From Nitrospira sp. (GTDB taxonomy: Bacteria; Nitrospirota; Nitrospiria; Nitrospirales; Nitrospiraceae), in the NCBI GenBank assembly GCA_020853775.1, contig JADYYH010000091.1:1-59498 (forward strand): a DNA stretch of 59,498 bases. Reading direction: 5' to 3'. Of this stretch, positions 1 to 59,498 are shown piece by piece (position 1 is the first letter of the stretch; each line of letters starts with the position of its first letter). The notes beneath the pieces were generated by a model. That model was given only the letters and a program-made list of their open reading frames with translations, did not search any database and was not told the origin of the DNA. A program made the translations under genes and the position numbers.

Positions 1-77
1 AGCCGGCTGTTGATGAGGTGATGATGTCGGGTGGCGATGCTCAACGTTCTCAGTTCCTTCGTCGTGATCAATCGCAT
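1..77 (-). CDS. Start of an unidentified gene, cut by the window edge
   Basis: An ATG at 77 on the minus strand follows a strong Shine-Dalgarno sequence (AGGGAGG, five bases upstream). The frame stays open for 25 codons to the window edge and begins MRLITTKELRTL. The visible part is too short to assign a family. The ribosome binding site is the main support. The only neighbour is a decayed gene fragment just upstream on the same strand, which says nothing about function. Confidence 0.4.
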   Translation of the reverse strand, partial: MRLITTKELRTLSIATRHHHLINSR

Positions 78-130
78 GGGATCCTCCCTTGTCATGGCCT
101 GTGACTGTATTCCATGCAGGGGGCCCATTC

Positions 131-352
131 TCAACAAGATATTTCAGCGTCAAACGAGGCGCGCCACCGGTCATTGCCGACAGGCTGTAATGGCGTCTCC
201 ATCCATTGGTCGTGGCTCTCATGACGGGAACGCAATAGGCCGCGGATTACATCATGTCCGTCTACAAAGAGATCCGCTTCGACGATGATCGTATCTCCGA
301 CGACGGCCAGCCCCTGTGTCATTTCGAATGTGAAGGAGGGCATAGATTTCAC
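131..352 (-). pseudogene. Remnant of a GlgE-like maltosyltransferase N-terminal domain
   Basis: The frame encodes 73 residues from a GTG at 352, and is open without a start back to about 418. The stretch VVGDTIIVEADLFVDGHDV followed by GNDRWRASF resembles the N-terminal beta-sandwich of alpha-1,4-glucan:maltose-1-phosphate maltosyltransferases (GlgE, DUF3416), where a similar VVGD-VEADIF-DGHD ... LGNDRW pattern occurs. In that family this domain precedes a catalytic GH13 barrel. Here the frame ends at a TGA right after the GNDRW segment and no frame downstream continues the domain. I read it as a truncated, non-functional relic. A stand-alone domain protein is the alternative. The family match is from memory of the motif, not a search. 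Confidence 0.45.
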
Positions 353-596
353 TCTGATGAAACCTGTCGTTATTATTTCTCCTGTGATTGTCGGCCGAGA
401 TACGCGCAGCCCGATCGATCACGTGCCCTGTCCGGGCAGTAACCGCATCGCTCTTCCATCGAAGTCCTGAGCAGGGCTGGCCTGACTGTGTATCGAGGCA
501 TCAGCATCAACGCTCATAGATGCGATTTTCTTCACAAAATTCCTGCTGTCGTGTACCGTACAAGAACCGACTTCAACCGCAGCGGTTGGAGGATGG

Positions 597-1361
597 GTGA
601 AGTGCATCTCACTGCACTGGCGCCGCCTTGATCTAGCCCGAGACATGCTCAATCCCTATCTGATGTTTTGGAGTATCGGTCTGCTGTGTTTTGCCGCCGA
701 ATGGCTCAAGCCGGCGCGGCCGATTCCCTACCGTGCCGTTTTCTGGCGCGACCTTCTTGCGCTGGGCGTGTATAACCTGTCGTTCCTATTGGTCGTGCAG
801 GTGACCGATCGAATTCCGGTTCCCCAATATCTTCCCGTCGCCCTCTACAATCTGCCCACAGCAGGAAAACTGTTGCTGTTTTATATTGTCGAAGACTTCG
901 GCCTCTATTGGGTCCACCGGCTCATGCACACCAGGCTTGTCTGGCCCGTTCACCGGTGGCATCATTCACCAACCTCTCTCTACTGGCTGGCTGGCATTCG
1001 CAGCACGATCCCGCATATTGCGCTCTTCAATCTGACCTATGTCCTGGCCCTTCCGCTCCTGCACGACGCTTCCGGCTGGGCATTCCAGGTCATCATGGTG
1101 GAGCATATTGTGCGGAACAATTGGATGCACGTGAATGTCACCTGGAAGTCGTCCTGGCTGGAATGGGTGTTCGTGACTCCGCGCTATCATCATATTCACC
1201 ACAGCAGCGACCCGGCGCATCAACTGAAAAATCTGGGCGCGCTGTTGACGATCTGGGATCGGTTATTCGGGACCTACTGCAATCCCGACGATCTGACCGG
1301 TGAATTGAAGTTTGGGCTGAGCGAACGTGTGAACCCGGTACGGCTCGTCATCGGGATCTGA
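597..1361 (+). CDS. Fatty acid hydroxylase / sterol desaturase family membrane protein
   Basis: A 254-residue integral membrane protein of the fatty acid hydroxylase superfamily, di-iron enzymes that hydroxylate or desaturate lipids. Three histidine clusters that would bind the two irons are visible: HRLMH (107-111), HRWHH (119-123) and HHIHH (198-202). Hydrophobic segments near residues 20-35, 52-70 and 90-105 are consistent with membrane insertion. The start is a GTG at 597 shortly after GGAGG; an ATG at 645 (MLNPYLMF) is an equally reasonable start. The substrate cannot be deduced. Hopanoid genes elsewhere in the window make a polycyclic or membrane lipid substrate possible, but that is inference. 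The gene stands alone on its strand. Confidence 0.85.
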   Translation: MKCISLHWRRLDLARDMLNPYLMFWSIGLLCFAAEWLKPARPIPYRAVFWRDLLALGVYNLSFLLVVQVTDRIPVPQYLPVALYNLPTAGKLLLFYIVEDFGLYWVHRLMHTRLVWPVHRWHHSPTSLYWLAGIRSTIPHIALFNLTYVLALPLLHDASGWAFQVIMVEHIVRNNWMHVNVTWKSSWLEWVFVTPRYHHIHHSSDPAHQLKNLGALLTIWDRLFGTYCNPDDLTGELKFGLSERVNPVRLVIGI

Positions 1362-1463
1362 CCCCACCGTGGTGCGCTGAGGTTATCTTCCGCACGCGGC
1401 AGCTCGAATAAGCTAGAATCTTGGACAGGATGGTATGGGAAAGGTTGTGGAGACGGTGCGAGG

Positions 1464-2711
1464 TTATTGAGCGCCGTTCTCGCTGATCACCACGAACTGC
1501 TTGCGGAACCCGACGACTTTGGCGAGATAGTCCCGGGTCTCCTGGTAAGGCAGGCCGCGGCGAAGCCGGTCATAGAGGGTGGACGGCTGAAGGCCGTTGA
1601 TCTGCTGTAGAGCGGTACGCTGATCCTTGGCAAAGGTTTTAAACACGTTGCCGGCACCCGTATTGTAAGCCGAGATGACGCAGTATTCCCGCGACACCAT
1701 GTCCGTGACGTCGTCCAGGTGAGAGTAGGTCAAGACGTTGAGATACGCCGTGCCCAATTCGATGTTGTTGTCAGGATCGAACAGGTAATCCCTGGACGGG
1801 GCTTTATCTTCGCCTTTTGCTTTACGATACGCATCCCGCCCTCCGCTGGTGGGCACCAATTGCATCAATCCGTAGGCGGGGGCGGAACTCACGGCAAAGG
1901 GATTAAAATTGCTCTCCGTGCGGATAATCGCAAAGACGAGACTGGGGCTGATCTGGTACCGCTCTGCAAACTGGGCCACCACGGTGCGATATTTCTCTGC
2001 CTGTTTATGCGAGAAGTTGGTCACCATGGGGATGTTGACGAGATGGGCGGTTTTGGCGCCATTCTCCTGTTCGACCGTCCGGGTCGTGCTTTTGGTCAGG
2101 AGCGACTCCGCGAATTGTTCCGCCTCCGTCGGCGTACGAACAGGCTTGCCGGCCTGATTCAGCACCAGGCCAAGCAGGTACGGTTCCTTATCGCCTGTCA
2201 GGGTGATTTCTTTGTCCGAAAACAGGTCAACGCTGCGTGGATCGTTCGGAGTCAAGAGCGTGGTCACGACGGCATTCTTCAAGCTCGCGCGAGGGTCCTT
2301 CTCGTCAAGGGTCTCGATGAGAATGTTGCCGGCATCGAAGTCCACGATCGCCCGGCTGCGGTAATTCTGGGTATATTTCACGTATTTTTTCTGCTCGGGT
2401 AATTTGACTTCCTTCGTGCCCCATTTCTTGCCGACTTCTCCGGTCAACGCCGCCATCAAGGCTTGGAAGTCGCGTTGAATCGCCCGGAGATCTCGAAGCA
2501 ATGCCTGGGGGTCTCGACCGTACTGCTCGACCCGTTGTCGTGCGATATCGGCCGGATCCTTGCCGTGGACGATGTCCAGAACCGTTCTGCCGGTCGTGCT
2601 GCCGACGGCCCGTTCGGCGGCCCCGAGCATTTTGTCGGTGGTTTCACATCCGGAAAACAGCGTCGGGGCGGCGAGACTGAGCAGCAGGAGGAGCCATCGT
2701 CGAGTGAGCAT
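1464..2711 (-). CDS. mltC: Membrane-bound lytic murein transglycosylase, MltC-like lipoprotein
   Basis: Predicted to cleave peptidoglycan glycan strands non-hydrolytically from the outer membrane. From ATG 2711 the protein has 415 residues: a signal peptide ending in the lipobox LFSG-C (Cys22), an MltC-type N-terminal domain (about 30-230) and a C-terminal SLT domain. The catalytic glutamate lies in RTESNFNP (Glu266), followed by the family motif AYGLMQL and later a NTGAGNV segment. An upstream start at 2771 would put 20 residues before the signal peptide and is unlikely. It is somewhat longer than E. coli MltC. It is divergently arranged with the downstream mlaC-like gene. Confidence 0.9.
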   Translation of the reverse strand: MLTRRWLLLLLSLAAPTLFSGCETTDKMLGAAERAVGSTTGRTVLDIVHGKDPADIARQRVEQYGRDPQALLRDLRAIQRDFQALMAALTGEVGKKWGTKEVKLPEQKKYVKYTQNYRSRAIVDFDAGNILIETLDEKDPRASLKNAVVTTLLTPNDPRSVDLFSDKEITLTGDKEPYLLGLVLNQAGKPVRTPTEAEQFAESLLTKSTTRTVEQENGAKTAHLVNIPMVTNFSHKQAEKYRTVVAQFAERYQISPSLVFAIIRTESNFNPFAVSSAPAYGLMQLVPTSGGRDAYRKAKGEDKAPSRDYLFDPDNNIELGTAYLNVLTYSHLDDVTDMVSREYCVISAYNTGAGNVFKTFAKDQRTALQQINGLQPSTLYDRLRRGLPYQETRDYLAKVVGFRKQFVVISENGAQ

Positions 2712-2902
2712 GGCGGGAGTATACCGAAGGTGTGGCTGGGAGGAAAAGAGAATTTCCGAAAACGCCATCATCTGCAGGCGGAGAGCCTGTCCCTGCCGTC
2801 AGCCGCCGGCCGCGAGGCCGTAAATCCACGTGCTTGACGCCTGGTTTTGAGGGCCGGTACCATAGCCCATCAACGGGAATCCCTGGACGGAAAGGCGGAG
2901 GT

Positions 2903-3526
2903 ATGGGGAACGAGCTGGTTGGGATGAAAAGGCGCGCTTCAGTTACGGTATGGTGCTTGGCCGTTGTTCTAGCGATGATGCTGGCGCCAAATCCCGGCCA
3001 TGCGGCCCAGACGCCGACCGAGGCCGTTCAGGTCACGATGAAGGACCTGCTCTACCTGCTGACCGAACTCAAGGAGACCAGCCGTTCCGTGCAGCGCCAG
3101 TGGGAAATCGAGCAGGTGGTGCGGCGCGCATTCAATTTTGAGGAAATGGCTCAACGCGCATTAGGCGAGGGGAGTGAGAAGACCACGAGTGCCGATCGCA
3201 GGCAGTTCACGCGACTGTTTGTGCAGGTCCTCCGCGATGATTTGGCCGATAAGCTGCGCGATTATTCGATTCCCCAGGTAGCGTATCTCTCGGAACAGGG
3301 CGATGATGCGGAAACGCAGGTCATGGTGGCCCCGGCGGGCCGAGAGGTCGATACCAAGATCGGGTTTTCTGTCGTCCGGCGGTCCGGGCGGTGGCTGATC
3401 GATGACGTCAGTATCGACGGTGCCAGTATCGTTGCGATGTACCATGCCCAGTTTTCCCGGATCCTTCGCGACGGTTCCTTCTCCGACCTCATGGAATTTC
3501 TCAAACAGAAAGCGGTGGTCGCCTGA
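2903..3526 (+). CDS. mlaC: MlaC/Ttg2D-family phospholipid-binding periplasmic protein
   Basis: A 207-residue secreted protein of the MlaC (toluene tolerance Ttg2D) family. These carry phospholipids between the outer membrane and the inner-membrane MlaFEDB transporter. The N-terminus has a charged region (MKRRAS), a hydrophobic core and a likely cleavage site around GHAA. The body shows family features: a QxxFxxxF-like segment (RRQFTRLFVQVLRDDL), a tyrosine-rich strand and the closing segment GRWLIDDVSIDGASI. The start at ATG 2903 is decided by GGCGGAGG just upstream; the frame is open further back but non-conserved. The permease, ATPase and MCE genes are encoded 13 kb away in this window, not adjacent. 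Confidence 0.85.
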   Translation: MGNELVGMKRRASVTVWCLAVVLAMMLAPNPGHAAQTPTEAVQVTMKDLLYLLTELKETSRSVQRQWEIEQVVRRAFNFEEMAQRALGEGSEKTTSADRRQFTRLFVQVLRDDLADKLRDYSIPQVAYLSEQGDDAETQVMVAPAGREVDTKIGFSVVRRSGRWLIDDVSIDGASIVAMYHAQFSRILRDGSFSDLMEFLKQKAVVA

Positions 3527-3690
3527 ATCGTCCGGGCGACTCACGCAGTATTTCCCCGCGATCATTCTGATGCGCCCTCGGCTGTTGCCTGGACCAATGG
3601 CCTGATTTCCCGTCTCAGCGACGGAGCCCTCCGCCCGCCCGCTGATGTGTTGTCTGATATGGTGCTCGAATCGTCCTTTCTGGCGCCGGG

Positions 3691-4395
3691 TCAGTGGTAG
3701 GCTTTGAGTGTGACAAGGCCATGCTCATAGGCCCGGAGCAGAAGCTGCTGGCGGCTATTCACGTCGAACTTTTCAAAAATGTTGGTGAGGTGATGGCGGA
3801 CGGTGATGCTGGAAATGCATAACCGATCGGCAATGTCTTTGTTGGAGAGGGCTTGACCAAGCAATTCGATGATCTCCCGTTCTCGACCGGTTAAGGACGT
3901 ATCAGGGGATTTCGTCGAGCATGGCGGAGACTTCTCGCGTATGGGCGCGTCCATTGGTGGTGTCCGATGGCTGCGCGCGTTGCGATCATAGACGGTCGTG
4001 GTGGCCCGGAGACAGCACACGTGGTGGATTGTGGCTACCAACACCACCGGTGGCTGCATGGTCAGGACAATGCCGTCGATCCCGGACGAGACGGATCCTG
4101 CGCCGTAAGGCGCGTCCTCGATACCGCTGATGACAATGATGCGCGTCGTCGGGCCGGATGACTTGACGGCTCGAACCAGCTCTCTCATATCGATATCGGG
4201 CGCCATCTCGATGACGAGCACACGGGGATGCGCTCCCGCGACAAGCTTCTCCGCATCGAGCGCGCCCGTAGCTTCGCCTACGAATTGCATAGTGGGCTGT
4301 GAGGTCAGCGCCGCTTGGAGGCCGATGCGTACCAGGTGGTGTTTGCTAACAATCCCCACTGTGACTGGGGCATGGTTTGGACGTGGATCGTTCAT
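3691..4395 (-). CDS. LuxR-type response regulator with atypical receiver domain
   Basis: A 234-residue protein with an N-terminal receiver-like domain (about 10-125) and a C-terminal LuxR helix-turn-helix beginning LTGREREIIELLGQALSNKD. The DNA-binding half is canonical. In the receiver, the strand that should carry the phospho-accepting Asp reads VLVIEMAPDID, with Glu where Asp is normal, and the acidic N-terminal pair is missing (VTVGIVSKHH). It therefore probably does not respond to phosphorylation in the usual way. ATG 4395 was chosen because it lies just downstream of the stop of the preceding gene at 4419; the open frame extends to 4464. It is the last gene of a five-gene same-strand cluster. 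Confidence 0.8.
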   Translation of the reverse strand: MNDPRPNHAPVTVGIVSKHHLVRIGLQAALTSQPTMQFVGEATGALDAEKLVAGAHPRVLVIEMAPDIDMRELVRAVKSSGPTTRIIVISGIEDAPYGAGSVSSGIDGIVLTMQPPVVLVATIHHVCCLRATTTVYDRNARSHRTPPMDAPIREKSPPCSTKSPDTSLTGREREIIELLGQALSNKDIADRLCISSITVRHHLTNIFEKFDVNSRQQLLLRAYEHGLVTLKAYH

Positions 4396-4418
4396 GAATG
4401 GGTTGCTGGAGATAGCGC

Positions 4419-4826
4419 TTAGAACGATGAGACGGCGGGGCTTTTTGTCGCCTGGCGCCGACAATATTCATAACAGCTTGAAAGGACCAGGTCGCCGGAG
4501 AAGCGCACCGTCCCGCAGACCTGTCCCATGAGCAAGGCCCAGTCAGCAACATGGGCGGCCAATTGAGTCGGAGCCATCCCCTGCGTGCGAAACAGGTTGA
4601 TGGCGACCATGGAGAGGACCACCTTGAGATGAGATAAGGAGGGACCGTAGCTGAACACGTATTCATGTTGTCCCGTGAAGAGGAGTTGCACGCCATCCCG
4701 GGCTTTCATGCCGCGATGTCCGCAGTGAGGACAATACAGGCATTCAAGACCGCTACAGGAGTCATACCCGGCACGCACGTCCGATTCCATCATATGGCCG
4801 CAATGAGTCGCAGGACACAGCATCAT
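4419..4826 (-). CDS. Hypothetical zinc-ribbon-like protein
   Basis: A 135-residue protein that I do not recognise. The N-terminal 40 residues contain Cys/His pairs (CPATHCGH, then CLYCPHCGH) that look like a zinc ribbon. The central part is moderately hydrophobic and the C-terminus has further cysteines (SCYEYC). Start ATG 4826 is preceded by a GGGGGAG Shine-Dalgarno. It lies between a DUF2934 gene and an atypical LuxR regulator on the same strand, suggesting a shared transcript. Zinc binding is inferred from cysteine spacing only. Confidence 0.55.
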   Translation of the reverse strand: MMLCPATHCGHMMESDVRAGYDSCSGLECLYCPHCGHRGMKARDGVQLLFTGQHEYVFSYGPSLSHLKVVLSMVAINLFRTQGMAPTQLAAHVADWALLMGQVCGTVRFSGDLVLSSCYEYCRRQATKSPAVSSF

Positions 4827-4868
4827 GATGTTCTCCCCCAGGTAGTCGGTGCGTTGCGCAGTACGGTC

Positions 4869-5186
4869 TCAGGCGCGATGAAGCGAACGAGTCCCCGACC
4901 GGCCGGAGCCTTGTCCGTCTTGCGGGCCGGCCGCTGCCTGAACTCGTCGTTCCGCCTCCAGCCAATCTTCACAGTCGTAGCCATCCTGATGTCCTCGCTG
5001 CTGATAGAGCGTGTAGGCCAGCCGTTCGATTCGTGTTCTGATGTCGTCGGTGGTATCTGAGCTTTCGGCCTGAGGCGACGGCTGGAGCCGGTCCTTCCGT
5101 TTGGGTATCGCTCTGCTGGTGGCGCCTCGAGAAATGTTGCGTAGGGGTTCATCGGCGGCAGGTGACTGTGCATTCCGTTCTGGCAT
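4869..5186 (-). CDS. DUF2934 domain protein
   Basis: A 105-residue soluble protein with a DUF2934 domain in the middle: RIERLAYTLYQQRGHQDGYD followed by CEDWLEAER, matching the family pattern (R-I-x-x-x-A-Y-x-L-Y ... G-R/H-x-D-G ... D-W-L-x-A-E). The biochemical function of DUF2934 is unknown; such proteins are common as small genes in environmental bacteria. The flanks are polar and low in complexity. Start ATG 5186 follows AAGGAG. It belongs to the five-gene minus-strand cluster of small regulators. Confidence 0.75.
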   Translation of the reverse strand: MPERNAQSPAADEPLRNISRGATSRAIPKRKDRLQPSPQAESSDTTDDIRTRIERLAYTLYQQRGHQDGYDCEDWLEAERRVQAAAGPQDGQGSGRSGTRSLHRA

Positions 5187-5241
5187 GATGACTACTCCTT
5201 GCCGATCAGGCCGGCGTCTCAGGTGTGGCTATGAAGGTACG

Positions 5242-5670
5242 TTACTGAAGTCGGATGCAGGGTATGCCGAGCGTCGTCAGGAGGACCTTTTCCACCGGAT
5301 GTTCCCGCGGGAGGCCGGCGGGTTCCGTAGGCAGTGCGTCGATGGACTGAGAGACGCCGCTTAAGGGAGAACGCAGCGACGGTGTGAGGGCAAGAACAGG
5401 CGCTTGCGGACACAGCGCGTTGACGGTACGGAGTGCATCCATCGCCGGAGTGTCCCGGAGGGATCCACCGGAATCGTGACTGAGAAGAATGGCTTCCGGC
5501 TGAATTTCGCCGAGTTGCGGGAGTGTGGACTCCAGGTCTCGCACCAGTACGGCATGGTACCCTCTGGTGGCCAGGCAATCGGCCAATTTGAGCCCGAACT
5601 GCATCGCAGAATCGACAATCATGACTCGTGATCTTCCCGCTTGCTTGATAGGGTGCATCATGGGAGTCAT
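5242..5670 (-). CDS. Receiver-like (CheY-fold) protein
   Basis: A 142-residue protein starting at ATG 5670. It begins like a receiver domain (RVMIVDSAMQFGLKLADCLA) and has the beta-alpha rhythm of CheY proteins, with a strand EAILLSHDSGG at the phospho-acceptor position and VLALTPSL at the next strand. The acceptor region does not read as the usual D-x-x-M-P, so phosphorylation is uncertain. The start codon overlaps the stop of the upstream gene by four bases (ATGA), implying translational coupling. The open frame continues to 5997 but that part belongs to the neighbour in another frame. Confidence 0.65.
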   Translation of the reverse strand: MTPMMHPIKQAGRSRVMIVDSAMQFGLKLADCLATRGYHAVLVRDLESTLPQLGEIQPEAILLSHDSGGSLRDTPAMDALRTVNALCPQAPVLALTPSLRSPLSGVSQSIDALPTEPAGLPREHPVEKVLLTTLGIPCIRLQ

Positions 5671-5966
5671 CGGTGGGCCTCCTTGTTCATCACCTGGTCC
5701 ATTGCAGCGATCCCCACGGACGTGTTCGTGATGGGGACGACATGGTGCAAAGCATTCGCTCCTGGGCGTGGGAGGGACACCATGTACTGGAAGCGAGCCA
5801 GGGGACGCAGAATGAGCGTCCCTTTGCGTGACAGGATGTCCACCGCCATGAAGACCTGATTCCAGGTACAGGTATGGAGTTGCTGCGCCAGGGCTTCCAG
5901 CGTGCAGGCTCCGCGTCGTGTCAGTTCTCGAGTAATCAATCCCTCTATGTCGTCGAGCGTGGTCAT
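5667..5966 (-). CDS. Small winged-helix-like protein
   Basis: A 99-residue protein from ATG 5966, preceded by AAGGGA. The sequence (DDIEGLITRELTRRGACTLE then ALAQQLHTCTWNQVFMAVDI ... LSRKGTLIL) has the helix-helix-wing pattern of a winged helix-turn-helix and could bind DNA. There is no effector domain. Its stop overlaps the start of the receiver-like gene by four bases, so the two may form a split response regulator with receiver and DNA-binding parts on separate chains. That pairing is inference from overlap and fold guess. I could not assign a named family. Confidence 0.6.
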   Translation of the reverse strand: MTTLDDIEGLITRELTRRGACTLEALAQQLHTCTWNQVFMAVDILSRKGTLILRPLARFQYMVSLPRPGANALHHVVPITNTSVGIAAMDQVMNKEAHR

Positions 5967-6217
5967 GTGATCGTTCCCTTTGGGGGGTGCACTGCACGGC
6001 GTCTTCTCAAGGGTGCAAATTGAATACCCTCTGCCGTTCCGGTCTTCGAGGCGACTCAGCGGACTCAACGAGACGCGACAGTGCTAGGTGTACCTCTTGG
6101 AGAGCCTGTACACCATCGCCCTTTGCGCAAAATGCGTGTCGCCGTTCTGGCAGGGGAAGCTGTCGCCGTTTATGCTACGAATTTTGGCGGAGGGGCATGA
6201 ACACAGTCTGAGGGCGG

Positions 6218-6862
6218 TCAGGACACGAGACGGTTGACCAGACGATTCTCGATGGCGTAGTGCGTCAATTCGGTATTATTCTTGAACTGCATTTTTTCGA
6301 GGATCCGCGCGCGGTAGGTATTGACGGTGCTGATTCCCACGCAGAGGTCGTCCGCGATCTCTTTCAGGCTTTTGCCGACCGCAATCAAGCACATGACCTG
6401 GTACTCGCGATCGGAAAGCAGTTCGTGGAGAGGCCGCCCGACCTCCTCGTTGAGATTGGCGACGAGTAATTCCGCCATGGAGGCGCTGACAAACTTCCCA
6501 CCCCCCAGGATTTTTTTGAGGGCTTGGACCAGTTCGTTCGGCGCGCTGTCTTTCGTGAGATATCCCGAAGCTCCCGCTTTGAGCATTCTCCGGGCCAGCT
6601 GATCTTCAGGGTAGGCGCTGAGCACCAGCACCGGAAGTTTCGGGCAGACCTGCTTGAGGTCCTTGAGCGCATCAAGGCCGCTTTTCCCCGGCATGCCGAC
6701 GTCGAGCACCACGATATCCCAGGTGAATTTCCTGATCCGGTCGATCATTTCTTCCGCGTTGCGGGCTTCGCCGATGACGGCGCCCTGAAACTGCTCGTTG
6801 AGGATTTGTTTGACGCCTTGTCGAACCACCGCGTGATCGTCCACGACAAGAATTTTTGTCAC
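6218..6862 (-). CDS. NarL/FixJ-family response regulator
   Basis: A transcription factor with an intact receiver (ILVVDDHAVVRQG; phospho-acceptor in VVLDVGMPGKSG; later LVLSAYPE and the YLTKDS lysine) and a C-terminal LuxR helix-turn-helix (LSDREYQVMCLIAVGKSLKE ... STVNTYRARIL). It is the expected partner of the HisKA_3 kinase encoded immediately upstream. The GTG at 6862 has a GGAG seven bases upstream and starts right at the receiver. The frame is open back to a GTG at 6934 that overlaps the kinase stop (GTGA), so a longer, coupled form is possible. Last gene of a four-gene signalling operon. Confidence 0.9.
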   Translation of the reverse strand: MTKILVVDDHAVVRQGVKQILNEQFQGAVIGEARNAEEMIDRIRKFTWDIVVLDVGMPGKSGLDALKDLKQVCPKLPVLVLSAYPEDQLARRMLKAGASGYLTKDSAPNELVQALKKILGGGKFVSASMAELLVANLNEEVGRPLHELLSDREYQVMCLIAVGKSLKEIADDLCVGISTVNTYRARILEKMQFKNNTELTHYAIENRLVNRLVS

Positions 6863-6930
6863 GATGTGCTCCATCTGTTGCGTCTGGTCCAAAGGGGGAC
6901 CGGTCATGATGGCCCAAGTCTGCTTCGGGC

Positions 6931-9174
6931 TCACTCGTGGGACGGTTGTTCAAGAGGAATCCGCACTCGTACCGTGGTGCCCGATTCGCTATTGCCTGTG
7001 AAGGTGATGTTGCCGCCGAGCAGCAGGGCGCGTTCGCGCATACCGACCAAGCCCAGGGATTGGGGATCGGCCAGCTCGGTGTCCGTGATGCCGCGCCCGT
7101 TGTCGCGCACTTCAAGGACCAGCCCGCCCGCCTGCTCCTGAAGGGTGATCTCGACGACGGAGGCCTTTGCATGGCGCACCACATTGGTCAGGATTTCCTG
7201 AAAGATTCTAAACATGGCGGTCGATGCGGTCTGTGAGAGGGATGCGGACCGCAAGTAGACGTCGAGCCGGCATTGTATGCCGGTGCGTGACTGAAATTCG
7301 TGCGCCTGCCATTCAATGGCCGGGATCAGGCCGAGTTGATCAAGGACAATGGGGCGCAGTTCCGTGGCTATTCTGCGCACGGACTGGATCGTGGCGTCGA
7401 TGAGTTCGGAAATGGATTCGAGGCGCGTGTGCACAGTCGGCGTCACGACGGGGAGCTGATCGCGCAACAAGGAAAGTTCAAGCTTCACGCCGGTTAACGA
7501 CTGGCCGAGTTCATCATGGATCTCGCGGGCGATCAGAATCCGTTCTTCTTCTCGCACCGATTCCAGGCGGGCGCTCAGATTTCTCAGCTGATCATGCGAG
7601 GCGGTCAGTTGCTGCTCAGCCCGTTTGCGATCGGTAATGTCAAGAAAGACCACCACGGCGCCGGTGACCTGCCCCTGTTCGACAACCGGGAAGGAGGAGT
7701 ACTCCACCGGGAATGAGGTCCCGTCCTTGCGCCAGTACACTTCATCATTGACCTTGCGGCCTTTTCCATCCGCCAGTGTCTCGTGGATATGGCAGCGGGT
7801 CCGACGATACGCGCCGCCGTCGCCTAGGGAATGATGAATACGTTCGTGCATGTCCTGGCACAGCAGTTCATCGGGTGAAAACCCTAACATGCGCGATGCC
7901 GCTGAATTGATAAACGTGCAACGGCCCTGTCGATCCAGGCCATAAATGCCTTCTCCCGTGGATTCCAGCAGGAGGAGGCGGTCCTTGGCGAGTTGCTGGC
8001 GGATTTCTTCCGCCCGCTGTTTATCGGTAATGTCGGTGGCGATTCCGCAGAGCGCATACCCGCGGCCTTCAGCGTTACGCAAGGGAAATTTGACCACAAT
8101 GCTGGTGTGGGGGCCATCGTCGTGCAACGCCGTTTCTTCGAAACGCATCGGCGCGTCGGCTTCCAGCACCTTCCGGTCATTCGCGCGAAATGCCGCCGCC
8201 TGGTCGGGGGGAAAGATTTCCTCGTCAGTTTTACCCACCAGATCCTTTTGCGCCACACGGGAAACCGTCTCAAATTGCCGGTTGGCTTGGAGGTATCGTC
8301 CCTCCAGATCTTTGAGGAAGATTAAGGCAGGACTGTGATCCATGATCGCTCGAAAGCGGTTTTCGCTGTCCCGGAGGGCTTCATCCGTGCGTCTGGTTTC
8401 GGTAATGTCGCGAAAGACCACGACGCCGCCTTTGATCAGTCCCATCTCATCGCGTAAGGGTCGGGCGGACACATCCAGCCATTGGTCGTTACGCTGATGC
8501 CGGCGCTTGAGGAGCAGCGTCGCGCCGGTTACAGATTCTCCACGGATGGCCCGTGCGAGCGGGATGTCCCGAGTCGCGCAAGGTGTCACCCTGTCAGGAA
8601 GAAAGATGGTGAAGTCATCGGACCACTGACCGACGGTCCGTTTGGCCGGGGCACCTCCCAGGATGTGCTCTGCTGCGGGATTCCAGACGCGAAAGGTGCC
8701 GGTTTCATCGGCCATCACCACACCGTCGGCCATGCTGTTGAGGACCGATTGGAGGAACCGCGTCTGTTCGCGCAGCTCTTCTTCCAGCCGCTTGCGGCCG
8801 ACGGCATACCGCAGCGCGCGCGCGAGAAGGGGGGCCGAGGTCTGTCCTTTGATGAGATAGTCTTGCGCTCCGGCCTGAATGAGATGCAGCCCTAATTCTT
8901 CATCCTCCAGTCCGGTCATCAGCACAATGGGAATCCCCTGCGCTGCGGCATGCATCCTGATCAGGGTTTCGATGCCCTGGCTGTCGGGCAAGGAGAGATC
9001 GAGCAGAATCACATCGATCAGGGATTCGCTCAGAGATCGGATCCCCGCATCGAGACGGCCCACGTGCGTGAGGGTGAACTGCCCGTCCCCGGTTTGCGCG
9101 AAGAGCTCACGCACCAGGCGAATGTCCCCCGGGTTATCTTCAATCAACAGGACATGGATCGGCCGGCTAGTCAT
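6931..9174 (-). CDS. REC-PAS-PAS-PAS-HisKA_3 sensor histidine kinase
   Basis: A 747-residue cytosolic signalling kinase. An N-terminal receiver ([10 protein letters not shown]; acceptor in [13 protein letters not shown]) is followed by three PAS domains (about 145-270, 275-395 and 400-525) and a NarX-like dimerisation domain with the phospho-His in [20 protein letters not shown]. The C-terminal ATPase domain shows VVRHAKAS and EVRDNGRGI. No membrane segment is visible, so it senses internally or receives phosphate at its receiver. ATG 9174 overlaps the stop of the upstream single-domain response regulator (ATGA). The HisKA_3 type matches the NarL-type regulator that follows. The order suggests signal flow from the upstream pair, but this is inference. 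Confidence 0.9.
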
Positions 9175-9635
9175 GCGGCTCCATGCTGATGGGATACCGG
9201 CAACACCACGATCCCCAGCCAAAAGTCTTCGATCGAACGCACCACCCGCACGAACTGGTCCAGGTCGACCGGTTTCGTGATGTAGCAGTTGGCATGGAGA
9301 TTATAACTTTTCAGCACATCCTGTTCGTCTTGCGAGGTTGTGAGCACCACCACCGGGATGCGCTTCAAATTGTCGTCGGCCTTGATATCGGCGAGCACTT
9401 CGCGGCCGTCTTTTCTGGGCAGGTTCAGATCCAGGACGATGAGGTGCGGATGCGGCGCCGCGGTATAGGAGCCCTGCCGACGGAGAAAGGCCAAGGCCTC
9501 GACCCCGTCCTTGACGACCGTCAGATGATTGATTACCTTGGCTTCCTTCAAGGCCTCGATGGTCAAACGAACGTCTCCGGGATTGTCTTCCACCAGGAGA
9601 ATTTCAATCGGTTTCACCAGTTCGGGGACGACCAT
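9171..9635 (-). CDS. Single-domain response regulator (Rcp1-like)
   Basis: A 154-residue protein consisting of one receiver domain. It has the acidic pocket ([12 protein letters not shown]), the acceptor Asp in [13 protein letters not shown], the conserved Thr/Ser strand VVVLTTSQ and the Lys in YITKPVDL. The long insert and NPGDVRL signature are typical of regulators paired with phytochrome-like or cache kinases. No output domain is present, so it probably passes phosphate or controls a partner protein. ATG 9635 is preceded by AAAGGAG. It lies 31 bases after the cache kinase gene and overlaps the next kinase gene by four bases. Confidence 0.9.
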
Positions 9636-9666
9636 CGTGATGGCTCCTTTGGCTTGCGAACGTGAA

Positions 9667-11445
9667 TTATTCGACTCCTGTTGTATCACCTTCTGAACGA
9701 GTGTTGGAGATCTTCGGCGACGGGTCGGGAATGCTGAACCAGAAGGTCGCCCCTTTCCCTGGTTCAGCCTCCACCCACATGCGACCCCCATGACGTTCGA
9801 CAATCTTCTTGCAGATTGCCAGGCCAATGCCGGTTCCCGGGTATTCCGCCCTCGTATGGAGCCGTTGGAAAATGACAAAAATCCGCCCGGCAAATTGCGG
9901 GTCAATGCCGATTCCCTCGTCGCGAACCGAAAAGAGCCATTCATCCTCTTTTCGTTGGGCCGATATGTGGATGCGTGGCGGCTGGTCGCCGTGAAACTTG
10001 ATGGCATTGCTTAGAAGGTTTTGAAAGACCTGCGTCAACTGTTTGGCATCGCCTCTGACCGTCGGCAAGCGGTTGTGGGTGATGACGGCCTGGCTTTCCT
10101 TGATGGCGCTCAGCAGATTATCCATTGCATATGAGAGCACCGCACCCATGGGTGTGGGCTCAAACGGCTGGCTTCCCGTGCTGACCCGGGAATAGGCGAG
10201 CAGGTCCTGAATCAGCTTCTGCATGCGGGTGGCGCCATCGACGGCATAGGCGATGAATTCATCCGCATCGGCGTCCAGTTTCCCTCGATAACGCTTGGCG
10301 AGGAGTTGGGTGTAACTGCTGACCATCCGTAGCGGTTCTTGGAGGTCGTGCGACGCCACATAGGCGAATTGCTGGAGATCGGCATTGGAGCGTCCCAGCT
10401 CAGCCACGGATTTCTCGAGGTCCTGCCGCGTTTTAATGAGTTCGGACCGTTCGCGCCCCAATTTCCACGAAACCAGGATGCCGAATCCCGTCAAGGGCAG
10501 GATGACGAGGAGGCCGATGCCGCCGACCGTCCAGAGCAAGCGATCGACAGGCGCATAGACTTGGTCATGGCTTTGACGGAACAGCACAATCCAGTCAAAT
10601 CCTGGAAAATCTCGATAGCCTCTGGTCGAGGCATACCCGGTGACAACCGAGTGCCCGTGGCGGTGGTGGACCTCCTCGAGAAATCCTGACTGGTTCCGGT
10701 CCGAGGCCGCTCGGGATCTCGAGGGAATCTCCAAGACCAATGGTCCCTTCGCACTGTCCGCTGAGACCTGTTTTTCGCTGATGATGGCTCCGTCCCGAGT
10801 GAGCAGCAACCAGTCATAGGGGGTTTGGCCGTACCGCAGTCTGCCTTCCTGTTCGAAGATCGAGCGCAGATTTTCGATCGGAACCCGGCTGGCTACGACA
10901 CCACGAAACTCTCCTCGTGCCCCGTAGATCGGTGCCATGTATCCGACCGACTTTGCCCCGGCCGCAGGAGACACCGGTTCCAAGTGGATGTGTCCTGACT
11001 GCCGAACGGCTTCGAAGGCCGCCCCATTGATCGGTGCGGCGCCTGGCGCGGGGTGGGTGTCGGTAGCCGCGATCACTGTTCCGTCGGCATCGGTGATGCC
11101 CAGCCAGCTGTAATACCAGTAGAGCCGGTGGTAATGCTGGAGCCGGGCGGTTCTCTCTTCCGATGCGCCTTCCCGGATCACCCCGTCGTTGGCAAACAAC
11201 TGGATATCGCCATAGCGCTCGAACAGGACGCGATCGACGGTGTCTGCGACGGTTGCCGCATTCATGGCGAGTTCGTTCCCTCGTTCCGCGACCAGCATGG
11301 CGCGCAGGAAGGACAGGGCATACAACCCCAAGGCGGTGGCGATGAAAAAGCAGAGCACGAGGAGGGTCGGCAATAGGCGTTCCGTCCACCGGCTGTTGGT
11401 ATGGAATGTTATGGGCTGCACGGTTGTTGTCGGGAGCGCGATCAT
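9667..11445 (-). CDS. Membrane sensor histidine kinase with extracytoplasmic cache-type domain
   Basis: A 592-residue kinase. A transmembrane helix (about 23-45) and a second (about 310-335) bracket a periplasmic region of some 260 residues that resembles double-cache sensors ([20 protein letters not shown]). The cytoplasmic half has a short linker, then HisKA with [20 protein letters not shown] (phospho-His in SHD) and an HATPase domain with N, G1 and G2 boxes ([29 protein letters not shown]). The HDLQEPLR signature is shared with phytochrome-type kinases that pair with Rcp1-like regulators, which is what follows it. The ligand is unknown. Confidence 0.9.
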
Positions 11446-11600
11446 GTCAGGTGACCGGAGGGGAATGCCTTAATAGTGTAACCTGTTCAGATAGGCAGAT
11501 GCACGAGGGGGGAGGCGGCTTCCTACCCAGGCCTGCGTTCGATTGACTCCGGGCCGGCGTCCGGGTAGGTTCGGACCATCCTGCAGGTGGACAGAACGCG

Positions 11601-12017
11601 ATGGTGACCATTTCAACACATGTCTCGATTCCAGATGAGGAGATCGAATTGACGGCGATGCGGGCGCAAGGCGCCGGCGGGCAACACGTCAACAAGGTCT
11701 CGTCTGCGATTCACCTCCGGTTCGATATTCGCAGGTCCTCCCTGCCCCCCTTTTACAAACAACGTCTCTTAGAGGTGCGCGATCATCGTATTTCGCGTGA
11801 AGGGGTGATCATCATCAAGGCGCAGGACTCGCGGAGCCAGGAGCGGAACCGTGCACTGGCCTTGGAACGGCTGGTGGACTTGGTTCGACAGGCGGCAACT
11901 CCGCGGATACCGCGTCGCCCCACCAAACCGACCAAAGGGTCCAAGAAAAGACGGTTGGAGGATAAATCGAAACGAGGCCAGCTCAAATCTTTGCGAAGCC
12001 GGCCTCAGGAACAGTGA
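11601..12017 (+). CDS. arfB: Alternative ribosome-rescue factor ArfB (RF-1 domain, YaeJ)
   Basis: A 138-residue peptidyl-tRNA hydrolase of the release-factor class that frees ribosomes stalled on truncated mRNA. The catalytic GGQ lies in RAQGAGGQHVNKVSSAIHLR (Gln28). The C-terminal 35 residues are strongly basic (RRPTKPTKGSKKRRLEDKSK), the tail known in E. coli to enter the mRNA channel of the ribosome. Length matches the family. ATG 11601 is the first start in frame. It is monocistronic and convergent with the RRM gene across a terminator. Confidence 0.93.
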   Translation: MVTISTHVSIPDEEIELTAMRAQGAGGQHVNKVSSAIHLRFDIRRSSLPPFYKQRLLEVRDHRISREGVIIIKAQDSRSQERNRALALERLVDLVRQAATPRIPRRPTKPTKGSKKRRLEDKSKRGQLKSLRSRPQEQ

Positions 12018-12037
12018 AGGACCGGAGAAAAAGAAAA

Positions 12038-12061
12038 GGGGCGCTTCGGATGAAGCGCCCC
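12038..12061 (-). terminator. Rho-independent terminator of the RRM-protein gene
   Basis: A perfect ten-base stem (GGGGCGCTTC / GAAGCGCCCC) with a four-base loop. On the minus strand it is followed by a TTTTCTTTTT tract (12037 down to 12028). It sits 30 bases after the RRM gene stop. It has no T-tract on the plus strand, so it primarily serves the minus-strand gene, although its stem may also slow transcription from arfB. Confidence 0.85.
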
Positions 12062-12090
12062 TTCGGAGACGAGACGAATCTCGTCATGAA

Positions 12091-12411
12091 TTAGAAGCGG
12101 TTGCGTCCGCCGCGGTTATCGCCGCCGCCAAACCGTCCACCCCCGCCGCCACCGGAGCGAGCTTCTTGAGGCTTCGCTTCATTGACAGTGAGTTGCCGGC
12201 CATCCATGTCCGAACCGTTCAACGCCGTGATGGCTGCCTTGGCTTCTTCCGCCGTGGACATTTCCACGAAGCCGAAGCCGCGTGATTGTCCGGTGAACTT
12301 GTCCGTGATCACGCGCGCCGATTCAACGGTGCCATGAGCGGAAAACAAGTTGCTCAGTTGCGATTCAGTGGCAGCATACGGCAGTCCGCCGACATACAAT
12401 TTGTTACCCAT
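12091..12411 (-). CDS. Single-RRM RNA-binding protein with Gly-rich tail
   Basis: A 106-residue protein with one RNA recognition motif and a glycine/arginine-rich tail. RNP2 is KLYVGGL (4-10) and RNP1 is RGFGFVEM (44-51). The tail (GGGGGGRFGGGDNRGGRNRF) resembles cold-responsive RNA-binding proteins of cyanobacteria and proteobacteria. It probably acts as an RNA chaperone. ATG 12411 is preceded by AAAAGGAG, so the open frame back to 12543 is leader. The roughly 290-base region before the desaturase gene would hold its promoter and 5' UTR, in keeping with post-transcriptional cold control, but no specific element was recognised. Confidence 0.92.
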   Translation of the reverse strand: MGNKLYVGGLPYAATESQLSNLFSAHGTVESARVITDKFTGQSRGFGFVEMSTAEEAKAAITALNGSDMDGRQLTVNEAKPQEARSGGGGGGRFGGGDNRGGRNRF

Positions 12412-12703
12412 AGGGGTCTCCTTTTGAAATGTGACATTGTCGGCGACACGAGAACAGGCATATGAGGGGAATGAGCGGGCCGAAGGCGCGGTGGTAGGGG
12501 CGACTTGGGTCTGACTTCCGATCAACTTCTCGGTAACAAACAATATCGGTGATGGGCCATCAAAAAACCGTGATGCTTATGCGGCCCGTCATAAGATCAC
12601 TCTGCATCGTAACAGATGGATGAGGCGATTACTACCAGTTTAAGGTCTGCCGAAAAAATAGTTTTGAGGCGGCACAGAGGTCTGACTCGTCGCCATGGAC
12701 CGT

Positions 12704-13573
12704 TCAATTGCCGGAGGAGGCGGTCCGGAGCGAGGAGGCCAGCCCTAACTTCGACAAGGTATAGATCAGCCACTTCGACGGATCGAAATTGTACCAGAGC
12801 GGTCCATTGCGGTAGTCGCTCGGGTAGGTATGGTGGTAATTGTGGTACCCCTCGCCGAAGGTCAGTAGGGAGACGAACCAGGAATTGCGGCTTGAATCGG
12901 ACGTGCCGTAGGGTTGGTCGCCCCAGATGTGGCAGACCGAATTGATACAGAAGGTTGAATTCAGGACCGCAAACGTGCGGCCGACGCCGGCCAGCATGAA
13001 CCCCCCGATTCCACCCTGCCACCCGTTATGGAGGAAACCAATGATAAAGGGGAGGGCAAGGCCGACCACGACGATGGCCGCATAGTTGCGGTGTTGCCAC
13101 ATGGCCACCGGGTCTTGCATCACGCGGGAGCCGAACCGTTCATCATTACAGGGAACGGGATTGAGGAGCCAGCCGCAATGGCTATACCAAAATCCCCGCT
13201 TGGCATTGTACGGATCAGCAGGATCATCACAATGCGCATGATGGCGCAAATGATCAGCCGTCCATTTCGCGCCGGAGTTCTGCAGGGCCCAACCACCGGC
13301 GACCAGCAGGCAGCCTTTCACCCAATTAGGACATTCGAAGCTGCGATGCGTCAACAGCCGGTGGTATCCGACGGTGATGCCCAGGCCGGTGACGACGTAC
13401 AGGACGGCAAACATCGTCCAATCCAGCCAGGAATATCCATAGAGGAGTCCATACCCCGGGACGCAGATCACCGAGCCTGCGACGATCGACCAGAAGAGGA
13501 GGTAGGTCCAGAACTTATGATGCACGCGGTGGACGATGTGCGCCGGAACCGGGGTCGGGGAAACGTGTTGCAT
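12704..13573 (-). CDS. Acyl-lipid / acyl-CoA delta-9-type fatty acid desaturase
   Basis: A 289-residue integral membrane di-iron desaturase that introduces a double bond in acyl chains. The three histidine boxes are HRLLTH (71-76), HLRHH (108-112) and HNYHH (about 244-248), all in the spacing of the delta-9 family. Four hydrophobic segments are apparent (about 22-40, 52-70, 145-165, 170-190). It shares its strand with the downstream RRM gene, about 290 bases away. Cold adaptation of membranes is the usual role of the family and would fit an adjacent cold-type RNA-binding protein, but co-regulation is only inference. Confidence 0.92.
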   Translation of the reverse strand: MQHVSPTPVPAHIVHRVHHKFWTYLLFWSIVAGSVICVPGYGLLYGYSWLDWTMFAVLYVVTGLGITVGYHRLLTHRSFECPNWVKGCLLVAGGWALQNSGAKWTADHLRHHAHCDDPADPYNAKRGFWYSHCGWLLNPVPCNDERFGSRVMQDPVAMWQHRNYAAIVVVGLALPFIIGFLHNGWQGGIGGFMLAGVGRTFAVLNSTFCINSVCHIWGDQPYGTSDSSRNSWFVSLLTFGEGYHNYHHTYPSDYRNGPLWYNFDPSKWLIYTLSKLGLASSLRTASSGN

Positions 13574-13783
13574 GTCGCTACAATAGTCAAGCGGAAGACA
13601 TTTCGCAAGGGGCTGTGTGCCCGTGCCTCGCGTGTGAACGAGGTTGTGCAGAGCCGACCGCTTGCTGGCCCTTCGTCAACCGTCTGCCGCCGACCGCGTT
13701 GAATCGAGCGGGGCTGAGAACATTTCATTCCAGCGCCATAATCCGGATACGGAGAGTGGCATTCAACAACGAAGGAGGCGACT

Positions 13784-14143
13784 ATGCCGACTGCCCGCAG
13801 GTATCTACGAAAGGCGAGATGGATGGTGCTCTGGAGCTGTGTCGTGATCGGTCTGTCGGGGCTGTCTGACCCGGCGAAAGCCGCATCTGATCCATCTCCT
13901 GCATCGGGTCAGGAACAGCCGGCAGCTTCTTCCGATGCACCCGGCAGCACTGGGAAGGGACCGGAAGGGCAAGGCCGTGGAGGTCGTCCAGGAAGGAAGG
14001 CCTGCGCCGACGATGTGAAGAAATTGTGTGCGGGGGTAAAAGCCGGAGAGGGGCGGATCATGCAATGCCTGAGAGCGCATACGCAGGAGCTGTCCCCCGC
14101 CTGCGCCGACATGATGCAACAACGAGGCAAGCATCGGCCATAA
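13784..14143 (+). CDS. Secreted Cys-rich-repeat (GLG1-type) protein
   Basis: A 119-residue protein with a signal peptide (hydrophobic MVLWSCVVIGLSGLS, likely cut near KAA) and a low-complexity Ser/Pro/Gly linker. It has one C-terminal cysteine-rich repeat (CADDVKKLCAGVKAGEGRIM then QCLRAHTQELSPAC). The repeat pattern C-x6-C ... C-L-x-x-H-x5-L-S-x-x-C is that of the Golgi apparatus protein 1 type repeat found in many bacterial periplasmic proteins. Function is unknown. ATG 13784 follows GAAGGAGG. A paralogous domain occurs in the protein at 40526-41134. Confidence 0.75.
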   Translation: MPTARRYLRKARWMVLWSCVVIGLSGLSDPAKAASDPSPASGQEQPAASSDAPGSTGKGPEGQGRGGRPGRKACADDVKKLCAGVKAGEGRIMQCLRAHTQELSPACADMMQQRGKHRP

Positions 14144-14159
14144 TCACTGCGTCGATTGA

Positions 14160-14190
14160 CGGCCGGGCGTCGACCTGACCCGCCCGGCCG
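14160..14190 (+). terminator. GC-rich stem-loop after the Cys-rich-repeat gene
   Basis: A perfect ten-base stem (CGGCCGGGCG / CGCCCGGCCG) with an 11-base loop begins 17 bases after the stop codon at 14143. No T-tract follows, so intrinsic termination is uncertain; it may be an mRNA 3' stabiliser. Confidence 0.45.
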
Positions 14191-14305
14191 ACCGTTCCCA
14201 CCGGTCACTCCACTTCCTGCTATTGCAGTCGTGTGATTTCGATATTTTATTTTCGAAGTGCGGCGACTGCGATACAGTGGCCCTAATGGATACGGGAGGG
14301 TACGT

Positions 14306-14686
14306 ATGAGTGGGACTACGGGGCAGGAACAGTTTACCGTCGATTTACGTCAGCACCCGCGGTTGCGTGTGCCCGCGCCGTTCGCCTGTTCGTTATCTCG
14401 ATTGGGTCTGGCCAAATGGCTCGGTCGCGGAGGCGAGGGGATCGGTGTCGTCTTCGATGTGTCGATGCGAGGGGCGAAGGTGATGAGCGAAGCGGGAATC
14501 CAGCGCGGTGATCGAGTATCGGTGAGTCTGTCCCTACCCAATCAGGTCTCGCCGATGACCGTGGAAAAAGCCACGGTGCGGTGGGAGCGGGAGCAGGTCT
14601 ATGGTTTAGAATTTGTCGACCTGTCACCGGTCGCTGAAATGCGCTTGCGAAAGTTCATCACCATGGCCACAAAGCCGGCGGCCTAA
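14306..14686 (+). CDS. Single-domain PilZ protein 1
   Basis: A 126-residue PilZ protein, expected to bind cyclic di-GMP. The two ligand motifs are present: R-x-x-x-R in RQHPRLRV and D-x-S-x-x-G in DVSMRGAKV. The strand TVRWEREQVYGLEFVDL matches the closing beta-strands of the domain. ATG 14306 follows GGGAGGG; the frame is open back to 14258. It precedes an LpxL-like acyltransferase gene on the same strand and is followed by two more PilZ genes nearby. The output target is unknown. Confidence 0.85.
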   Translation: MSGTTGQEQFTVDLRQHPRLRVPAPFACSLSRLGLAKWLGRGGEGIGVVFDVSMRGAKVMSEAGIQRGDRVSVSLSLPNQVSPMTVEKATVRWEREQVYGLEFVDLSPVAEMRLRKFITMATKPAA

Positions 14687-14858
14687 CGAGCCGGGGCGGT
14701 GCGCATTGTGGCCCGACGGGTAGACCGCTTTCGAGAGAAGGGCTTCTTCCAATCCGTGCCCGCTTCCACAAAGACGGGGTGTACGCTCCCGCGGTGTCCC
14801 TGTCCTTCGAGATTGCGCTCCTCGCTCCGTTTCCCTACAATGGCTGACCCGTTTAGCC

Positions 14859-15797
14859 ATGTCCAACTCACAGACAAAACATACGCGGCGCCGGCCACGC
14901 AGTGCCTATCATCCGATGTATTGGCCCACCTGGGTCGGCATCGCGCTGTTTCGATTGCTCTCGTGGCTTCCGTATCGTGCCCAGCTCGCATTTGGGCGCC
15001 AGTGCGGGCGCATTCTCCACGGCCTTCTCACAAAGCGCCGCGACATCGTCCGGATCAATCTGGCTCTCTGTTTCCCCGAGCAGTCGACCGAGGATCGCAA
15101 TCAGGTTGCGCTGCACTCGTTCGAGTCGATGGGGATGGGCGTGCTGGAGATCGCGATGGCCTGGTGGGCGAAGGATCCCCGGGAACATTGCGAGTGCACG
15201 ATCAAGGGATTGGAGCATATCCGCGACGCGCTCCGTCTGGGGCGCGGTGTGCTGCTCTGCGGAGCGCATTTGCATGCGGCGGAACTGGCCGGCCGGTTCA
15301 TGGCGCTGGAGCAGCCGGTCGCCATCGTCTATCGACCACAGAATGATGTCGTGGCCGATAGGGTCGCGAACCGGTGCCGGAGCCGATACTATTCGGAACT
15401 GATTCAACATCGGGATATGCGGGGCATCCTCCGCGCATTGGCCCGGAACCAGGTGGTCTGGTACGCGCCCGACATCGATGCCGGCTCGAAGCGCAGCGTG
15501 TTCGCTCCATTTTTCGGCGTGCCGGCGTCGTCACTCACCGCGACGTCTCGCCTGGCCAAAGTCAGCGGTGCCGCGGTCGTGCCCTGCTTTTATTATCGCC
15601 GGGCCGATGGATCCGGCTATGACATCGAGGTGGGGGAAGCCCTCGATCATTTTCCGTCGGGTGAAATGATGGACGATGCCACCCGCATCAACCAGTTGAT
15701 CGAAGGCGCGGTCCGGCGCGTGCCCGAACAATACTTCTGGCAGCATCGCCGCTTCAAAAGCCGTCCTCCCGGTGAACCGCCGATTTATCGGCGGTAG
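14859..15797 (+). CDS. LpxL/HtrB-family lipid A acyltransferase
   Basis: A 312-residue inner-membrane acyltransferase of the lysophospholipid acyltransferase / LpxL family, which adds secondary acyl chains to lipid A. The catalytic H-x4-D/E motif appears as GAHLHAAEL (His-Leu-His-Ala-Ala-Glu), followed by VAIVYRPQND and later WYAPDIDAGSKRSVFAPFFG, both family signatures. The C-terminus (QYFWQHRRFKSRPPGE) matches the usual YxWxHRRFKTRP ending. A hydrophobic segment near 30-45 anchors it. No good Shine-Dalgarno is visible before ATG 14859. Whether it acts on lipid A or another acyl acceptor cannot be told. Confidence 0.88.
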   Translation: MSNSQTKHTRRRPRSAYHPMYWPTWVGIALFRLLSWLPYRAQLAFGRQCGRILHGLLTKRRDIVRINLALCFPEQSTEDRNQVALHSFESMGMGVLEIAMAWWAKDPREHCECTIKGLEHIRDALRLGRGVLLCGAHLHAAELAGRFMALEQPVAIVYRPQNDVVADRVANRCRSRYYSELIQHRDMRGILRALARNQVVWYAPDIDAGSKRSVFAPFFGVPASSLTATSRLAKVSGAAVVPCFYYRRADGSGYDIEVGEALDHFPSGEMMDDATRINQLIEGAVRRVPEQYFWQHRRFKSRPPGEPPIYRR

Positions 15798-15942
15798 GCT
15801 GCTCTTCCCGGAACGCTGCTCTGCCTCCCTCGCTCCTCACGCGCCAGGGCCCGCGAAATCATCAGAAGTATTCGGCGTCTCCCGCTCCCTGCGGTATACT
15901 GGCGTTGGCTGATTTCAGAAGACGACCGCCTCATCCTCCGCC

Positions 15943-16320
15943 ATGGATCAAGATAATCAGGCTTCTCCCGTTCGAGTTGAGCTCCGGCAGCACCGTCGCT
16001 GTACGGTGTCCCGGACCTGTCTGCTGTCATTTGCCCCTTTCGCGCCCACCCTCAGTTTTAATGGCGATACGGAGGGGGAGGGGATGGTTCTCAATCTGTC
16101 GCCAGGCGGATGTAAGATCGGCAGCGACGCCGGGGTGAAGGTGGGGGATGCCATGTCGCTGATTATTCTCCTCCCGGGAGAGACCTCTCCCACGACGGTT
16201 GATCTGGCGCTGGTGCGGTGGGGCAAGGATCTGTCTTTCGGGGTGGAGTTTGTCTCGATGGGTACGGCCGAACAGGATCGATTATGTCAATTTCTCGCCT
16301 CTGCCGCGGTGGTCCAGTAG
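15943..16320 (+). CDS. Single-domain PilZ protein 2
   Basis: A 125-residue PilZ-domain protein with R-x-x-x-R (RQHRR) and an N-x-S-x-x-G version of the second motif (NLSPGGCKI). The segment ALVRWGKDLSFGVEFVSM forms the final strands. It resembles the proteins at 14306-14686 and 16379-16711 and probably arose by duplication. ATG 15943 is the first start in frame; no strong ribosome binding site is visible. Cyclic di-GMP binding is expected from the motifs. Confidence 0.82.
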   Translation: MDQDNQASPVRVELRQHRRCTVSRTCLLSFAPFAPTLSFNGDTEGEGMVLNLSPGGCKIGSDAGVKVGDAMSLIILLPGETSPTTVDLALVRWGKDLSFGVEFVSMGTAEQDRLCQFLASAAVVQ

Positions 16321-16378
16321 GAGGGGGGGATGGTTGTCATCGAGGCGGACGCGGGGCAAGTGACGAAGAGGAGAGCCG

Positions 16379-16711
16379 GTGGAAGAAACCAGAACCTTAC
16401 GTAAGTCCCGCCGTGTTGCGGCGGATTGTCGTCTCGAGTTCGTCGGCGAAGATGAGATCGAGGGGGAGGCCGAGGTGCTGGACCTCTCTTCTACCGGGTG
16501 CATGGCAAAATCCGAACAGGTGATGCCGCCGGGCCTTCGCATGAAAGTCTCCCTGTTTTTGTCCGACGGACATCAATGGCCGGTTCGCGTGGAGGAGGCC
16601 GTTGTCCGGTGGGCGCGGGGCGGGGAGTTCGGGGTCGAGTTCTTGGTGATGCGGCCGCCGCAATTGCAGCGCATCCAGCAATTCGTGATCAAGCACAGAC
16701 CCGTGGCCTAA
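16379..16711 (+). CDS. Single-domain PilZ protein 3
   Basis: A 110-residue PilZ-domain protein. Motifs are RKSRR (R-x-x-x-R) and DLSSTGCMA (D-x-S-x-x-G); the last strands are AVVRWARGGEFGVEFLVM. The start is a GTG at 16379 with GAAGAGGAG just upstream, giving good support for a non-ATG start. It ends some 190 bases before mlaE, so it may or may not share a transcript with the lipid transporter genes. Three PilZ paralogues within 2.4 kb is a notable concentration. Confidence 0.82.
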   Translation: MEETRTLRKSRRVAADCRLEFVGEDEIEGEAEVLDLSSTGCMAKSEQVMPPGLRMKVSLFLSDGHQWPVRVEEAVVRWARGGEFGVEFLVMRPPQLQRIQQFVIKHRPVA

Positions 16712-16902
16712 GCCACGATCCAAGCCGTTCGTTGCCGGTCGTTCGTGAGTGAGCCGCCCGTCGAGTCTGCCGTGCTCTGCGATCCCACCGCCGACCCCCG
16801 CCCCGACTCGTTGCTTTACGATGAATGGTCCCCTACAATTTCGCCGTCGTTCGCGGCTTCAGGTGCCCGACATGCTCTCTGGAAGGGAAGCGGTCAGAAC
16901 GG

Positions 16903-17682
16903 ATGATCGAGTGGGTCGGACGGAAGACCATCGCGGGATACGCCTATCTGGCGGCGCTGGCCACGCTGTTTGCGCAAGCCGTGCTCGATCTCATCATTCC
17001 TCCGCGGCAGGGGCGCGGGGAAACCTTTCGGGTGTTGATCAGACAAATTCTGTTCACCGGCGTCGATGCACTGCCGGTCACCACGGTCATCGCCCTGTTG
17101 CTGGGCATCATCATTGTGACTCAGGCCGGTACGCAGCTTCCCCGGCTCGGGGCCGGAGGACTGGTGGGGAGCATCATCGTGGTCACGGTGATTCGTGAGC
17201 TCGGCCCCCTGGTCACAGCGTTTATTGTCGTCGGGCGTTCCGGGTCGGCTATTGCGACTGAGCTCGGGAACATGTCGGTGACGCGCGAAGTCGTGGCGCT
17301 GCGGCTCATGGGCATTCCCATCAGCCGGTTTGTCATCATGCCGCGCATGGTCGGCATGGTGCTTTCGATGGTGTGCCTGACGCTCTATTTCGATGTGGTG
17401 GCGGTATTCGGCGGCTACCTCGTGGCCGATGCGCAATTGACCATTCCGCTCGATGCGTTCGCGGAGAGTGTGATCAGGGCCCTGTCCACGACGGATGTCT
17501 TCATGACGGCGATCAAAGGCCTGGGGTTTGGTTCGGCAGTCGCAGCGGTCTGTTGTTATCATGGCCTGGCCGTTCGATCGTCCTATACGGAGGTGCCGCA
17601 ACAAACGACCCGCGCGATGATCAATTCCTTCGTGCTCTGTCTCTTGATCGATGTCGTCGTGACGGTGCCGTTGTATTTATGA
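16903..17682 (+). CDS. mlaE: MlaE-family ABC transporter permease
   Basis: A membrane permease (about 259 residues) of the Mla lipid transporter that moves phospholipids across the envelope. The family signature is visible: VIRELGPLVTAFIVVGRSGS followed by AIATELGNMSVTREVVAL and the RFVIMPRMVGMVLS helix. Five to six hydrophobic segments are apparent. ATG 16903 (MIEWVGRKTIAGYAYL) fits the family N-terminus; the frame is open back to 16825 with an unconserved extension. Its TGA overlaps the start of mlaF (ATGA). Order mlaE-mlaF-mlaD is unlike the mlaFEDCB order of E. coli. Confidence 0.93.
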   Translation: MIEWVGRKTIAGYAYLAALATLFAQAVLDLIIPPRQGRGETFRVLIRQILFTGVDALPVTTVIALLLGIIIVTQAGTQLPRLGAGGLVGSIIVVTVIRELGPLVTAFIVVGRSGSAIATELGNMSVTREVVALRLMGIPISRFVIMPRMVGMVLSMVCLTLYFDVVAVFGGYLVADAQLTIPLDAFAESVIRALSTTDVFMTAIKGLGFGSAVAAVCCYHGLAVRSSYTEVPQQTTRAMINSFVLCLLIDVVVTVPLYL

Positions 17683-18410
17683 GCGAGGCGGCCATCATCT
17701 TCGAGAAGGTCCGGGCGCCGATGCTGAGCGGGGATCGACATTTGGAGATGGATCTCAGGATTACGCCGGGAGCCTGTGTCGTCTGTATCGGTCCGAGTCG
17801 CGCCGGGAAGAGTTTGATGGTGGAGCTCGCCGCCGGCCTCGTCGTCCCGGAAGCGGGCCGGGTGTTCGTGCTGGGGCAGGATTGGAAGGAAGTGCCGGAC
17901 GATGATCCGAGGTCCGTACGGCTGAGGGTCGGCGTGGTGCTCCAACAACCGGGGTTGTTGAGCAATATGACGCTGTTTAACAATGTGCTGCTGCCGCTCC
18001 GCTATCATCGCGGAGCCATGCCGGATCGCCAGCGCGAGCAAGCGGTGATGGGACACATGGAGCGATTAGGCCTGGCCTCGCTCCGCGACCGGTTTCCTGC
18101 TGAGCTCAATCAGGGGGAGGTCCGGCGCGGAGCCATTGCACGGGCGCTGATCTTAGACCCTGACGTTCTCCTCCTCGATGATCCCGTCGCCGGCCTGGAC
18201 GCCGATATGGTGCTGGGACTCAAGACGTATCTCGACGAGCGGCGGGCCCGGCGTCCGCTCACGATCCTCGCCGCGTTGCGCGCCTGGTCGCCGTTGGTCA
18301 CAGCTGCCGATCGAGTGGTGCTTCTTCGCGACGGGCAGGTGGAGGCCGATGGCACTCGTGATGCGGTGCGCGACAGGGTCTCCCCGGCACTGAGGCGGTA
18401 TGTGGAGTAG
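17679..18410 (+). CDS. mlaF: MlaF-family ABC transporter ATPase with atypical signature motif
   Basis: The 243-residue ATP-binding subunit of the Mla transporter. Walker A is GPSRAGKS and Walker B is DVLLLDDP, with the D-loop GLDAD. The ABC signature is degenerate: LNQGEVRRGAIARAL instead of the common LSGGQ. The H-loop region (TILAALRAWSPLVTAADRVV) has no clear histidine after the D-loop. It may therefore hydrolyse ATP poorly, or use a variant mechanism. The start at 17679 overlaps the mlaE stop by four bases. Its neighbours define its role better than its sequence. Confidence 0.88.
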   Translation: MSEAAIIFEKVRAPMLSGDRHLEMDLRITPGACVVCIGPSRAGKSLMVELAAGLVVPEAGRVFVLGQDWKEVPDDDPRSVRLRVGVVLQQPGLLSNMTLFNNVLLPLRYHRGAMPDRQREQAVMGHMERLGLASLRDRFPAELNQGEVRRGAIARALILDPDVLLLDDPVAGLDADMVLGLKTYLDERRARRPLTILAALRAWSPLVTAADRVVLLRDGQVEADGTRDAVRDRVSPALRRYVE

Positions 18411-18455
18411 CCGGCGGGCGCTTGTCGTGATTGTCTGATGGAGAGGTGATCGATC

Positions 18456-19445
18456 ATGCACTATTCTCATCGTCTGTCCAACGGGCGGCTGGCGCAGATC
18501 GTGGGCACGTTCGTGCTGATTCCCGCGCTGATTCTGGCCGTCGCGGGCTTTTGGATGTCGAGGTCGGAACATCTGTTCGAATCCAAATATCAGATTAAGT
18601 CCAGCCTGAGTAAATCATACGGGCTCGAGCCGGGGGCACCCGTTGTGGTGTCGGGGATTCGCATCGGGCGGGTCAAGCAGGTAGACCTCAACGATCGCGG
18701 GACGGTCGATCTGACCCTTCAGTTGTTGTCACGGTACCAGGATATGGTGAAAGATAATTCCGAACTGCACATCACCAAAAGCGGGGTGGTGGTTGGCCAG
18801 ACACAGGTCGATATCGGCATGGGTACGGCCAGCAGTCCGGTGTTGACGGAAGGCGCCACCATCCGTGCCGTTGAACCGAGAGACATCGGCGATCTGCTCA
18901 ATGAGGTCGAGCCGGTGCTGATGGCCGTGAAGCAAACGCTGCTGCGCGTGGAAACCATCACGCAGGATATGCAGGGCGGCCTGAAGGCCGGCGGCAAAGC
19001 GCTCGAGCAGGTTGCGCTGGCGACACAGGAGCTTCCGGCGGTCGTCGCCTCAGTGCAGCGGACGATCGCGTCGGTGGAGCAGACGGCCACAGCACTGCCC
19101 GCCATGACTGGCTCCATCAAGCGGACGCTGAGCATGGTCGATCGCGTGACGGCCGATGTGCAGCAAACCACCGGCCGGCTGCCGGCCATTCTCGACAGCG
19201 CGCAATCCACGCTCACCAGCGTTAAGCGGCTCTCCGATTCGGTGAGCGAAGTGAGTCAGGAGCTAGGCCCCATCATTCATACCGCCGAGACCACGCTGGC
19301 TGACATGTCGATTCTGGTGCGCGGAGCCAAGCAGACGTTTCCCTTCAACCGGTTCGTGCAGAACGCCGGGCCGGCGCCGAAGGAGCCACTGCCGTCCTCC
19401 CGGGAAGGCACCCAGAGTTTGAGAGGAGATCAGCTGCGTCGATGA
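18456..19445 (+). CDS. mlaD: MCE-domain protein, MlaD-like
   Basis: A 329-residue membrane-anchored lipid-shuttle protein. An N-terminal helix (about 14-33) is followed by an MCE domain (about 40-120) with YGLEPGAPVVVSGIRIGRVK and VVVGQTQVDIG. The C-terminal 200 residues are a long helical stretch with a recurring pattern (TxxSVxRTxxxVxxT), consistent with a coiled helical barrel or needle across the periplasm, longer than in E. coli MlaD. It is 45 bases after mlaF and overlaps the TPR lipoprotein gene by four bases. Together with mlaC at 2903 it suggests a complete phospholipid transport route. Confidence 0.9.
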   Translation: MHYSHRLSNGRLAQIVGTFVLIPALILAVAGFWMSRSEHLFESKYQIKSSLSKSYGLEPGAPVVVSGIRIGRVKQVDLNDRGTVDLTLQLLSRYQDMVKDNSELHITKSGVVVGQTQVDIGMGTASSPVLTEGATIRAVEPRDIGDLLNEVEPVLMAVKQTLLRVETITQDMQGGLKAGGKALEQVALATQELPAVVASVQRTIASVEQTATALPAMTGSIKRTLSMVDRVTADVQQTTGRLPAILDSAQSTLTSVKRLSDSVSEVSQELGPIIHTAETTLADMSILVRGAKQTFPFNRFVQNAGPAPKEPLPSSREGTQSLRGDQLRR

Positions 19446-20404
19446 GCGCGACCACTCCAGGTTCAGGAGCGGCCTGCTGTGCCATGGCCTTTTGTCTGCT
19501 GTCGGCATGCGCGAGCCCTTCGCCACCAACCTCCCTCCCGCCGCCGCCACCGAAACCCTTGGCCGAGCAGGGTGAATCGTTGCGACGTCAGGGCGACCGT
19601 TCGCTGACGCGAGGCGATGTGGCGCGCGCTGCTGAAGCATATGACGCGGCGCGTCGGATGGCGGAAAGCCTCGATGATACGAAGGGGCTTGTCGCCGCGC
19701 TCAATGATGTCGGACGTGTCGCCCTCCGGCGCGGAGATGCGCCCCAGGCGGTCAGGTCGCATGAACGAGCCGTTCTGCTGGCGCAACAACTGGGGGCGCC
19801 GGATCTTATGCTTGAGAGTCTGACGGCCCTGGCTACTGCTGAGCATCACGCGGGGAGCCTGCAGGAGGCTGAACGGCGATATGAGGAGGCGTTGGAACTT
19901 GCTCAGCAGAGAGGCGATCGCTCAGCTGAAGCGACGCTGCGGAACAACCTTGGGCTGGTACGGCAGGCTCGGGGCGAGGGAGAGCAGGCCGCGCAGTTGT
20001 TCCGTCAGGCCATGGCGTTGAATCAAGCTCTGGGGAACTTGGAATCCGAAGCCAGCAACCATGTCAACCTCGGCATGCTGGCCGAAGCACGGCGTGACTA
20101 TGAGGCGGCTGAACGGGAATATGAGCTGGCCCTGGAGTTGGACAAAACGGCGGAACAGCGGATGGAGATTGCCGCGGATTTACAACGGCTGGGCCGTATT
20201 GCCGAGCGGCGGGGGTATCCCGATCGAGGGTTGACCTATTCGGAACGAGCGTATCGAAGTTATCTGGCGCAAGGCGCGTTTGCGCAGGCACGGTCGGCGT
20301 TGAATCAAGCCGTGGCGTGCGCGAGGAAGATGGAACGACCCGGAGAGATTGCGCGGCTGGAGATGGAGTTGAACCGGCTCACCTCGTTGCCTTCCGCGCG
20401 GTAG
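19442..20404 (+). CDS. TPR-repeat lipoprotein
   Basis: A 320-residue predicted lipoprotein with lipobox LLSA-C (Cys23), a Pro-rich linker (SPPTSLPPPPPK) and at least five tetratricopeptide repeats (about 55-290) of the type A-x-x-x-Y-x-x-A-L-x-L-A. Such proteins scaffold other proteins. The start ATG overlaps the mlaD stop (ATGA), so it belongs to the mla operon. No mlaB or mlaA homologue is seen here. It may take a partner role on the periplasmic face or outer membrane, but this is inferred from position only. Confidence 0.78.
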   Translation: MSATTPGSGAACCAMAFCLLSACASPSPPTSLPPPPPKPLAEQGESLRRQGDRSLTRGDVARAAEAYDAARRMAESLDDTKGLVAALNDVGRVALRRGDAPQAVRSHERAVLLAQQLGAPDLMLESLTALATAEHHAGSLQEAERRYEEALELAQQRGDRSAEATLRNNLGLVRQARGEGEQAAQLFRQAMALNQALGNLESEASNHVNLGMLAEARRDYEAAEREYELALELDKTAEQRMEIAADLQRLGRIAERRGYPDRGLTYSERAYRSYLAQGAFAQARSALNQAVACARKMERPGEIARLEMELNRLTSLPSAR

Positions 20405-20431
20405 CCGGTTCAGAGCTGTGCCGGCGGCCGC

Positions 20432-22741
20432 CTACTTGATGGCGACGGCCTTCACTTCCTTATACGTCGTGTGCCCCTGCAGGACTTTCTGAATGCCGTC
20501 CTGGACGAGGGTCGTCATTCCGTCTTCCATTCCGGCCTTCAGCATCTCGTCGGTCTTCGCTTTGTTCTGAATCAACTTCTTCATCTTGTCGGTGCCCAGG
20601 AGCAACTCGTGCAACGCCACGCGGCCTTTGAGGCCGGTGCGATTGCAGGTGTCGCAGCCTTTGCCTCGATACAGACGGAAGTTGGCGTCGAACGGCACCT
20701 TGAGGGCGTCCCAATATTCAGGGCCATACCCCTGGCGCAATTCTTCGTATTCTTCCTTCGACGGCTGATAGGCCTCCTTGCAGTCCTTGCAGATACGCCG
20801 GGCCAACCGTTGGGCCAGGACTCCCAACATGGCGTCGGCGAAACTGAATGAATCGCAGCCCATGTCGAGCAGTCGCGTGATGGTCTCCACCGCGCTATTG
20901 GTGTGCAACGTGCTGAGCACCAAGTGGCCGGTCAAGGAGGCCTCAATGCCGGTGTCCGCCGTTTCTTTGTCCCGCATTTCTCCGACCATGATGACATCGG
21001 GATCGGCGCGGAGGAAGGCGCGCATGGCCGCCGCGAAGGTGAATCCGATTTTGGCGTGCACCTGAACCTGTCGGAGGCCGTACTGCGTGATTTCGACCGG
21101 GTCTTCCGCCGTCCAGATCTTGATGTCCGGGGTGTTGATGTAGCCGAGCACCGAGTGCAGGGTGGTCGTTTTTCCGGAGCCGGTGGGGCCTACGCAGAGA
21201 ATGATGCCGTACGGCTTTTCTGCGATGCTTTTGATTTCCCGCAGATTACGGTCCGAAAACCCCATCTTGTCGACCGGCAGCGGTTCACTGGCGGCCAGGA
21301 TACGCATGACGACGTCTTCGTTATAGCCGGCCGTCGGGATGGTGGCGACGCGCAGCTCGATTTCCTTGTTCTCGCCGATTTTAAATTTGATCTTTCCGTC
21401 CTGCGGTTTGCGTCGCTCCGCGATATCGAGGCTGGCCATGATCTTCAGGCGCGACACGATGGCGCGGCGATAACTCGGCGGAATTTTCATGTACTCGAAG
21501 CAGTCGCCGTCGACCCGGAACCGGACGAGGGTGTCGCGTTTTTCACCGTAGGGCTCGATGTGAATGTCGGACGTACCTTGCCGGAACGCGTCGGCGATGA
21601 TTTGGTTCGCCAGACGCACGATGGCATTGTCGTTTTCGTCGAGCCCCGCCGCGGACGCTTCTTCCTGGGCTTCGAGCTGGGATTCGTTGACCAATTCGCC
21701 GAGAATGTCGGACACATTCTCGTTCATTTTGTTGCTGACGTCGGGGGTTCCCGTCGTGCTGGCCAGGAAGAGCGAGATGTCGCGGCGAAGACTGACGGCA
21801 AACCGGATATTGAGCCCGGGAAAGGTCCGCTTAATGTCCTGAACGCGGTCGAGGTCGCCGGGATCGTCGGTCAGAATCTCAATGGCGGCGCGATCCCGTT
21901 TGAGCGGCATCCAATGATTTTTCTTGAGGTAGTCGACGTTGAGGTTCTTGAGCAGTTCGATGTCGACGATCGTGCGCTCGTTGTATTCGATATAGGGACA
22001 CTTGTGGAAGTTGGCGAGCGATTTGCCGATCTCGGCTTTTTGAATCTTGTACTTCTCGATGAGGAGCGATTCAATGTCCGTCGTGCCTTTCTTGGCCTCA
22101 GCGAGCGCCACATCGAGATCGTGCTGGGAAATCTTTCCATTGGTCAGCAGGTAGTCGAATTTGGATGGCGGTTTTTTCGACGTCTTGCGAAGCGTGTAGA
22201 ACGCGGTTCCCAGTGCTTTGGCGATCTCTGCAACGCACTCTTCGTCTTTGCGCGTAAACCGCCCGCCGCTCTTTTTGTTGAGGAGTTGAATCACCCCCAT
22301 CAGATATTTGTTTTCGGCGACGACGGGATAGGCGAGCACTTGCTTGGTTTTGAAGCCGGTACTTTTGTCGTAGGTGGCGTCGTGCGTGAGCGCCGGGTGA
22401 ATCGCGCTCAGATCGACCAGGCTATACGCATCTCCGACATTGACGGGGCGCAGGTATTTGGCACAAAACCCGGCCAGGCTTTGCTCGGTGATCGGCGTGC
22501 GCACTTCCTGAATGGTGTCGAGATGGGGAATCTTGGAGAAGATTTCTTTTTTTTCTGAGTCCACCACGAAAAGGGTCAGGTCTTCCGCGTCAAAACACCC
22601 GAGGATTTCATGGCGCAGGTCCAGGAGGATTTGATCGATGTCGGCGGCGGCCAGAATTTGCGCGCTGATCCGCTTGACCTGTTCGGAGTTCCCGGACTTG
22701 AGAGTGGCATCGCCACTAGGCAGCGGAGCTTTGGGCTGCAT
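20432..22741 (-). CDS. GAF-containing PilB/GspE-family secretion ATPase
   Basis: A 769-residue hexameric ATPase of the type II secretion / type IV pilus assembly family. It has an N-terminal GAF domain (about 30-185), a type II secretion E N-terminal domain (about 200-340) and the ATPase core. Walker A is GPTGSGKTTT (about 519-528), the Walker B region is ADPDVIMVGEMRD, and a His-box segment HLVLSTLHTNSA follows. The tetracysteine zinc motif is present (CKDC ... CDTC). The GAF domain is not part of the standard enzyme and suggests control by a small molecule. No other pilus or secretion genes are nearby. ATG 22741 is the first start. Confidence 0.88.
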   Translation of the reverse strand: MQPKAPLPSGDATLKSGNSEQVKRISAQILAAADIDQILLDLRHEILGCFDAEDLTLFVVDSEKKEIFSKIPHLDTIQEVRTPITEQSLAGFCAKYLRPVNVGDAYSLVDLSAIHPALTHDATYDKSTGFKTKQVLAYPVVAENKYLMGVIQLLNKKSGGRFTRKDEECVAEIAKALGTAFYTLRKTSKKPPSKFDYLLTNGKISQHDLDVALAEAKKGTTDIESLLIEKYKIQKAEIGKSLANFHKCPYIEYNERTIVDIELLKNLNVDYLKKNHWMPLKRDRAAIEILTDDPGDLDRVQDIKRTFPGLNIRFAVSLRRDISLFLASTTGTPDVSNKMNENVSDILGELVNESQLEAQEEASAAGLDENDNAIVRLANQIIADAFRQGTSDIHIEPYGEKRDTLVRFRVDGDCFEYMKIPPSYRRAIVSRLKIMASLDIAERRKPQDGKIKFKIGENKEIELRVATIPTAGYNEDVVMRILAASEPLPVDKMGFSDRNLREIKSIAEKPYGIILCVGPTGSGKTTTLHSVLGYINTPDIKIWTAEDPVEITQYGLRQVQVHAKIGFTFAAAMRAFLRADPDVIMVGEMRDKETADTGIEASLTGHLVLSTLHTNSAVETITRLLDMGCDSFSFADAMLGVLAQRLARRICKDCKEAYQPSKEEYEELRQGYGPEYWDALKVPFDANFRLYRGKGCDTCNRTGLKGRVALHELLLGTDKMKKLIQNKAKTDEMLKAGMEDGMTTLVQDGIQKVLQGHTTYKEVKAVAIK

Positions 22742-22986
22742 TCACTTGTCTCCACGCGGGCTGAACGGGGAATGGCATGCAGGGTCGGAAACGCGATGTC
22801 GGCCTGGAATCCGTTGCCGTACAGGAGTTTCGGACGGTGCTACTTCCGTGTGAGTCAGTGTATCGCAACGCGGAGTCAAGGCAAGCAAAAGGCATTTTCT
22901 CAAACCCGTGCCGGTGCGTGGATCTACTCGTCTGCGGAGATCTGCGGCAGCTGCGCCGATGGTCGAGAATGAGGTGGGAGAGGAGT

Positions 22987-24693
22987 TTAGGACGCGGCTT
23001 GGATCAGCGCGGTGACTGTTGAGAGCACCTGATCCGGAGCGATTTTCTTGGTCTCGCCGGTGTGACGCAGCTTGAGCTCCACCTGTCCCTGCGCCAAGCC
23101 CTTTTCTCCGATGACCAGGTGAAAGGGCGCGCCGATGAGGTCGGCGTCGTTGAACTTGACGCCTGCCCGCTCGTCGCGATCGTCCCACAGGACCTCGATG
23201 CCGGCCTGTTCCATCGATCGATAGAGGGACTCGGCCAGTTGGAGGACCGGCTCAGACTGACTGAGCGGCAGCAGGGTGACATGAAAGGGCGCAATCGGAA
23301 TCGGCCACTTGATGCCCTTGGCATCGTGATTCTGTTCGACCGAGGCCGCGGAAACCCGGCTCACGCCGATGCCATAACAGCCCATGACGGCCAGTTGTTC
23401 CTGTCCCTGCGCATCGAGGAAGGTGGCCTTCATCGCCTGGCTATACTTCGTTCCGAGCATGAAGACATGGCCGACTTCGATACCCTTCGCCGTCTTGAGA
23501 ACGCCGTCTTTGCGCGGGGAGGTATCGCCGGCTTGTGCATTGCGGAGGTCCGCGAACTGGGCGACGGTGAAATCGCGCTTCCAGTTCACATCGACGAAAT
23601 GGGTATCGACCTGGTTGCCCCCGACGACAAAGTTCGCCATCGCTTTTACCGCCCAATCGGCCAGGATTCGGATCTGTTTCAAACCGACTGGCCCTGCAAA
23701 GCCGACGGGTGCACCGGTTAGACTGGGAATGAGTTCCGGCGCGACGAGTTCGATATCCGTCGCACCGAGAAGGCGCTTGACCTTGATTTCGTTCACCTCA
23801 TGATCGCCCCGGACCAGGATGGCGACGGTTTCCGTGCCGGTGGTGTAAAGCAGCGTTTTGACGAGTTGAGCGGGCGCAATTTTTAAGAACCTGGTGACTT
23901 CTTCCACCGTCCGTCGACCCGGGGTGGAGACGGCGGTGAGTGGGCGAGGCGCCGGCAAGGCAGATTCCTCAGGTGGAAGGACCTCGGCGCGCTCGACGTT
24001 GGCAGCGTAGGTGCCTCCCTCGGCGTACACAATGGTTTCTTCACCGGTTTCCGCCAGCACCATAAATTCGTGAGAGGAACTGCCCCCGATCAATCCGGTG
24101 TCCGCTTCCACGGGACGGAAGGTCAATCCGCAGCGAGCGAAGATGCGGTTATAGGCGTCATACATTTTCTGGTAGTTCAGCCTTGCGCCGACTTCGTCTC
24201 GATCGAAGCTGTACGCATCCTTCATGATGAACTCGCGTCCGCGCATCAACCCAAAGCGCGGGCGTATCTCATCACGGAACTTCGTCTGGATCTGATAGAA
24301 GTTCAGCGGCATTTGGCGATACGAACGGACTTCCCGGCGGAAGAGATCGGTAATGACTTCCTCATGCGTCGGGCCCAGGCAGAAATCACGTTCGTGCCGG
24401 TCTTTGAACCGGAGCAGTTCCTTGCCATAGAAATCCCACCGTCCGGTTTCGCGCCACAGTTCGGCGGGGGAGGCGACGGGCATGAGCACTTCCTGCGCCC
24501 CGGCGCGATTCATTTCTTCCCGGACGATGCGCTCGATTTTTCGGAGGACGCGCAGTCCAAGCGGAAGATAGGTATAGATGCCGGCGGCGACCTTGCGGAT
24601 CAGCCCTGCGCGCAGCATGAGGCGATGACTGACCGTTTCAGCCTCGCCCGGGTCTTCGCGTAGCGTTGGAATGAGAGTTTCGGAGACGCGCAT
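22987..24693 (-). CDS. proS: Prolyl-tRNA synthetase
   Basis: A 568-residue class II aminoacyl-tRNA synthetase that charges tRNA-Pro. It has the bacterial layout: motif 1/2 region (EEMNRAGAQEVLMPVASPAE; FRDEIRPRFGLMRGREFIMKD), the inserted YbaK-like editing domain (about 225-380, with VKTLLYTTGTETVAILVRGDHE), motif 3 (CYGIGVSRV) and an anticodon-binding domain. Length is normal. It ends the minus-strand block uppS-cdsA-dxr-rseP-proS, an order seen in several bacterial phyla. It lies six bases after rseP. Confidence 0.97.
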   Translation of the reverse strand: MRVSETLIPTLREDPGEAETVSHRLMLRAGLIRKVAAGIYTYLPLGLRVLRKIERIVREEMNRAGAQEVLMPVASPAELWRETGRWDFYGKELLRFKDRHERDFCLGPTHEEVITDLFRREVRSYRQMPLNFYQIQTKFRDEIRPRFGLMRGREFIMKDAYSFDRDEVGARLNYQKMYDAYNRIFARCGLTFRPVEADTGLIGGSSSHEFMVLAETGEETIVYAEGGTYAANVERAEVLPPEESALPAPRPLTAVSTPGRRTVEEVTRFLKIAPAQLVKTLLYTTGTETVAILVRGDHEVNEIKVKRLLGATDIELVAPELIPSLTGAPVGFAGPVGLKQIRILADWAVKAMANFVVGGNQVDTHFVDVNWKRDFTVAQFADLRNAQAGDTSPRKDGVLKTAKGIEVGHVFMLGTKYSQAMKATFLDAQGQEQLAVMGCYGIGVSRVSAASVEQNHDAKGIKWPIPIAPFHVTLLPLSQSEPVLQLAESLYRSMEQAGIEVLWDDRDERAGVKFNDADLIGAPFHLVIGEKGLAQGQVELKLRHTGETKKIAPDQVLSTVTALIQAAS

Positions 24694-24699
24694 GTGGGA

Positions 24700-26091
24700 C
24701 TATGGAGAAATCAATCGCTCGATGTCGTTCCAGAAGGCGAAAATCATAATGCCGACCAACAGCACCAACCCCACCTGTTGTGCCAGTTCTCGTTGCCGAT
24801 CTTCAAGTGGTTTTCGTCGAATCGCTTCAATAAAGAAAAATAACAGATGGCCGCCGTCGAGAATGGGGATGGGCAGCAGGTTCAGCACCCCCAGGTTGAT
24901 GCTCAGCATCGCCATGAGAAACACCAGACTGGAGGTGCCCTGTTCGGCCGCATCTCCAGCCGTTTTGGCGATGGTGAGCGGGCCACCGATATTTTTGCGG
25001 GAAATATCTCCGGTAATGATCTTGTAAATTCCGACCACCGTGAGTTCGGTCCAGCCCCAGGTCGCCTGGGCGCCCAGTAACGGGGCTTTCAGCGGATCGT
25101 TGGTTTGCAGGATGGTTTGATTCTGCGCGGAGATGCCGATTTTTCCGACCTCGGTCGGTTTTCCGTCGATCGTGGCCTTTTCACCCATTGGAGTCACGGA
25201 AACAGACTGTGCGGCTCCGCCTCGTTGAATGTCGAACTGCAGGGCATGGTTCGGATTTTCCCGCACCAGTGACGTCATCTGCGACCACGTGAAGATGTCA
25301 TGCCCGTCAATACGGACGACACGGTCGCCGGCAGCCAGGCCCGCGGCTTGTGCGCGTGATCCAGGAATCACGGCCGTAATGACCGGCGCGCGTTCTTCAA
25401 TACCGAGTTGGAAAATGGTTGTGGCCTTGCCGTTGTCCTGGACAGTGGTCTTAGTGGGAGTGACGAGGACCGTTTTAATCTGCTGTCCGCGAGTGAGGTC
25501 CAATGTGAGCTGCTTTCCATTGCTCTGGGCGATGTACTTCAACAGTTCCGCGTTGGTCGAGATCTCTTTCTCATTCACCCGGATGACCCGATCACCTGGT
25601 TTTAACCCTGCTTGATCGGCCGGTGATCCGGGGAGCACGGCTTCGATTTCAGGAATGATGTCCTTGAAGCTTGGCACGGGCAGGGTATATCCCAGCCCGA
25701 TGTAGGCCGTATAGATCAGGTAGGCGAGGATGAAGTTGAAGATTGGCCCTGCCGCGACGATGAGCGTCTTGCCCCACAGAGATTGGTGGACAAACGCCCG
25801 CTTTTTATCTTCCGGCGTCAGTGGTTCATGTTCGTCCTCTCCGAAGAGCTTCACGTACCCGCCGAGCGGCACGATGGAGAGGAGGTATTCGGTTTCACCG
25901 ATTTGCCGCCCGAAGATCTTCGGCCCGAATCCGAGCGAGAACTTCAGCACTTTGACGCCGACCCAGCGCGCGGCTAAGAAATGCCCTGCTTCATGGAAGG
26001 CGACGAGCACGCCCAGGACCACCAGGAACGGAAGGGCCCAGTGAGTCAACATCGACACCACGTCAGGGGACCAGGCAAAGGTTGTTCCCAC
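24700..26091 (-). CDS. rseP: Site-2 zinc metalloprotease RseP
   Basis: A 463-residue intramembrane protease that cuts anti-sigma factors and leftover signal peptides in the inner membrane. The zinc site HEAGH (33-37) lies in the first membrane helix, the second motif is PIPILDGGHL near the C-terminus, and two PDZ domains occupy about 120-310 (GLKPGDRVIRVNEKEI and GLAAGDRVVRIDGHDI). The start is a GTG at 26091, supported by AAGGAG seven bases upstream; the alternative ATG at 26052 has none. It is 25 bases after dxr. Confidence 0.95.
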   Translation of the reverse strand: MGTTFAWSPDVVSMLTHWALPFLVVLGVLVAFHEAGHFLAARWVGVKVLKFSLGFGPKIFGRQIGETEYLLSIVPLGGYVKLFGEDEHEPLTPEDKKRAFVHQSLWGKTLIVAAGPIFNFILAYLIYTAYIGLGYTLPVPSFKDIIPEIEAVLPGSPADQAGLKPGDRVIRVNEKEISTNAELLKYIAQSNGKQLTLDLTRGQQIKTVLVTPTKTTVQDNGKATTIFQLGIEERAPVITAVIPGSRAQAAGLAAGDRVVRIDGHDIFTWSQMTSLVRENPNHALQFDIQRGGAAQSVSVTPMGEKATIDGKPTEVGKIGISAQNQTILQTNDPLKAPLLGAQATWGWTELTVVGIYKIITGDISRKNIGGPLTIAKTAGDAAEQGTSSLVFLMAMLSINLGVLNLLPIPILDGGHLLFFFIEAIRRKPLEDRQRELAQQVGLVLLVGIMIFAFWNDIERLISP

Positions 26092-26116
26092 AACAACACT
26101 CCTTGTGTTCAGGGTA

Positions 26117-27277
26117 TTACCGCGTCAAGGTATGCACGAGGGACTCGGCTTTTTCGCGAGCCCAGCGGTCAGCCTCAAGAGCATCATCCAAACCGTCGAC
26201 CGGTCGCGGCTGGTGAGCTTCCATTGTACTCCGAATAATCTCCGGAATATCGAGAAAACGGATACCGTTCTGCAGGAAGGCTTCCACGGCTACTTCATTG
26301 GCGGCGTTCATCGTGGCCGGCATGGTCCCGCCGATTCGCAACGCTTCGTAGCCCAGTTGTAAACAGGGGAAACGATCGTGGTCCGGCTTGAAGAAGGTCA
26401 AGGTGCTCATTTCGGTCAAATCCAGCGACGGTAGATCCAAAGGCATCCGTTCAGGATACCGCATCGCGTAGGAAATAGGGGTGCGCATATCAGGAAGGCC
26501 CAATTGGGCGATCACGGACCGATCTTTGTATTCTACCAGAGAATGGATAATGCTCTCCCGATGTACCAAGACCTCGATCTGGGTTTCCGGAATGTCGAAG
26601 AGCCAACGCGCCTCAATGACCTCCAGCCCCTTGTTCATCAATGTCGCCGAGTCGATGGTGATTTTCGAGCCCATTTTCCAGTTGGGGTGTTGCAAGGCTC
26701 GTTCAGGGCTGACGTCCTGTAATTGCTCGCGGGAAAAGCCCCAGAGCGGTCCCCCGGAGGCCGTGAGGATAATGCGTTTGACGTCCTCGCGACGATGCCC
26801 TTCGAGCGATTGGAAGATGGCACTGTGTTCACTGTCGATAGGGAAAATGCGCACGTGATGTTTGTGGGCTTCCGCCTGCATCAAGGCGCCGGCCATGACC
26901 ATCGGTTCTTTATTGGCCAGGGCGATTTGTTTGCCGGCTCGGATGGCGGCCAGTGTGGGCAGCAGGCCTGCCCCTCCCACGATGGCCGAAATCACCAATT
27001 CGGCCTCCGGGGATTGCGCCACCTGGGCGACGCCTTCGTTGCCCGAGAGAATCTGCACCGGAAGGTCCGCGCACCGTTGCCGCAGTTTCTCTGGGGCGGC
27101 CTCGTTGGCCAGGGCTGCAAAGGCCGGGTGGAAGCGGCGAATCTGCGCTTCAAGCTTCTCGTCGTTCGAGCCGGCGGTCAGGCCGATGACGCGAAACTCC
27201 TGCGGAAACCGATCCACGATATCGAGCGTGTTCGTGCCGATTGAGCCGGTCGAACCCAGAATGACGATGTTCTTCAT
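26117..27277 (-). CDS. dxr: 1-deoxy-D-xylulose 5-phosphate reductoisomerase
   Basis: A 386-residue enzyme of the MEP isoprenoid pathway that converts DXP to MEP with NADPH. The N-terminal nucleotide-binding motif is GSTGSIGTNTLDIV, and the active-site segments NKEPMVMAG, DSEHSAIFQ, TASGGPLWG and MNKGLEVIEARWLF are all present. Length is standard. ATG 27277 follows GGAG. It sits between cdsA and rseP. The isoprenoid units it makes feed undecaprenyl phosphate (uppS, upstream in the same block) and the hopanoid route encoded at 33.9-36.1 kb. Confidence 0.97.
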   Translation of the reverse strand: MKNIVILGSTGSIGTNTLDIVDRFPQEFRVIGLTAGSNDEKLEAQIRRFHPAFAALANEAAPEKLRQRCADLPVQILSGNEGVAQVAQSPEAELVISAIVGGAGLLPTLAAIRAGKQIALANKEPMVMAGALMQAEAHKHHVRIFPIDSEHSAIFQSLEGHRREDVKRIILTASGGPLWGFSREQLQDVSPERALQHPNWKMGSKITIDSATLMNKGLEVIEARWLFDIPETQIEVLVHRESIIHSLVEYKDRSVIAQLGLPDMRTPISYAMRYPERMPLDLPSLDLTEMSTLTFFKPDHDRFPCLQLGYEALRIGGTMPATMNAANEVAVEAFLQNGIRFLDIPEIIRSTMEAHQPRPVDGLDDALEADRWAREKAESLVHTLTR

Positions 27278-27309
27278 GGCATACTCCAGAGCAGGCGATC
27301 CATCACCCG

Positions 27310-28158
27310 TTACACGGTCGTGACGATCGCGACATAGTAGTAGAAGGCCGGTCCAGTGAACAAGAGGCTATCGAGGCGATCCAACATCCCGCCGTGGCCG
27401 GGAATCAGGGCGCCGGAGTCTTTGAATCCCGTGCTGCGTTTCATGGCCGATTCCGCCAGGTCGCCGATGAGGCCGGCGAGGGTGAGGATCACGCCCAGCA
27501 CCAGGCAATCGACCAGTGATAGGCCGGGAAGGAACCAGGCCCTCGCCCCAACCGCTCCCAGACAGGCCAGGAGCATCCCTCCCGCCAACCCCTCATAGGT
27601 TTTTTTCGGGCTGACCACCGGCGCCAGTGGGTGCCGTCCCATGGTCTTGCCCGCGATATAGGCGCCCGTATCGGCTGCCCAGGTCACCAGGACGACGAAG
27701 AAAATCAGCAAGGCGCCGTCGGGCATTGCTCGGATGAGTAGCAAGTAGCCGAGCAACAGTCCGATATACAGGACGCCCATCACCAGCACCATGCCGTCCG
27801 TGAGCGAATCGCGCAGGGCTTTGCCCGAGAGTAAGGGCATACAGAGCGCCATCACGACGGTCGCGAGTAACACGGTACGGTCTGCCACGACCGTCGGCCA
27901 TTGGATGCTGCTCAACAAGAAGCCCGTTGCGGCCACTCCCGCCCAACTCCACCAGGGCCAAGGCGCTTGAGCCAAATGAAGCCGGTAGAATTCCGCGACT
28001 GCCAGCATCCCGGAGAGGGCGACCAATCCGAAGAAGGCGATCGGCCCGAGGTCGTGCACCAGGAGATAGAAAATCGGCAGAAACACGACCGCCGCCATCA
28101 CACGGCGCACGGTTTCAGAGGAGAAACGTGGTCGAGCCTTGTCCACCGTGGGTGACAT
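27310..28158 (-). CDS. cdsA: Phosphatidate cytidylyltransferase
   Basis: A polytopic membrane enzyme (282 residues from ATG 28158) that makes CDP-diacylglycerol for phospholipid synthesis. The C-terminal signature is visible in the segment LIGDLAESAMKRSTGFKDSG and then LIPGHGGMLDRLDSLLF. Several hydrophobic helices fill the N-terminal two thirds. The start at 28158 has GAGGAG just upstream; the frame is open back to 28260, overlapping uppS. It lies 43 bases after uppS and 32 bases before dxr. Confidence 0.95.
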   Translation of the reverse strand: MSPTVDKARPRFSSETVRRVMAAVVFLPIFYLLVHDLGPIAFFGLVALSGMLAVAEFYRLHLAQAPWPWWSWAGVAATGFLLSSIQWPTVVADRTVLLATVVMALCMPLLSGKALRDSLTDGMVLVMGVLYIGLLLGYLLLIRAMPDGALLIFFVVLVTWAADTGAYIAGKTMGRHPLAPVVSPKKTYEGLAGGMLLACLGAVGARAWFLPGLSLVDCLVLGVILTLAGLIGDLAESAMKRSTGFKDSGALIPGHGGMLDRLDSLLFTGPAFYYYVAIVTTV

Positions 28159-28201
28159 CGTCTCCTCGCACTGGCATGCTCCCGGTTTCACCACGGGAAG
28201 A

Positions 28202-28987
28202 CTAGGAGGAGACGCTACTGAACACTCGGCCGAAACGGCGTTCGCGCCGCTGGTATTCAATCAACGCGACCAAGGTTTCGCGCCGACGGAAATCCGGCCA
28301 GAGAGTCGGGGTGAAGTAGAGTTCCGTATAGGCCAGTTGCCATAACAGAAAGTTGCTGATGCGTGTTTCTCCGCTCGTGCGGATCAAGAGATCCGGGTCG
28401 GGGAGGTCGTGCGTATACAGGGCCTGTTGCATGGCCCGTTCATCGATCTGCTCGAGAGACAGCCGCCCCTCCTGCACAGATCGCGCGAGTTCCTTCGCGG
28501 CATCGGCCAGTTCTGCGCGGCCGCCGTAGCTGAGGGCGACGTTCAGGATCAACTTGTCCAGATGCGCCGTTTCCTGTTCGGTGGTACGGACCCAGCGCAG
28601 GGCTGACGGCGGCAATGACGTGACCCGGCCGATGGTCTGGAAGCGCACGCCCTTTTCAACCAGGCTGGCACGTTCGGTGGAAAGATAGTGTTCCAGCAAT
28701 CCCATCAAGGCCGTGATTTCCTGGGCCGGTCGATTCCAGTTTTCCTGGGAAAAGGCATAGATGGTGAGCACGTTGATGCCGAGGTCGAGCGAGAGCGAGA
28801 TCAATTCCCGGACGGACTTGATGCCTTCCTGGTGACCGGCAATACGAGGGAGCCCGCGCAATTCAGCCCATCGACCATTGCCATCCATAATGACGGCCAG
28901 ATGTTTCGGCAGCAGGTCAGGGTCGAGTTGCGAGAGCAGGTCTGAGTCGGGTGCAGGCTCGATATCGCGGGATCGAGGATCGCTCAT
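28202..28987 (-). CDS. uppS: Isoprenyl transferase / undecaprenyl diphosphate synthase
   Basis: A 261-residue cis-prenyltransferase that makes undecaprenyl diphosphate, the lipid carrier for peptidoglycan and O-antigen. Signatures are VIMDGNGRWAELRG (catalytic Asp in MDGNGRW), HQEGIKSVRELI, YAFSQENWNRP, LSYGGRAEL and DLLIRTSGETRISNFLLWQL. Length is normal. It is the first gene of the minus-strand block, with the divergent tldD gene on the other side of a 190-base intergenic region that should hold both promoters. Confidence 0.97.
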   Translation of the reverse strand: MSDPRSRDIEPAPDSDLLSQLDPDLLPKHLAVIMDGNGRWAELRGLPRIAGHQEGIKSVRELISLSLDLGINVLTIYAFSQENWNRPAQEITALMGLLEHYLSTERASLVEKGVRFQTIGRVTSLPPSALRWVRTTEQETAHLDKLILNVALSYGGRAELADAAKELARSVQEGRLSLEQIDERAMQQALYTHDLPDPDLLIRTSGETRISNFLLWQLAYTELYFTPTLWPDFRRRETLVALIEYQRRERRFGRVFSSVSS

Positions 28988-29179
28988 GGAACGGCGTGGG
29001 CACCTTTTCTTGTGACGACGTGAATCCTTAGACAGGTAACGCGAGTCTAGCGGTGGGGTATGGGAAAGTCAAACAATATTTCCCAAATTCGCTGTATTTG
29101 CAGGTGTTTCGAGAGTGTTTACATTGCGCCCCCAGAAAAGAGTACGTTATACTCACGCACCGCACGAGAGGAGTGATCC

Positions 29180-30616
29180 ATGTCCAATAACGAGTCCGGC
29201 GCGCTGGCGCGTTTCGGAGTCACCGATCGAGACATCGAGCAAGCGCTGGGACGGGTGAAGGTCTCCGCCGTCGACTATGCCGACCTCTATTTCGAATATT
29301 GCCAGTCAGAATCGGTCTCCATGGAAGAGGGGATCGTCAAACGCGCGACCAAAAGTGTCGGGCAGGGTGTTGGCGTGCGGGCGACCGCCGGAGAGAAAAC
29401 CGGGTTTGCCTATTCCGATGAACTGACCCCTAAGGATTTGAACATCGCCGCCGATACGGCCCGCTATATCGCCAATTCCGTTCAAGGCACGGCCCCGGTG
29501 CCCGTCACCCATCGGCCGGCTCTGGTCCGGAATCTGTATCCTCACGACCGTGCCACAATCGAAGTCGCCACTCGTGACCGGGTGACGCTGCTGAATGCCA
29601 TCGATGCGGAAGCCAGGCGATATGATCCCCGGATCAAAAACGTCATGGCGGCCTACAATACCGAATATAAAGTCATGTTAGTCGCGACCTCCGACGGCCT
29701 CATGGTCGGAGATATCCAACCATTGTCCAGGCTGCAGGTCACCTGCATCGCGGAAGAGAACGGCAACCGGCAGGTCGGTACCTTCGGCGGGGGCGGCCGG
29801 ATCGGGTTGGACTATTTTCAGAACGATCAGCGCTATCTGCGCTTTGCGCGGGAAGCGGCACGGGAAGCCATCCTGAATCTGAGCGCCGTCGATGCGCCGG
29901 CCGGTGTCATGCCGGTGGTACTCGGCGGCGGCTGGCCGGGGATTTTGCTGCACGAAGCGATCGGCCATGGGCTGGAGGCGGATTTTAATCGCAAGAAAAC
30001 CTCCGCATTCTCGAACTTGATGGGCAAGAAAGTGGCGTCCGACGTCTGCACTATCGTCGATGACGGCACGCTGCCGTTCCGCCGTGGTTCGCTGAATGTG
30101 GATGATGAAGGCACGCCGACCAGCCGTACGGTCCTGATCGAAAAAGGGATTCTGCGCGGCTATATCACCGACAAACTGAATGCCCGCCTCATGGGCATTC
30201 CGGTGACCGGCAACGGGCGACGCGAAAGTTATCAGAGTGTCGTGTTGCCGCGAATGACCAACACCTTCATGCTGGCCGGCGAATCCGATCCGCAGGACAT
30301 CATCAAATCGGTGAAGAAGGGCCTCTACGCCGTGTCGTTCGGCGGCGGGCAGGTGGATATCACCAACGGCAAATTCGTATTTTCCGCCAGCGAAGCCTAC
30401 CTCATCGAGGACGGAAAAATTACCCGGCCCGTGAAGGGCGCCACGTTGATCGGCAGCGGTCCGGATATTCTGAAGCAGGTTTCCATGGTGGGGCATGATT
30501 TAAAGCTCGACGAAGGAATCGGCACCTGTGGTAAGGAAGGTCAGTCTGTTCCTGTCGGCGTCGGACTGCCCACTATACGCATCGACGAAATCACCGTCGG
30601 CGGGACGAAAGCATAA
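29180..30616 (+). CDS. tldD: Metalloprotease TldD
   Basis: A 478-residue subunit of the TldD/TldE heterodimeric metalloprotease, which processes unfolded or modified peptides. The zinc motif is HEAIGHGLEAD (about 257-267; H-E-x-x-x-H). Other family segments are DDEGTPTSRTVLIEKGILRG and SASEAYLIEDG. ATG 29180 follows GAGAGGAG. It is two bases ahead of tldE, so they are co-translated. In other bacteria the pair matures peptides such as microcin B17; no precursor peptide was recognised here. Confidence 0.95.
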   Translation: MSNNESGALARFGVTDRDIEQALGRVKVSAVDYADLYFEYCQSESVSMEEGIVKRATKSVGQGVGVRATAGEKTGFAYSDELTPKDLNIAADTARYIANSVQGTAPVPVTHRPALVRNLYPHDRATIEVATRDRVTLLNAIDAEARRYDPRIKNVMAAYNTEYKVMLVATSDGLMVGDIQPLSRLQVTCIAEENGNRQVGTFGGGGRIGLDYFQNDQRYLRFAREAAREAILNLSAVDAPAGVMPVVLGGGWPGILLHEAIGHGLEADFNRKKTSAFSNLMGKKVASDVCTIVDDGTLPFRRGSLNVDDEGTPTSRTVLIEKGILRGYITDKLNARLMGIPVTGNGRRESYQSVVLPRMTNTFMLAGESDPQDIIKSVKKGLYAVSFGGGQVDITNGKFVFSASEAYLIEDGKITRPVKGATLIGSGPDILKQVSMVGHDLKLDEGIGTCGKEGQSVPVGVGLPTIRIDEITVGGTKA

Positions 30617-30618
30617 CC

Positions 30619-31977
30619 ATGACACGAATGATCGGCGAACAAGACTATACGACGGTCGCGCAGGATCTGCTGGCCCGCGCCTCGAAACAGGGGGCGACGG
30701 CGGCGGATGTCATGGTGGCCGACGGAGAAACCCTCTCGGTACAGGTCAGGATGGGGGCCGTCGATCGATTGACGAAGGCCCGTGAGAAACGCATGGGATT
30801 GCGGGTCTTCTTTGGCCAGCGGTCTGCCAGCGCCTCCACGTCCGATTTTTCCCGCGATTCGCTGGACCGGTTCGTCCAGGAAATCTGCGCGTTGGCGCAG
30901 GCGGTGGTGGAGGATCCTGTGTCCGGCCTTCCCGAGCGCGGGCAATTGGCCACCGAGTTTCCTGAGTTGCACATTCACGATGCGACGAAATTGCAGACGG
31001 ACGAGCAGATTGCCCTGGCGCTTCGCGCTGAACGCGCGGCGTTTGCGGCAGATTCCCGCATCACCAACTCGGAAGGGGGCGAATGCGACTCCTCCTCCGG
31101 CCGGATCATTTTAGCCAACAGCCACGGGTTTCTCGGGCAGTACGCCAACAGCAGCTTTTCCCTGTCGGTCTCGCCGATTGCATCGGATGCGGCCGGTATG
31201 CAGCGGGATTATTGGTATGGCGTGAATCGAACCTTTGCCAAACTGGAGAGCCCGGAAGCCATCGGGCAGGAGGCCACGAGGCGGACTGTCCGGAAATTGG
31301 GCGCGCGCAAAGTGGCCACCTGCCGGGTTCCGGTCATTTTCGATCCCGAAGTGGCCGGCAGTTTGCTAAGTCATCTCTGCAGTGCGCTCTCGGGTTACGC
31401 CTTGTACAAGGGGGCTTCCTTTCTCATCGGGCAACTCGGCCAACAGATCGCGCCGGACTTTGTGACCATTTATGACGATGGACGGATGCCCGGTGGTCTG
31501 GGCACGCGCCCGTTTGACGGCGAGGGTTTGCCGACCAGGAAACAGGCTGTTGTGGAACGCGGGCGATTGATGAGCTATCTGCTGGATACCTACTCCGGGA
31601 AAAAGTTGGGATTACCTTCAACGGGAAACGCGGCGCGCAGCATCGGTGAAAGTCCCTCTGCCGGCCCGACGAACTTTTACATGGTGCCGGGGACGACCAG
31701 GCCGGAAGACATTCTGGCGTCGGTCAAACAAGGGTTGTATGTCACGGACCTGATCGGTTTCGGCATCAACATGGTGACCGGAGATTATTCCCGCGGGGCG
31801 AGCGGGTTCTGGATCGAAAACGGCGAATTAGCCTATCCGGTCGAGGAGATCACGATCGCGAGCAATCTGAAGCAGATGTACTCGACCATGGAGACCATCG
31901 GATCGGATCTGGTGTTCCGCGGACGCATCGCCAGCCCGACGGTGAAAATTGCCGAAATGATGGTCGCAGGGAACTAG
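30619..31977 (+). CDS. tldE: TldE/PmbA metalloprotease partner
   Basis: A 452-residue TldE (PmbA) protein. It shares the TldD fold (DDGRMPGGLGTRPFDGEGLP; VERGRLMSYLLDTYSGKKLG; GFWIENGELAYPVEEITIAS) but lacks the HExxxH zinc site, as is normal for this subunit. It acts together with TldD. The start is two bases after the tldD stop. A PEBP-family gene follows 19 bases downstream and may be cotranscribed. Confidence 0.95.
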   Translation: MTRMIGEQDYTTVAQDLLARASKQGATAADVMVADGETLSVQVRMGAVDRLTKAREKRMGLRVFFGQRSASASTSDFSRDSLDRFVQEICALAQAVVEDPVSGLPERGQLATEFPELHIHDATKLQTDEQIALALRAERAAFAADSRITNSEGGECDSSSGRIILANSHGFLGQYANSSFSLSVSPIASDAAGMQRDYWYGVNRTFAKLESPEAIGQEATRRTVRKLGARKVATCRVPVIFDPEVAGSLLSHLCSALSGYALYKGASFLIGQLGQQIAPDFVTIYDDGRMPGGLGTRPFDGEGLPTRKQAVVERGRLMSYLLDTYSGKKLGLPSTGNAARSIGESPSAGPTNFYMVPGTTRPEDILASVKQGLYVTDLIGFGINMVTGDYSRGASGFWIENGELAYPVEEITIASNLKQMYSTMETIGSDLVFRGRIASPTVKIAEMMVAGN

Positions 31978-31996
31978 CGACAAGGGGGAAGGGGTA

Positions 31997-32551
31997 ATGC
32001 AACGATTGATGGCTTCAATGCTTGGCGCCCTGCTGGTCCTTCCGACAGTCGGCATGGCGGCAGAGTTTCACGTGACCAGTCCGACGATCAAGGATCACAG
32101 CACGATCGGCAGTGAACACGTGTTCAACGGGTTCGGCTGTATCGGCCAGAATGTCTCGCCTGCGCTGCAATGGGATCATGCGCCGAAGGAGACGAAAAGT
32201 TTTGCCGTAACGGTGTACGATCCCGATGCTCCCACTGGAAGCGGCTGGTGGCATTGGCTGATCTTCAACCTCCCACCGGGCACCACGGGATTGCCGGCCG
32301 GCGCGGGAAATCAGGACAGGACCGGCGCTCCGGAGGGCAGCATTCAAAGCATGACTGATTTTGGACAGCCGGGCTTCGGGGGGCCATGCCCTCCGCCGGG
32401 AGACAAGCCGCATCGGTATATCTTTACGGTCTTTGCGTTGAAGGTGGACCAGTTGCCGCTCAAGAAAGACGCGTCCGGGGCGATGGTGGGGTATTACCTC
32501 AATCAGAATGCCATCGGAAAGGCCTCGTTCACCGGGATGTATGGGCGGTAA
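31997..32551 (+). CDS. YbhB/YbcL family (PEBP-like) secreted protein
   Basis: A 184-residue phosphatidylethanolamine-binding-protein-like domain with an N-terminal signal peptide (MLGALLVLPTVGMAA). Family features are SPALQWDHAPKETKSFAVTV, YDPDAPTGSGWWHWLIFNLP and GPCPPPGDKPHRYIFTVFAL. The ligand and role of bacterial members are poorly known. ATG 31997 follows GGGGGAAGGGG. It is 19 bases after tldE on the same strand. Confidence 0.93.
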   Translation: MQRLMASMLGALLVLPTVGMAAEFHVTSPTIKDHSTIGSEHVFNGFGCIGQNVSPALQWDHAPKETKSFAVTVYDPDAPTGSGWWHWLIFNLPPGTTGLPAGAGNQDRTGAPEGSIQSMTDFGQPGFGGPCPPPGDKPHRYIFTVFALKVDQLPLKKDASGAMVGYYLNQNAIGKASFTGMYGR

Positions 32552-32586
32552 GCAGGCAATCATCAGAATAGAGTAAGGAACACATC

Positions 32587-33048
32587 ATGGCTCTTGATGC
32601 CGAACAGGGAAAAATCATGCTGCAGTTGATCACGTCGCGATACGAGGATCGACATTGGCGCAAAAAGATTGAGAAGACGCTCAGCTTGCCGCAGAGCGGC
32701 GTCGGAGACGAACGTCAGCAGCAGATGTTCTTCTATCTGAAGCTGAACCTGAAGGCGTACAAGTCCCGGCGGGCGGACCCCGACGATTGGATTTTAGGCG
32801 GATACGCCACCAAGGAGGTCATCGACCGGGCGAAGTTCCAGCCGCATTTGGTGGGACAGGGGATGACGGCGGACGATGTCGCGTTTCTCGGCGTCGATCC
32901 TGGTCCTGAAATCGATGAAGCCTGGTGGGAGGAGATGTTGGTGGCCTGGTTTGGCGCACCCGAAGAAGAGGAAGAGCCTGAGCCTGAGTCGGCGGAAGAG
33001 ACAGCTTCGTCCGAAACCACTGCCGAAAGCCATCCTGCCCGTACCTGA
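32587..33048 (+). CDS. Hypothetical protein with acidic C-terminal tail
   Basis: A 153-residue soluble protein that I do not recognise. The first 115 residues look well folded (many aromatic residues, e.g. RYEDRHWRKKIEKTLSLPQ and EIDEAWWEEMLVAWFGAP). The last 35 residues are very acidic and low in complexity (EEEEEPEPESAEETASSETT). No membrane segment or signal peptide is seen. AAGGAACACATC precedes ATG 32587. It follows the PEBP gene by 35 bases and may share its transcript. Confidence 0.75.
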   Translation: MALDAEQGKIMLQLITSRYEDRHWRKKIEKTLSLPQSGVGDERQQQMFFYLKLNLKAYKSRRADPDDWILGGYATKEVIDRAKFQPHLVGQGMTADDVAFLGVDPGPEIDEAWWEEMLVAWFGAPEEEEEPEPESAEETASSETTAESHPART

Positions 33049-33103
33049 ACGATCTTCGTCATCCGGCTGCCTTGTCGGCGAGGCGGCCGGGACTGGCGCA
33101 CTG

Positions 33104-33775
33104 TTAGGATCCGAACAAATCCATTTGCTGTGCCGCCGAAGGCGGACGCTCGACGTCGAGTGTCCGCGGAGTGGCAGGACTGTTCTGTTCCTTTGCGGGA
33201 GAAGCCTGACTGTGCCGGTCCAGAAATTCCTTCAGCTTCTGAAAATCTTCACGCAAGGGCTGCAACATGCTGCTTTGATGCAGGGCCGCCGCGGGATGGA
33301 GCAGAGGGAACAGCACAAAGTCTTTCAGGTAAAAGGCCTGCCCGCGTACGCGTGTAATACCCACCTTGCGTTCCAGCAGGGTTTGCGTGGCCCAGTTGCC
33401 GAGCGAACACACGAGCTTCGGTCGAATCAAGGCGATTTGTTTCAGCAGAAACGGCTTGCAGGTGTCGACTTCCGGCGGCTCCGGGTCGCGATTATTGGGC
33501 GGGCGGCACTTGATGACGTTGGCAATGTAGATATCCGCGCGGGATAGTCCCACCGACTGCAGGAGTTCGTTGAGCAATTGCCCCGCCGCGCCGACGAACG
33601 GTTCCCCCTTCTGGTCCTCGTGAAAGCCCGGCGCTTCACCCACAAACATGACGGAGGCCTGCGGATTACCGACGCCAAACACGACCTGACGGCGGCCTAA
33701 TTTCGCGAGCGGGCAGCGCTGGCAATCGTGAAGCGAGTCGGCGAGTTCCTGCAGGGCGATGTGCGGTGAAGCCAT
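33104..33775 (-). CDS. Uracil-DNA glycosylase, family 4 (Fe-S)
   Basis: A 223-residue DNA repair enzyme that removes uracil. Four cysteines for a [4Fe-4S] cluster are present: C18 and C21 (DCQRCPLAK), then two in the segment KCRPPNNRDPEPPEVDTC. Motif A is GEAPGFHEDQKGEPFVGAAG and the motif B region has LHPAAAL. ATG 33775 begins just before the first cysteine pair; the frame opens at 33832 with an unlikely N-terminus. The C-terminal 35 residues are polar and probably disordered. It is followed by no same-strand gene for some distance. Confidence 0.93.
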   Translation of the reverse strand: MASPHIALQELADSLHDCQRCPLAKLGRRQVVFGVGNPQASVMFVGEAPGFHEDQKGEPFVGAAGQLLNELLQSVGLSRADIYIANVIKCRPPNNRDPEPPEVDTCKPFLLKQIALIRPKLVCSLGNWATQTLLERKVGITRVRGQAFYLKDFVLFPLLHPAAALHQSSMLQPLREDFQKLKEFLDRHSQASPAKEQNSPATPRTLDVERPPSAAQQMDLFGS

Positions 33776-33867
33776 GAAGATCACATCTCGCGTGGAACGG
33801 CAAATCTTAGTCGCGCTACCGGGGCTTGTCAACGCCGGCGAGGTGCAGCGAGCGGCTGGTCGAGTCG

Positions 33868-35178
33868 TTACGAAAGCGGCACAGAGATCGCCTCGGCGCC
33901 ACGCTGGCCGCTGAGGATGGCCGACTCCAGATTGGCCGGCCAGCCCGTGTCCGTCCAGGCTCCCGCCACCAGAAAATTGGTGAACGGGCTGGTTGCGATC
34001 GGTCGATACTGGTGCGTGCCCGGTTTACTGGCCAGCATGGCGGAGGCGAGGCGCATCACCTCACAGTCGAGAATGCGTGGCGGGGACGTCGTCGGAAATG
34101 CGGCCGCCATGTCGTCCATCGCGAGGCGAACGAGTTCCTCTGTGGACTGTGGCAACAGGCTCGGCTCGCCCACGGCCTGAGCCCAGACCACCGAGGTCTG
34201 ATCGTGTCGTTCCTCATCGGGATGCCGGATCATCCAGTGAAATGTTTTCCCTTCGAGAAGCAGGAGCTGCGTCTGTCGAGTGGGCAGGTCGAGGTGCAGG
34301 CGAACCACCACGAGCGGGGATTCGCTCAGGCGGCTGAGTTGCTGGAAATAGGCATAATGGGTGACCACACGCTCCGGGAGAAGCGGTGTCAGCCGTTGGG
34401 GCGGAAGTGCCGAGAGATACCAGTCGGCGGTGAGCCTGGTACGATCCGCTAATTCCACTTCTGTGACGCGGTTATGGGAGAACCGCACCTGACTCACCGT
34501 GGCATTCAATTTCACGCGTACGCCGAGCCGGTCGAGCGCTCTCGTGAGCGGCACGAGAAGAAATGAATCCACTCCTTGCGGCGGCACGATCAACTTCGTC
34601 GCGCGCGCCCCGGTCAAAAAGCAACGGCGCAGGGTGCGCATGAACAGGCCTGCGGAAATGTCTTCCAGCGGGGCTCCTAATAAGAGCCTGGCAAGGCTGT
34701 TCCAGGCACCGTGGCGGGCGGTTTCCGACTGCCCGATGCTCGTCAGCCATTCGTCGGCCACACGCGAATCGAGATCGTTCGGCAAGGGAGGATCCTGCTC
34801 CCACGTTCGTTCGAGAAAGGAGAGCAGGTGCCAGCGATCGCGCATGGAAAGACCTTGGAACAACGTCGTCCCGAGGAGTGTATTTAATGGAGAAGGGAGA
34901 GGAAGATGGAGAAATTGGATGCGGGCGCCGGTCGATTGCAAAAATTCTAATGGAGTATGCCGGAGCGGTCGAGTGACGGCGTCCTGCCCCAGGGTCTTGA
35001 TCAATGACCAAGTGGCTCCATGCGCTTCGAGGAGAACGGGCGGCGGCGCATGCCACATCCGGCCTCCAAGATGGGCGTCTTGCTCGATCACGGTCACGGA
35101 GTGCCCCTTGGCGGCGAGGGCGAGGGCCGCGGTGAGACCGGCGATTCCGCCGCCCAAGATGAGCACGGAGCGGCTCAT
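33868..35178 (-). CDS. hpnE: Hydroxysqualene dehydroxylase (squalene-associated FAD-dependent desaturase)
   Basis: A 436-residue flavoprotein of the HpnE family, the last step of the HpnCDE route to squalene, precursor of hopanoids. The Rossmann FAD motif is at the very N-terminus (LILGGGIAGLTAALALAAKG), with a family C-terminal FAD segment (FLVAGAWTDTGWPANLESAI). ATG 35178 overlaps the hpnD stop by four bases. HpnC is not seen in this window. A generic amine-oxidase/phytoene-desaturase annotation is the fallback. Confidence 0.9.
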   Translation of the reverse strand: MSRSVLILGGGIAGLTAALALAAKGHSVTVIEQDAHLGGRMWHAPPPVLLEAHGATWSLIKTLGQDAVTRPLRHTPLEFLQSTGARIQFLHLPLPSPLNTLLGTTLFQGLSMRDRWHLLSFLERTWEQDPPLPNDLDSRVADEWLTSIGQSETARHGAWNSLARLLLGAPLEDISAGLFMRTLRRCFLTGARATKLIVPPQGVDSFLLVPLTRALDRLGVRVKLNATVSQVRFSHNRVTEVELADRTRLTADWYLSALPPQRLTPLLPERVVTHYAYFQQLSRLSESPLVVVRLHLDLPTRQTQLLLLEGKTFHWMIRHPDEERHDQTSVVWAQAVGEPSLLPQSTEELVRLAMDDMAAAFPTTSPPRILDCEVMRLASAMLASKPGTHQYRPIATSPFTNFLVAGAWTDTGWPANLESAILSGQRGAEAISVPLS

Positions 35179-36050
35179 GGGGCGGAGGAGGGAAGTCGGG
35201 AACGCAGCCAGACTCCGGCTGCCACCGCCAGACGGTGGCTGGGGGCCAGAGTCACACGATCACCCAGCACGCGATAGCCGGACTGCTCGATGCGCTGCAA
35301 GATCCGGCTGTACACGCCGCGCATGATTTCAGCCACCGTCAAGGCCCGGCGTTCTTCGCGTGGTAATGATTCGAGGGCGCGCGCGGCCTTGGCGTAAAAC
35401 TCCTTCGCGCGTCCGACTTCATAGATCATCAGTTCGGTAAACTCCGGCTTATATCGGCGGTGCAGCAGATCTTCTTCCCGGTAGCCGAAGCGCGTGAAAT
35501 CTTCCTGCGGCAGATACACACGTCCGCACTCCGCATCGTTGCCGAGGTCGCGCAGAATGTTCGTCAGCTGAAACGCCATGCCGAGATTCACGGCATAATC
35601 CTGCGCGCGCGGCGACGTGGTGCCGAACACGTGGAGGCAGATCAAGCCCACGACCGATGCCACGCGATAACAATAGAGCGAGAGTTGCTCGAAGGTGGCG
35701 TATCGGGTGGTCGTCAGATCCATCTCCACGCCCTTGATCAATTCTTCGAAATACGCCTGCGGAATGGACAGCTCGCGGACGTGTCGGGCGAGGCTGATGG
35801 TTACCGGCAAGGTCGGTGTCCCGTCATAGGCTGCACTCAGCTCGCGGCGCCAGCGAGCCAATTCATCCTGCGGATGACTGCCGGGTGGCGGCTCATCGAC
35901 GGCATTGTCCACCTCCTTGCAGAACGCGTAGACGGTATACATGGCATCGCGACGGGCTTTCGGCAGGAAGAGAAAGGAATAGTAAAAATTGCTCCCGCTC
36001 TTTTTGGTCAGGGTTGTGCAATAGGTTTGCGCGTCAGTCGGTGTCATCAT
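35175..36050 (-). CDS. hpnD: Presqualene diphosphate synthase
   Basis: A 291-residue squalene/phytoene synthase-family enzyme joining two farnesyl diphosphates. The two aspartate-rich motifs are CKEVDNAVDE (about 43-52) and LRDLGNDAECGRVYLPQEDF, with YFEELIKGVEMDL before the second. Its place directly before hpnE identifies it as HpnD rather than a carotenoid phytoene synthase, though HpnC is a close relative. The N-terminus has two adjacent ATG codons (36050 and 36047), and the stop of the upstream gene overlaps them. Confidence 0.9.
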   Translation of the reverse strand: MMTPTDAQTYCTTLTKKSGSNFYYSFLFLPKARRDAMYTVYAFCKEVDNAVDEPPPGSHPQDELARWRRELSAAYDGTPTLPVTISLARHVRELSIPQAYFEELIKGVEMDLTTTRYATFEQLSLYCYRVASVVGLICLHVFGTTSPRAQDYAVNLGMAFQLTNILRDLGNDAECGRVYLPQEDFTRFGYREEDLLHRRYKPEFTELMIYEVGRAKEFYAKAARALESLPREERRALTVAEIMRGVYSRILQRIEQSGYRVLGDRVTLAPSHRLAVAAGVWLRSRLPSSAP

Positions 36051-36988
36051 CGTGTCATCGCTGTCGGACTGTCATATGGTGTGAGTTGCTGAATGGTCGA
36101 GGGCAGACGATCGTCAAAACAGGCCGGATGAAAGATGGTCGCCAGCTGTTCCACCCCGTCGATGAGTCGAGGGCCCGGTCGGCTGAAGTACGAGAGTGCA
36201 TCGACCAGATAGACCTGTCCCCGCCGGACCGCAGGCAGCGCCTTCCACTGGGGATAGTCCGTGATCATCGTGAGTTCGGTCCTCGTGCGGGCAATGGTAA
36301 ATCCGCAGGGCATGAGGATGATCACGTCGGGAGCGGAAGCGGTCAGTGCATCCCAGTCGATTCGATGGGATGCGGTGCCGGCTTGTGCCAAGGCGTCGAT
36401 GCCACCTGCTGCCTCCACCATGTCGGGTATCCAATGGCCGGCCGTGTACAACGGGGAGAGCCATTCCAGGCAGGCGACTCTGGGGCGTGTCGATGCCGCC
36501 GAAACCATCTTTCGCACGCGATCCAGTCTGTCGCGCAGTCGGGCCGCGAATTGTGCTCCGGCTTCTTGTTGATCCAGGGCGATTCCGAGCAAAGTAATGT
36601 CCTGGAGGGTATCGTCGAGCCGTCGCGGGTTGAGGGTCACCAGGCGCGGCGGCGGGTCAAGCTTGGCTAACACGGCCGCCAGCTGCGACGGCGTGATGGC
36701 GCAGACATCGCACAGGTCCTGAGTGATGAACAGCTCAGGCTTGGCGGCGAGAAGTTGCGGCTCGTCCAGCTCATAGAGGCCCTGGCCGGCCGAGAGCATA
36801 GCGCCGACTTGCGCATCGATCTGCGCGCTGGACAGTGACCGGCTTTCGATTCGAGCGTGGACCATCACAGGAATGTGGGGCAGCTGCGGAGGGAAATCAC
36901 ATTCGTGACTGATGCCGACGAGCTGGTCGGCGAGTCCCAGCGCCGCAACGACTTCCGTGGCTCCGGGTACCAGCGAACAAATTCTCAT
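36047..36988 (-). CDS. Cobalamin-binding (BtuF-like) protein without signal peptide
   Basis: A 313-residue protein of the BtuF/periplasmic-binding fold. The sequence starts directly with the first strand (MRICSLVPGATEVVAALGLA), a feature of BtuF-like cobalamin-binding proteins, and contains ALGLADQLVGISHECDFPP. Other segments are ITQDLCDVCAI, PDVIILMPCGF and FSRPGPRLIDGVEQLA. No signal peptide or lipobox exists, so it is likely cytosolic unless the start is misplaced. It overlaps hpnD and the HAD gene by four bases each. Cobalamin binding is inferred from family resemblance. Confidence 0.85.
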   Translation of the reverse strand: MRICSLVPGATEVVAALGLADQLVGISHECDFPPQLPHIPVMVHARIESRSLSSAQIDAQVGAMLSAGQGLYELDEPQLLAAKPELFITQDLCDVCAITPSQLAAVLAKLDPPPRLVTLNPRRLDDTLQDITLLGIALDQQEAGAQFAARLRDRLDRVRKMVSAASTRPRVACLEWLSPLYTAGHWIPDMVEAAGGIDALAQAGTASHRIDWDALTASAPDVIILMPCGFTIARTRTELTMITDYPQWKALPAVRRGQVYLVDALSYFSRPGPRLIDGVEQLATIFHPACFDDRLPSTIQQLTPYDSPTAMTR

Positions 36989-37692
36989 AAACGGCCTTGG
37001 GCCGGCCGCCAGAGGCGGGATTGCAGGTCCGAGAGTCTGGTGTCGGTCAAGGAATGGGTGATCGCATCCGCCTCGCCGAGGTCCTGCACCGTGTGGGTAT
37101 TGGCGACCGCCAGCACTTTCATGCCAGCCGCTCGCGCCGCCCTGATTCCGGGCAGGGAGTCTTCAATGACCAGGCAATCGTCCGGCGTTAACGCCGGTTG
37201 CGACGGTTGCCGATTCAGCGCGGCCATGGCATGGAGGAACGGCTCCGGTGCCGGTTTGCCCCTGGTCACGTCCTCGGCGCTGGTGATATGGAGAAAGGCT
37301 TTGCGGAGCCCGGCTTCTTCGAGAATCAACTCGATTTCGTTCCGCAGCGCGCCCGAGGCGATGGCGAGCGGATACCGGGCGGCGGCGTCATGAACCAACT
37401 CGCGCACGCCGGGGAAAATAGCCAGATGTTCCTTGACGGCGGACAGATACGCCTGGGCCTTGCGGTCCATCAATTCTCCAAGGAGAGCAGGGGAGGCCTG
37501 TCGCTGATGCGACTGCAATGCGGCCAGGAAGCAGCCGCGATCGTCAAAGCCGAGGTAGTCGGTGTAGTACTCGGTTTCCGTCAGTGCGATATCGATGCCG
37601 GTCAGAACCTGGCGCAGGGCCGCGAAATGCAGCGGCTCGGTGTCGGCAATCACTCCGTCGAAATCAAAAATGATGGCGCGTAGTTCGCTCAT
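36985..37692 (-). CDS. HAD-superfamily hydrolase (beta-phosphoglucomutase/CbbY-like)
   Basis: A 235-residue HAD hydrolase of subfamily IA. Catalytic motifs: IFDFDGVIADTEPLH (nucleophile Asp and general acid Asp), the segment PLAIASGALRNEI (motif II Ser), a Lys in RGKPAPEPF, and CLVIEDSLPGIRAARAAGM (motif IV acidic pair). Substrate is unknown; relatives act on small sugar phosphates. It is the first gene of the four-gene operon ending in hpnE, and its stop overlaps the BtuF-like gene start by four bases. Confidence 0.93.
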   Translation of the reverse strand: MSELRAIIFDFDGVIADTEPLHFAALRQVLTGIDIALTETEYYTDYLGFDDRGCFLAALQSHQRQASPALLGELMDRKAQAYLSAVKEHLAIFPGVRELVHDAAARYPLAIASGALRNEIELILEEAGLRKAFLHITSAEDVTRGKPAPEPFLHAMAALNRQPSQPALTPDDCLVIEDSLPGIRAARAAGMKVLAVANTHTVQDLGEADAITHSLTDTRLSDLQSRLWRPAQGRL

Positions 37693-37794
37693 ACTTACGG
37701 CCCTATCCTTATGCGTAGATCATCTGTTACCGGCGTGTCGGTTACGCGGGAGCGGCATTATAGCAAGGGCGGGGGCGGCCGGGCAAAAAAAGAC

Positions 37795-37825
37795 GACGGC
37801 CCGTTCCGGAGGGGAACGGGCCGTC
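37795..37825 (-). terminator. Rho-independent terminator of the SH3-like protein gene
   Basis: A perfect 13-base stem (GACGGCCCGTTCC / GGAACGGGCCGTC) with a five-base loop. On the minus strand it is followed by GTCTTTTTTTG. It begins 28 bases after the stop of the SH3-like gene at 37854, and separates it from the HAD-hpnE operon on the same strand. Confidence 0.9.
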
Positions 37826-37853
37826 ACTAGCGAAGCGAGGAGGCGCGCGATCC

Positions 37854-38540
37854 TTAACGTTTCAGTCTGAGACTGCGTTCAGGAATCCAGCCTTTCCGAC
37901 CGTCCTGGGTGCGCACGGCGTAGACCCAGCCGCTTTTCTGGTATTCCCCGTCGAGAATCGTGAGTGCGGTATTGGCCGGCACGGTGGTGCTGGTCTTGGT
38001 GCCGACCGAATCGGTAAACAGAGGCACGGGCGATTTGGGCCGGCTCGGAGTGGCAATGACCATCACACGTTGACCTTCCCCATACAAGGGACCGGCAATT
38101 CTGACCGGCGCCGTCGCCGGTTTCATCGCGGGAGCGGGGACGGGAGCAAGAGCAGGCGCTACCGCAGCGGGTACTGGTGCGGGCATGGGAGCAGACGGCG
38201 CACTGTCGACCACCGCGGGTGGCGCGACCGACTGGGCCGGTGACGGCGCAGGTGCCTGCACAGGAGGCGCAGCCTGTGTTGGGGCGGGCGCTGGCGGTCG
38301 CTGGGCCACCGGGTGGCTGGTCTCTGCGCCACCATCCAAATAGGGCTGGATCATTTGCATCGCCCCATCGGGATCCATGGCCACATAGCCGATGCCTCCC
38401 ACCAGCAGGAGCAGGAGTATCCAAAGGAGCGGGCCCTTCTTGGATCGCTTGGGCGCAGTCATCGGCGGTGCCGGAGGCGGCACGGCTTCATCCAAATCTT
38501 CTTCAGTGAATTCCAAATCAGGCTCGGGCTGGCTTGCCAT
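37854..38540 (-). CDS. Membrane-anchored SH3-like protein with Pro/Ala linker
   Basis: A 228-residue protein. A cytoplasmic acidic N-terminus (EFTEEDLDEAVPPPAPP) is followed by one transmembrane helix (about 34-52), a Pro/Ala-rich linker of about 75 residues and a C-terminal bacterial SH3 domain (about 150-228; VMVIATPSRPKSPVPLFTDS ... GWVYAVRTQDGRKGWIPERS). This layout suggests a cell-wall-facing sensor or scaffold. ATG 38540 follows GGAGGTCC. The gene is monocistronic, bounded by a strong terminator. Confidence 0.85.
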   Translation of the reverse strand: MASQPEPDLEFTEEDLDEAVPPPAPPMTAPKRSKKGPLLWILLLLLVGGIGYVAMDPDGAMQMIQPYLDGGAETSHPVAQRPPAPAPTQAAPPVQAPAPSPAQSVAPPAVVDSAPSAPMPAPVPAAVAPALAPVPAPAMKPATAPVRIAGPLYGEGQRVMVIATPSRPKSPVPLFTDSVGTKTSTTVPANTALTILDGEYQKSGWVYAVRTQDGRKGWIPERSLRLKR

Positions 38541-38822
38541 CGGAGGACCTCCTCATTCGGAATCGTGGCGAGGGTCTGTCTAATCGTACGTACTTATCAC
38601 CCGTTCTGTGACCTGTCAATTTTGTTCGAGAAAACGACGGCATCACGGCCCACTTCACGGCGCACATGGTGTACTGAAACCATCGAGCGATATCACCATG
38701 ACGGATACGCGAACGAACGACGGTGACGTGAGGCATCGTCCGGTCGCCGCGTCGATGCGCAAGGGCTTGCAAGTTCGAACATCCCCGTTGCAGAATCGCT
38801 CACCACCTGTGGGCGGAGGCAG

Positions 38823-39236
38823 ATGAGATCCTATCGGGAAGAGCTCTGGTTCGAGACGCAGACCAGGCGCGCCTATCTGAATATCACGGCGCAGGTTGAG
38901 GCCGCCGTGCGGAAAAGCGGCGTGCGCGAAGGCCTGGTGCTCGTCAATGCCATGCACATCACGGCCAGCGTCTACATCAACGACGACGAGGCCGGGCTCC
39001 TCCAGGATTATGACACGTTTCTGGAACGGCTTGCGCCGCATGAGGCGACCTATCGCCACAATAACACGGGTGAGGACAACGGCGATGCGCACATCAAGCG
39101 GCAGCTGATGGGGCGGGAAGTCGTGGTCGCGATCACGGATGGAAAACTGGACTTCGGTCCCTGGGAACAAATTTTTTACGGTGAGTTTGACGGGCGACGG
39201 CGCAAGCGCGTGCTGGTGAAAGTCATCGGGGAATAA
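38823..39236 (+). CDS. YjbQ family protein (UPF0047)
   Basis: A 137-residue protein of the YjbQ/UPF0047 family, some members of which have weak thiamine-phosphate synthase activity. Family features: [40 protein letters not shown] and [20 protein letters not shown]. The conserved His/Asp/Glu residues are present. ATG 38823 follows GGCGGAGGCAG. Length is standard. The true cellular role remains unsettled. It is not clearly linked to neighbours. Confidence 0.92.
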
Positions 39237-39385
39237 CGACGCCATCGTCGGGCGGACACGAGGCGTCAGCCGAAGCGAGAGGAACCGCATTCGCGCTTGC
39301 CACGTATGGGAAAGTTTGGCAACATGGACAATAGGATGAACGACTGCTTCGCAACACGAACGCGCATCGACCTGGGAGGCCAGCC

Positions 39386-40399
39386 ATGTTGAGTTGGTCA
39401 CGACCGGACCCGCTGACGCGAGATCTGATCCATCTCATCAACGCCCGCCGCCACGATCATGGCGATACCGACGCGGCGATCGACACCCTGCAGGCCTTCA
39501 TTGAACAGGGGCGGGAGCAGGATCTCCTGACCGTGCTGGCCGCGCTCGACGAAGAGATGGCCGAATGGATGTTCGATTTGGTTGCGGAGGCCTCGTGCGC
39601 CGTCATCATGGACGGACCCGATGAGGAGAAAAATGCCTATGCCTTGATGGCGGCACTAGAGTTACCGCTTCAAGCCAACCTGGGCCAGCCCCTCGGGTTA
39701 AAGATCGACCCGGTGGCGACGGCCGACCTCCTTCATCGGCATCTCCACATTCCGGCAGGCGTGGTCGTGCGTGTCGAGCCGCGTTTGTTGACCGACGCGA
39801 CCCTCGAAGGGCTGACGTTGCAAACGCTCAACGAGCACCTCGCGAGCATCGCCGATTCCCAACGTACGCAGGCCATTGCTTCCCGGCTCTATTCCCCGGT
39901 GGAAAACACGGCCTTCCTCTTTTTCCAGTTGATCGGCATGCCGGATCCCGGATTGCCCGATTCGTTAGAAGAGCCCGAACGGCGTGCATTACTCGAAGGC
40001 CTCGTGACGCAATGTTCCGAACTGGCACTGGCCCCGGACACCCTGGAGGTGCCGGTGTACGCGTCGTACGCGCTGTTCGATGCGCAGAATGCCGTGCGGC
40101 TGCATCGTCTGGCCGATGAGACCGCTGCCGTCTGGCGTGACCTCGATCCGATGGTGCGGGCGCGCACCATCGTTCACCTGCATACGCAATGCGGGAACGG
40201 GGTGTATATGCCGGTCTGGACCGATCTGTTCGATCCCGAGTTGCCGGAGGAACATGGCCCGGTGTGGACCTCACCGGATGTGTGGGTCTTTACGGCCGAC
40301 CTGCCGATCGAGTGGCCGGGTGAAATGCTGACGAATCGTCTGCTCGCCGAGGGCTGTACCCGTTTCGAGAACCACATCGTCGAAGCGCCTGAAAACTGA
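39386..40399 (+). CDS. Hypothetical 337-residue protein
   Basis: I do not recognise this family. The protein is soluble, acidic and Leu/Ala-rich, and has no signal peptide or membrane helix. The C-terminal part (HLHTQCGNGVYMPVWTDLFD and SPDVWVFTADLPIEWPGEML) looks most structured. The N-terminal 80 residues are helical in character. ATG 39386 follows GGGAGG. Base and codon use match neighbours, and the frame is long and free of overlap with a better one, so it is a real gene. Confidence 0.75.
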   Translation: MLSWSRPDPLTRDLIHLINARRHDHGDTDAAIDTLQAFIEQGREQDLLTVLAALDEEMAEWMFDLVAEASCAVIMDGPDEEKNAYALMAALELPLQANLGQPLGLKIDPVATADLLHRHLHIPAGVVVRVEPRLLTDATLEGLTLQTLNEHLASIADSQRTQAIASRLYSPVENTAFLFFQLIGMPDPGLPDSLEEPERRALLEGLVTQCSELALAPDTLEVPVYASYALFDAQNAVRLHRLADETAAVWRDLDPMVRARTIVHLHTQCGNGVYMPVWTDLFDPELPEEHGPVWTSPDVWVFTADLPIEWPGEMLTNRLLAEGCTRFENHIVEAPEN

Positions 40400-40525
40400 C
40401 GCTCGCCGGATCACAGCGACTGTCGGCAGAGCCGTCCCGGCATCGAGCAGACGGTGAGATGGCCGTCTCCACCCATCCCAGTTCCGCTGACCGATCGAGT
40501 TTGGATACCCTCATAGAGGAGTTTC

Positions 40526-41134
40526 TTGGCTGGCTCATCGCGAATCGGCGCTGTCGTGTTGGTGACCCTCCTCAGTTGTCTGGTGTTGGGCGCGGTCTGG
40601 GGACTCGTGATGTTGGTCCTTCCGCAAAGCGAGGCTCCGTCGGAGTCCGTGCCGGTGTCCAGTCCCGCCCCTCCGGTTCCGTCTCCTGCCGCGACGCAGC
40701 GTCCAGCTCGTACGGTCCTCGATGAGGCTCCTCGCCCGAGCATGGCGCAATCGGAGCCGCCGGTCGTTGCCCCCCAACCCCCCACTCCGCCTGTTGCCGA
40801 GAGCGCTCGCGTGCCCATCGGACGAGGGGTCAAATGCGACCTGGAAATGGATGCGCTTTGTCCTGAAGAGGAGGGGGAGCGGCGGGCCTGTTTGCAACGG
40901 AAGGCGACCCAGATCTCTTTGCCCTGCCGGCCCATGCTGCGCGACAAGCTGGCGCGCATGAAGGAAAACTGGCAGCAACTCCGGGTGGCCTGCGAAGCCG
41001 ATCGCCGGCAGTTTTGTCGCGAGGTGCCGTCAGCGGGTGGGGAGCTGCTGCTCCAGTGCTTGGAATCGCATGCGCAGGAAGTGTCCGATCCGTGCTTTCA
41101 ATTCCTTCCCAAGCGCGGTCGTCTGCTCAATTAG
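40526..41134 (+). CDS. Membrane-anchored Cys-rich-repeat (GLG1-type) protein
   Basis: A 202-residue protein with a TTG start at 40526 supported by GAGGAG upstream. One transmembrane helix or signal anchor (about 8-32) is followed by a Pro/Ala-rich linker and two Cys-rich repeats: CDLEMDALCPEEEGERRACL ... LPC, then CEADRRQFCREVPSAGGELL ... CLESHAQEVSDPC. The repeat resembles the single repeat of the protein at 13784-14143. Function is unknown; the cysteines suggest an oxidising compartment, so the domain is likely periplasmic. Confidence 0.75.
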   Translation: MAGSSRIGAVVLVTLLSCLVLGAVWGLVMLVLPQSEAPSESVPVSSPAPPVPSPAATQRPARTVLDEAPRPSMAQSEPPVVAPQPPTPPVAESARVPIGRGVKCDLEMDALCPEEEGERRACLQRKATQISLPCRPMLRDKLARMKENWQQLRVACEADRRQFCREVPSAGGELLLQCLESHAQEVSDPCFQFLPKRGRLLN

Positions 41135-41860
41135 TCAGGCGGCGTAGCTCCGTTCGTCGCGCAGCACAAAGCGCATCGTAATGCCCGCGACTTCCACCAC
41201 ATCTCCATGCCGCAGGGCATGTTCTCTCTGAACCGGCCGCCCATTCACCAGAATGCGTTTCCCGCTTTCGGTCTGACTGACCACATACGCGTCGCCCTTG
41301 CGGCTGATCATGGCGGCGGTGTTCGGCGCAAACCAGCCGGTGAGCGTGATGACGGCATCATCCTGTGCGCCGATCAACGAAACCTGTCGCGTCAACGGAT
41401 AGTGAGACTGCCCGGTCCGGCCGGACAGAATTTCCACGATGCCGATCTTGCGCGCAGGAACCGAAGCCTCGCGTGTGGCCGTGGATGCCACCACTATCGT
41501 CTTGTCGGTGACGAGCCCCTCTCCCGCGAGGGCCGGTTCCATTGCTGAACCGGGCTTGTCACGAAAGATGACCCGATGAGATCCAAACCGAAGGGCATCG
41601 GCATCCCGTAGCTGCCGCCGCTCGATGGGGTGTTCGTTCACGAAGCTTCCGTTGGTGCTGCTCAGGTCTTCGAGAAACAGCACGGCCTGAACCTGGACGA
41701 TGCGGGCATGGTGGGCAGAGACGGCCGGATCTTCCAGGCAGAGGTCGTTGTCAGGTTTTCGTCCGATCGTGAAGGGTGTGCGCGTGATGTCACATTCTCT
41801 CGTGCCGCCATGGGGTGCCCGTACGAGCAGGCGGGGTAGTGCCGGGTGATGCTGAGACAT
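41135..41860 (-). CDS. Tandem FHA-domain protein
   Basis: A 241-residue protein with two forkhead-associated domains, modules that bind phosphothreonine. The first (about 20-98) has the classical core GRKPDNDLCLEDPAVSAHHA and SSTNGSFVN. The second (about 150-235) is divergent (RKGDAYVVSQTESGKRILVN), with the G-R and S-x-x-H motifs weakened, and may be structural. It is transcribed with the phosphatase and kinase genes just upstream on the same strand, so it is the likely reader or substrate of the kinase. Confidence 0.92.
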   Translation of the reverse strand: MSQHHPALPRLLVRAPHGGTRECDITRTPFTIGRKPDNDLCLEDPAVSAHHARIVQVQAVLFLEDLSSTNGSFVNEHPIERRQLRDADALRFGSHRVIFRDKPGSAMEPALAGEGLVTDKTIVVASTATREASVPARKIGIVEILSGRTGQSHYPLTRQVSLIGAQDDAVITLTGWFAPNTAAMISRKGDAYVVSQTESGKRILVNGRPVQREHALRHGDVVEVAGITMRFVLRDERSYAA

Positions 41861-41880
41861 GGCGCTCCTTCAGATGATCC

Positions 41881-42705
41881 CTATGCAGGGGGCGAAACCA
41901 AGTGGGCGTACATGCGCGTCCAGAGGCTGGTGGGCCGTTGGCTCACCAGGGCCAGGATGACGGTGGCGTTGTCGGTGCCGCCGGCGGCATTCGACAGGGC
42001 GATGAGACGATCCGCCATGGCCTGCGGATCGGCCGACTCCCGGGTGACGCGGAGGATGACATCGGCGGACACGCCGGCGGTCAATCCATCGGAACAGAGC
42101 AATAGGATATCGCCGGGCAACACCGCCATCTCTCCCAACTCCACGTCCACTAGGGGATGCACGCCCACCGCCCGCGTCAACACATGCCGATGGGGAACGC
42201 GTGTCATGTCAGCGGCGGCCAGCAGTCCGGATCGCACCTGTTCCTGCACCAGTGAATGATCGACGGTGAGCAGCTGCACGGCCCCGTCGCGAATCAGATA
42301 CAGCCGGCTATCGCCGACGTGCGCGATCGACAACACGGCACCGGTGAGCTGGACTGCGACGACCGTCGTCCCCATCCCGGCATAGTCTGTGCGGCGTGCC
42401 GCTTCCTGATGCACCCGGTGATTGGCGAGGCGCACTGCGCTCGCCAGCCGATTGGTGGCGGGTGAAAACTCGGGACGCGAGGCTCCGATCAACGGGAGTG
42501 ACCGGTCTGTCTCCGCCTCCGCCATGTGGTGAGGCATAATCTCCACGGTGCGGCTGCTGGCGATTTCGCCGGCCCGATGACCGCCCATTCCGTCGCAGAC
42601 GATAAACAGCCCGGCGGACGGATCGGCATGATACCGGTCTTCGTTCACGCGGCGGACCAGGCCGATATCCGAGGCGGCTCCATGTGTGAGGTGCCAGGCG
42701 TGCAT
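41881..42705 (-). CDS. PP2C-family Ser/Thr protein phosphatase
   Basis: A 274-residue metal-dependent phosphatase (PPM/PP2C, Stp-like). Metal-binding motifs: VRRVNEDRYHAD, VCDGMGGHRAGE, GDSRLYLIRDG, LLCSDGLTAGV and AGGTDNATVIL. Length is a little above the family minimum. It lies between the FHA gene and the Ser/Thr kinase gene, 20 bases from the first and eight from the second, forming a write-erase-read cassette. It should reverse the kinase's action. Confidence 0.95.
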   Translation of the reverse strand: MHAWHLTHGAASDIGLVRRVNEDRYHADPSAGLFIVCDGMGGHRAGEIASSRTVEIMPHHMAEAETDRSLPLIGASRPEFSPATNRLASAVRLANHRVHQEAARRTDYAGMGTTVVAVQLTGAVLSIAHVGDSRLYLIRDGAVQLLTVDHSLVQEQVRSGLLAAADMTRVPHRHVLTRAVGVHPLVDVELGEMAVLPGDILLLCSDGLTAGVSADVILRVTRESADPQAMADRLIALSNAAGGTDNATVILALVSQRPTSLWTRMYAHLVSPPA

Positions 42706-42713
42706 GGATGTGG

Positions 42714-44123
42714 TTATCTCGGCATCACTTGCAAGACTTCACGGAGGTCTTGCGCCATGTCGCCGGCGTGCCGGTAGCGGTTTGGAATGTCTTTCTGCAG
42801 CGCTCGATCCACGATGCTTTGGACGCGCGTCGGCAGGTCGCGGCGGTATTTCATCAACGGGGGATGCGGCGCCTTGGCGATGCGCGTGACCAGCGCGGGC
42901 ATGTTCTCGGCGTCGAAGGGGCGCTCGCCGGTCAGGAGTTCGAAGAGCACAATGCCCAGCGAAAAGACATCGGACCGTCCGTCCACATCTTTCCCGGTGG
43001 CCTGCTCGGGCGACATATACCGCGGCGTGCCGACGATCATGCTGCTCTGCGTTTTCGAGGCGCTGGCCATTTTGGCGATGCCGAAGTCCATCACTTTCAC
43101 CACGCGTTGCTTGACGATCATGATGTTCGGCGGTTTGACGTCGCGGTGAATGACCCCCTGACTGTGCGCATAATCGAGCGCCTCGGCGACGGTGGCCACA
43201 ATTTGCAGCGCCTGCTTGACCGGGACCAGCGTCGATTTCTGGCAGTAACAGTTGAGGAGCACTCCCTCCAGATACTCCATGGCGATGTAGGCCAGGCCGT
43301 CCTGCTCACCCGCGTCGTAGACGGTGATGATATTCGGGTGCGACAGCCGCCCGGTGGATTCAGCTTCACGAAAGAACCGGTCTCGAAATTCTTTCAGGTC
43401 CTCTTCCTTGTCGATGTCATCCAACCGCATGGTTTTAATCGCGACAAAACGTTGGATCGTCGGATCTTTGCCCAGGTAGACGACGCCCATGGCGCCGCGC
43501 CCCAGTTCCTTAAGCACCTGGTAGCGTCCTAAGGTGGCGGGTACGCCGGTGCCAGGGCGTACAGCCGCGCTGGTCGCCGGGCGGGTCGGGGTAGAGGGGG
43601 CGGCTTCGTCAGTCGCGCGCACCGCGTCGGTCTTGTCGGCCCGCGCCGGCTCTTCTGTCACGGTCCGGCGGCGTGGACGTCCGGCACACATTCTGGTCAG
43701 GGCGTCGACATGTCGGACCCAGGCAAACGTCAGCCACGTGGCCGAGCCGATGAGGCCTCCTGTGATCAACCAGTTGTAGAGCGGCTGTTTGGGCGGGCCG
43801 AGCACGGAGATGCCATGCGCTTCATAGGCCTGGAACGTGGTGATGACGATCACAAACAGTGCGGTTGGAAACAGAATGGCGCGGAGGAAGGTCTGCCCCT
43901 TGCCGTTCTCCTTGAGATCCCCTCTGGCCCGCGAGGCGGCAGACCAGATCATGAGCAAACAAATACCGTCCGCGATGAACCGGACAAGTTGCGCGGCATT
44001 CATGCCCAAGGGCGGGATGAAGGTATGCGTAAACAGCGGGAGGGTCGCGAGAAAGGGCCCGACCAGAACCGCAAGGACAATGACGATGAAGTACGGGCCG
44101 ATCCAGCCCCAGGATGTGGTCAT
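42714..44123 (-). CDS. Membrane Ser/Thr protein kinase with N-terminal transmembrane domain
   Basis: A 469-residue kinase. The N-terminal 140 residues contain about four hydrophobic helices (10-32, 45-62, 82-100, 116-136), then a charged linker and a C-terminal Hanks-type kinase domain (201-469). The glycine loop is LGRGAMGVVYLG, the ATP lysine is Lys230 (VAIK), the catalytic loop is HRDVKPPN (326-333), with DFG at 346-348 and GTPRYMSPEQATG following. The kinase is catalytically complete. An N-terminal membrane domain is the reverse of the usual PknB layout. First gene of the kinase-phosphatase-FHA cassette. Confidence 0.94.
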   Translation of the reverse strand: MTTSWGWIGPYFIVIVLAVLVGPFLATLPLFTHTFIPPLGMNAAQLVRFIADGICLLMIWSAASRARGDLKENGKGQTFLRAILFPTALFVIVITTFQAYEAHGISVLGPPKQPLYNWLITGGLIGSATWLTFAWVRHVDALTRMCAGRPRRRTVTEEPARADKTDAVRATDEAAPSTPTRPATSAAVRPGTGVPATLGRYQVLKELGRGAMGVVYLGKDPTIQRFVAIKTMRLDDIDKEEDLKEFRDRFFREAESTGRLSHPNIITVYDAGEQDGLAYIAMEYLEGVLLNCYCQKSTLVPVKQALQIVATVAEALDYAHSQGVIHRDVKPPNIMIVKQRVVKVMDFGIAKMASASKTQSSMIVGTPRYMSPEQATGKDVDGRSDVFSLGIVLFELLTGERPFDAENMPALVTRIAKAPHPPLMKYRRDLPTRVQSIVDRALQKDIPNRYRHAGDMAQDLREVLQVMPR

Positions 44124-44271
44124 GTGTTGGCGTGGTACGACGTTGTCACCCAGTGTAACGGAAGGACTTCCCCTGTCAACGAAACGAGGGAATCACGCAG
44201 CACTGGAGCCGATTCGAGCGCGGCCCGACGGATGGATGGAACAGGGGGCGTATCGGGGTGAGGCGACGCGA

Positions 44272-45120
44272 TCAGGACAGGGTGGCGGCTTTTCTGAGTG
44301 GGTCGAGCAGCTTCTGGGAGACCTTGAGCTGGCCGCGCCCGATTCCCACCTCAATATCCGGTTTGGTGACCCCGTGAAAATCGCTGCCGCCGGTCACGAG
44401 GAGATCGCACTGTTTGGCGAGATCAAGGTATTCGGTGGTTTGGCTGGGCGTGTGGGTGCTGTAATGGACTTCGATGCCTCCCAATCCGGCGGCTTTGAGT
44501 TCCCGCACCAGCACGCGCAAGCCCTCGGCCGACGTCCTGACCCATGTCGGGTGGGCCAGCACCGGCACACCGCCGGCTTCACGAATCCATCGCACGGCTT
44601 CGGCCGGCTCGGGGAGTTCACGGTCGACAAAGGCCGGGCGGCCGTTTGCCAGATACCGGTCGAAGGCTTCTTTCGCCGACGTCACGAACTTTTTCTCCAT
44701 CAGCAGACGGGCAATGTGGGGGCGCCCCACGGATTCCGTGCCTGCCAGGGCTCGCACTTCTTCATAGGTGATGGGGATGCCCAACTCGTTGAGGCGCTGG
44801 ACGATCTTCGGATTGCGCAAATGGCGGCTGTCGCGCAGGGTCTTCAGGCGTTGCGCTAGCTGCGGATCGGTCCATTTCATGAAATATCCGAGGATGTGCA
44901 GTTCGCTCTCTCCGAGCCGCGAACTGATTTCAACGCCGGGAACCACTTCGATGCCGAGTGCTTTTCCGATCGCCGTCGCTTCCGGAATGCCTTCGACGAT
45001 GTCGTGATCCGTAATGGCGAGTGCGGTGAGGCCGGCCTGTTTGGCAAAGGCCATGACCTCGGCTGTTGAAAAACTGCCGTCGGAGTGGGTGGTATGCAAG
45101 TGGAGATCAATACGACTCAT
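44272..45120 (-). CDS. PHP-domain phosphoesterase (RNase AM / nucleoside 3',5'-bisphosphatase-like)
   Basis: A 282-residue PHP enzyme. Metal ligands appear in IDLHLHTTHSDGSFSTAEV, ITDHDIVEG, GVEISSR and the C-terminal GSDFHG. The family includes RNase AM, which trims 5' ends of rRNA, and nucleoside 3',5'-bisphosphate phosphatases. ATG 45120 overlaps the stop of the FolB-methyltransferase gene by four bases, so it is translationally coupled. The upstream frame to 45171 lies inside the neighbour and is not used. The physiological substrate is not evident. Confidence 0.9.
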   Translation of the reverse strand: MSRIDLHLHTTHSDGSFSTAEVMAFAKQAGLTALAITDHDIVEGIPEATAIGKALGIEVVPGVEISSRLGESELHILGYFMKWTDPQLAQRLKTLRDSRHLRNPKIVQRLNELGIPITYEEVRALAGTESVGRPHIARLLMEKKFVTSAKEAFDRYLANGRPAFVDRELPEPAEAVRWIREAGGVPVLAHPTWVRTSAEGLRVLVRELKAAGLGGIEVHYSTHTPSQTTEYLDLAKQCDLLVTGGSDFHGVTKPDIEVGIGRGQLKVSQKLLDPLRKAATLS

Positions 45121-46055
45121 GGTGCTGTATCCGGCCCCGTTTTCTGCGCGACTAGTCGCGCGGTGTAGCATGGCCCGCTGCCATGGCCTCCGTCATGTTC
45201 GCCCTCATCATAGTGGAGGACGCGTAGGGGCGATGTCAGACGGAGGAGTTCATTCTGCGCGAGGCAGAACTCCCATCGGCGCGGGTGCTGATGGCGAAAG
45301 TAATTGTCGATCGTGAAGGTCTCGTACAGGAGGATACCGTTCGGTTTCAAGGCGTCAAGTATGATGGGGAACAGTGGACGATGCAGGTAAAAAAACACAA
45401 CGATAGCATCGTAACAGCGCTGGCCTAAGCTCGGCGGGTGGTCCGCAGAGGCTTCCAAATCGAGGACCCGTGTCGTGAGGCCGGAGAGGTGTTGCGTCCG
45501 CGCCGCCGCTTCCAATGCGGAAAGGGTATCAGGGGCTCGATCGATGGCCTCAACCTGTGATCCTTGGGCCAGGAGGTACAGGGCATTGCGCCCGCGCCCG
45601 GCGGCCACATCCAGGATCTGTCCCTTCGGCAGGCGCGCGAGTTGTTCAACAAGAAACGGCGCGGGGCTTAGGGGCTGCTGTTTGGATTGGTGCGCGGCGC
45701 GCGTGCGTTCAAACCGGATGCCGACTGATCCGGCGACCATGGCCAGCGGAGCATGGACTTTTCGAATCCAGATGCGGACCCGATCGGCAGGAAATTCCGT
45801 GAATAACATGCCGACCAGCTGTTCGGCCAGGGTTTCCAGCAACTGGCAGGTGAGGGTCGTGCTGAGGGCCACGATCCGCTCCGCCACCCGGGCGTAATCG
45901 ATGGTTTCATGCAAACGATCCGAAAGCCCGGCGGATTCCACGGCCGCTTCCAGTTCGAGATCGACGACGATGAGCTGGGGCTTGCGGCGTTCGTCTTCCG
46001 TCACGCCGCAACGGCCGTAGAACTCCAACCGTTCGATGACGATCCGCTGTGCCAT
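45117..46055 (-). CDS. Fusion of dihydroneopterin aldolase (FolB) with a class I methyltransferase
   Basis: A 312-residue two-domain protein. Residues 1-118 are FolB-like: YGRCGVTEDERRKPQLIVVD with Glu20, and IRKVHAPLAMVAGSVGIRFE with the catalytic lysine (Lys99). Residues 130-312 are a Rossmann methyltransferase: motif I ILDVAAGRGRNALYLL, acidic residue in VEAIDRAPD, and the FFYLHRPLFPIILDALKPNG segment, resembling TehB-like enzymes. FolB acts in folate synthesis. The junction (about 118-130) is in frame with no internal stop, so this is a real fusion in this sequence. The methyl acceptor is unknown. Confidence 0.85.
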   Translation of the reverse strand: MAQRIVIERLEFYGRCGVTEDERRKPQLIVVDLELEAAVESAGLSDRLHETIDYARVAERIVALSTTLTCQLLETLAEQLVGMLFTEFPADRVRIWIRKVHAPLAMVAGSVGIRFERTRAAHQSKQQPLSPAPFLVEQLARLPKGQILDVAAGRGRNALYLLAQGSQVEAIDRAPDTLSALEAAARTQHLSGLTTRVLDLEASADHPPSLGQRCYDAIVVFFYLHRPLFPIILDALKPNGILLYETFTIDNYFRHQHPRRWEFCLAQNELLRLTSPLRVLHYDEGEHDGGHGSGPCYTARLVAQKTGPDTAP

Positions 46056-46112
46056 GGCGGCATTGTCGTAGATGGGCTTTCAGACTGTCAAGCAAAGCAC
46101 GGGCAGGATTGG

Positions 46113-46144
46113 CGTGAAACGTCAAACGTGAAATGTGAAACGTG
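46113..46144. repeat. Short tandem repeat of GTGAAACGT-like units
   Basis: About three degenerate copies of a GTGAAACGT / GTCAAACGT / GTGAAATGT unit. A further copy (GCGTGAAACGTGT) lies at 46248-46260. They fall in a 218-base stretch without a gene between the FolB fusion and the membrane protein at 46274. Such stretches can be slippage-prone; no function is assigned. Confidence 0.6.
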
Positions 46145-46273
46145 TCCCGCTGGAAAGGGTGAAGGAAGAGCCTGTGGTCCGCCCATTGATCCGCCGGACG
46201 AGAGCCGAACGACGTTCCACGAACGCCGCGCCGATCCGGTAAGATGAGCGTGAAACGTGTCGCGCAATCGACG

Positions 46274-46744
46274 CTAGGAACGCGCGAAGAGCCGCTTCGT
46301 GAGCCAATGGGCGGGCGAGGCGAACCGGCGGGCAGTGGCAATGATCGACGCGGGGGAAACCTTTGGTGTGAGGTCTTGCAAGGTCCGTCTCCCGCCCAGA
46401 CACAGAACCTCGATGAGGTCACTCACGGTCGGTTGCGCGGGACGGCCCAGGCGAAGTTGCTTCAATTCTGCCCGATAGACTTTGCGGCGGTGCCGGGTCG
46501 CGTGGATGGCTATGGCGGCGACCACGGTCAACAGCAACGGATTCGAGGGAATGGAGAACAGCCACCGCCACCACTCATAGAGCGCGAGGACGGCCAGGCA
46601 GAGGGGCAGCGACAGCCTATCGCCCCATGCGGATTGTAACGCGCGGATCTGTTCGTCTATCGACTGACCGGTCAATCGCCGGGGAATGCTCGACAGGGAT
46701 GTGCGACGGTTTTTCGAGTTGAACAATCGCGCGGGGAGCAACAT
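46274..46744 (-). CDS. Hypothetical membrane protein
   Basis: A 156-residue protein that I do not recognise. Two hydrophobic stretches in the middle (LSLPLCLAVLALYEWWRWLF and PLLLTVVAAIAIHA, about 44-83) suggest a membrane hairpin, followed by a cytoplasmic basic region. It has a good ribosome binding site (AGGAGGT, eight bases before ATG 46744), so it is probably real. It has no clear partner. Confidence 0.65.
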   Translation of the reverse strand: MLLPARLFNSKNRRTSLSSIPRRLTGQSIDEQIRALQSAWGDRLSLPLCLAVLALYEWWRWLFSIPSNPLLLTVVAAIAIHATRHRRKVYRAELKQLRLGRPAQPTVSDLIEVLCLGGRRTLQDLTPKVSPASIIATARRFASPAHWLTKRLFARS

Positions 46745-46875
46745 TCCGGGTACCTCCTGTGGTGAACCATCTCACCGTCAGCCGGCATTGTAGGGCAGGA
46801 TGCGCGATCGGAATAGAAAAGACGGAATTTCTGCAGCGACCGACTCGGTAGTTTTACCCGTAGACGTCCGTGCGC

Positions 46876-47115
46876 CTAGCGGTCTGGGCGCGGCTTTACC
46901 GTATGCACCAGATAGGGGGTGAGGTAGTAACACAAGACGGAGATGATCACGCCTGAGGCCGCGCCGATTAGGCCGCGCACGAACAGCCCGACGAAGGGTA
47001 ACAGGAATACGACGAGGATCATGACGACGGCGACGGCTTTATGGCCTTCGTAGAACGCCATGCGCCGCGCGCTGGTGAGCGATTCGGACAAGGAGCGTGC
47101 GGGCCTGTCGGTCAT
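46876..47115 (-). CDS. Small two-helix membrane protein
   Basis: A 79-residue protein starting at ATG 47115. Two hydrophobic helices (AVVMILVVFLLPFVGLFV and GLIGAASGVIISVLCYYL) are joined by a short turn; both ends are polar. I do not recognise the family. No strong Shine-Dalgarno is seen. The reading frame is open further back to 47166, but that part reads as leader. It is divergent from the small basic protein gene at 47214. Confidence 0.55.
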   Translation of the reverse strand: MTDRPARSLSESLTSARRMAFYEGHKAVAVVMILVVFLLPFVGLFVRGLIGAASGVIISVLCYYLTPYLVHTVKPRPDR

Positions 47116-47213
47116 GCGCGTGCGCCTATTCCAATTCGTGCGGATTGCGTGTATGAACGTGGGCACTCATGTCGGTGTCCGTGGACACATTTATTTATCA
47201 CAGGAGGTTGGTT

Positions 47214-47312
47214 ATGGCGAAGGGGATGCAACAGAAAAAGGCGACCAAAAAGAAACCGGCCAAGACTCTCATGGAGAAGCGGGCCGAGAAGAGTGCGAAA
47301 AAGGGGCGCTGA
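47214..47312 (+). CDS. Small 32-residue lysine-rich protein
   Basis: A 33-codon frame (with stop) preceded by a very strong Shine-Dalgarno (CAGGAGGT, eight bases before ATG 47214). The peptide is about half Lys/Arg (MAKGMQQKKATKKKPAKTLM, then EKRAEKSAKKGR). It resembles small Lys-rich conserved hypothetical proteins seen in many environmental bacteria, and might bind nucleic acids. Function unknown. The sequence before it shares 15 identical bases with the region upstream of the gene at 49337. Confidence 0.7.
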   Translation: MAKGMQQKKATKKKPAKTLMEKRAEKSAKKGR

Positions 47313-47431
47313 CTCAGTCCAATCATGCCTGCCGTCGCTTGCATGCCCGGGAAGGCCTTGCGATCCTGGTTTCCCGGAATGCAAGCCGATGGGTGAGGGC
47401 AGTAGGCCGGGTGTCCTCACTTCTCCTCCAG

Positions 47432-47953
47432 TCAACGCAGCCGTTGTAACAGTCCCTCGGCGACGACGGAGTTCGGATCGCCGCCCACGATCATGTCCTT
47501 GTCGCCGAAGTGGTTCTCCGTTCTGGTCGTCACTCGCATCTTCAGTCCTTCCGGCACGAGGGCATATTCGAACAGCGCCGCTTCCTGCCGTTGATCGAGA
47601 TACCCTTGACTCGCCCGCTCGAAGGCGCCGGCAATGCGGACTGTCAGACGCCCGTGCCCCTTCTCGACGCTCTGGACTACCATCCGTTGCACGCCGCCTC
47701 CCGGCGGAACGTATTCCACCGTTTGTCCCGCATGAGACAATTCCACCTGCCGCGTGAGCCCCCGGTTGTTGGTGTATGAATAGAGCGGGAATCCTTGTGG
47801 ACTGAAATCGATCTGCACCTCCGCCTGACTGCCGTCGGGGCTGCTCAGCATTCCTTGCCAGGCGCCGGACATGTCCGCTGCTTGCAGGATGCTCGCGCAC
47901 GCCAGCGCGAACACCACCATGGCGGCAGTGGTCATGAGAGATTTTCCGATCAT
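47432..47953 (-). CDS. Secreted hypothetical protein
   Basis: A 173-residue protein from ATG 47953, which follows AGGAGGT. The N-terminus is a signal peptide (MIGKSLMTTAAMVVFALACA, cut near LQA). The mature part has a beta-rich pattern (SGAWQGMLSSPDGSQAEVQI ... GFPLYSYTNNRGLTRQVELS). I do not recognise a named family. It follows the caspase-like gene by 47 bases on the same strand and may be cotranscribed with it. Confidence 0.7.
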   Translation of the reverse strand: MIGKSLMTTAAMVVFALACASILQAADMSGAWQGMLSSPDGSQAEVQIDFSPQGFPLYSYTNNRGLTRQVELSHAGQTVEYVPPGGGVQRMVVQSVEKGHGRLTVRIAGAFERASQGYLDQRQEAALFEYALVPEGLKMRVTTRTENHFGDKDMIVGGDPNSVVAEGLLQRLR

Positions 47954-48000
47954 GAGCCTGACCTCCTGAGCCATGCAACTGGGAACGTGGCGCGCTTTGC

Positions 48001-48909
48001 TCACACGCTGAACGGTTGCTGCCGGAGAAAACGCGCGACGGCGCCCAGCGTAAACAGATTGGGCGACTGGCTGGCCGGCAGGCCCGCCTTCACCGCCGCA
48101 TGGAATTTGGCATAGTTCCCGCGATACTGGCCATGGTTCCAGACGTTGAGCACCTGTTCGGTGAAGGCGCCGTTCTGTTCGCCGTCCATGGAGGTTTGGT
48201 TATCCTGGCAGCCCGAGATGAGAATCACGCTGGGATTAAACTTCTTGGCGATCGCCGTGAGGCGCGGGCTCACGGCGAGTTGTGCCAGCACGCTGTCCGG
48301 GTCCGCGGTGGCGGCCTTGCCGGCGACTTTGGCCACGTCTCGCTGCAACCGGTCGTAAAACTGCTGGTGTTCGCGATACGTGCGGAGGGCGACGGCCGGG
48401 GGCATCATCTTCGAGCGGCCAATCGCGCCGGGATCAGCGGGGGTTCGTGGCCTCGCCCGGGTCACGGTGCCGCTGTGGCAGCTGTCGGAAAACACCAGAA
48501 TGCGCACGCCCGCCGAAAAACGGCTTAATTCGAAATACAACTCATCGTCGATGAGCTGGCCGTCGTAGAGGCACCAGGTCTCGTCCTGCTTGTCGATTTC
48601 TTCTCCCGTGACGTCGGGCACCTGACCGCCATGGCCGGAGTAGGTGAGGAAAAAGAGATCGCCCTTCTTGAGTTGCTTGGCGGCCTTCCGCATTGCGGCC
48701 AGCATGTTGGCGCGTGTGCCTTGCTTGGTCATCAGCACGGTGGATCTCATTCCCTGCGACTTGGCAATGGCGGCCATGTCTTTGGCGTCGAACTCGCAGG
48801 CGGCCAATTCACCGCTCCAGCCGCCATAGGCGGCGGGGCTCACGGCGTTGAGGCCGATGTGTAAGGAGAGGGCTTTCGATTTCCTGGTAGCTGATGCGGC
48901 TTTTGCCAT
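48001..48909 (-). CDS. Caspase-family (metacaspase-like, C14) peptidase
   Basis: A 302-residue cysteine peptidase of clan CD. The catalytic His lies in [12 protein letters not shown] (His93) and the Cys in FSDSCHSGT (Cys144), with the typical beta-strand spacing. [17 protein letters not shown] and [17 protein letters not shown] are the N-terminal landmarks. No signal peptide is seen, so it is cytosolic. It has no fused domain such as CHAT-TPR. Prokaryotic relatives can cut after Arg/Lys and some drive cell death or stress responses. Here it lies near the CRISPR locus, but on the opposite strand and more than 1 kb from cas3. Confidence 0.9.
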
Positions 48910-49336
48910 ACGTACCTCCTTGGTCGACAGGCTCTAGTGTTTGAATGGTTTACATGAGGGGCAGATGATCGCGGTACGGTAATGGTTACGAAGTAATCTG
49001 TCAACGGAGCGGTGTGGAAATACTGGTATTTGAGACCTCTCTGGCCACGTGTCCGGTTTCGATGTGCCGGGCCTCCACTGCCTCAATTGTGTCTCAAGAA
49101 AAATATTTCCCGATCGCCGCGCGCTGTGACCTCGGATGTCACGCCGGAGTGCTAAGGTCGGGCCACGAAGCATGCCGGCGGACAGACGCGGGCGACGGAA
49201 CAAGGCACAACCCGCAGGACCGAAGAGGCACGATCGATGAGATGGTTCACATTTATTTGCCTAGTCAGAAAGGCTTATTTATCACAGGACAGGCGTCCTC
49301 ATTTTTGTTACAGTGCGCTGCCGTTCGGCGGGGCTT
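48910..49336. other. 427-base stretch without a recognisable gene
   Basis: Between the divergent caspase-like and zinc-ribbon-like genes I see no convincing coding frame. It should hold both promoters. Its second half contains CACATTTATTT (49248-49258) and TTATTTATCACAGGA (49275-49289), both shared with the leader of the small basic protein gene at 47214. A short inverted repeat (AGGAC-AGGC-GTCCT) starts at 49286. Confidence 0.6.
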
Positions 49337-49621
49337 ATGGCGTGGAATGAGGAGGCGCAGATCAGGTGCCGGTTCCAATTCATCTGTCCGCAGCAATGGA
49401 GTCTGCTGCAGCCAACGGAGCAGGACGACGTGCGACATTGTCCCGCATGCGATCGAGACGTGCGTCTCGCCCTCTCGGAGGCAGACGTGCGGCGGCACAA
49501 TGCGCAGGGGCATTGTCTTGCGGTGCCGGTGGCGCGGGAGCATGAAGCAGCTGACTCTGATGAACCGTGCTGGCTGGTGGGCAGGATGGAACCGCCGTAT
49601 CACGCAGAGAAAGAAGGATGA
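49337..49621 (+). CDS. Small Cys-rich (zinc-ribbon-like) protein
   Basis: A 94-residue protein starting at ATG 49337, after GGCGGGG. It has a C-x-F-x-C-P segment (IRCRFQFICPQQWSLLQPT) and a ribbon-like RHCPACDRDVRLALSEADV followed by AQGHCLAVP. I recognise this pattern from a small conserved bacterial family that usually reads CRFxFxCPxxWExLxPT ... CxxCxxxVxL ... A-x-G-x-C-V-A-V. No function is known. It is not clearly part of the cas operon, which starts 328 bases downstream. Confidence 0.7.
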   Translation: MAWNEEAQIRCRFQFICPQQWSLLQPTEQDDVRHCPACDRDVRLALSEADVRRHNAQGHCLAVPVAREHEAADSDEPCWLVGRMEPPYHAEKEG

Positions 49622-49806
49622 CGTGCACCCACGAGAGCGGAGGGTGGGTGATGTGGGCGAATAGGGAGGGGCGAGGTGAACCCGCGAACCATGAATCGAC
49701 GCAACCTCCGCAAAACAATGGTAGCCCTGGTGCCCGGGCTGGTCTCTCCCGACACTGCGAAGTAGGCGGATGTAGGGAGAACGGAAAAGACGGTGATTGA
49801 TCGCAT

Positions 49807-49950
49807 ATGAATCCAATACGGTCTCCTGAACAATCCGGAAAACGTTATCTCCCTTGTGTTCGTCAGGTTGCTCATGGATCATTCCTGATCCATGAGTTTG
49901 AAGAACATTTGCATGCGGTGGCTACCATTGTGGAAGAGGTGCCGCACTAA
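49807..49950 (+). CDS. Possible 47-residue ORF overlapping the cas3 start
   Basis: A 48-codon frame from ATG 49807 ends with TAA at 49948-49950; the last base is also the first base of the cas3 ATG (TAATG), an arrangement typical of translationally coupled genes. The peptide begins MNPIRSPEQSGKRYLP and ends VATIVEEVPH; no family is recognised. The ribosome binding site is weak (GGTGA), and a perfect inverted repeat lies inside the frame at 49871-49896. It could be a leader peptide, a small regulator, or chance. Confidence 0.35.
   Translation: MNPIRSPEQSGKRYLPCVRQVAHGSFLIHEFEEHLHAVATIVEEVPH
49871..49896. promoter_or_regulatory. Perfect 11-base inverted repeat upstream of cas3
   Basis: CTCATGGATCA and TGATCCATGAG form a perfect 11-base palindrome with a TTCC spacer, 53 bases before the cas3 ATG. 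The symmetry and spacing fit an operator for a dimeric repressor or activator of the cas operon. As RNA it would form a strong hairpin in the leader. No T-tract follows, so it is not an intrinsic terminator. Confidence 0.6.
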
Positions 49951-52256
49951 TGCCTAATTATCGCCCAGCCCCTGAGCCGCAATTCTCTCAGTACTTCGCA
50001 CACAGCGCAAATGGACACGGTGACTGGCACCGTCTGGCAGAGCATCTCGTTGGCGTCTCAAAAATGGCAAAAGAATTCCTGCAGGGATGGAACGGCGCGG
50101 AGGAAGCGGCACTTGCTGGTTTATTGCATGATCTTGGGAAATATGGGGACCGCTTTCAGGCACGGTTGCACGGCAAAGATAAGGGGTTGGACCATTGGTC
50201 GCAGGGCGCATCGCTGGCTCTGAGACACCATGCAGTTGCTGCTGCGTTAGCTATCGAAGGTCATCACATTGGCTTGCAACGCGGGAGTAAAGACTCCTTG
50301 AGGCGGTTACTGCCAGTCAATCTCTCTGCCGCTGTTTTACCAGGGCTAGCTCTCAGTGAACCCAACGTGGAACGACTAGAATCACTTGCCGCCGGAGATG
50401 GAATTGAATTCAGTTCGCCATCTAGTTTTGTTCTTAACTCGTGGGCGCAGGCAGTCTCCGCCATGCTTGATGTGCGGCTGCTCTTTTCGTGTTTGGTTGA
50501 TGCAGATTTTCTCGATACTGAGTCGCACTTCGAGGGTGACGCACAAGGCAAGCGTCCTCGTCCTGAGGGGCCGAAGTTGGATGCCAGTGCGGCACTTGCT
50601 GCGCTTGATGCACACATGGCGGCGTTGCGCGGTGCCACTGGCGCGCAGGTGGCGGTGCGGCAAGCACGGGAAACCTTGTGGGGCGCAGTAATCCGTGCTG
50701 GGCAGGCGGAACGTGGGGCGTTCACGCTGACCGCGCCGACTGGTTCCGGCAAGACTCTGGCGATGCTCAAGTTCGCGTTGGAACACGCGAAGAAGCATGG
50801 ACTGAACCGGATCGTTCTAGCCGTCCCTTTTCTGACGGTCATCGAGCAGACGGCGCGTATTTACCGGGCGATATTCAAGTCCTTCCCAGATAATTTCGTA
50901 TTGGAACACCATAGTTTGGCTGGGTTGGGGGCCGAAGCGGAACAGCGGGACGCTGAGGAAGCAAACGAACGCCAGCGCCGTCTGCTTGCCGAAAACTGGG
51001 ACGCGCCAATTGTGCTGACCACTAACGTGCAGTTGCTGGAGTCGCTCTTTTCCAATCGGCCGTCGAGTTGCCGCAAGTTGCACAACCTCATGGACTCGGT
51101 AATCCTGTTCGACGAGGCGCAGAGCCTGCCACAGCACTTGGCGGTACCTACCTTGGCAGCACTGTCTCACCTGTCGGCGGCATATCGCTCCACCGTAGTT
51201 TTTGCCACCGCGACACAACCTGCGTTCGATACTCTGAACGAGGCTGTAAAAAAGTACGCTGTGCATGGATGGCAACCGATCGAAGCCGTACCGGAACACC
51301 CGGCACTGTTCGCAGCACTGAAACGTGTCGCAGTACGCTGGCCAGCAACTGGAGAAAAGCGCACGTGGACTCAACTCGCGGCTGAATTGCGAGACGTGGA
51401 TCAGGCGCTGGTGGTGGTGAACCTTAAGCGCCATGCACTTGCTCTGCTCAATGAGCTGACTCGGACGGAAAACATGTTCCATCTCTCCACCAACTTGTGC
51501 GCCGAGCACCGGCGGGCGGTAATGGAGAGGGTCCGAGCTCAACTTGCAGCTGGATTTCCCTGCCTCCTCGTTTCGACTCAATGTGTTGAGGCAGGGGTGG
51601 ACGTGGATTTCCCCGTTGTCTTCCGCGCCATGGCGCCGCTGGAGTCTGTTGCACAAGCGGCAGGACGCTGTAACCGGGAAGGCAGGCTCAATGAACAAGG
51701 CCGTTTTGGCGAGGTGGTTGTTTTTGAACCGGATGAGGAAGCCGGGTGGAGAAAACAATTCCCGACGCATAGCTACTATCAAGCGACTGAACTCACAAAA
51801 ACCCTGCTTACTATACGTGGCAATCTGGACATTAATGAGCCCGAAGTATTCCGGGCCTATTACCACAGGCTCTACAATCTGAACGATCCAGCCAGTCAAA
51901 ACGCCGATCTTACGAGAGCAATTCAGGAGCTCGATTTCGTTGAGATCGCTAAGGCTTACCGCCTCATCGTTCAAGATGCCATTCAGGTGCTGGTGCCATG
52001 GGCGAGCCGACACGACGAATTTCTGGAGTTGCGAACGGAAGCCGATCGACACGGTATCAGCGCCAACTGGATGCGCCGTGCCCAAGGGCTCGCCGTCAGT
52101 GTTTATCGCACAGCTGATGGTCCACCCGCCTGGGCAATTCCGGCGAAGCTGCGGCGCGGTGGCGTTTCCGACGAGTGGTTCATTCTTGAAGGAGATTTTT
52201 ATGACGACACTCTAGGGTTGAATCCACCCAAGGGTGAACAGGTGTTCATCGCATAG
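49950..52256 (+). CDS. cas3: CRISPR-associated nuclease/helicase Cas3 (type I-C)
   Basis: A 768-residue protein with an N-terminal HD nuclease and a C-terminal superfamily 2 helicase. It unwinds and degrades target DNA after recruitment by the type I-C complex. The HD motif is LLHDLGK (His60-Asp61). Walker A is TAPTGSGKT (about 262-270), motif II is FDEAQSLP (about 387), and motifs V/VI appear in VSTQCVEAGVDVDFPVVFRA and QAAGRCNREGR. Both enzymatic parts are intact. The ATG overlaps the stop of a 47-residue ORF. First recognised gene of the cas operon. Confidence 0.97.
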   Translation: MPNYRPAPEPQFSQYFAHSANGHGDWHRLAEHLVGVSKMAKEFLQGWNGAEEAALAGLLHDLGKYGDRFQARLHGKDKGLDHWSQGASLALRHHAVAAALAIEGHHIGLQRGSKDSLRRLLPVNLSAAVLPGLALSEPNVERLESLAAGDGIEFSSPSSFVLNSWAQAVSAMLDVRLLFSCLVDADFLDTESHFEGDAQGKRPRPEGPKLDASAALAALDAHMAALRGATGAQVAVRQARETLWGAVIRAGQAERGAFTLTAPTGSGKTLAMLKFALEHAKKHGLNRIVLAVPFLTVIEQTARIYRAIFKSFPDNFVLEHHSLAGLGAEAEQRDAEEANERQRRLLAENWDAPIVLTTNVQLLESLFSNRPSSCRKLHNLMDSVILFDEAQSLPQHLAVPTLAALSHLSAAYRSTVVFATATQPAFDTLNEAVKKYAVHGWQPIEAVPEHPALFAALKRVAVRWPATGEKRTWTQLAAELRDVDQALVVVNLKRHALALLNELTRTENMFHLSTNLCAEHRRAVMERVRAQLAAGFPCLLVSTQCVEAGVDVDFPVVFRAMAPLESVAQAAGRCNREGRLNEQGRFGEVVVFEPDEEAGWRKQFPTHSYYQATELTKTLLTIRGNLDINEPEVFRAYYHRLYNLNDPASQNADLTRAIQELDFVEIAKAYRLIVQDAIQVLVPWASRHDEFLELRTEADRHGISANWMRRAQGLAVSVYRTADGPPAWAIPAKLRRGGVSDEWFILEGDFYDDTLGLNPPKGEQVFIA

Positions 52257-52264
52257 GAGGAGAT

Positions 52265-53035
52265 ATGGCTAACGGCACACACACGTTGGAGGTCTGGGGC
52301 GATTTTGCCTGCTTTACGCGGCCAGAGATGAAGGTTGAGCGGTTCTCCTACCCAGTCATCACGCCATCTGCGGCACGTGGCATCTTCGATGCCATCTACT
52401 GGGATGGGCTACGGGAACGGAAGGGCAGGGTAAGCATGATGCGTCCCTATTTCCACTGGCAGGTGACTCGTATCGAGGTATTGGAACTGCCCCGCTACAT
52501 TGCGCTGCGGCGCAACGAAGTAAAAGACAAAATGCCTGCGGACCGCACGCTGAAGGCCTGGATGGAAGGGCACGAACAGCCAGAACCCATCTGGGCGGAC
52601 GGCAGTAAAGATGAACTCGGCACCGATCAGAAAGGCCGCACCCAGCGCCAGACCATGGCGCTCAAGAACGTGCGTTATCGACTCACCGCGCAGATCGTCC
52701 CCAAGTCCGGTTTCGCCTCCGACTACGGCAAGTTCAACGCTTGCTTCGAGCGTCGGGCCAAGCAGGGAAAATGTTTTCAACAACCCTATTTGGGTTGCCG
52801 CGAATTCCCGGCGTTCTTTGAGTATGTCGAATCGCCGGACTCCAAAGTCCAGCTACCCGCCGCCCTGGATCAACATCTTGGTTTCATGCTCTACGACGTG
52901 TTCGACCTGCGGAAGGATGCCGTGAAAGATAATGACAAACCATTCATTACGCTGTTTGACGCCCACATTCGCAACGGCGTGCTGGACGTTCCGTCGTTCG
53001 ACAGCTCGGCGGTAAAGAAGCCGGGGAGGCCATAG
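52265..53035 (+). CDS. cas5c: Cas5c (type I-C)
   Basis: A 256-residue RAMP protein. In type I-C, Cas5 replaces Cas6: it cuts the pre-crRNA within the repeat and stays on the 5' handle. The N-terminus has the Cas5 pattern (LEVWGDFACFTRPEMKVERF), and the later segment YPVITPSAARGIFDAIYWDG is the Cas5c signature. Tyr and Lys/His residues suited to RNA cleavage are present. It starts eight bases after cas3, with GGAGGAG before ATG 52265. Confidence 0.95.
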   Translation: MANGTHTLEVWGDFACFTRPEMKVERFSYPVITPSAARGIFDAIYWDGLRERKGRVSMMRPYFHWQVTRIEVLELPRYIALRRNEVKDKMPADRTLKAWMEGHEQPEPIWADGSKDELGTDQKGRTQRQTMALKNVRYRLTAQIVPKSGFASDYGKFNACFERRAKQGKCFQQPYLGCREFPAFFEYVESPDSKVQLPAALDQHLGFMLYDVFDLRKDAVKDNDKPFITLFDAHIRNGVLDVPSFDSSAVKKPGRP

Positions 53036-53037
53036 TC

Positions 53038-54783
53038 ATGTTGCAGGCATTAATGAATTATGGGAATGGCCTCGATTCCGAACCGGGTTTCAAAACCCGT
53101 GAGGTGCACTGGTGCATCGAACTGGGTGCTGATGGACGATTTCTGAATGTATTGCCGCTAGGCGACGGCAAACGCGGGGTGATGCTACCTCGTTGCACGG
53201 AAATGCCCGGCACGAATGCGGGCGGGAAATCCCATTTCCTCGTGGAAACCGTGCAAACGGTGGCGCTTCTGTTCAAGACCAATGAAGAGGCCAAAAAGAT
53301 TGCCAATACCAAGAACAAACACCGATTCTTCGTTGATCTGCTCCGCAAGGCTTCGGTCTCGATTCCCGCGCTCATTCCGGTTGTAAGTGTGCTGCAAGAT
53401 GATGGTTTGTTCACACAACTTCGTGAAGCCCTGACTCAGCACAAAGCCAAACCCGCCGATTGGCTGGGCTGGCGGGTGGATGGTGTCGATCCACGGGAGG
53501 ATAAAACCGTTCAGGCTTGGTGGCGCGAATGGCGCAAGAAGGATATGGAGGGAGGCAAACCAAATTCCACATCTTCTGACCAGGGCGATATGGTTTGTTT
53601 CCTCACGGGTAATGCAACTCAAGCCTTGCCAACCCACCCTAAGATTACGGGGCTATCCGGTGTTGGTGGCTTGAGCATGGGCGATGTGATGGTGGGTTTC
53701 GATAAAGCCGCTTTCGGCTCTTTCGGTTTAGATCAATCGGCCAACGCCGCCATGAACGCCGAAGCTGCTCAGAAATATGTGGACGGCCTCAATGCTTTGA
53801 TTCGCAACCACTCCCGCAAGCTCGCCAATGCGTTGGTCGTTCACTGGTTCAAGGAACAGGTCGGCCCACAAGACGATCCTCTGGAATGGTTGAACGGTTT
53901 CGAGTCGCAGGAGCAAACGGAAGCGGCTGCGCTGGGGGCTGCGCGTCGTCTGCTTGAATCCATCCGCCAAGGCGAACGCGTTGATTTGGGCAACAATCAT
54001 TACTACGCACTGGCACTTTCGGGCGCATCAGGGCGAGTGATGGTGCGTGACTGGATGGAAGGACCTTTCGAGGATTTGGTGCGCAATGTCGAAGCATGGT
54101 TTGCCGATCTCGCCATTGTTGCCCGCGACGGCAAAGGGCAAGCTCATGATCCCAAGTTCATGGCGGTGTGCGGAGCATTGGTGCGCGAACTGAAGGACTT
54201 GCCCGCGCCTACAAGCACTATGTTATGGAAGGTGGCGGTGCAACGTCTGCCCATCCCGCAACCGTTAATGGTGCAGGCGCTAGCGAGGTTCCGTAACGAT
54301 CTGGTCGATAAGGACCAACCCCCCTTCAACCACGCCCGCATGGGACTCATCAAAGCATATTTCGTTCGGCTTCAACCTGGAGGTGCCCACACTATGACTG
54401 CATATCTCAATCCCAATCATCCAGAACCTGCCTACCACTGCGGGCGATTACTGGCAGTGTTCTCCAACCTGCAACGCGCCGCGCTGGGAGACGTGGGCGC
54501 AGGCGTTGTGCAGCGCTACTACGCTGCTGCCAGCCAGACACCGGGACTGATTCTCGGACGCTTGACCAGCAATGCGCGTAACCACTTGGGCAAGCTAGAA
54601 GGCGGCTTGGCCTGGTGGTATGAAAATCAGATCGCGGACGTCATGGGCCACTTGGGCGACGGCGCGCCACGCATTCTCGACCTCAGCGGCCAGGGGTTGT
54701 TTGCACTCGGTTACTACCAACAACTTGCTTCGTTACGATCGGGTAAGAAAACTAGCGAAACCGCACAAGGAGAAAACCAATGA
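53038..54783 (+). CDS. cas8c: Cas8c/Csd1 large subunit (type I-C)
   Basis: A 581-residue large subunit of the surveillance complex, which recognises the PAM and recruits Cas3. Family landmarks are [19 protein letters not shown] at the start, [19 protein letters not shown] and the C-terminal segment with [16 protein letters not shown]. Type I-C also produces an internal small subunit (Cas11) from the 3' end of cas8c in studied systems; an internal start near the C-terminal third is possible here but not demonstrated. It starts two bases after cas5c and overlaps cas7c by four. Confidence 0.95.
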
Positions 54784-55775
54784 GCGCCATTCAGAACCGT
54801 TACGAATTTCTGTATCTCTTCGATTGTGAAAACGGCAATCCGAACGGCGATCCGGATGCCGGTAACAGCCCGCGTATTGACCCAGAAGACATGCACGGCC
54901 TGGTTTCAGATGTGGCCATTAAACGGCGGGTGCGCAATTACGTGCAGGCCGCGTTTGGCAATGAGGCACCCAATGCTATTTTTGTCGAGCACTCGTCCAA
55001 CTTGAATAAGCCGATCACTGCAGCGCACGAAGCAACAAGCGGTGCCCCTGCTGGTGGCGGAAACAGAGCGCAAGTTGGAAAAGCTCGTGTTTGGATGTGC
55101 CAACAGTTTTTCGATGTGCGTACTTTTGGCGCAGTCATGTCCACCGGCCCAAATGCCGGACAGGTGCGCGGCCCAGTACAGGTTGCTTTCTCGCGTTCAG
55201 TAGATCCAATCCTGCCCATGGATGTTTCAATTACCCGCATGGCTGTTGCCGAAAAAGTATCCGGTGCCAAGTCGGTTGCGGACTACCAGAAGTGGGAAAA
55301 CGAGCAAGAAGAAGACAAGCTCCGCACCATGGGCCGCAAGTCCCTCATTCCGTATGGCCTCTATGTCGCCAAAGGGTTCGTGTCCGCCAATCTCGCACAA
55401 GGAACCCTATTTTCCGACGACGACCTCACCCATCTGTGGGAGGCACTGGCAGGCATGTGGGAGCACGACCGCTCCGCTTCCAAGGGCATGATGTCCTGCC
55501 GGGGGTTGTTTGTGTTTAAACATGTGGGCACCGACAGCAATCAGGAACAACGTAAGCGTCAAGCCATGCTCGGATGCGCGCCTGCACAAGCGTTATTGGA
55601 CCTCGGACGCGTCATCGACGTGAAGCGTAGTGAATCGGCAATGAAAGAGGACAACATCGGAAGTCCGCGCAAGTTCGCGCATTACGCGGTATCCACGAAT
55701 ACGGCCAATCTTCCCAAAGGCGTGGAGTTGTGGGCGTGGGATGACAGTAAGGGGACGCTCGTCAAGCAATCGTAG
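54780..55775 (+). CDS. cas7c: Cas7c/Csd2 backbone subunit (type I-C)
   Basis: A 331-residue RAMP protein that forms the helical backbone along the crRNA. Signature segments are [20 protein letters not shown] at the N-terminus, [15 protein letters not shown], and [20 protein letters not shown] followed by [20 protein letters not shown]. The ATG overlaps the cas8c stop (ATGA). AAGGAG lies upstream. Length and motifs are standard for the family. Confidence 0.96.
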
Positions 55776-55783
55776 GCTAAGCG

Positions 55784-56422
55784 ATGTTGCAGGATGATGC
55801 CGATCGGGACTCGATTCCTATTTCCGCACTGAATCACTACGCCTATTGTCCACGACGGTGTGCGTTGATCCATGTGGAGCAGACGTACACAGAAAATGTG
55901 TACACCATGCGCGGTCGCGATCTTCATGAGCGAACCGACCGAGAAGGAGAGAGCGGTTGGGAAGAGGGGATACGGGTAGAACGCGCTCTGCCGCTCTGCT
56001 GCAAGCGATTAGGTCTGATTGGCAAAGCTGATGTCGTCGAGTTTCACGGCGAAACTCCTTATCCCGTCGAATACAAGTCTGGCCCGAATCGACAATTTGA
56101 TAATGACGATTTGCAACTCTGCGCCCAAGCCATATGCCTGGAGGAAATGCTGAGCCAAAGCGTTCCGCATGGTGCTATCTTTCACCATAAATCCAGAAGA
56201 CGGCGCGAAGTGGTATTTACGGCCGCATTGCGAACGAGAGTGGAAGAAGTTGTGGCAGCAATCCGATCCATGATTGTCGAGAAGACGCTTCCTCCTCCGG
56301 TGAATGATCATCGCTGTGAACACTGTTCATTGCGCGAAGCTTGCATGCCCTCGGTGATCGGCGAGCAGCAGCGTGCAGTGGCGCTGGTTCGCAATCTGTT
56401 CGTCGTGAAAGACAATCCCTAA
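55784..56422 (+). CDS. cas4: Cas4 exonuclease
   Basis: A 212-residue Fe-S RecB-fold nuclease that trims prespacers and helps choose the PAM during adaptation. Cysteines for the Fe-S cluster are in YAYCPRRCALIH (N-terminal) and CEHCSLREAC (C-terminal). The nuclease core has GKADVVEFHGETPYPVEYKSG (RecB motif with Asp, Glu and Lys). It starts eight bases after cas7c. Presence next to cas1 and cas2 is normal for type I-C. Confidence 0.95.
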   Translation: MLQDDADRDSIPISALNHYAYCPRRCALIHVEQTYTENVYTMRGRDLHERTDREGESGWEEGIRVERALPLCCKRLGLIGKADVVEFHGETPYPVEYKSGPNRQFDNDDLQLCAQAICLEEMLSQSVPHGAIFHHKSRRRREVVFTAALRTRVEEVVAAIRSMIVEKTLPPPVNDHRCEHCSLREACMPSVIGEQQRAVALVRNLFVVKDNP

Positions 56423-56429
56423 GGCATCA

Positions 56430-57461
56430 ATGCACCAGCTGCTCAATACACTGTATCTCACGACGGAGGGGAGCTATCTTCGCCTGGATCACGATACCCT
56501 CCGGGTTGAAGTCGAACGGGAAACGAAGCTCCAGGTGCCGATCCACCACTTGGGCGGCATCGTCTGTTTTGGCGATGTGCTGGTCAGCCCGGCCGCGCTC
56601 GCGCGATGCGCTCAGGATGGCCGCTTCGTGGTCTTTCTCGATCGCAATGGCCGCTTTCAGGCGCGCGTGGAAGGCCCGATCTCGGGCAATGTGTTGCTGC
56701 GTTGTGCGCAACATGCTGCCATGCGCGAAACGGATACGACGTTGAGGATCGCCCGCCACATCGTCGGCGGAAAAATTCAGAATAGCCGCCAGATCATCTT
56801 GCGTGCCGCTCGAGACACCGACGATCCGAGCGATAGTGAAGCGTTGCGACAGACGGCCGAGGCGCTGGCAAATGTACTGGGTCGCGTGCCGCTCGCGGAG
56901 GACCTGGACTACCTGAGAGGCTTGGAAGGCGAGGCCGCGCGAAAATATTTCGCCACGTTCGACCGTATGGTCCGTGAAGACCGCGCTATGTTTACGCTGA
57001 ATGGTCGAAACCGGCGGCCTCCGACCGATCCGGTCAATGCGCTCTTGTCGTTTCTTTATGCCTTGCTGATGAACGATTGTGTGGCGGCGCTGGAGGGCGT
57101 CGGCCTTGATCCGCAGATGGGATTCCTGCATGCGCTACGTCCGGGCCGAGCAGCCTTGGCCTTAGACTTGATGGAAGAGTTACGGAGTGTCTTTGCCGAT
57201 CGACTCGCACTCACGTTGATCAATCGAAAGCAGGTGGCAGGCAGCCAGTTTCACGCGCGACCTGGCGGGGCGGTGCATCTGGAGGATGCAGCCCGCAAAG
57301 CGGTCATCGTGGCCTACCAGAAACGTAAGCAGGAAGAGATCACACATCCGGTCTTGGATCAAAAGATGCCGCTAGGCTTGGTTCCCCACGTGCAGGCTCG
57401 TCTGTTAGCCCGCGTGCTGCGCGGAGACCTGGAGGCCTATCCGCCGTTTCTGTACCGGTAG
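56430..57461 (+). CDS. cas1: Cas1 integrase (type I-C)
   Basis: A 343-residue spacer integrase. The catalytic metal residues are in GLEGEAARKYF (Glu), MGFLHALRPGR (His) and ALALDLMEELR (Asp/Glu), the known Cas1 pattern. With Cas2 it forms the complex that inserts spacers next to the leader. The nearby array with 19 distinct spacers shows that adaptation has occurred. It starts seven bases after cas4. Base composition appears richer in GC than cas3-cas7. Confidence 0.97.
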   Translation: MHQLLNTLYLTTEGSYLRLDHDTLRVEVERETKLQVPIHHLGGIVCFGDVLVSPAALARCAQDGRFVVFLDRNGRFQARVEGPISGNVLLRCAQHAAMRETDTTLRIARHIVGGKIQNSRQIILRAARDTDDPSDSEALRQTAEALANVLGRVPLAEDLDYLRGLEGEAARKYFATFDRMVREDRAMFTLNGRNRRPPTDPVNALLSFLYALLMNDCVAALEGVGLDPQMGFLHALRPGRAALALDLMEELRSVFADRLALTLINRKQVAGSQFHARPGGAVHLEDAARKAVIVAYQKRKQEEITHPVLDQKMPLGLVPHVQARLLARVLRGDLEAYPPFLYR

Positions 57462-57470
57462 GAGGATGGC

Positions 57471-57761
57471 ATGAATGTTTTGATCGCCTATGACGTGGCG
57501 ACGGAATCAACTGGCGGTCGGCGGCGCCTACGGAAGGTGGCACAAGCCTGCAAGGATTTCGGCCAACGAGTACAGAAGTCGGTGTTCGAATGCGCGGTCA
57601 GTGAGATGCAATTTGAAGAACTCCTCCGTCGCCTCGTCGAGATTATCGATGAGAAGGAAGATAGTTTGCGGGTCTATCGATTGGTAGAGCCCAAAGAAAA
57701 ATATGTACAGGTGTTCGGTGTGGACACCTCAGTCGATTTTGGCGAGCCGTTAATTTTGTGA
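57471..57761 (+). CDS. cas2: Cas2
   Basis: A 96-residue ferredoxin-fold protein, the structural partner of Cas1. The N-terminal strand is [20 protein letters not shown] with the conserved Asp, followed by [20 protein letters not shown]. The length is standard. It starts nine bases after cas1, with AGGAGG before ATG 57471. Last gene of the cas operon; the CRISPR leader begins right after it. Confidence 0.96.
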
Positions 57762-57939
57762 GCGCGAACCCCTAGCGCTGACGAATACCGCGTGGGATCG
57801 CGCAAGCGAGAACATCGTGAATTGAAAGGAGATTTCATCAGGTGACACCAAACCATTGTCACCGTTCCCAGGTGATTCCGTTAGGTTCGCGCCGACCGCA
57901 GGCAAACCTCCCGGAAAATCGTGGTTTTTTGTTAGTGCG
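57762..57939 (+). promoter_or_regulatory. CRISPR leader
   Basis: The 178 bases between cas2 and the first repeat act as leader: the promoter for pre-crRNA and the docking site for spacer insertion should lie here. Two inverted repeats are visible: GGTGACA / TGTCACC (57841-57847 and 57857-57863), and a longer-range GCGCGAACC / GGTTCGCGC (57762-57770 and 57884-57892). A T-run (57924-57929) precedes the array. No protein-coding frame is present. Orientation is set by the decayed repeat at the opposite end. Confidence 0.75.
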
Positions 57940-59266
57940 GTAGCGCCCGTCCTTCGGGGCGGGCGAGGATTGAAACACCCTGCAGAATATCCGCGCGCAC
58001 GGCAGCACGATGTAGCGCCCGTCCTTCGGGGCGGGCGAGGATTGAAACGTTAAAGGCGCACGCGGATAACGAGGTTATCAAAACGTAGCGCCCGTCCTTC
58101 GGGGCGGGCGAGGATTGAAACTCACACGACGACGTACTCGGACGGCTCCGCGGTGGTAGCGCCCGTCCTTCGGGGCGGGCGAGGATTGAAACATAGCGGC
58201 TCTTGATGTCGCCGCGCAGCAGGCCGTAGCGCCCGTCCTTCGGGGCGGGCGAGGATTGAAACGAGGAGGCGCACCCGCATGAGCGAGCCGCCATCCCCGT
58301 AGCGCCCGTCCTTCGGGGCGGGCGAGGATTGAAACTGGCACGCCGATGCCGAGCGCTGGATGCTCGAGGAGTAGCGCCCGTCCTTCGGGGCGGGCGAGGA
58401 TTGAAACCAAGCTCCGCATCGATGAAGCCGCCGCATTGCTCGTAGCGCCCGTCCTTCGGGGCGGGCGAGGATTGAAACAAGGTCTGGCACGCGGTGCAAC
58501 GCAGCTGGCTCGTGTAGCGCCCGTCCTTCGGGGCGGGCGAGGATTGAAACTTCGATCAGAATGCACTCGGGATCCGGCTGTAGGTAGCGCCCGTCCTTCG
58601 GGGCGGGCGAGGATTGAAACTATCGGTGTCCATTCAGGCGAGAGCGGGAACAGGGTAGCGCCCGTCCTTCGGGGCGGGCGAGGATTGAAACGGAAATCCA
58701 CCCGGCGCGTTGACCGAGAAAAAAGGTAGCGCCCGTCCTTCGGGGCGGGCGAGGATTGAAACCCATCAATTCGAGTTGCCGGTTCAGAATCGTTTGGTGT
58801 AGCGCCCGTCCTTCGGGGCGGGCGAGGATTGAAACTTGAAGAGCCCGGTCATGCGAACGCCGTTGTCGTTGTAGCGCCCGTCCTTCGGGGCGGGCGAGGA
58901 TTGACACTCACTGAACTAAATGGCTAGGCTTGGCTCGTTCGACGTAGCGCCCGTCCTTCGGGGCGGGCGAGGATTGAAACGACTTCGTCGCGCGGTACTG
59001 ATCCGTCCCTTCCTGGTAGCGCCCGTCCTTCGGGGCGGGCGAGGATTGAAACAGACCAGACAGGATGGGAACACGCGTCTGTCGAAGTAGCGCCCGTCCT
59101 TCGGGGCGGGCGAGGATTGAAACTTGATCCCCGGCACGATGGGCGAAGAGTTCAGCGTAGCGCCCGTCCTTCGGGGCGGGCGAGGATTGAAACTCAAACA
59201 TCCTGGCGTATACTACGTCGGGGGAAAAAGTAGCGCCCGTCCTTCGGGGCGGGCGAGGATTGAAAC
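57940..59266 (+). CRISPR. Type I-C CRISPR array, 19 full repeats
   Basis: Nineteen 37-base repeats, beginning GTAGCGCCCG, with CGGGGCGGGC in the middle and ending GGATTGAAAC, separated by 18 spacers of 33-36 bases. The repeat contains an inverted pair (GCCCG...CGGGC) that can form a hairpin for Cas5c processing. Repeat starts are at 57940, 58012, 58085, 58156, 58226, 58299, 58371, 58442, 58514, 58584, 58655, 58726, 58799, 58871, 58944, 59016, 59087, 59157 and 59230. The repeat at 58871 ends TTGACAC instead of TTGAAAC; the others appear identical. Spacers are all different by eye. Apparent open frames across the minus strand are artefacts of the repeat. Confidence 0.98.
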
Positions 59267-59300
59267 TGGTTATGCGGGATAGTGATGTCTCCCCAGAAAT

Positions 59301-59337
59301 GTAGCGCCCGCCTCTAGTGACGGGCGCTCATCTAGAG
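59301..59337 (+). repeat. Degenerate terminal CRISPR repeat
   Basis: After a nineteenth spacer (59267-59300), the sequence resumes GTAGCGCCCG and keeps only the outer pairing bases (GCGCCCG ... CGGGCGC) of the repeat before diverging. This decayed last repeat marks the leader-distal end and confirms that new spacers enter at the cas2 side. Confidence 0.85.
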
Positions 59338-59498
59338 GGTTCCGGGTCAAAAAGAAGTCTTCATCCCTTAGCCCGCATTATTCACGATGACTTCTACTGC
59401 AACCGCCGATACGCCGCTGCGACAAGCTGGCATGCGGTTGTGCGGCATGCCAGCGGGCGGGCTCGCTCCTCGCGGCCTCAACATACTGTTTCAAGTAT
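59338..59498. other. Downstream flank of the array, no gene seen
   Basis: The last 161 bases hold no convincing coding frame. A perfect ten-base inverted repeat (GCTGGCATGC / GCATGCCAGC, 59426-59435 and 59445-59454) with a nine-base loop is present. It could be a terminator stem, a protein site or the end of a mobile element; the window ends too soon to tell. Confidence 0.5.

Follow-up and report, generated by a model that had tools for sequence, protein, structure and literature searches.

The effector and adaptation modules of CRISPR-Cas systems exchange modularly, and translational coupling by overlapping stop and start codons (TAATG, ATGA) occurs in operons. For modular exchange, a CRISPR-Cas classification paper serves as the reference (PMC12669027). 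Two further settings are comparable. In Vibrio cholerae, effector genes of the T6SS are displaced sequentially and leave orphan remnants behind (PMC5361080), and in core defence hotspots, for example those of P. aeruginosa, one chromosomal position holds different defence systems in different genomes (PMC10250203).

The locus studied here lies in a stretch of 59,498 nucleotides from Nitrospira sp. (contig JADYYH010000091.1, assembly GCA_020853775.1), the whole of which we call the window, and consists of a type I-C operon preceded by a short open reading frame (ORF) that is very probably the stump of an earlier cas3. It resembles modular CRISPR exchange in that effectors appear to be swapped against a shared cas4-cas1-cas2 (cas1 is 90-95% identical where cas8 is 22-29% identical), but the left border has here been traced to the opening codons of cas3, and many genomes retain the stump as an ORF. 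With the V. cholerae T6SS it shares cassette exchange at one locus with pieces of earlier occupants left behind, sometimes in tandem. Arrays of immunity genes remain in that system, whereas here a 5' stump of 20-125 codons lies upstream, with its stop meeting the next start. Like the core defence hotspots, the locus is one chromosomal position occupied by different defence systems from genome to genome, but its border is a fragment of a defence gene and not a conserved core gene. The geometry is that of translational coupling in operons, and the upstream ORF contains a Shine-Dalgarno-like AAGAGG; the upstream partner in this putative coupling is a gene stump rather than a functional gene. Word searches of open-access papers found none that describes cas3 5' stumps. 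The swapping of CRISPR modules is usually inferred from conflicting trees, whereas at this locus the left border itself survives in the DNA and can be followed nucleotide by nucleotide. Such borders are readable in many genomes, and the tandem ones look like successive exchanges.

The type I-C operon and the history of its locus

The operon downstream of the ORF is a complete type I-C system (cas3-5-8-7-4-1-2 plus array), encoded on the plus strand. The cas3 gene (49950-52256; Pfam Cas3 C-terminal, DEAD and HD) is followed by cas5, cas8c and cas7 (52265-55775), by cas4-cas1-cas2 (55784-57761) and by a CRISPR array of 19 repeats of 37 nt (57940-59266). On the other side of the ORF, the chromosomal flank contains a caspase-domain, metacaspase-like gene on the minus strand (48001-48909; Pfam Peptidase_C14), and between this flank and cas3 there is a small ORF with a CPxC motif (49313-49621, plus strand) that has counterparts of 51-72% identity next to the cas loci in several relatives. 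The metacaspase-like gene is 83-89% identical beside the cas loci of eight genomes (G015, G013, G005, G027, G028, G006, G007 and G023). Many genomes of the genus conserve it next to the cas locus.

The comparison set contained one genome per species, with several draft assemblies among them. Genomes of a resident type and genomes of an incoming type have the upstream flank (metacaspase, folB-like and PHP genes) in common, so that different occupants alternate at a single chromosomal locus. By identity, the cas3, cas5, cas8c and cas7 of the window belong with the incoming type (66-93%, versus 22-47% to the resident type). The cas3 itself is 88% identical to that of G023 and G011 and 81% identical to that of G006, and its relatives reach the Betaproteobacteria. 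Relatives of the incoming operon are found in G023, G011, G006, G007, G101 and G086 as well as in proteobacterial MAGs, that is, also in other contexts.

Across all occupants in the genus, Cas1 and Cas2 are 89-95% identical, and the cas1 of the window is equally close to both types (90-95%). In the proteobacterial relatives, the effector proteins are 61-82% identical but Cas1 only 53-59%, which indicates that effector modules moved independently of cas1. At the DNA level, the window is incoming-like from cas3 to the array (about 87% identical to G023), interrupted only by a resident-like patch (about 56321-56860, delimited in 180-bp identity bins) that covers the end of cas4 and the start of cas1. 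The right border is therefore a mosaic and not one point, and the patch may be read as a sign of recombination around cas4/cas1. A move of the effector genes only was considered for the genome of the window (G000) and rejected, as the incoming-like DNA continues to the array outside this patch.

The same incoming cas3 has a different predecessor in G023 and G011, where, as read directly from the DNA, it is preceded by a fragment comprising 16 codons from the 5' end of the CPxC ORF. The stop of this fragment overlaps the cas3 start by 8 nt in L061 (G011, about 1050-1110) and in L060 (G023).

The 47-codon ORF upstream of cas3

A preliminary description of the window had reported a 47-codon ORF fused by TAATG to cas3, with a perfect 11-base inverted repeat inside it, 53 bases before cas3, and both are present as described. 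The ORF (49807-49950, plus strand) runs from ATG to TAA, and its stop shares one base with the cas3 ATG at 49950 (TAATG at 49948-49952). When compared by tblastn with intact cas3 genes of the same genus, it matches their first 44 codons with identities of 68% (G015), 61% (G013), 56% (G021), 54.5% (G005) and, over part of the length, 50% (G027). The E values for these five resident N-termini range from 1e-7 to 1e-16, and the cut falls at codon ~42-44. Resident-type cas3 is 34-36% (tblastn) to ~40% identical to the cas3 that now follows the ORF. The intact parental type occupies the same chromosomal locus, as identified by the metacaspase flank, in G015, G013, G005 and G027. No intact resident cas3 was found in G000, where the matches are the stump, the incoming cas3 and one unrelated helicase.

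A segment of DNA kept from the displaced locus (49753-49933, plus strand), comprising the cas3 leader and codons 1-42 of the old cas3, is 72-79% identical to the sequence spanning the cas3 start in G005, G015, G013 and G021. The similarity to resident-type DNA stops at 49907-49930, and that to the incoming type starts at 49927-49957, or at 49934-49935 in a local comparison with G086 and G101. The ends of the two similarities place the exchange junction at 49922-49943, and a short microhomology at the border (GAG..TGCC, read directly) prevents a more exact placement. From these borders and the N-terminal match, the ORF is identified as a stump, left by a displaced cas3 that was cut around codon 42. 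That it is such a 5' stump and, jointly, that the core of the stump is an exchange border is a conclusion we hold with high confidence. A search for the donor of the exact junction in the window did not find one, a Pfam search of the stump as a protein domain gave no match, and a scan of 49200-50000 with a sigma-70 promoter model, which is uninformative for this organism, found no promoter.

The stump carries 5 unique amino-acid changes at columns that are invariant among its relatives, including LAHV to LPCV, versus 0-2 in the others, so it is no longer constrained as Cas3. Its frame is nonetheless free of stops and frameshifts. An alignment with relatives had been suggested as a means of recognizing a peptide by its conserved codons. 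Codons are indeed common to the stump and its relatives, because those relatives carry intact cas3, and they give no support to a peptide. Neither a conserved dedicated peptide nor regulatory codons were found; the homology is to cas3, and with its changes at otherwise invariant columns the ORF is a truncated cas3 N-terminus and not a dedicated regulatory peptide. Stumps of this kind would call for caution before they are annotated as small proteins.

The last codons of the ORF together with AAGAGG and TAATG fit the leader of the incoming operon (49934-49952, plus strand), which consists of the Shine-Dalgarno-like AAGAGG, a 10-nt spacer and TAATG, because the same cas3 lineage has such a leader elsewhere. 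In G086 the layout is the same, with AAGAGG(N10)ATG preceded by TA, and in G101 it is similar (AGAGG...TAATG), with a stump frame that stops elsewhere. This would fit an account in which the stump is an inert scar, a neutral leftover with an unselected junction, the TAATG having been brought in by the leader of the incoming operon itself. The changes at invariant columns point the same way, and many starts read ATGA, which is an automatic stop in one frame. We give this account slightly less than an even chance, and what speaks against it is the behavior of the junctions when they are pooled, as described below.

The palindrome within the stump

The perfect inverted repeat has arms of 11 bp and a 4-nt loop (CTCATGGATCA-TTCC-TGATCCATGAG; 49871-49881 and 49886-49896). 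It lies in stump codons 22-30, and its right arm ends 53 nt before the cas3 ATG. Among perfect repeats with arms of 11 bp or more and a loop no longer than 10, the window contains three independent ones, versus ~0.5 expected from Markov-1 sequences of the same length, so that the palindrome alone is only mildly unusual. The two other repeats lie at 12036-12063 and 37795-37825 of the window and have arms of 12 and 13 bp.

According to the preliminary description, translation of the small frame would melt this hairpin and could so set Cas3 output, or else the palindrome may be an operator. The first proposal, taken as one of a dedicated 47-codon peptide, agrees with the TAATG coupling and with the stable hairpin of 11-12 bp in the predicted fold. 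However, the peptide is the N-terminus of a cas3, the AAGAGG site lies outside the hairpin and is not covered by it, and RNA folding of this stretch does not stand out (z -1.8). None of the relatives has the hairpin in perfect form, whether in stumps or in intact genes; it is either imperfect or missing there, and an Rfam search of the region gave no match above threshold. We consider this form of control very improbable. An operator that binds a regulator of the cas operon would be consistent with the perfect dyad and with the excess of such repeats in the window, but the symmetry has not been kept in relatives. The genus relatives form 9, 9, 8, 7, 6 and 5 of the 11 pairs, and 1-8 are formed elsewhere, so a dyad retained with compensation is not seen, and the site lies in a coding segment of the relatives' intact cas3. 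An operator at this position is just as doubtful as the hairpin.

The palindrome is encoded by the codons for GSFLIH, and two changes specific to G000 complete it. As judged from the aligned codons, it is a by-product of these and has no separate role. Quasi-palindrome correction during replication could be the source of the completing changes.

Repression by a partially matching crRNA-like guide is a known principle in type I CRISPR systems, and Cascade guided in this manner might repress the operon at its leader. However, the longest stretch that any spacer shares with 49200-49960 is at most 11 nt, and this interval contains no degenerate repeat. With no spacer or repeat match in this interval, it was rejected as a candidate control site, and control of this kind is scarcely credible here.

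cas3 stumps in related genomes and their junctions

A profile of the cas3 N-terminus was searched across 175 genomes of the family, and about 35 stumps, some of them degenerate, were counted by hand in 27 of these. Directly behind the stumps there are other I-C lineages, type I-E cas3 and Hma genes (PADLOC HmaA/HmaB), and a Gp49/HigB-like toxin is joined to a stump by an ATGA overlap. YhcG nuclease (73 nt), HsdM (117-146 nt) and a type I-G protein (554 nt) are found further behind, and toxin-antitoxin genes are also present among the genes that follow. In L066 (G108), of the same family, 2 nt separate a cas3 stump from the start of an Hma-like system (HmaA helicase and HmaB methylase; 7888-11316 and 2377-5478, minus strand). 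With the full-length resident cas3 as the query, 24 orphan cas3 fragments of at least 45% identity were found in the family, all of them N-terminal, and none came from other parts of the gene at that identity.

Eight genomes have two stumps 0.9-2.1 kb apart. Tandem arrangements at this spacing, of two stumps or of a stump and an intact cas3, occur in L067, L066, L071, L107, L108, L106, L068 and L111, with toxin-antitoxin, nucleotidyltransferase-like or YhcG genes in between, as if the locus were recording successive exchanges. In other families of the phylum, where stumps were read from open frames of fewer than 150 codons, similar stumps precede cas3 or cas5 and often end just past the HD motif GLWHDLGK. 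A search of 11 genomes with an HD-motif DNA pattern gave no matches and was uninformative, and a match in G124 was rejected as a stump, since its peptide reads by eye as a helix-turn-helix protein. In genome scans, stumps would mark loci of defence-system exchange.

Upstream and downstream DNA reassort inside a stump core of ~80 bp, which makes the stump a recurrent exchange border. The first stumps of G072 and G108 have right sides that are 93% identical over 325 nt and left sides that are unrelated, and those of G060 and G085 have right sides 95% identical over 217 nt and left sides of different classes. At the I-E junctions of G078, G129 and G121 the right sides are 84-85% identical over about 300 nt (G078 and G129, 84% over 313 nt). 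On the left, the second stump of G085 and the start of the intact G060 cas3 are 94% identical over 162 nt, beyond which one continues into HsdM and the other into the whole of cas3. The left sides of the second stumps of G072 and G108 are 93% identical and lead to I-C cas5 and HmaA, and those of a G066 stump and the intact G068 gene are 98% identical. We infer homologous recombination through the core from these DNA mosaics.

The recurrent short core, the tandem copies 0.9-2.1 kb apart and the reassorted flanks would also be expected if the core were an attachment site for an integrase. However, the positions of the cut range widely, over codons ~20-125, and in genomes outside the family they are often found past the HD motif, so that there is no base-exact crossover, and the conservation of the core DNA is only that expected of codons and homology. 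No integrase was noticed when the ORF lists at the inspected junctions were examined by eye, and a search of viral contigs for a relative of the stump core gave no match. We regard site-specific recombination as improbable.

In relatives, this position is held by another I-C lineage, whose cas3 begins with the leader and codons of the stump, and in the window a different I-C operon now begins no more than ~10-28 nt from the cut end of the stump. Under the preferred reading, incoming modules would have been swapped by recombination at the 5' end of cas3 with the resident leader kept, and modules that carry a stump may recombine through it, with the stump as a short left homology arm and cas4/cas1 as the right arm. 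The stump is probably still translated. A stump frame that stops at the new start might let terminating ribosomes help cas3 initiation, or might avoid an out-of-frame run-in.

At 32 stump-to-gene junctions, the distance from the stump stop to the next start was determined for the true frame, with the two shifted frames serving as the control. The stop lay within 5 nt of the next start in 16 of 32 true frames and in 9 of 64 shifted frames (p about 0.001), a comparison that depends on the choice of start codon. With in-frame fusions excluded, the counts were 16 of 32 and 9 of 56 (p 0.0009); such fusions would have been missed among the true frames because short frames were selected. The difference is weaker once related junctions are collapsed to 24 (42% versus 13%, median p 0.013), and permutation of the frames within junctions gave p 0.02. 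At no junction does the true frame run more than 60 nt into the next gene. Since 16 of the 32 junctions have more than 5 nt between stop and start, tight coupling is not obligatory.

The occurrence of true-frame stops near the next start beyond the control suggests that the stumps are translated and that stop-start junctions are favored, and it argues against an unselected junction. Taken by itself, the coupling step might equally well be right or wrong. Of the coupled start proposed in the preliminary description, the stop-start arrangement stands, as one favored over shifted frames in the pooled junctions, whereas hairpin-set Cas3 output does not.

We propose tentatively, as a possibility that may well be wrong, that the 5' end of cas3 is a portable plug in the phylum. 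A stump of 20-75 codons, carried or acquired by defence modules of several kinds, would provide the homology through which a module is swapped into a resident cas3 locus. Its translation into a stop on the new start would also let the resident promoter and the flow of ribosomes serve the incoming system. If stumps do aid expression, they would show how a foreign multi-gene defence module is switched on at once after landing.

A variant of these junctions is present in L058 (G028), where the stump at 12834-12989 has an in-frame internal deletion and retains the ATGA overlap with the next cas3.
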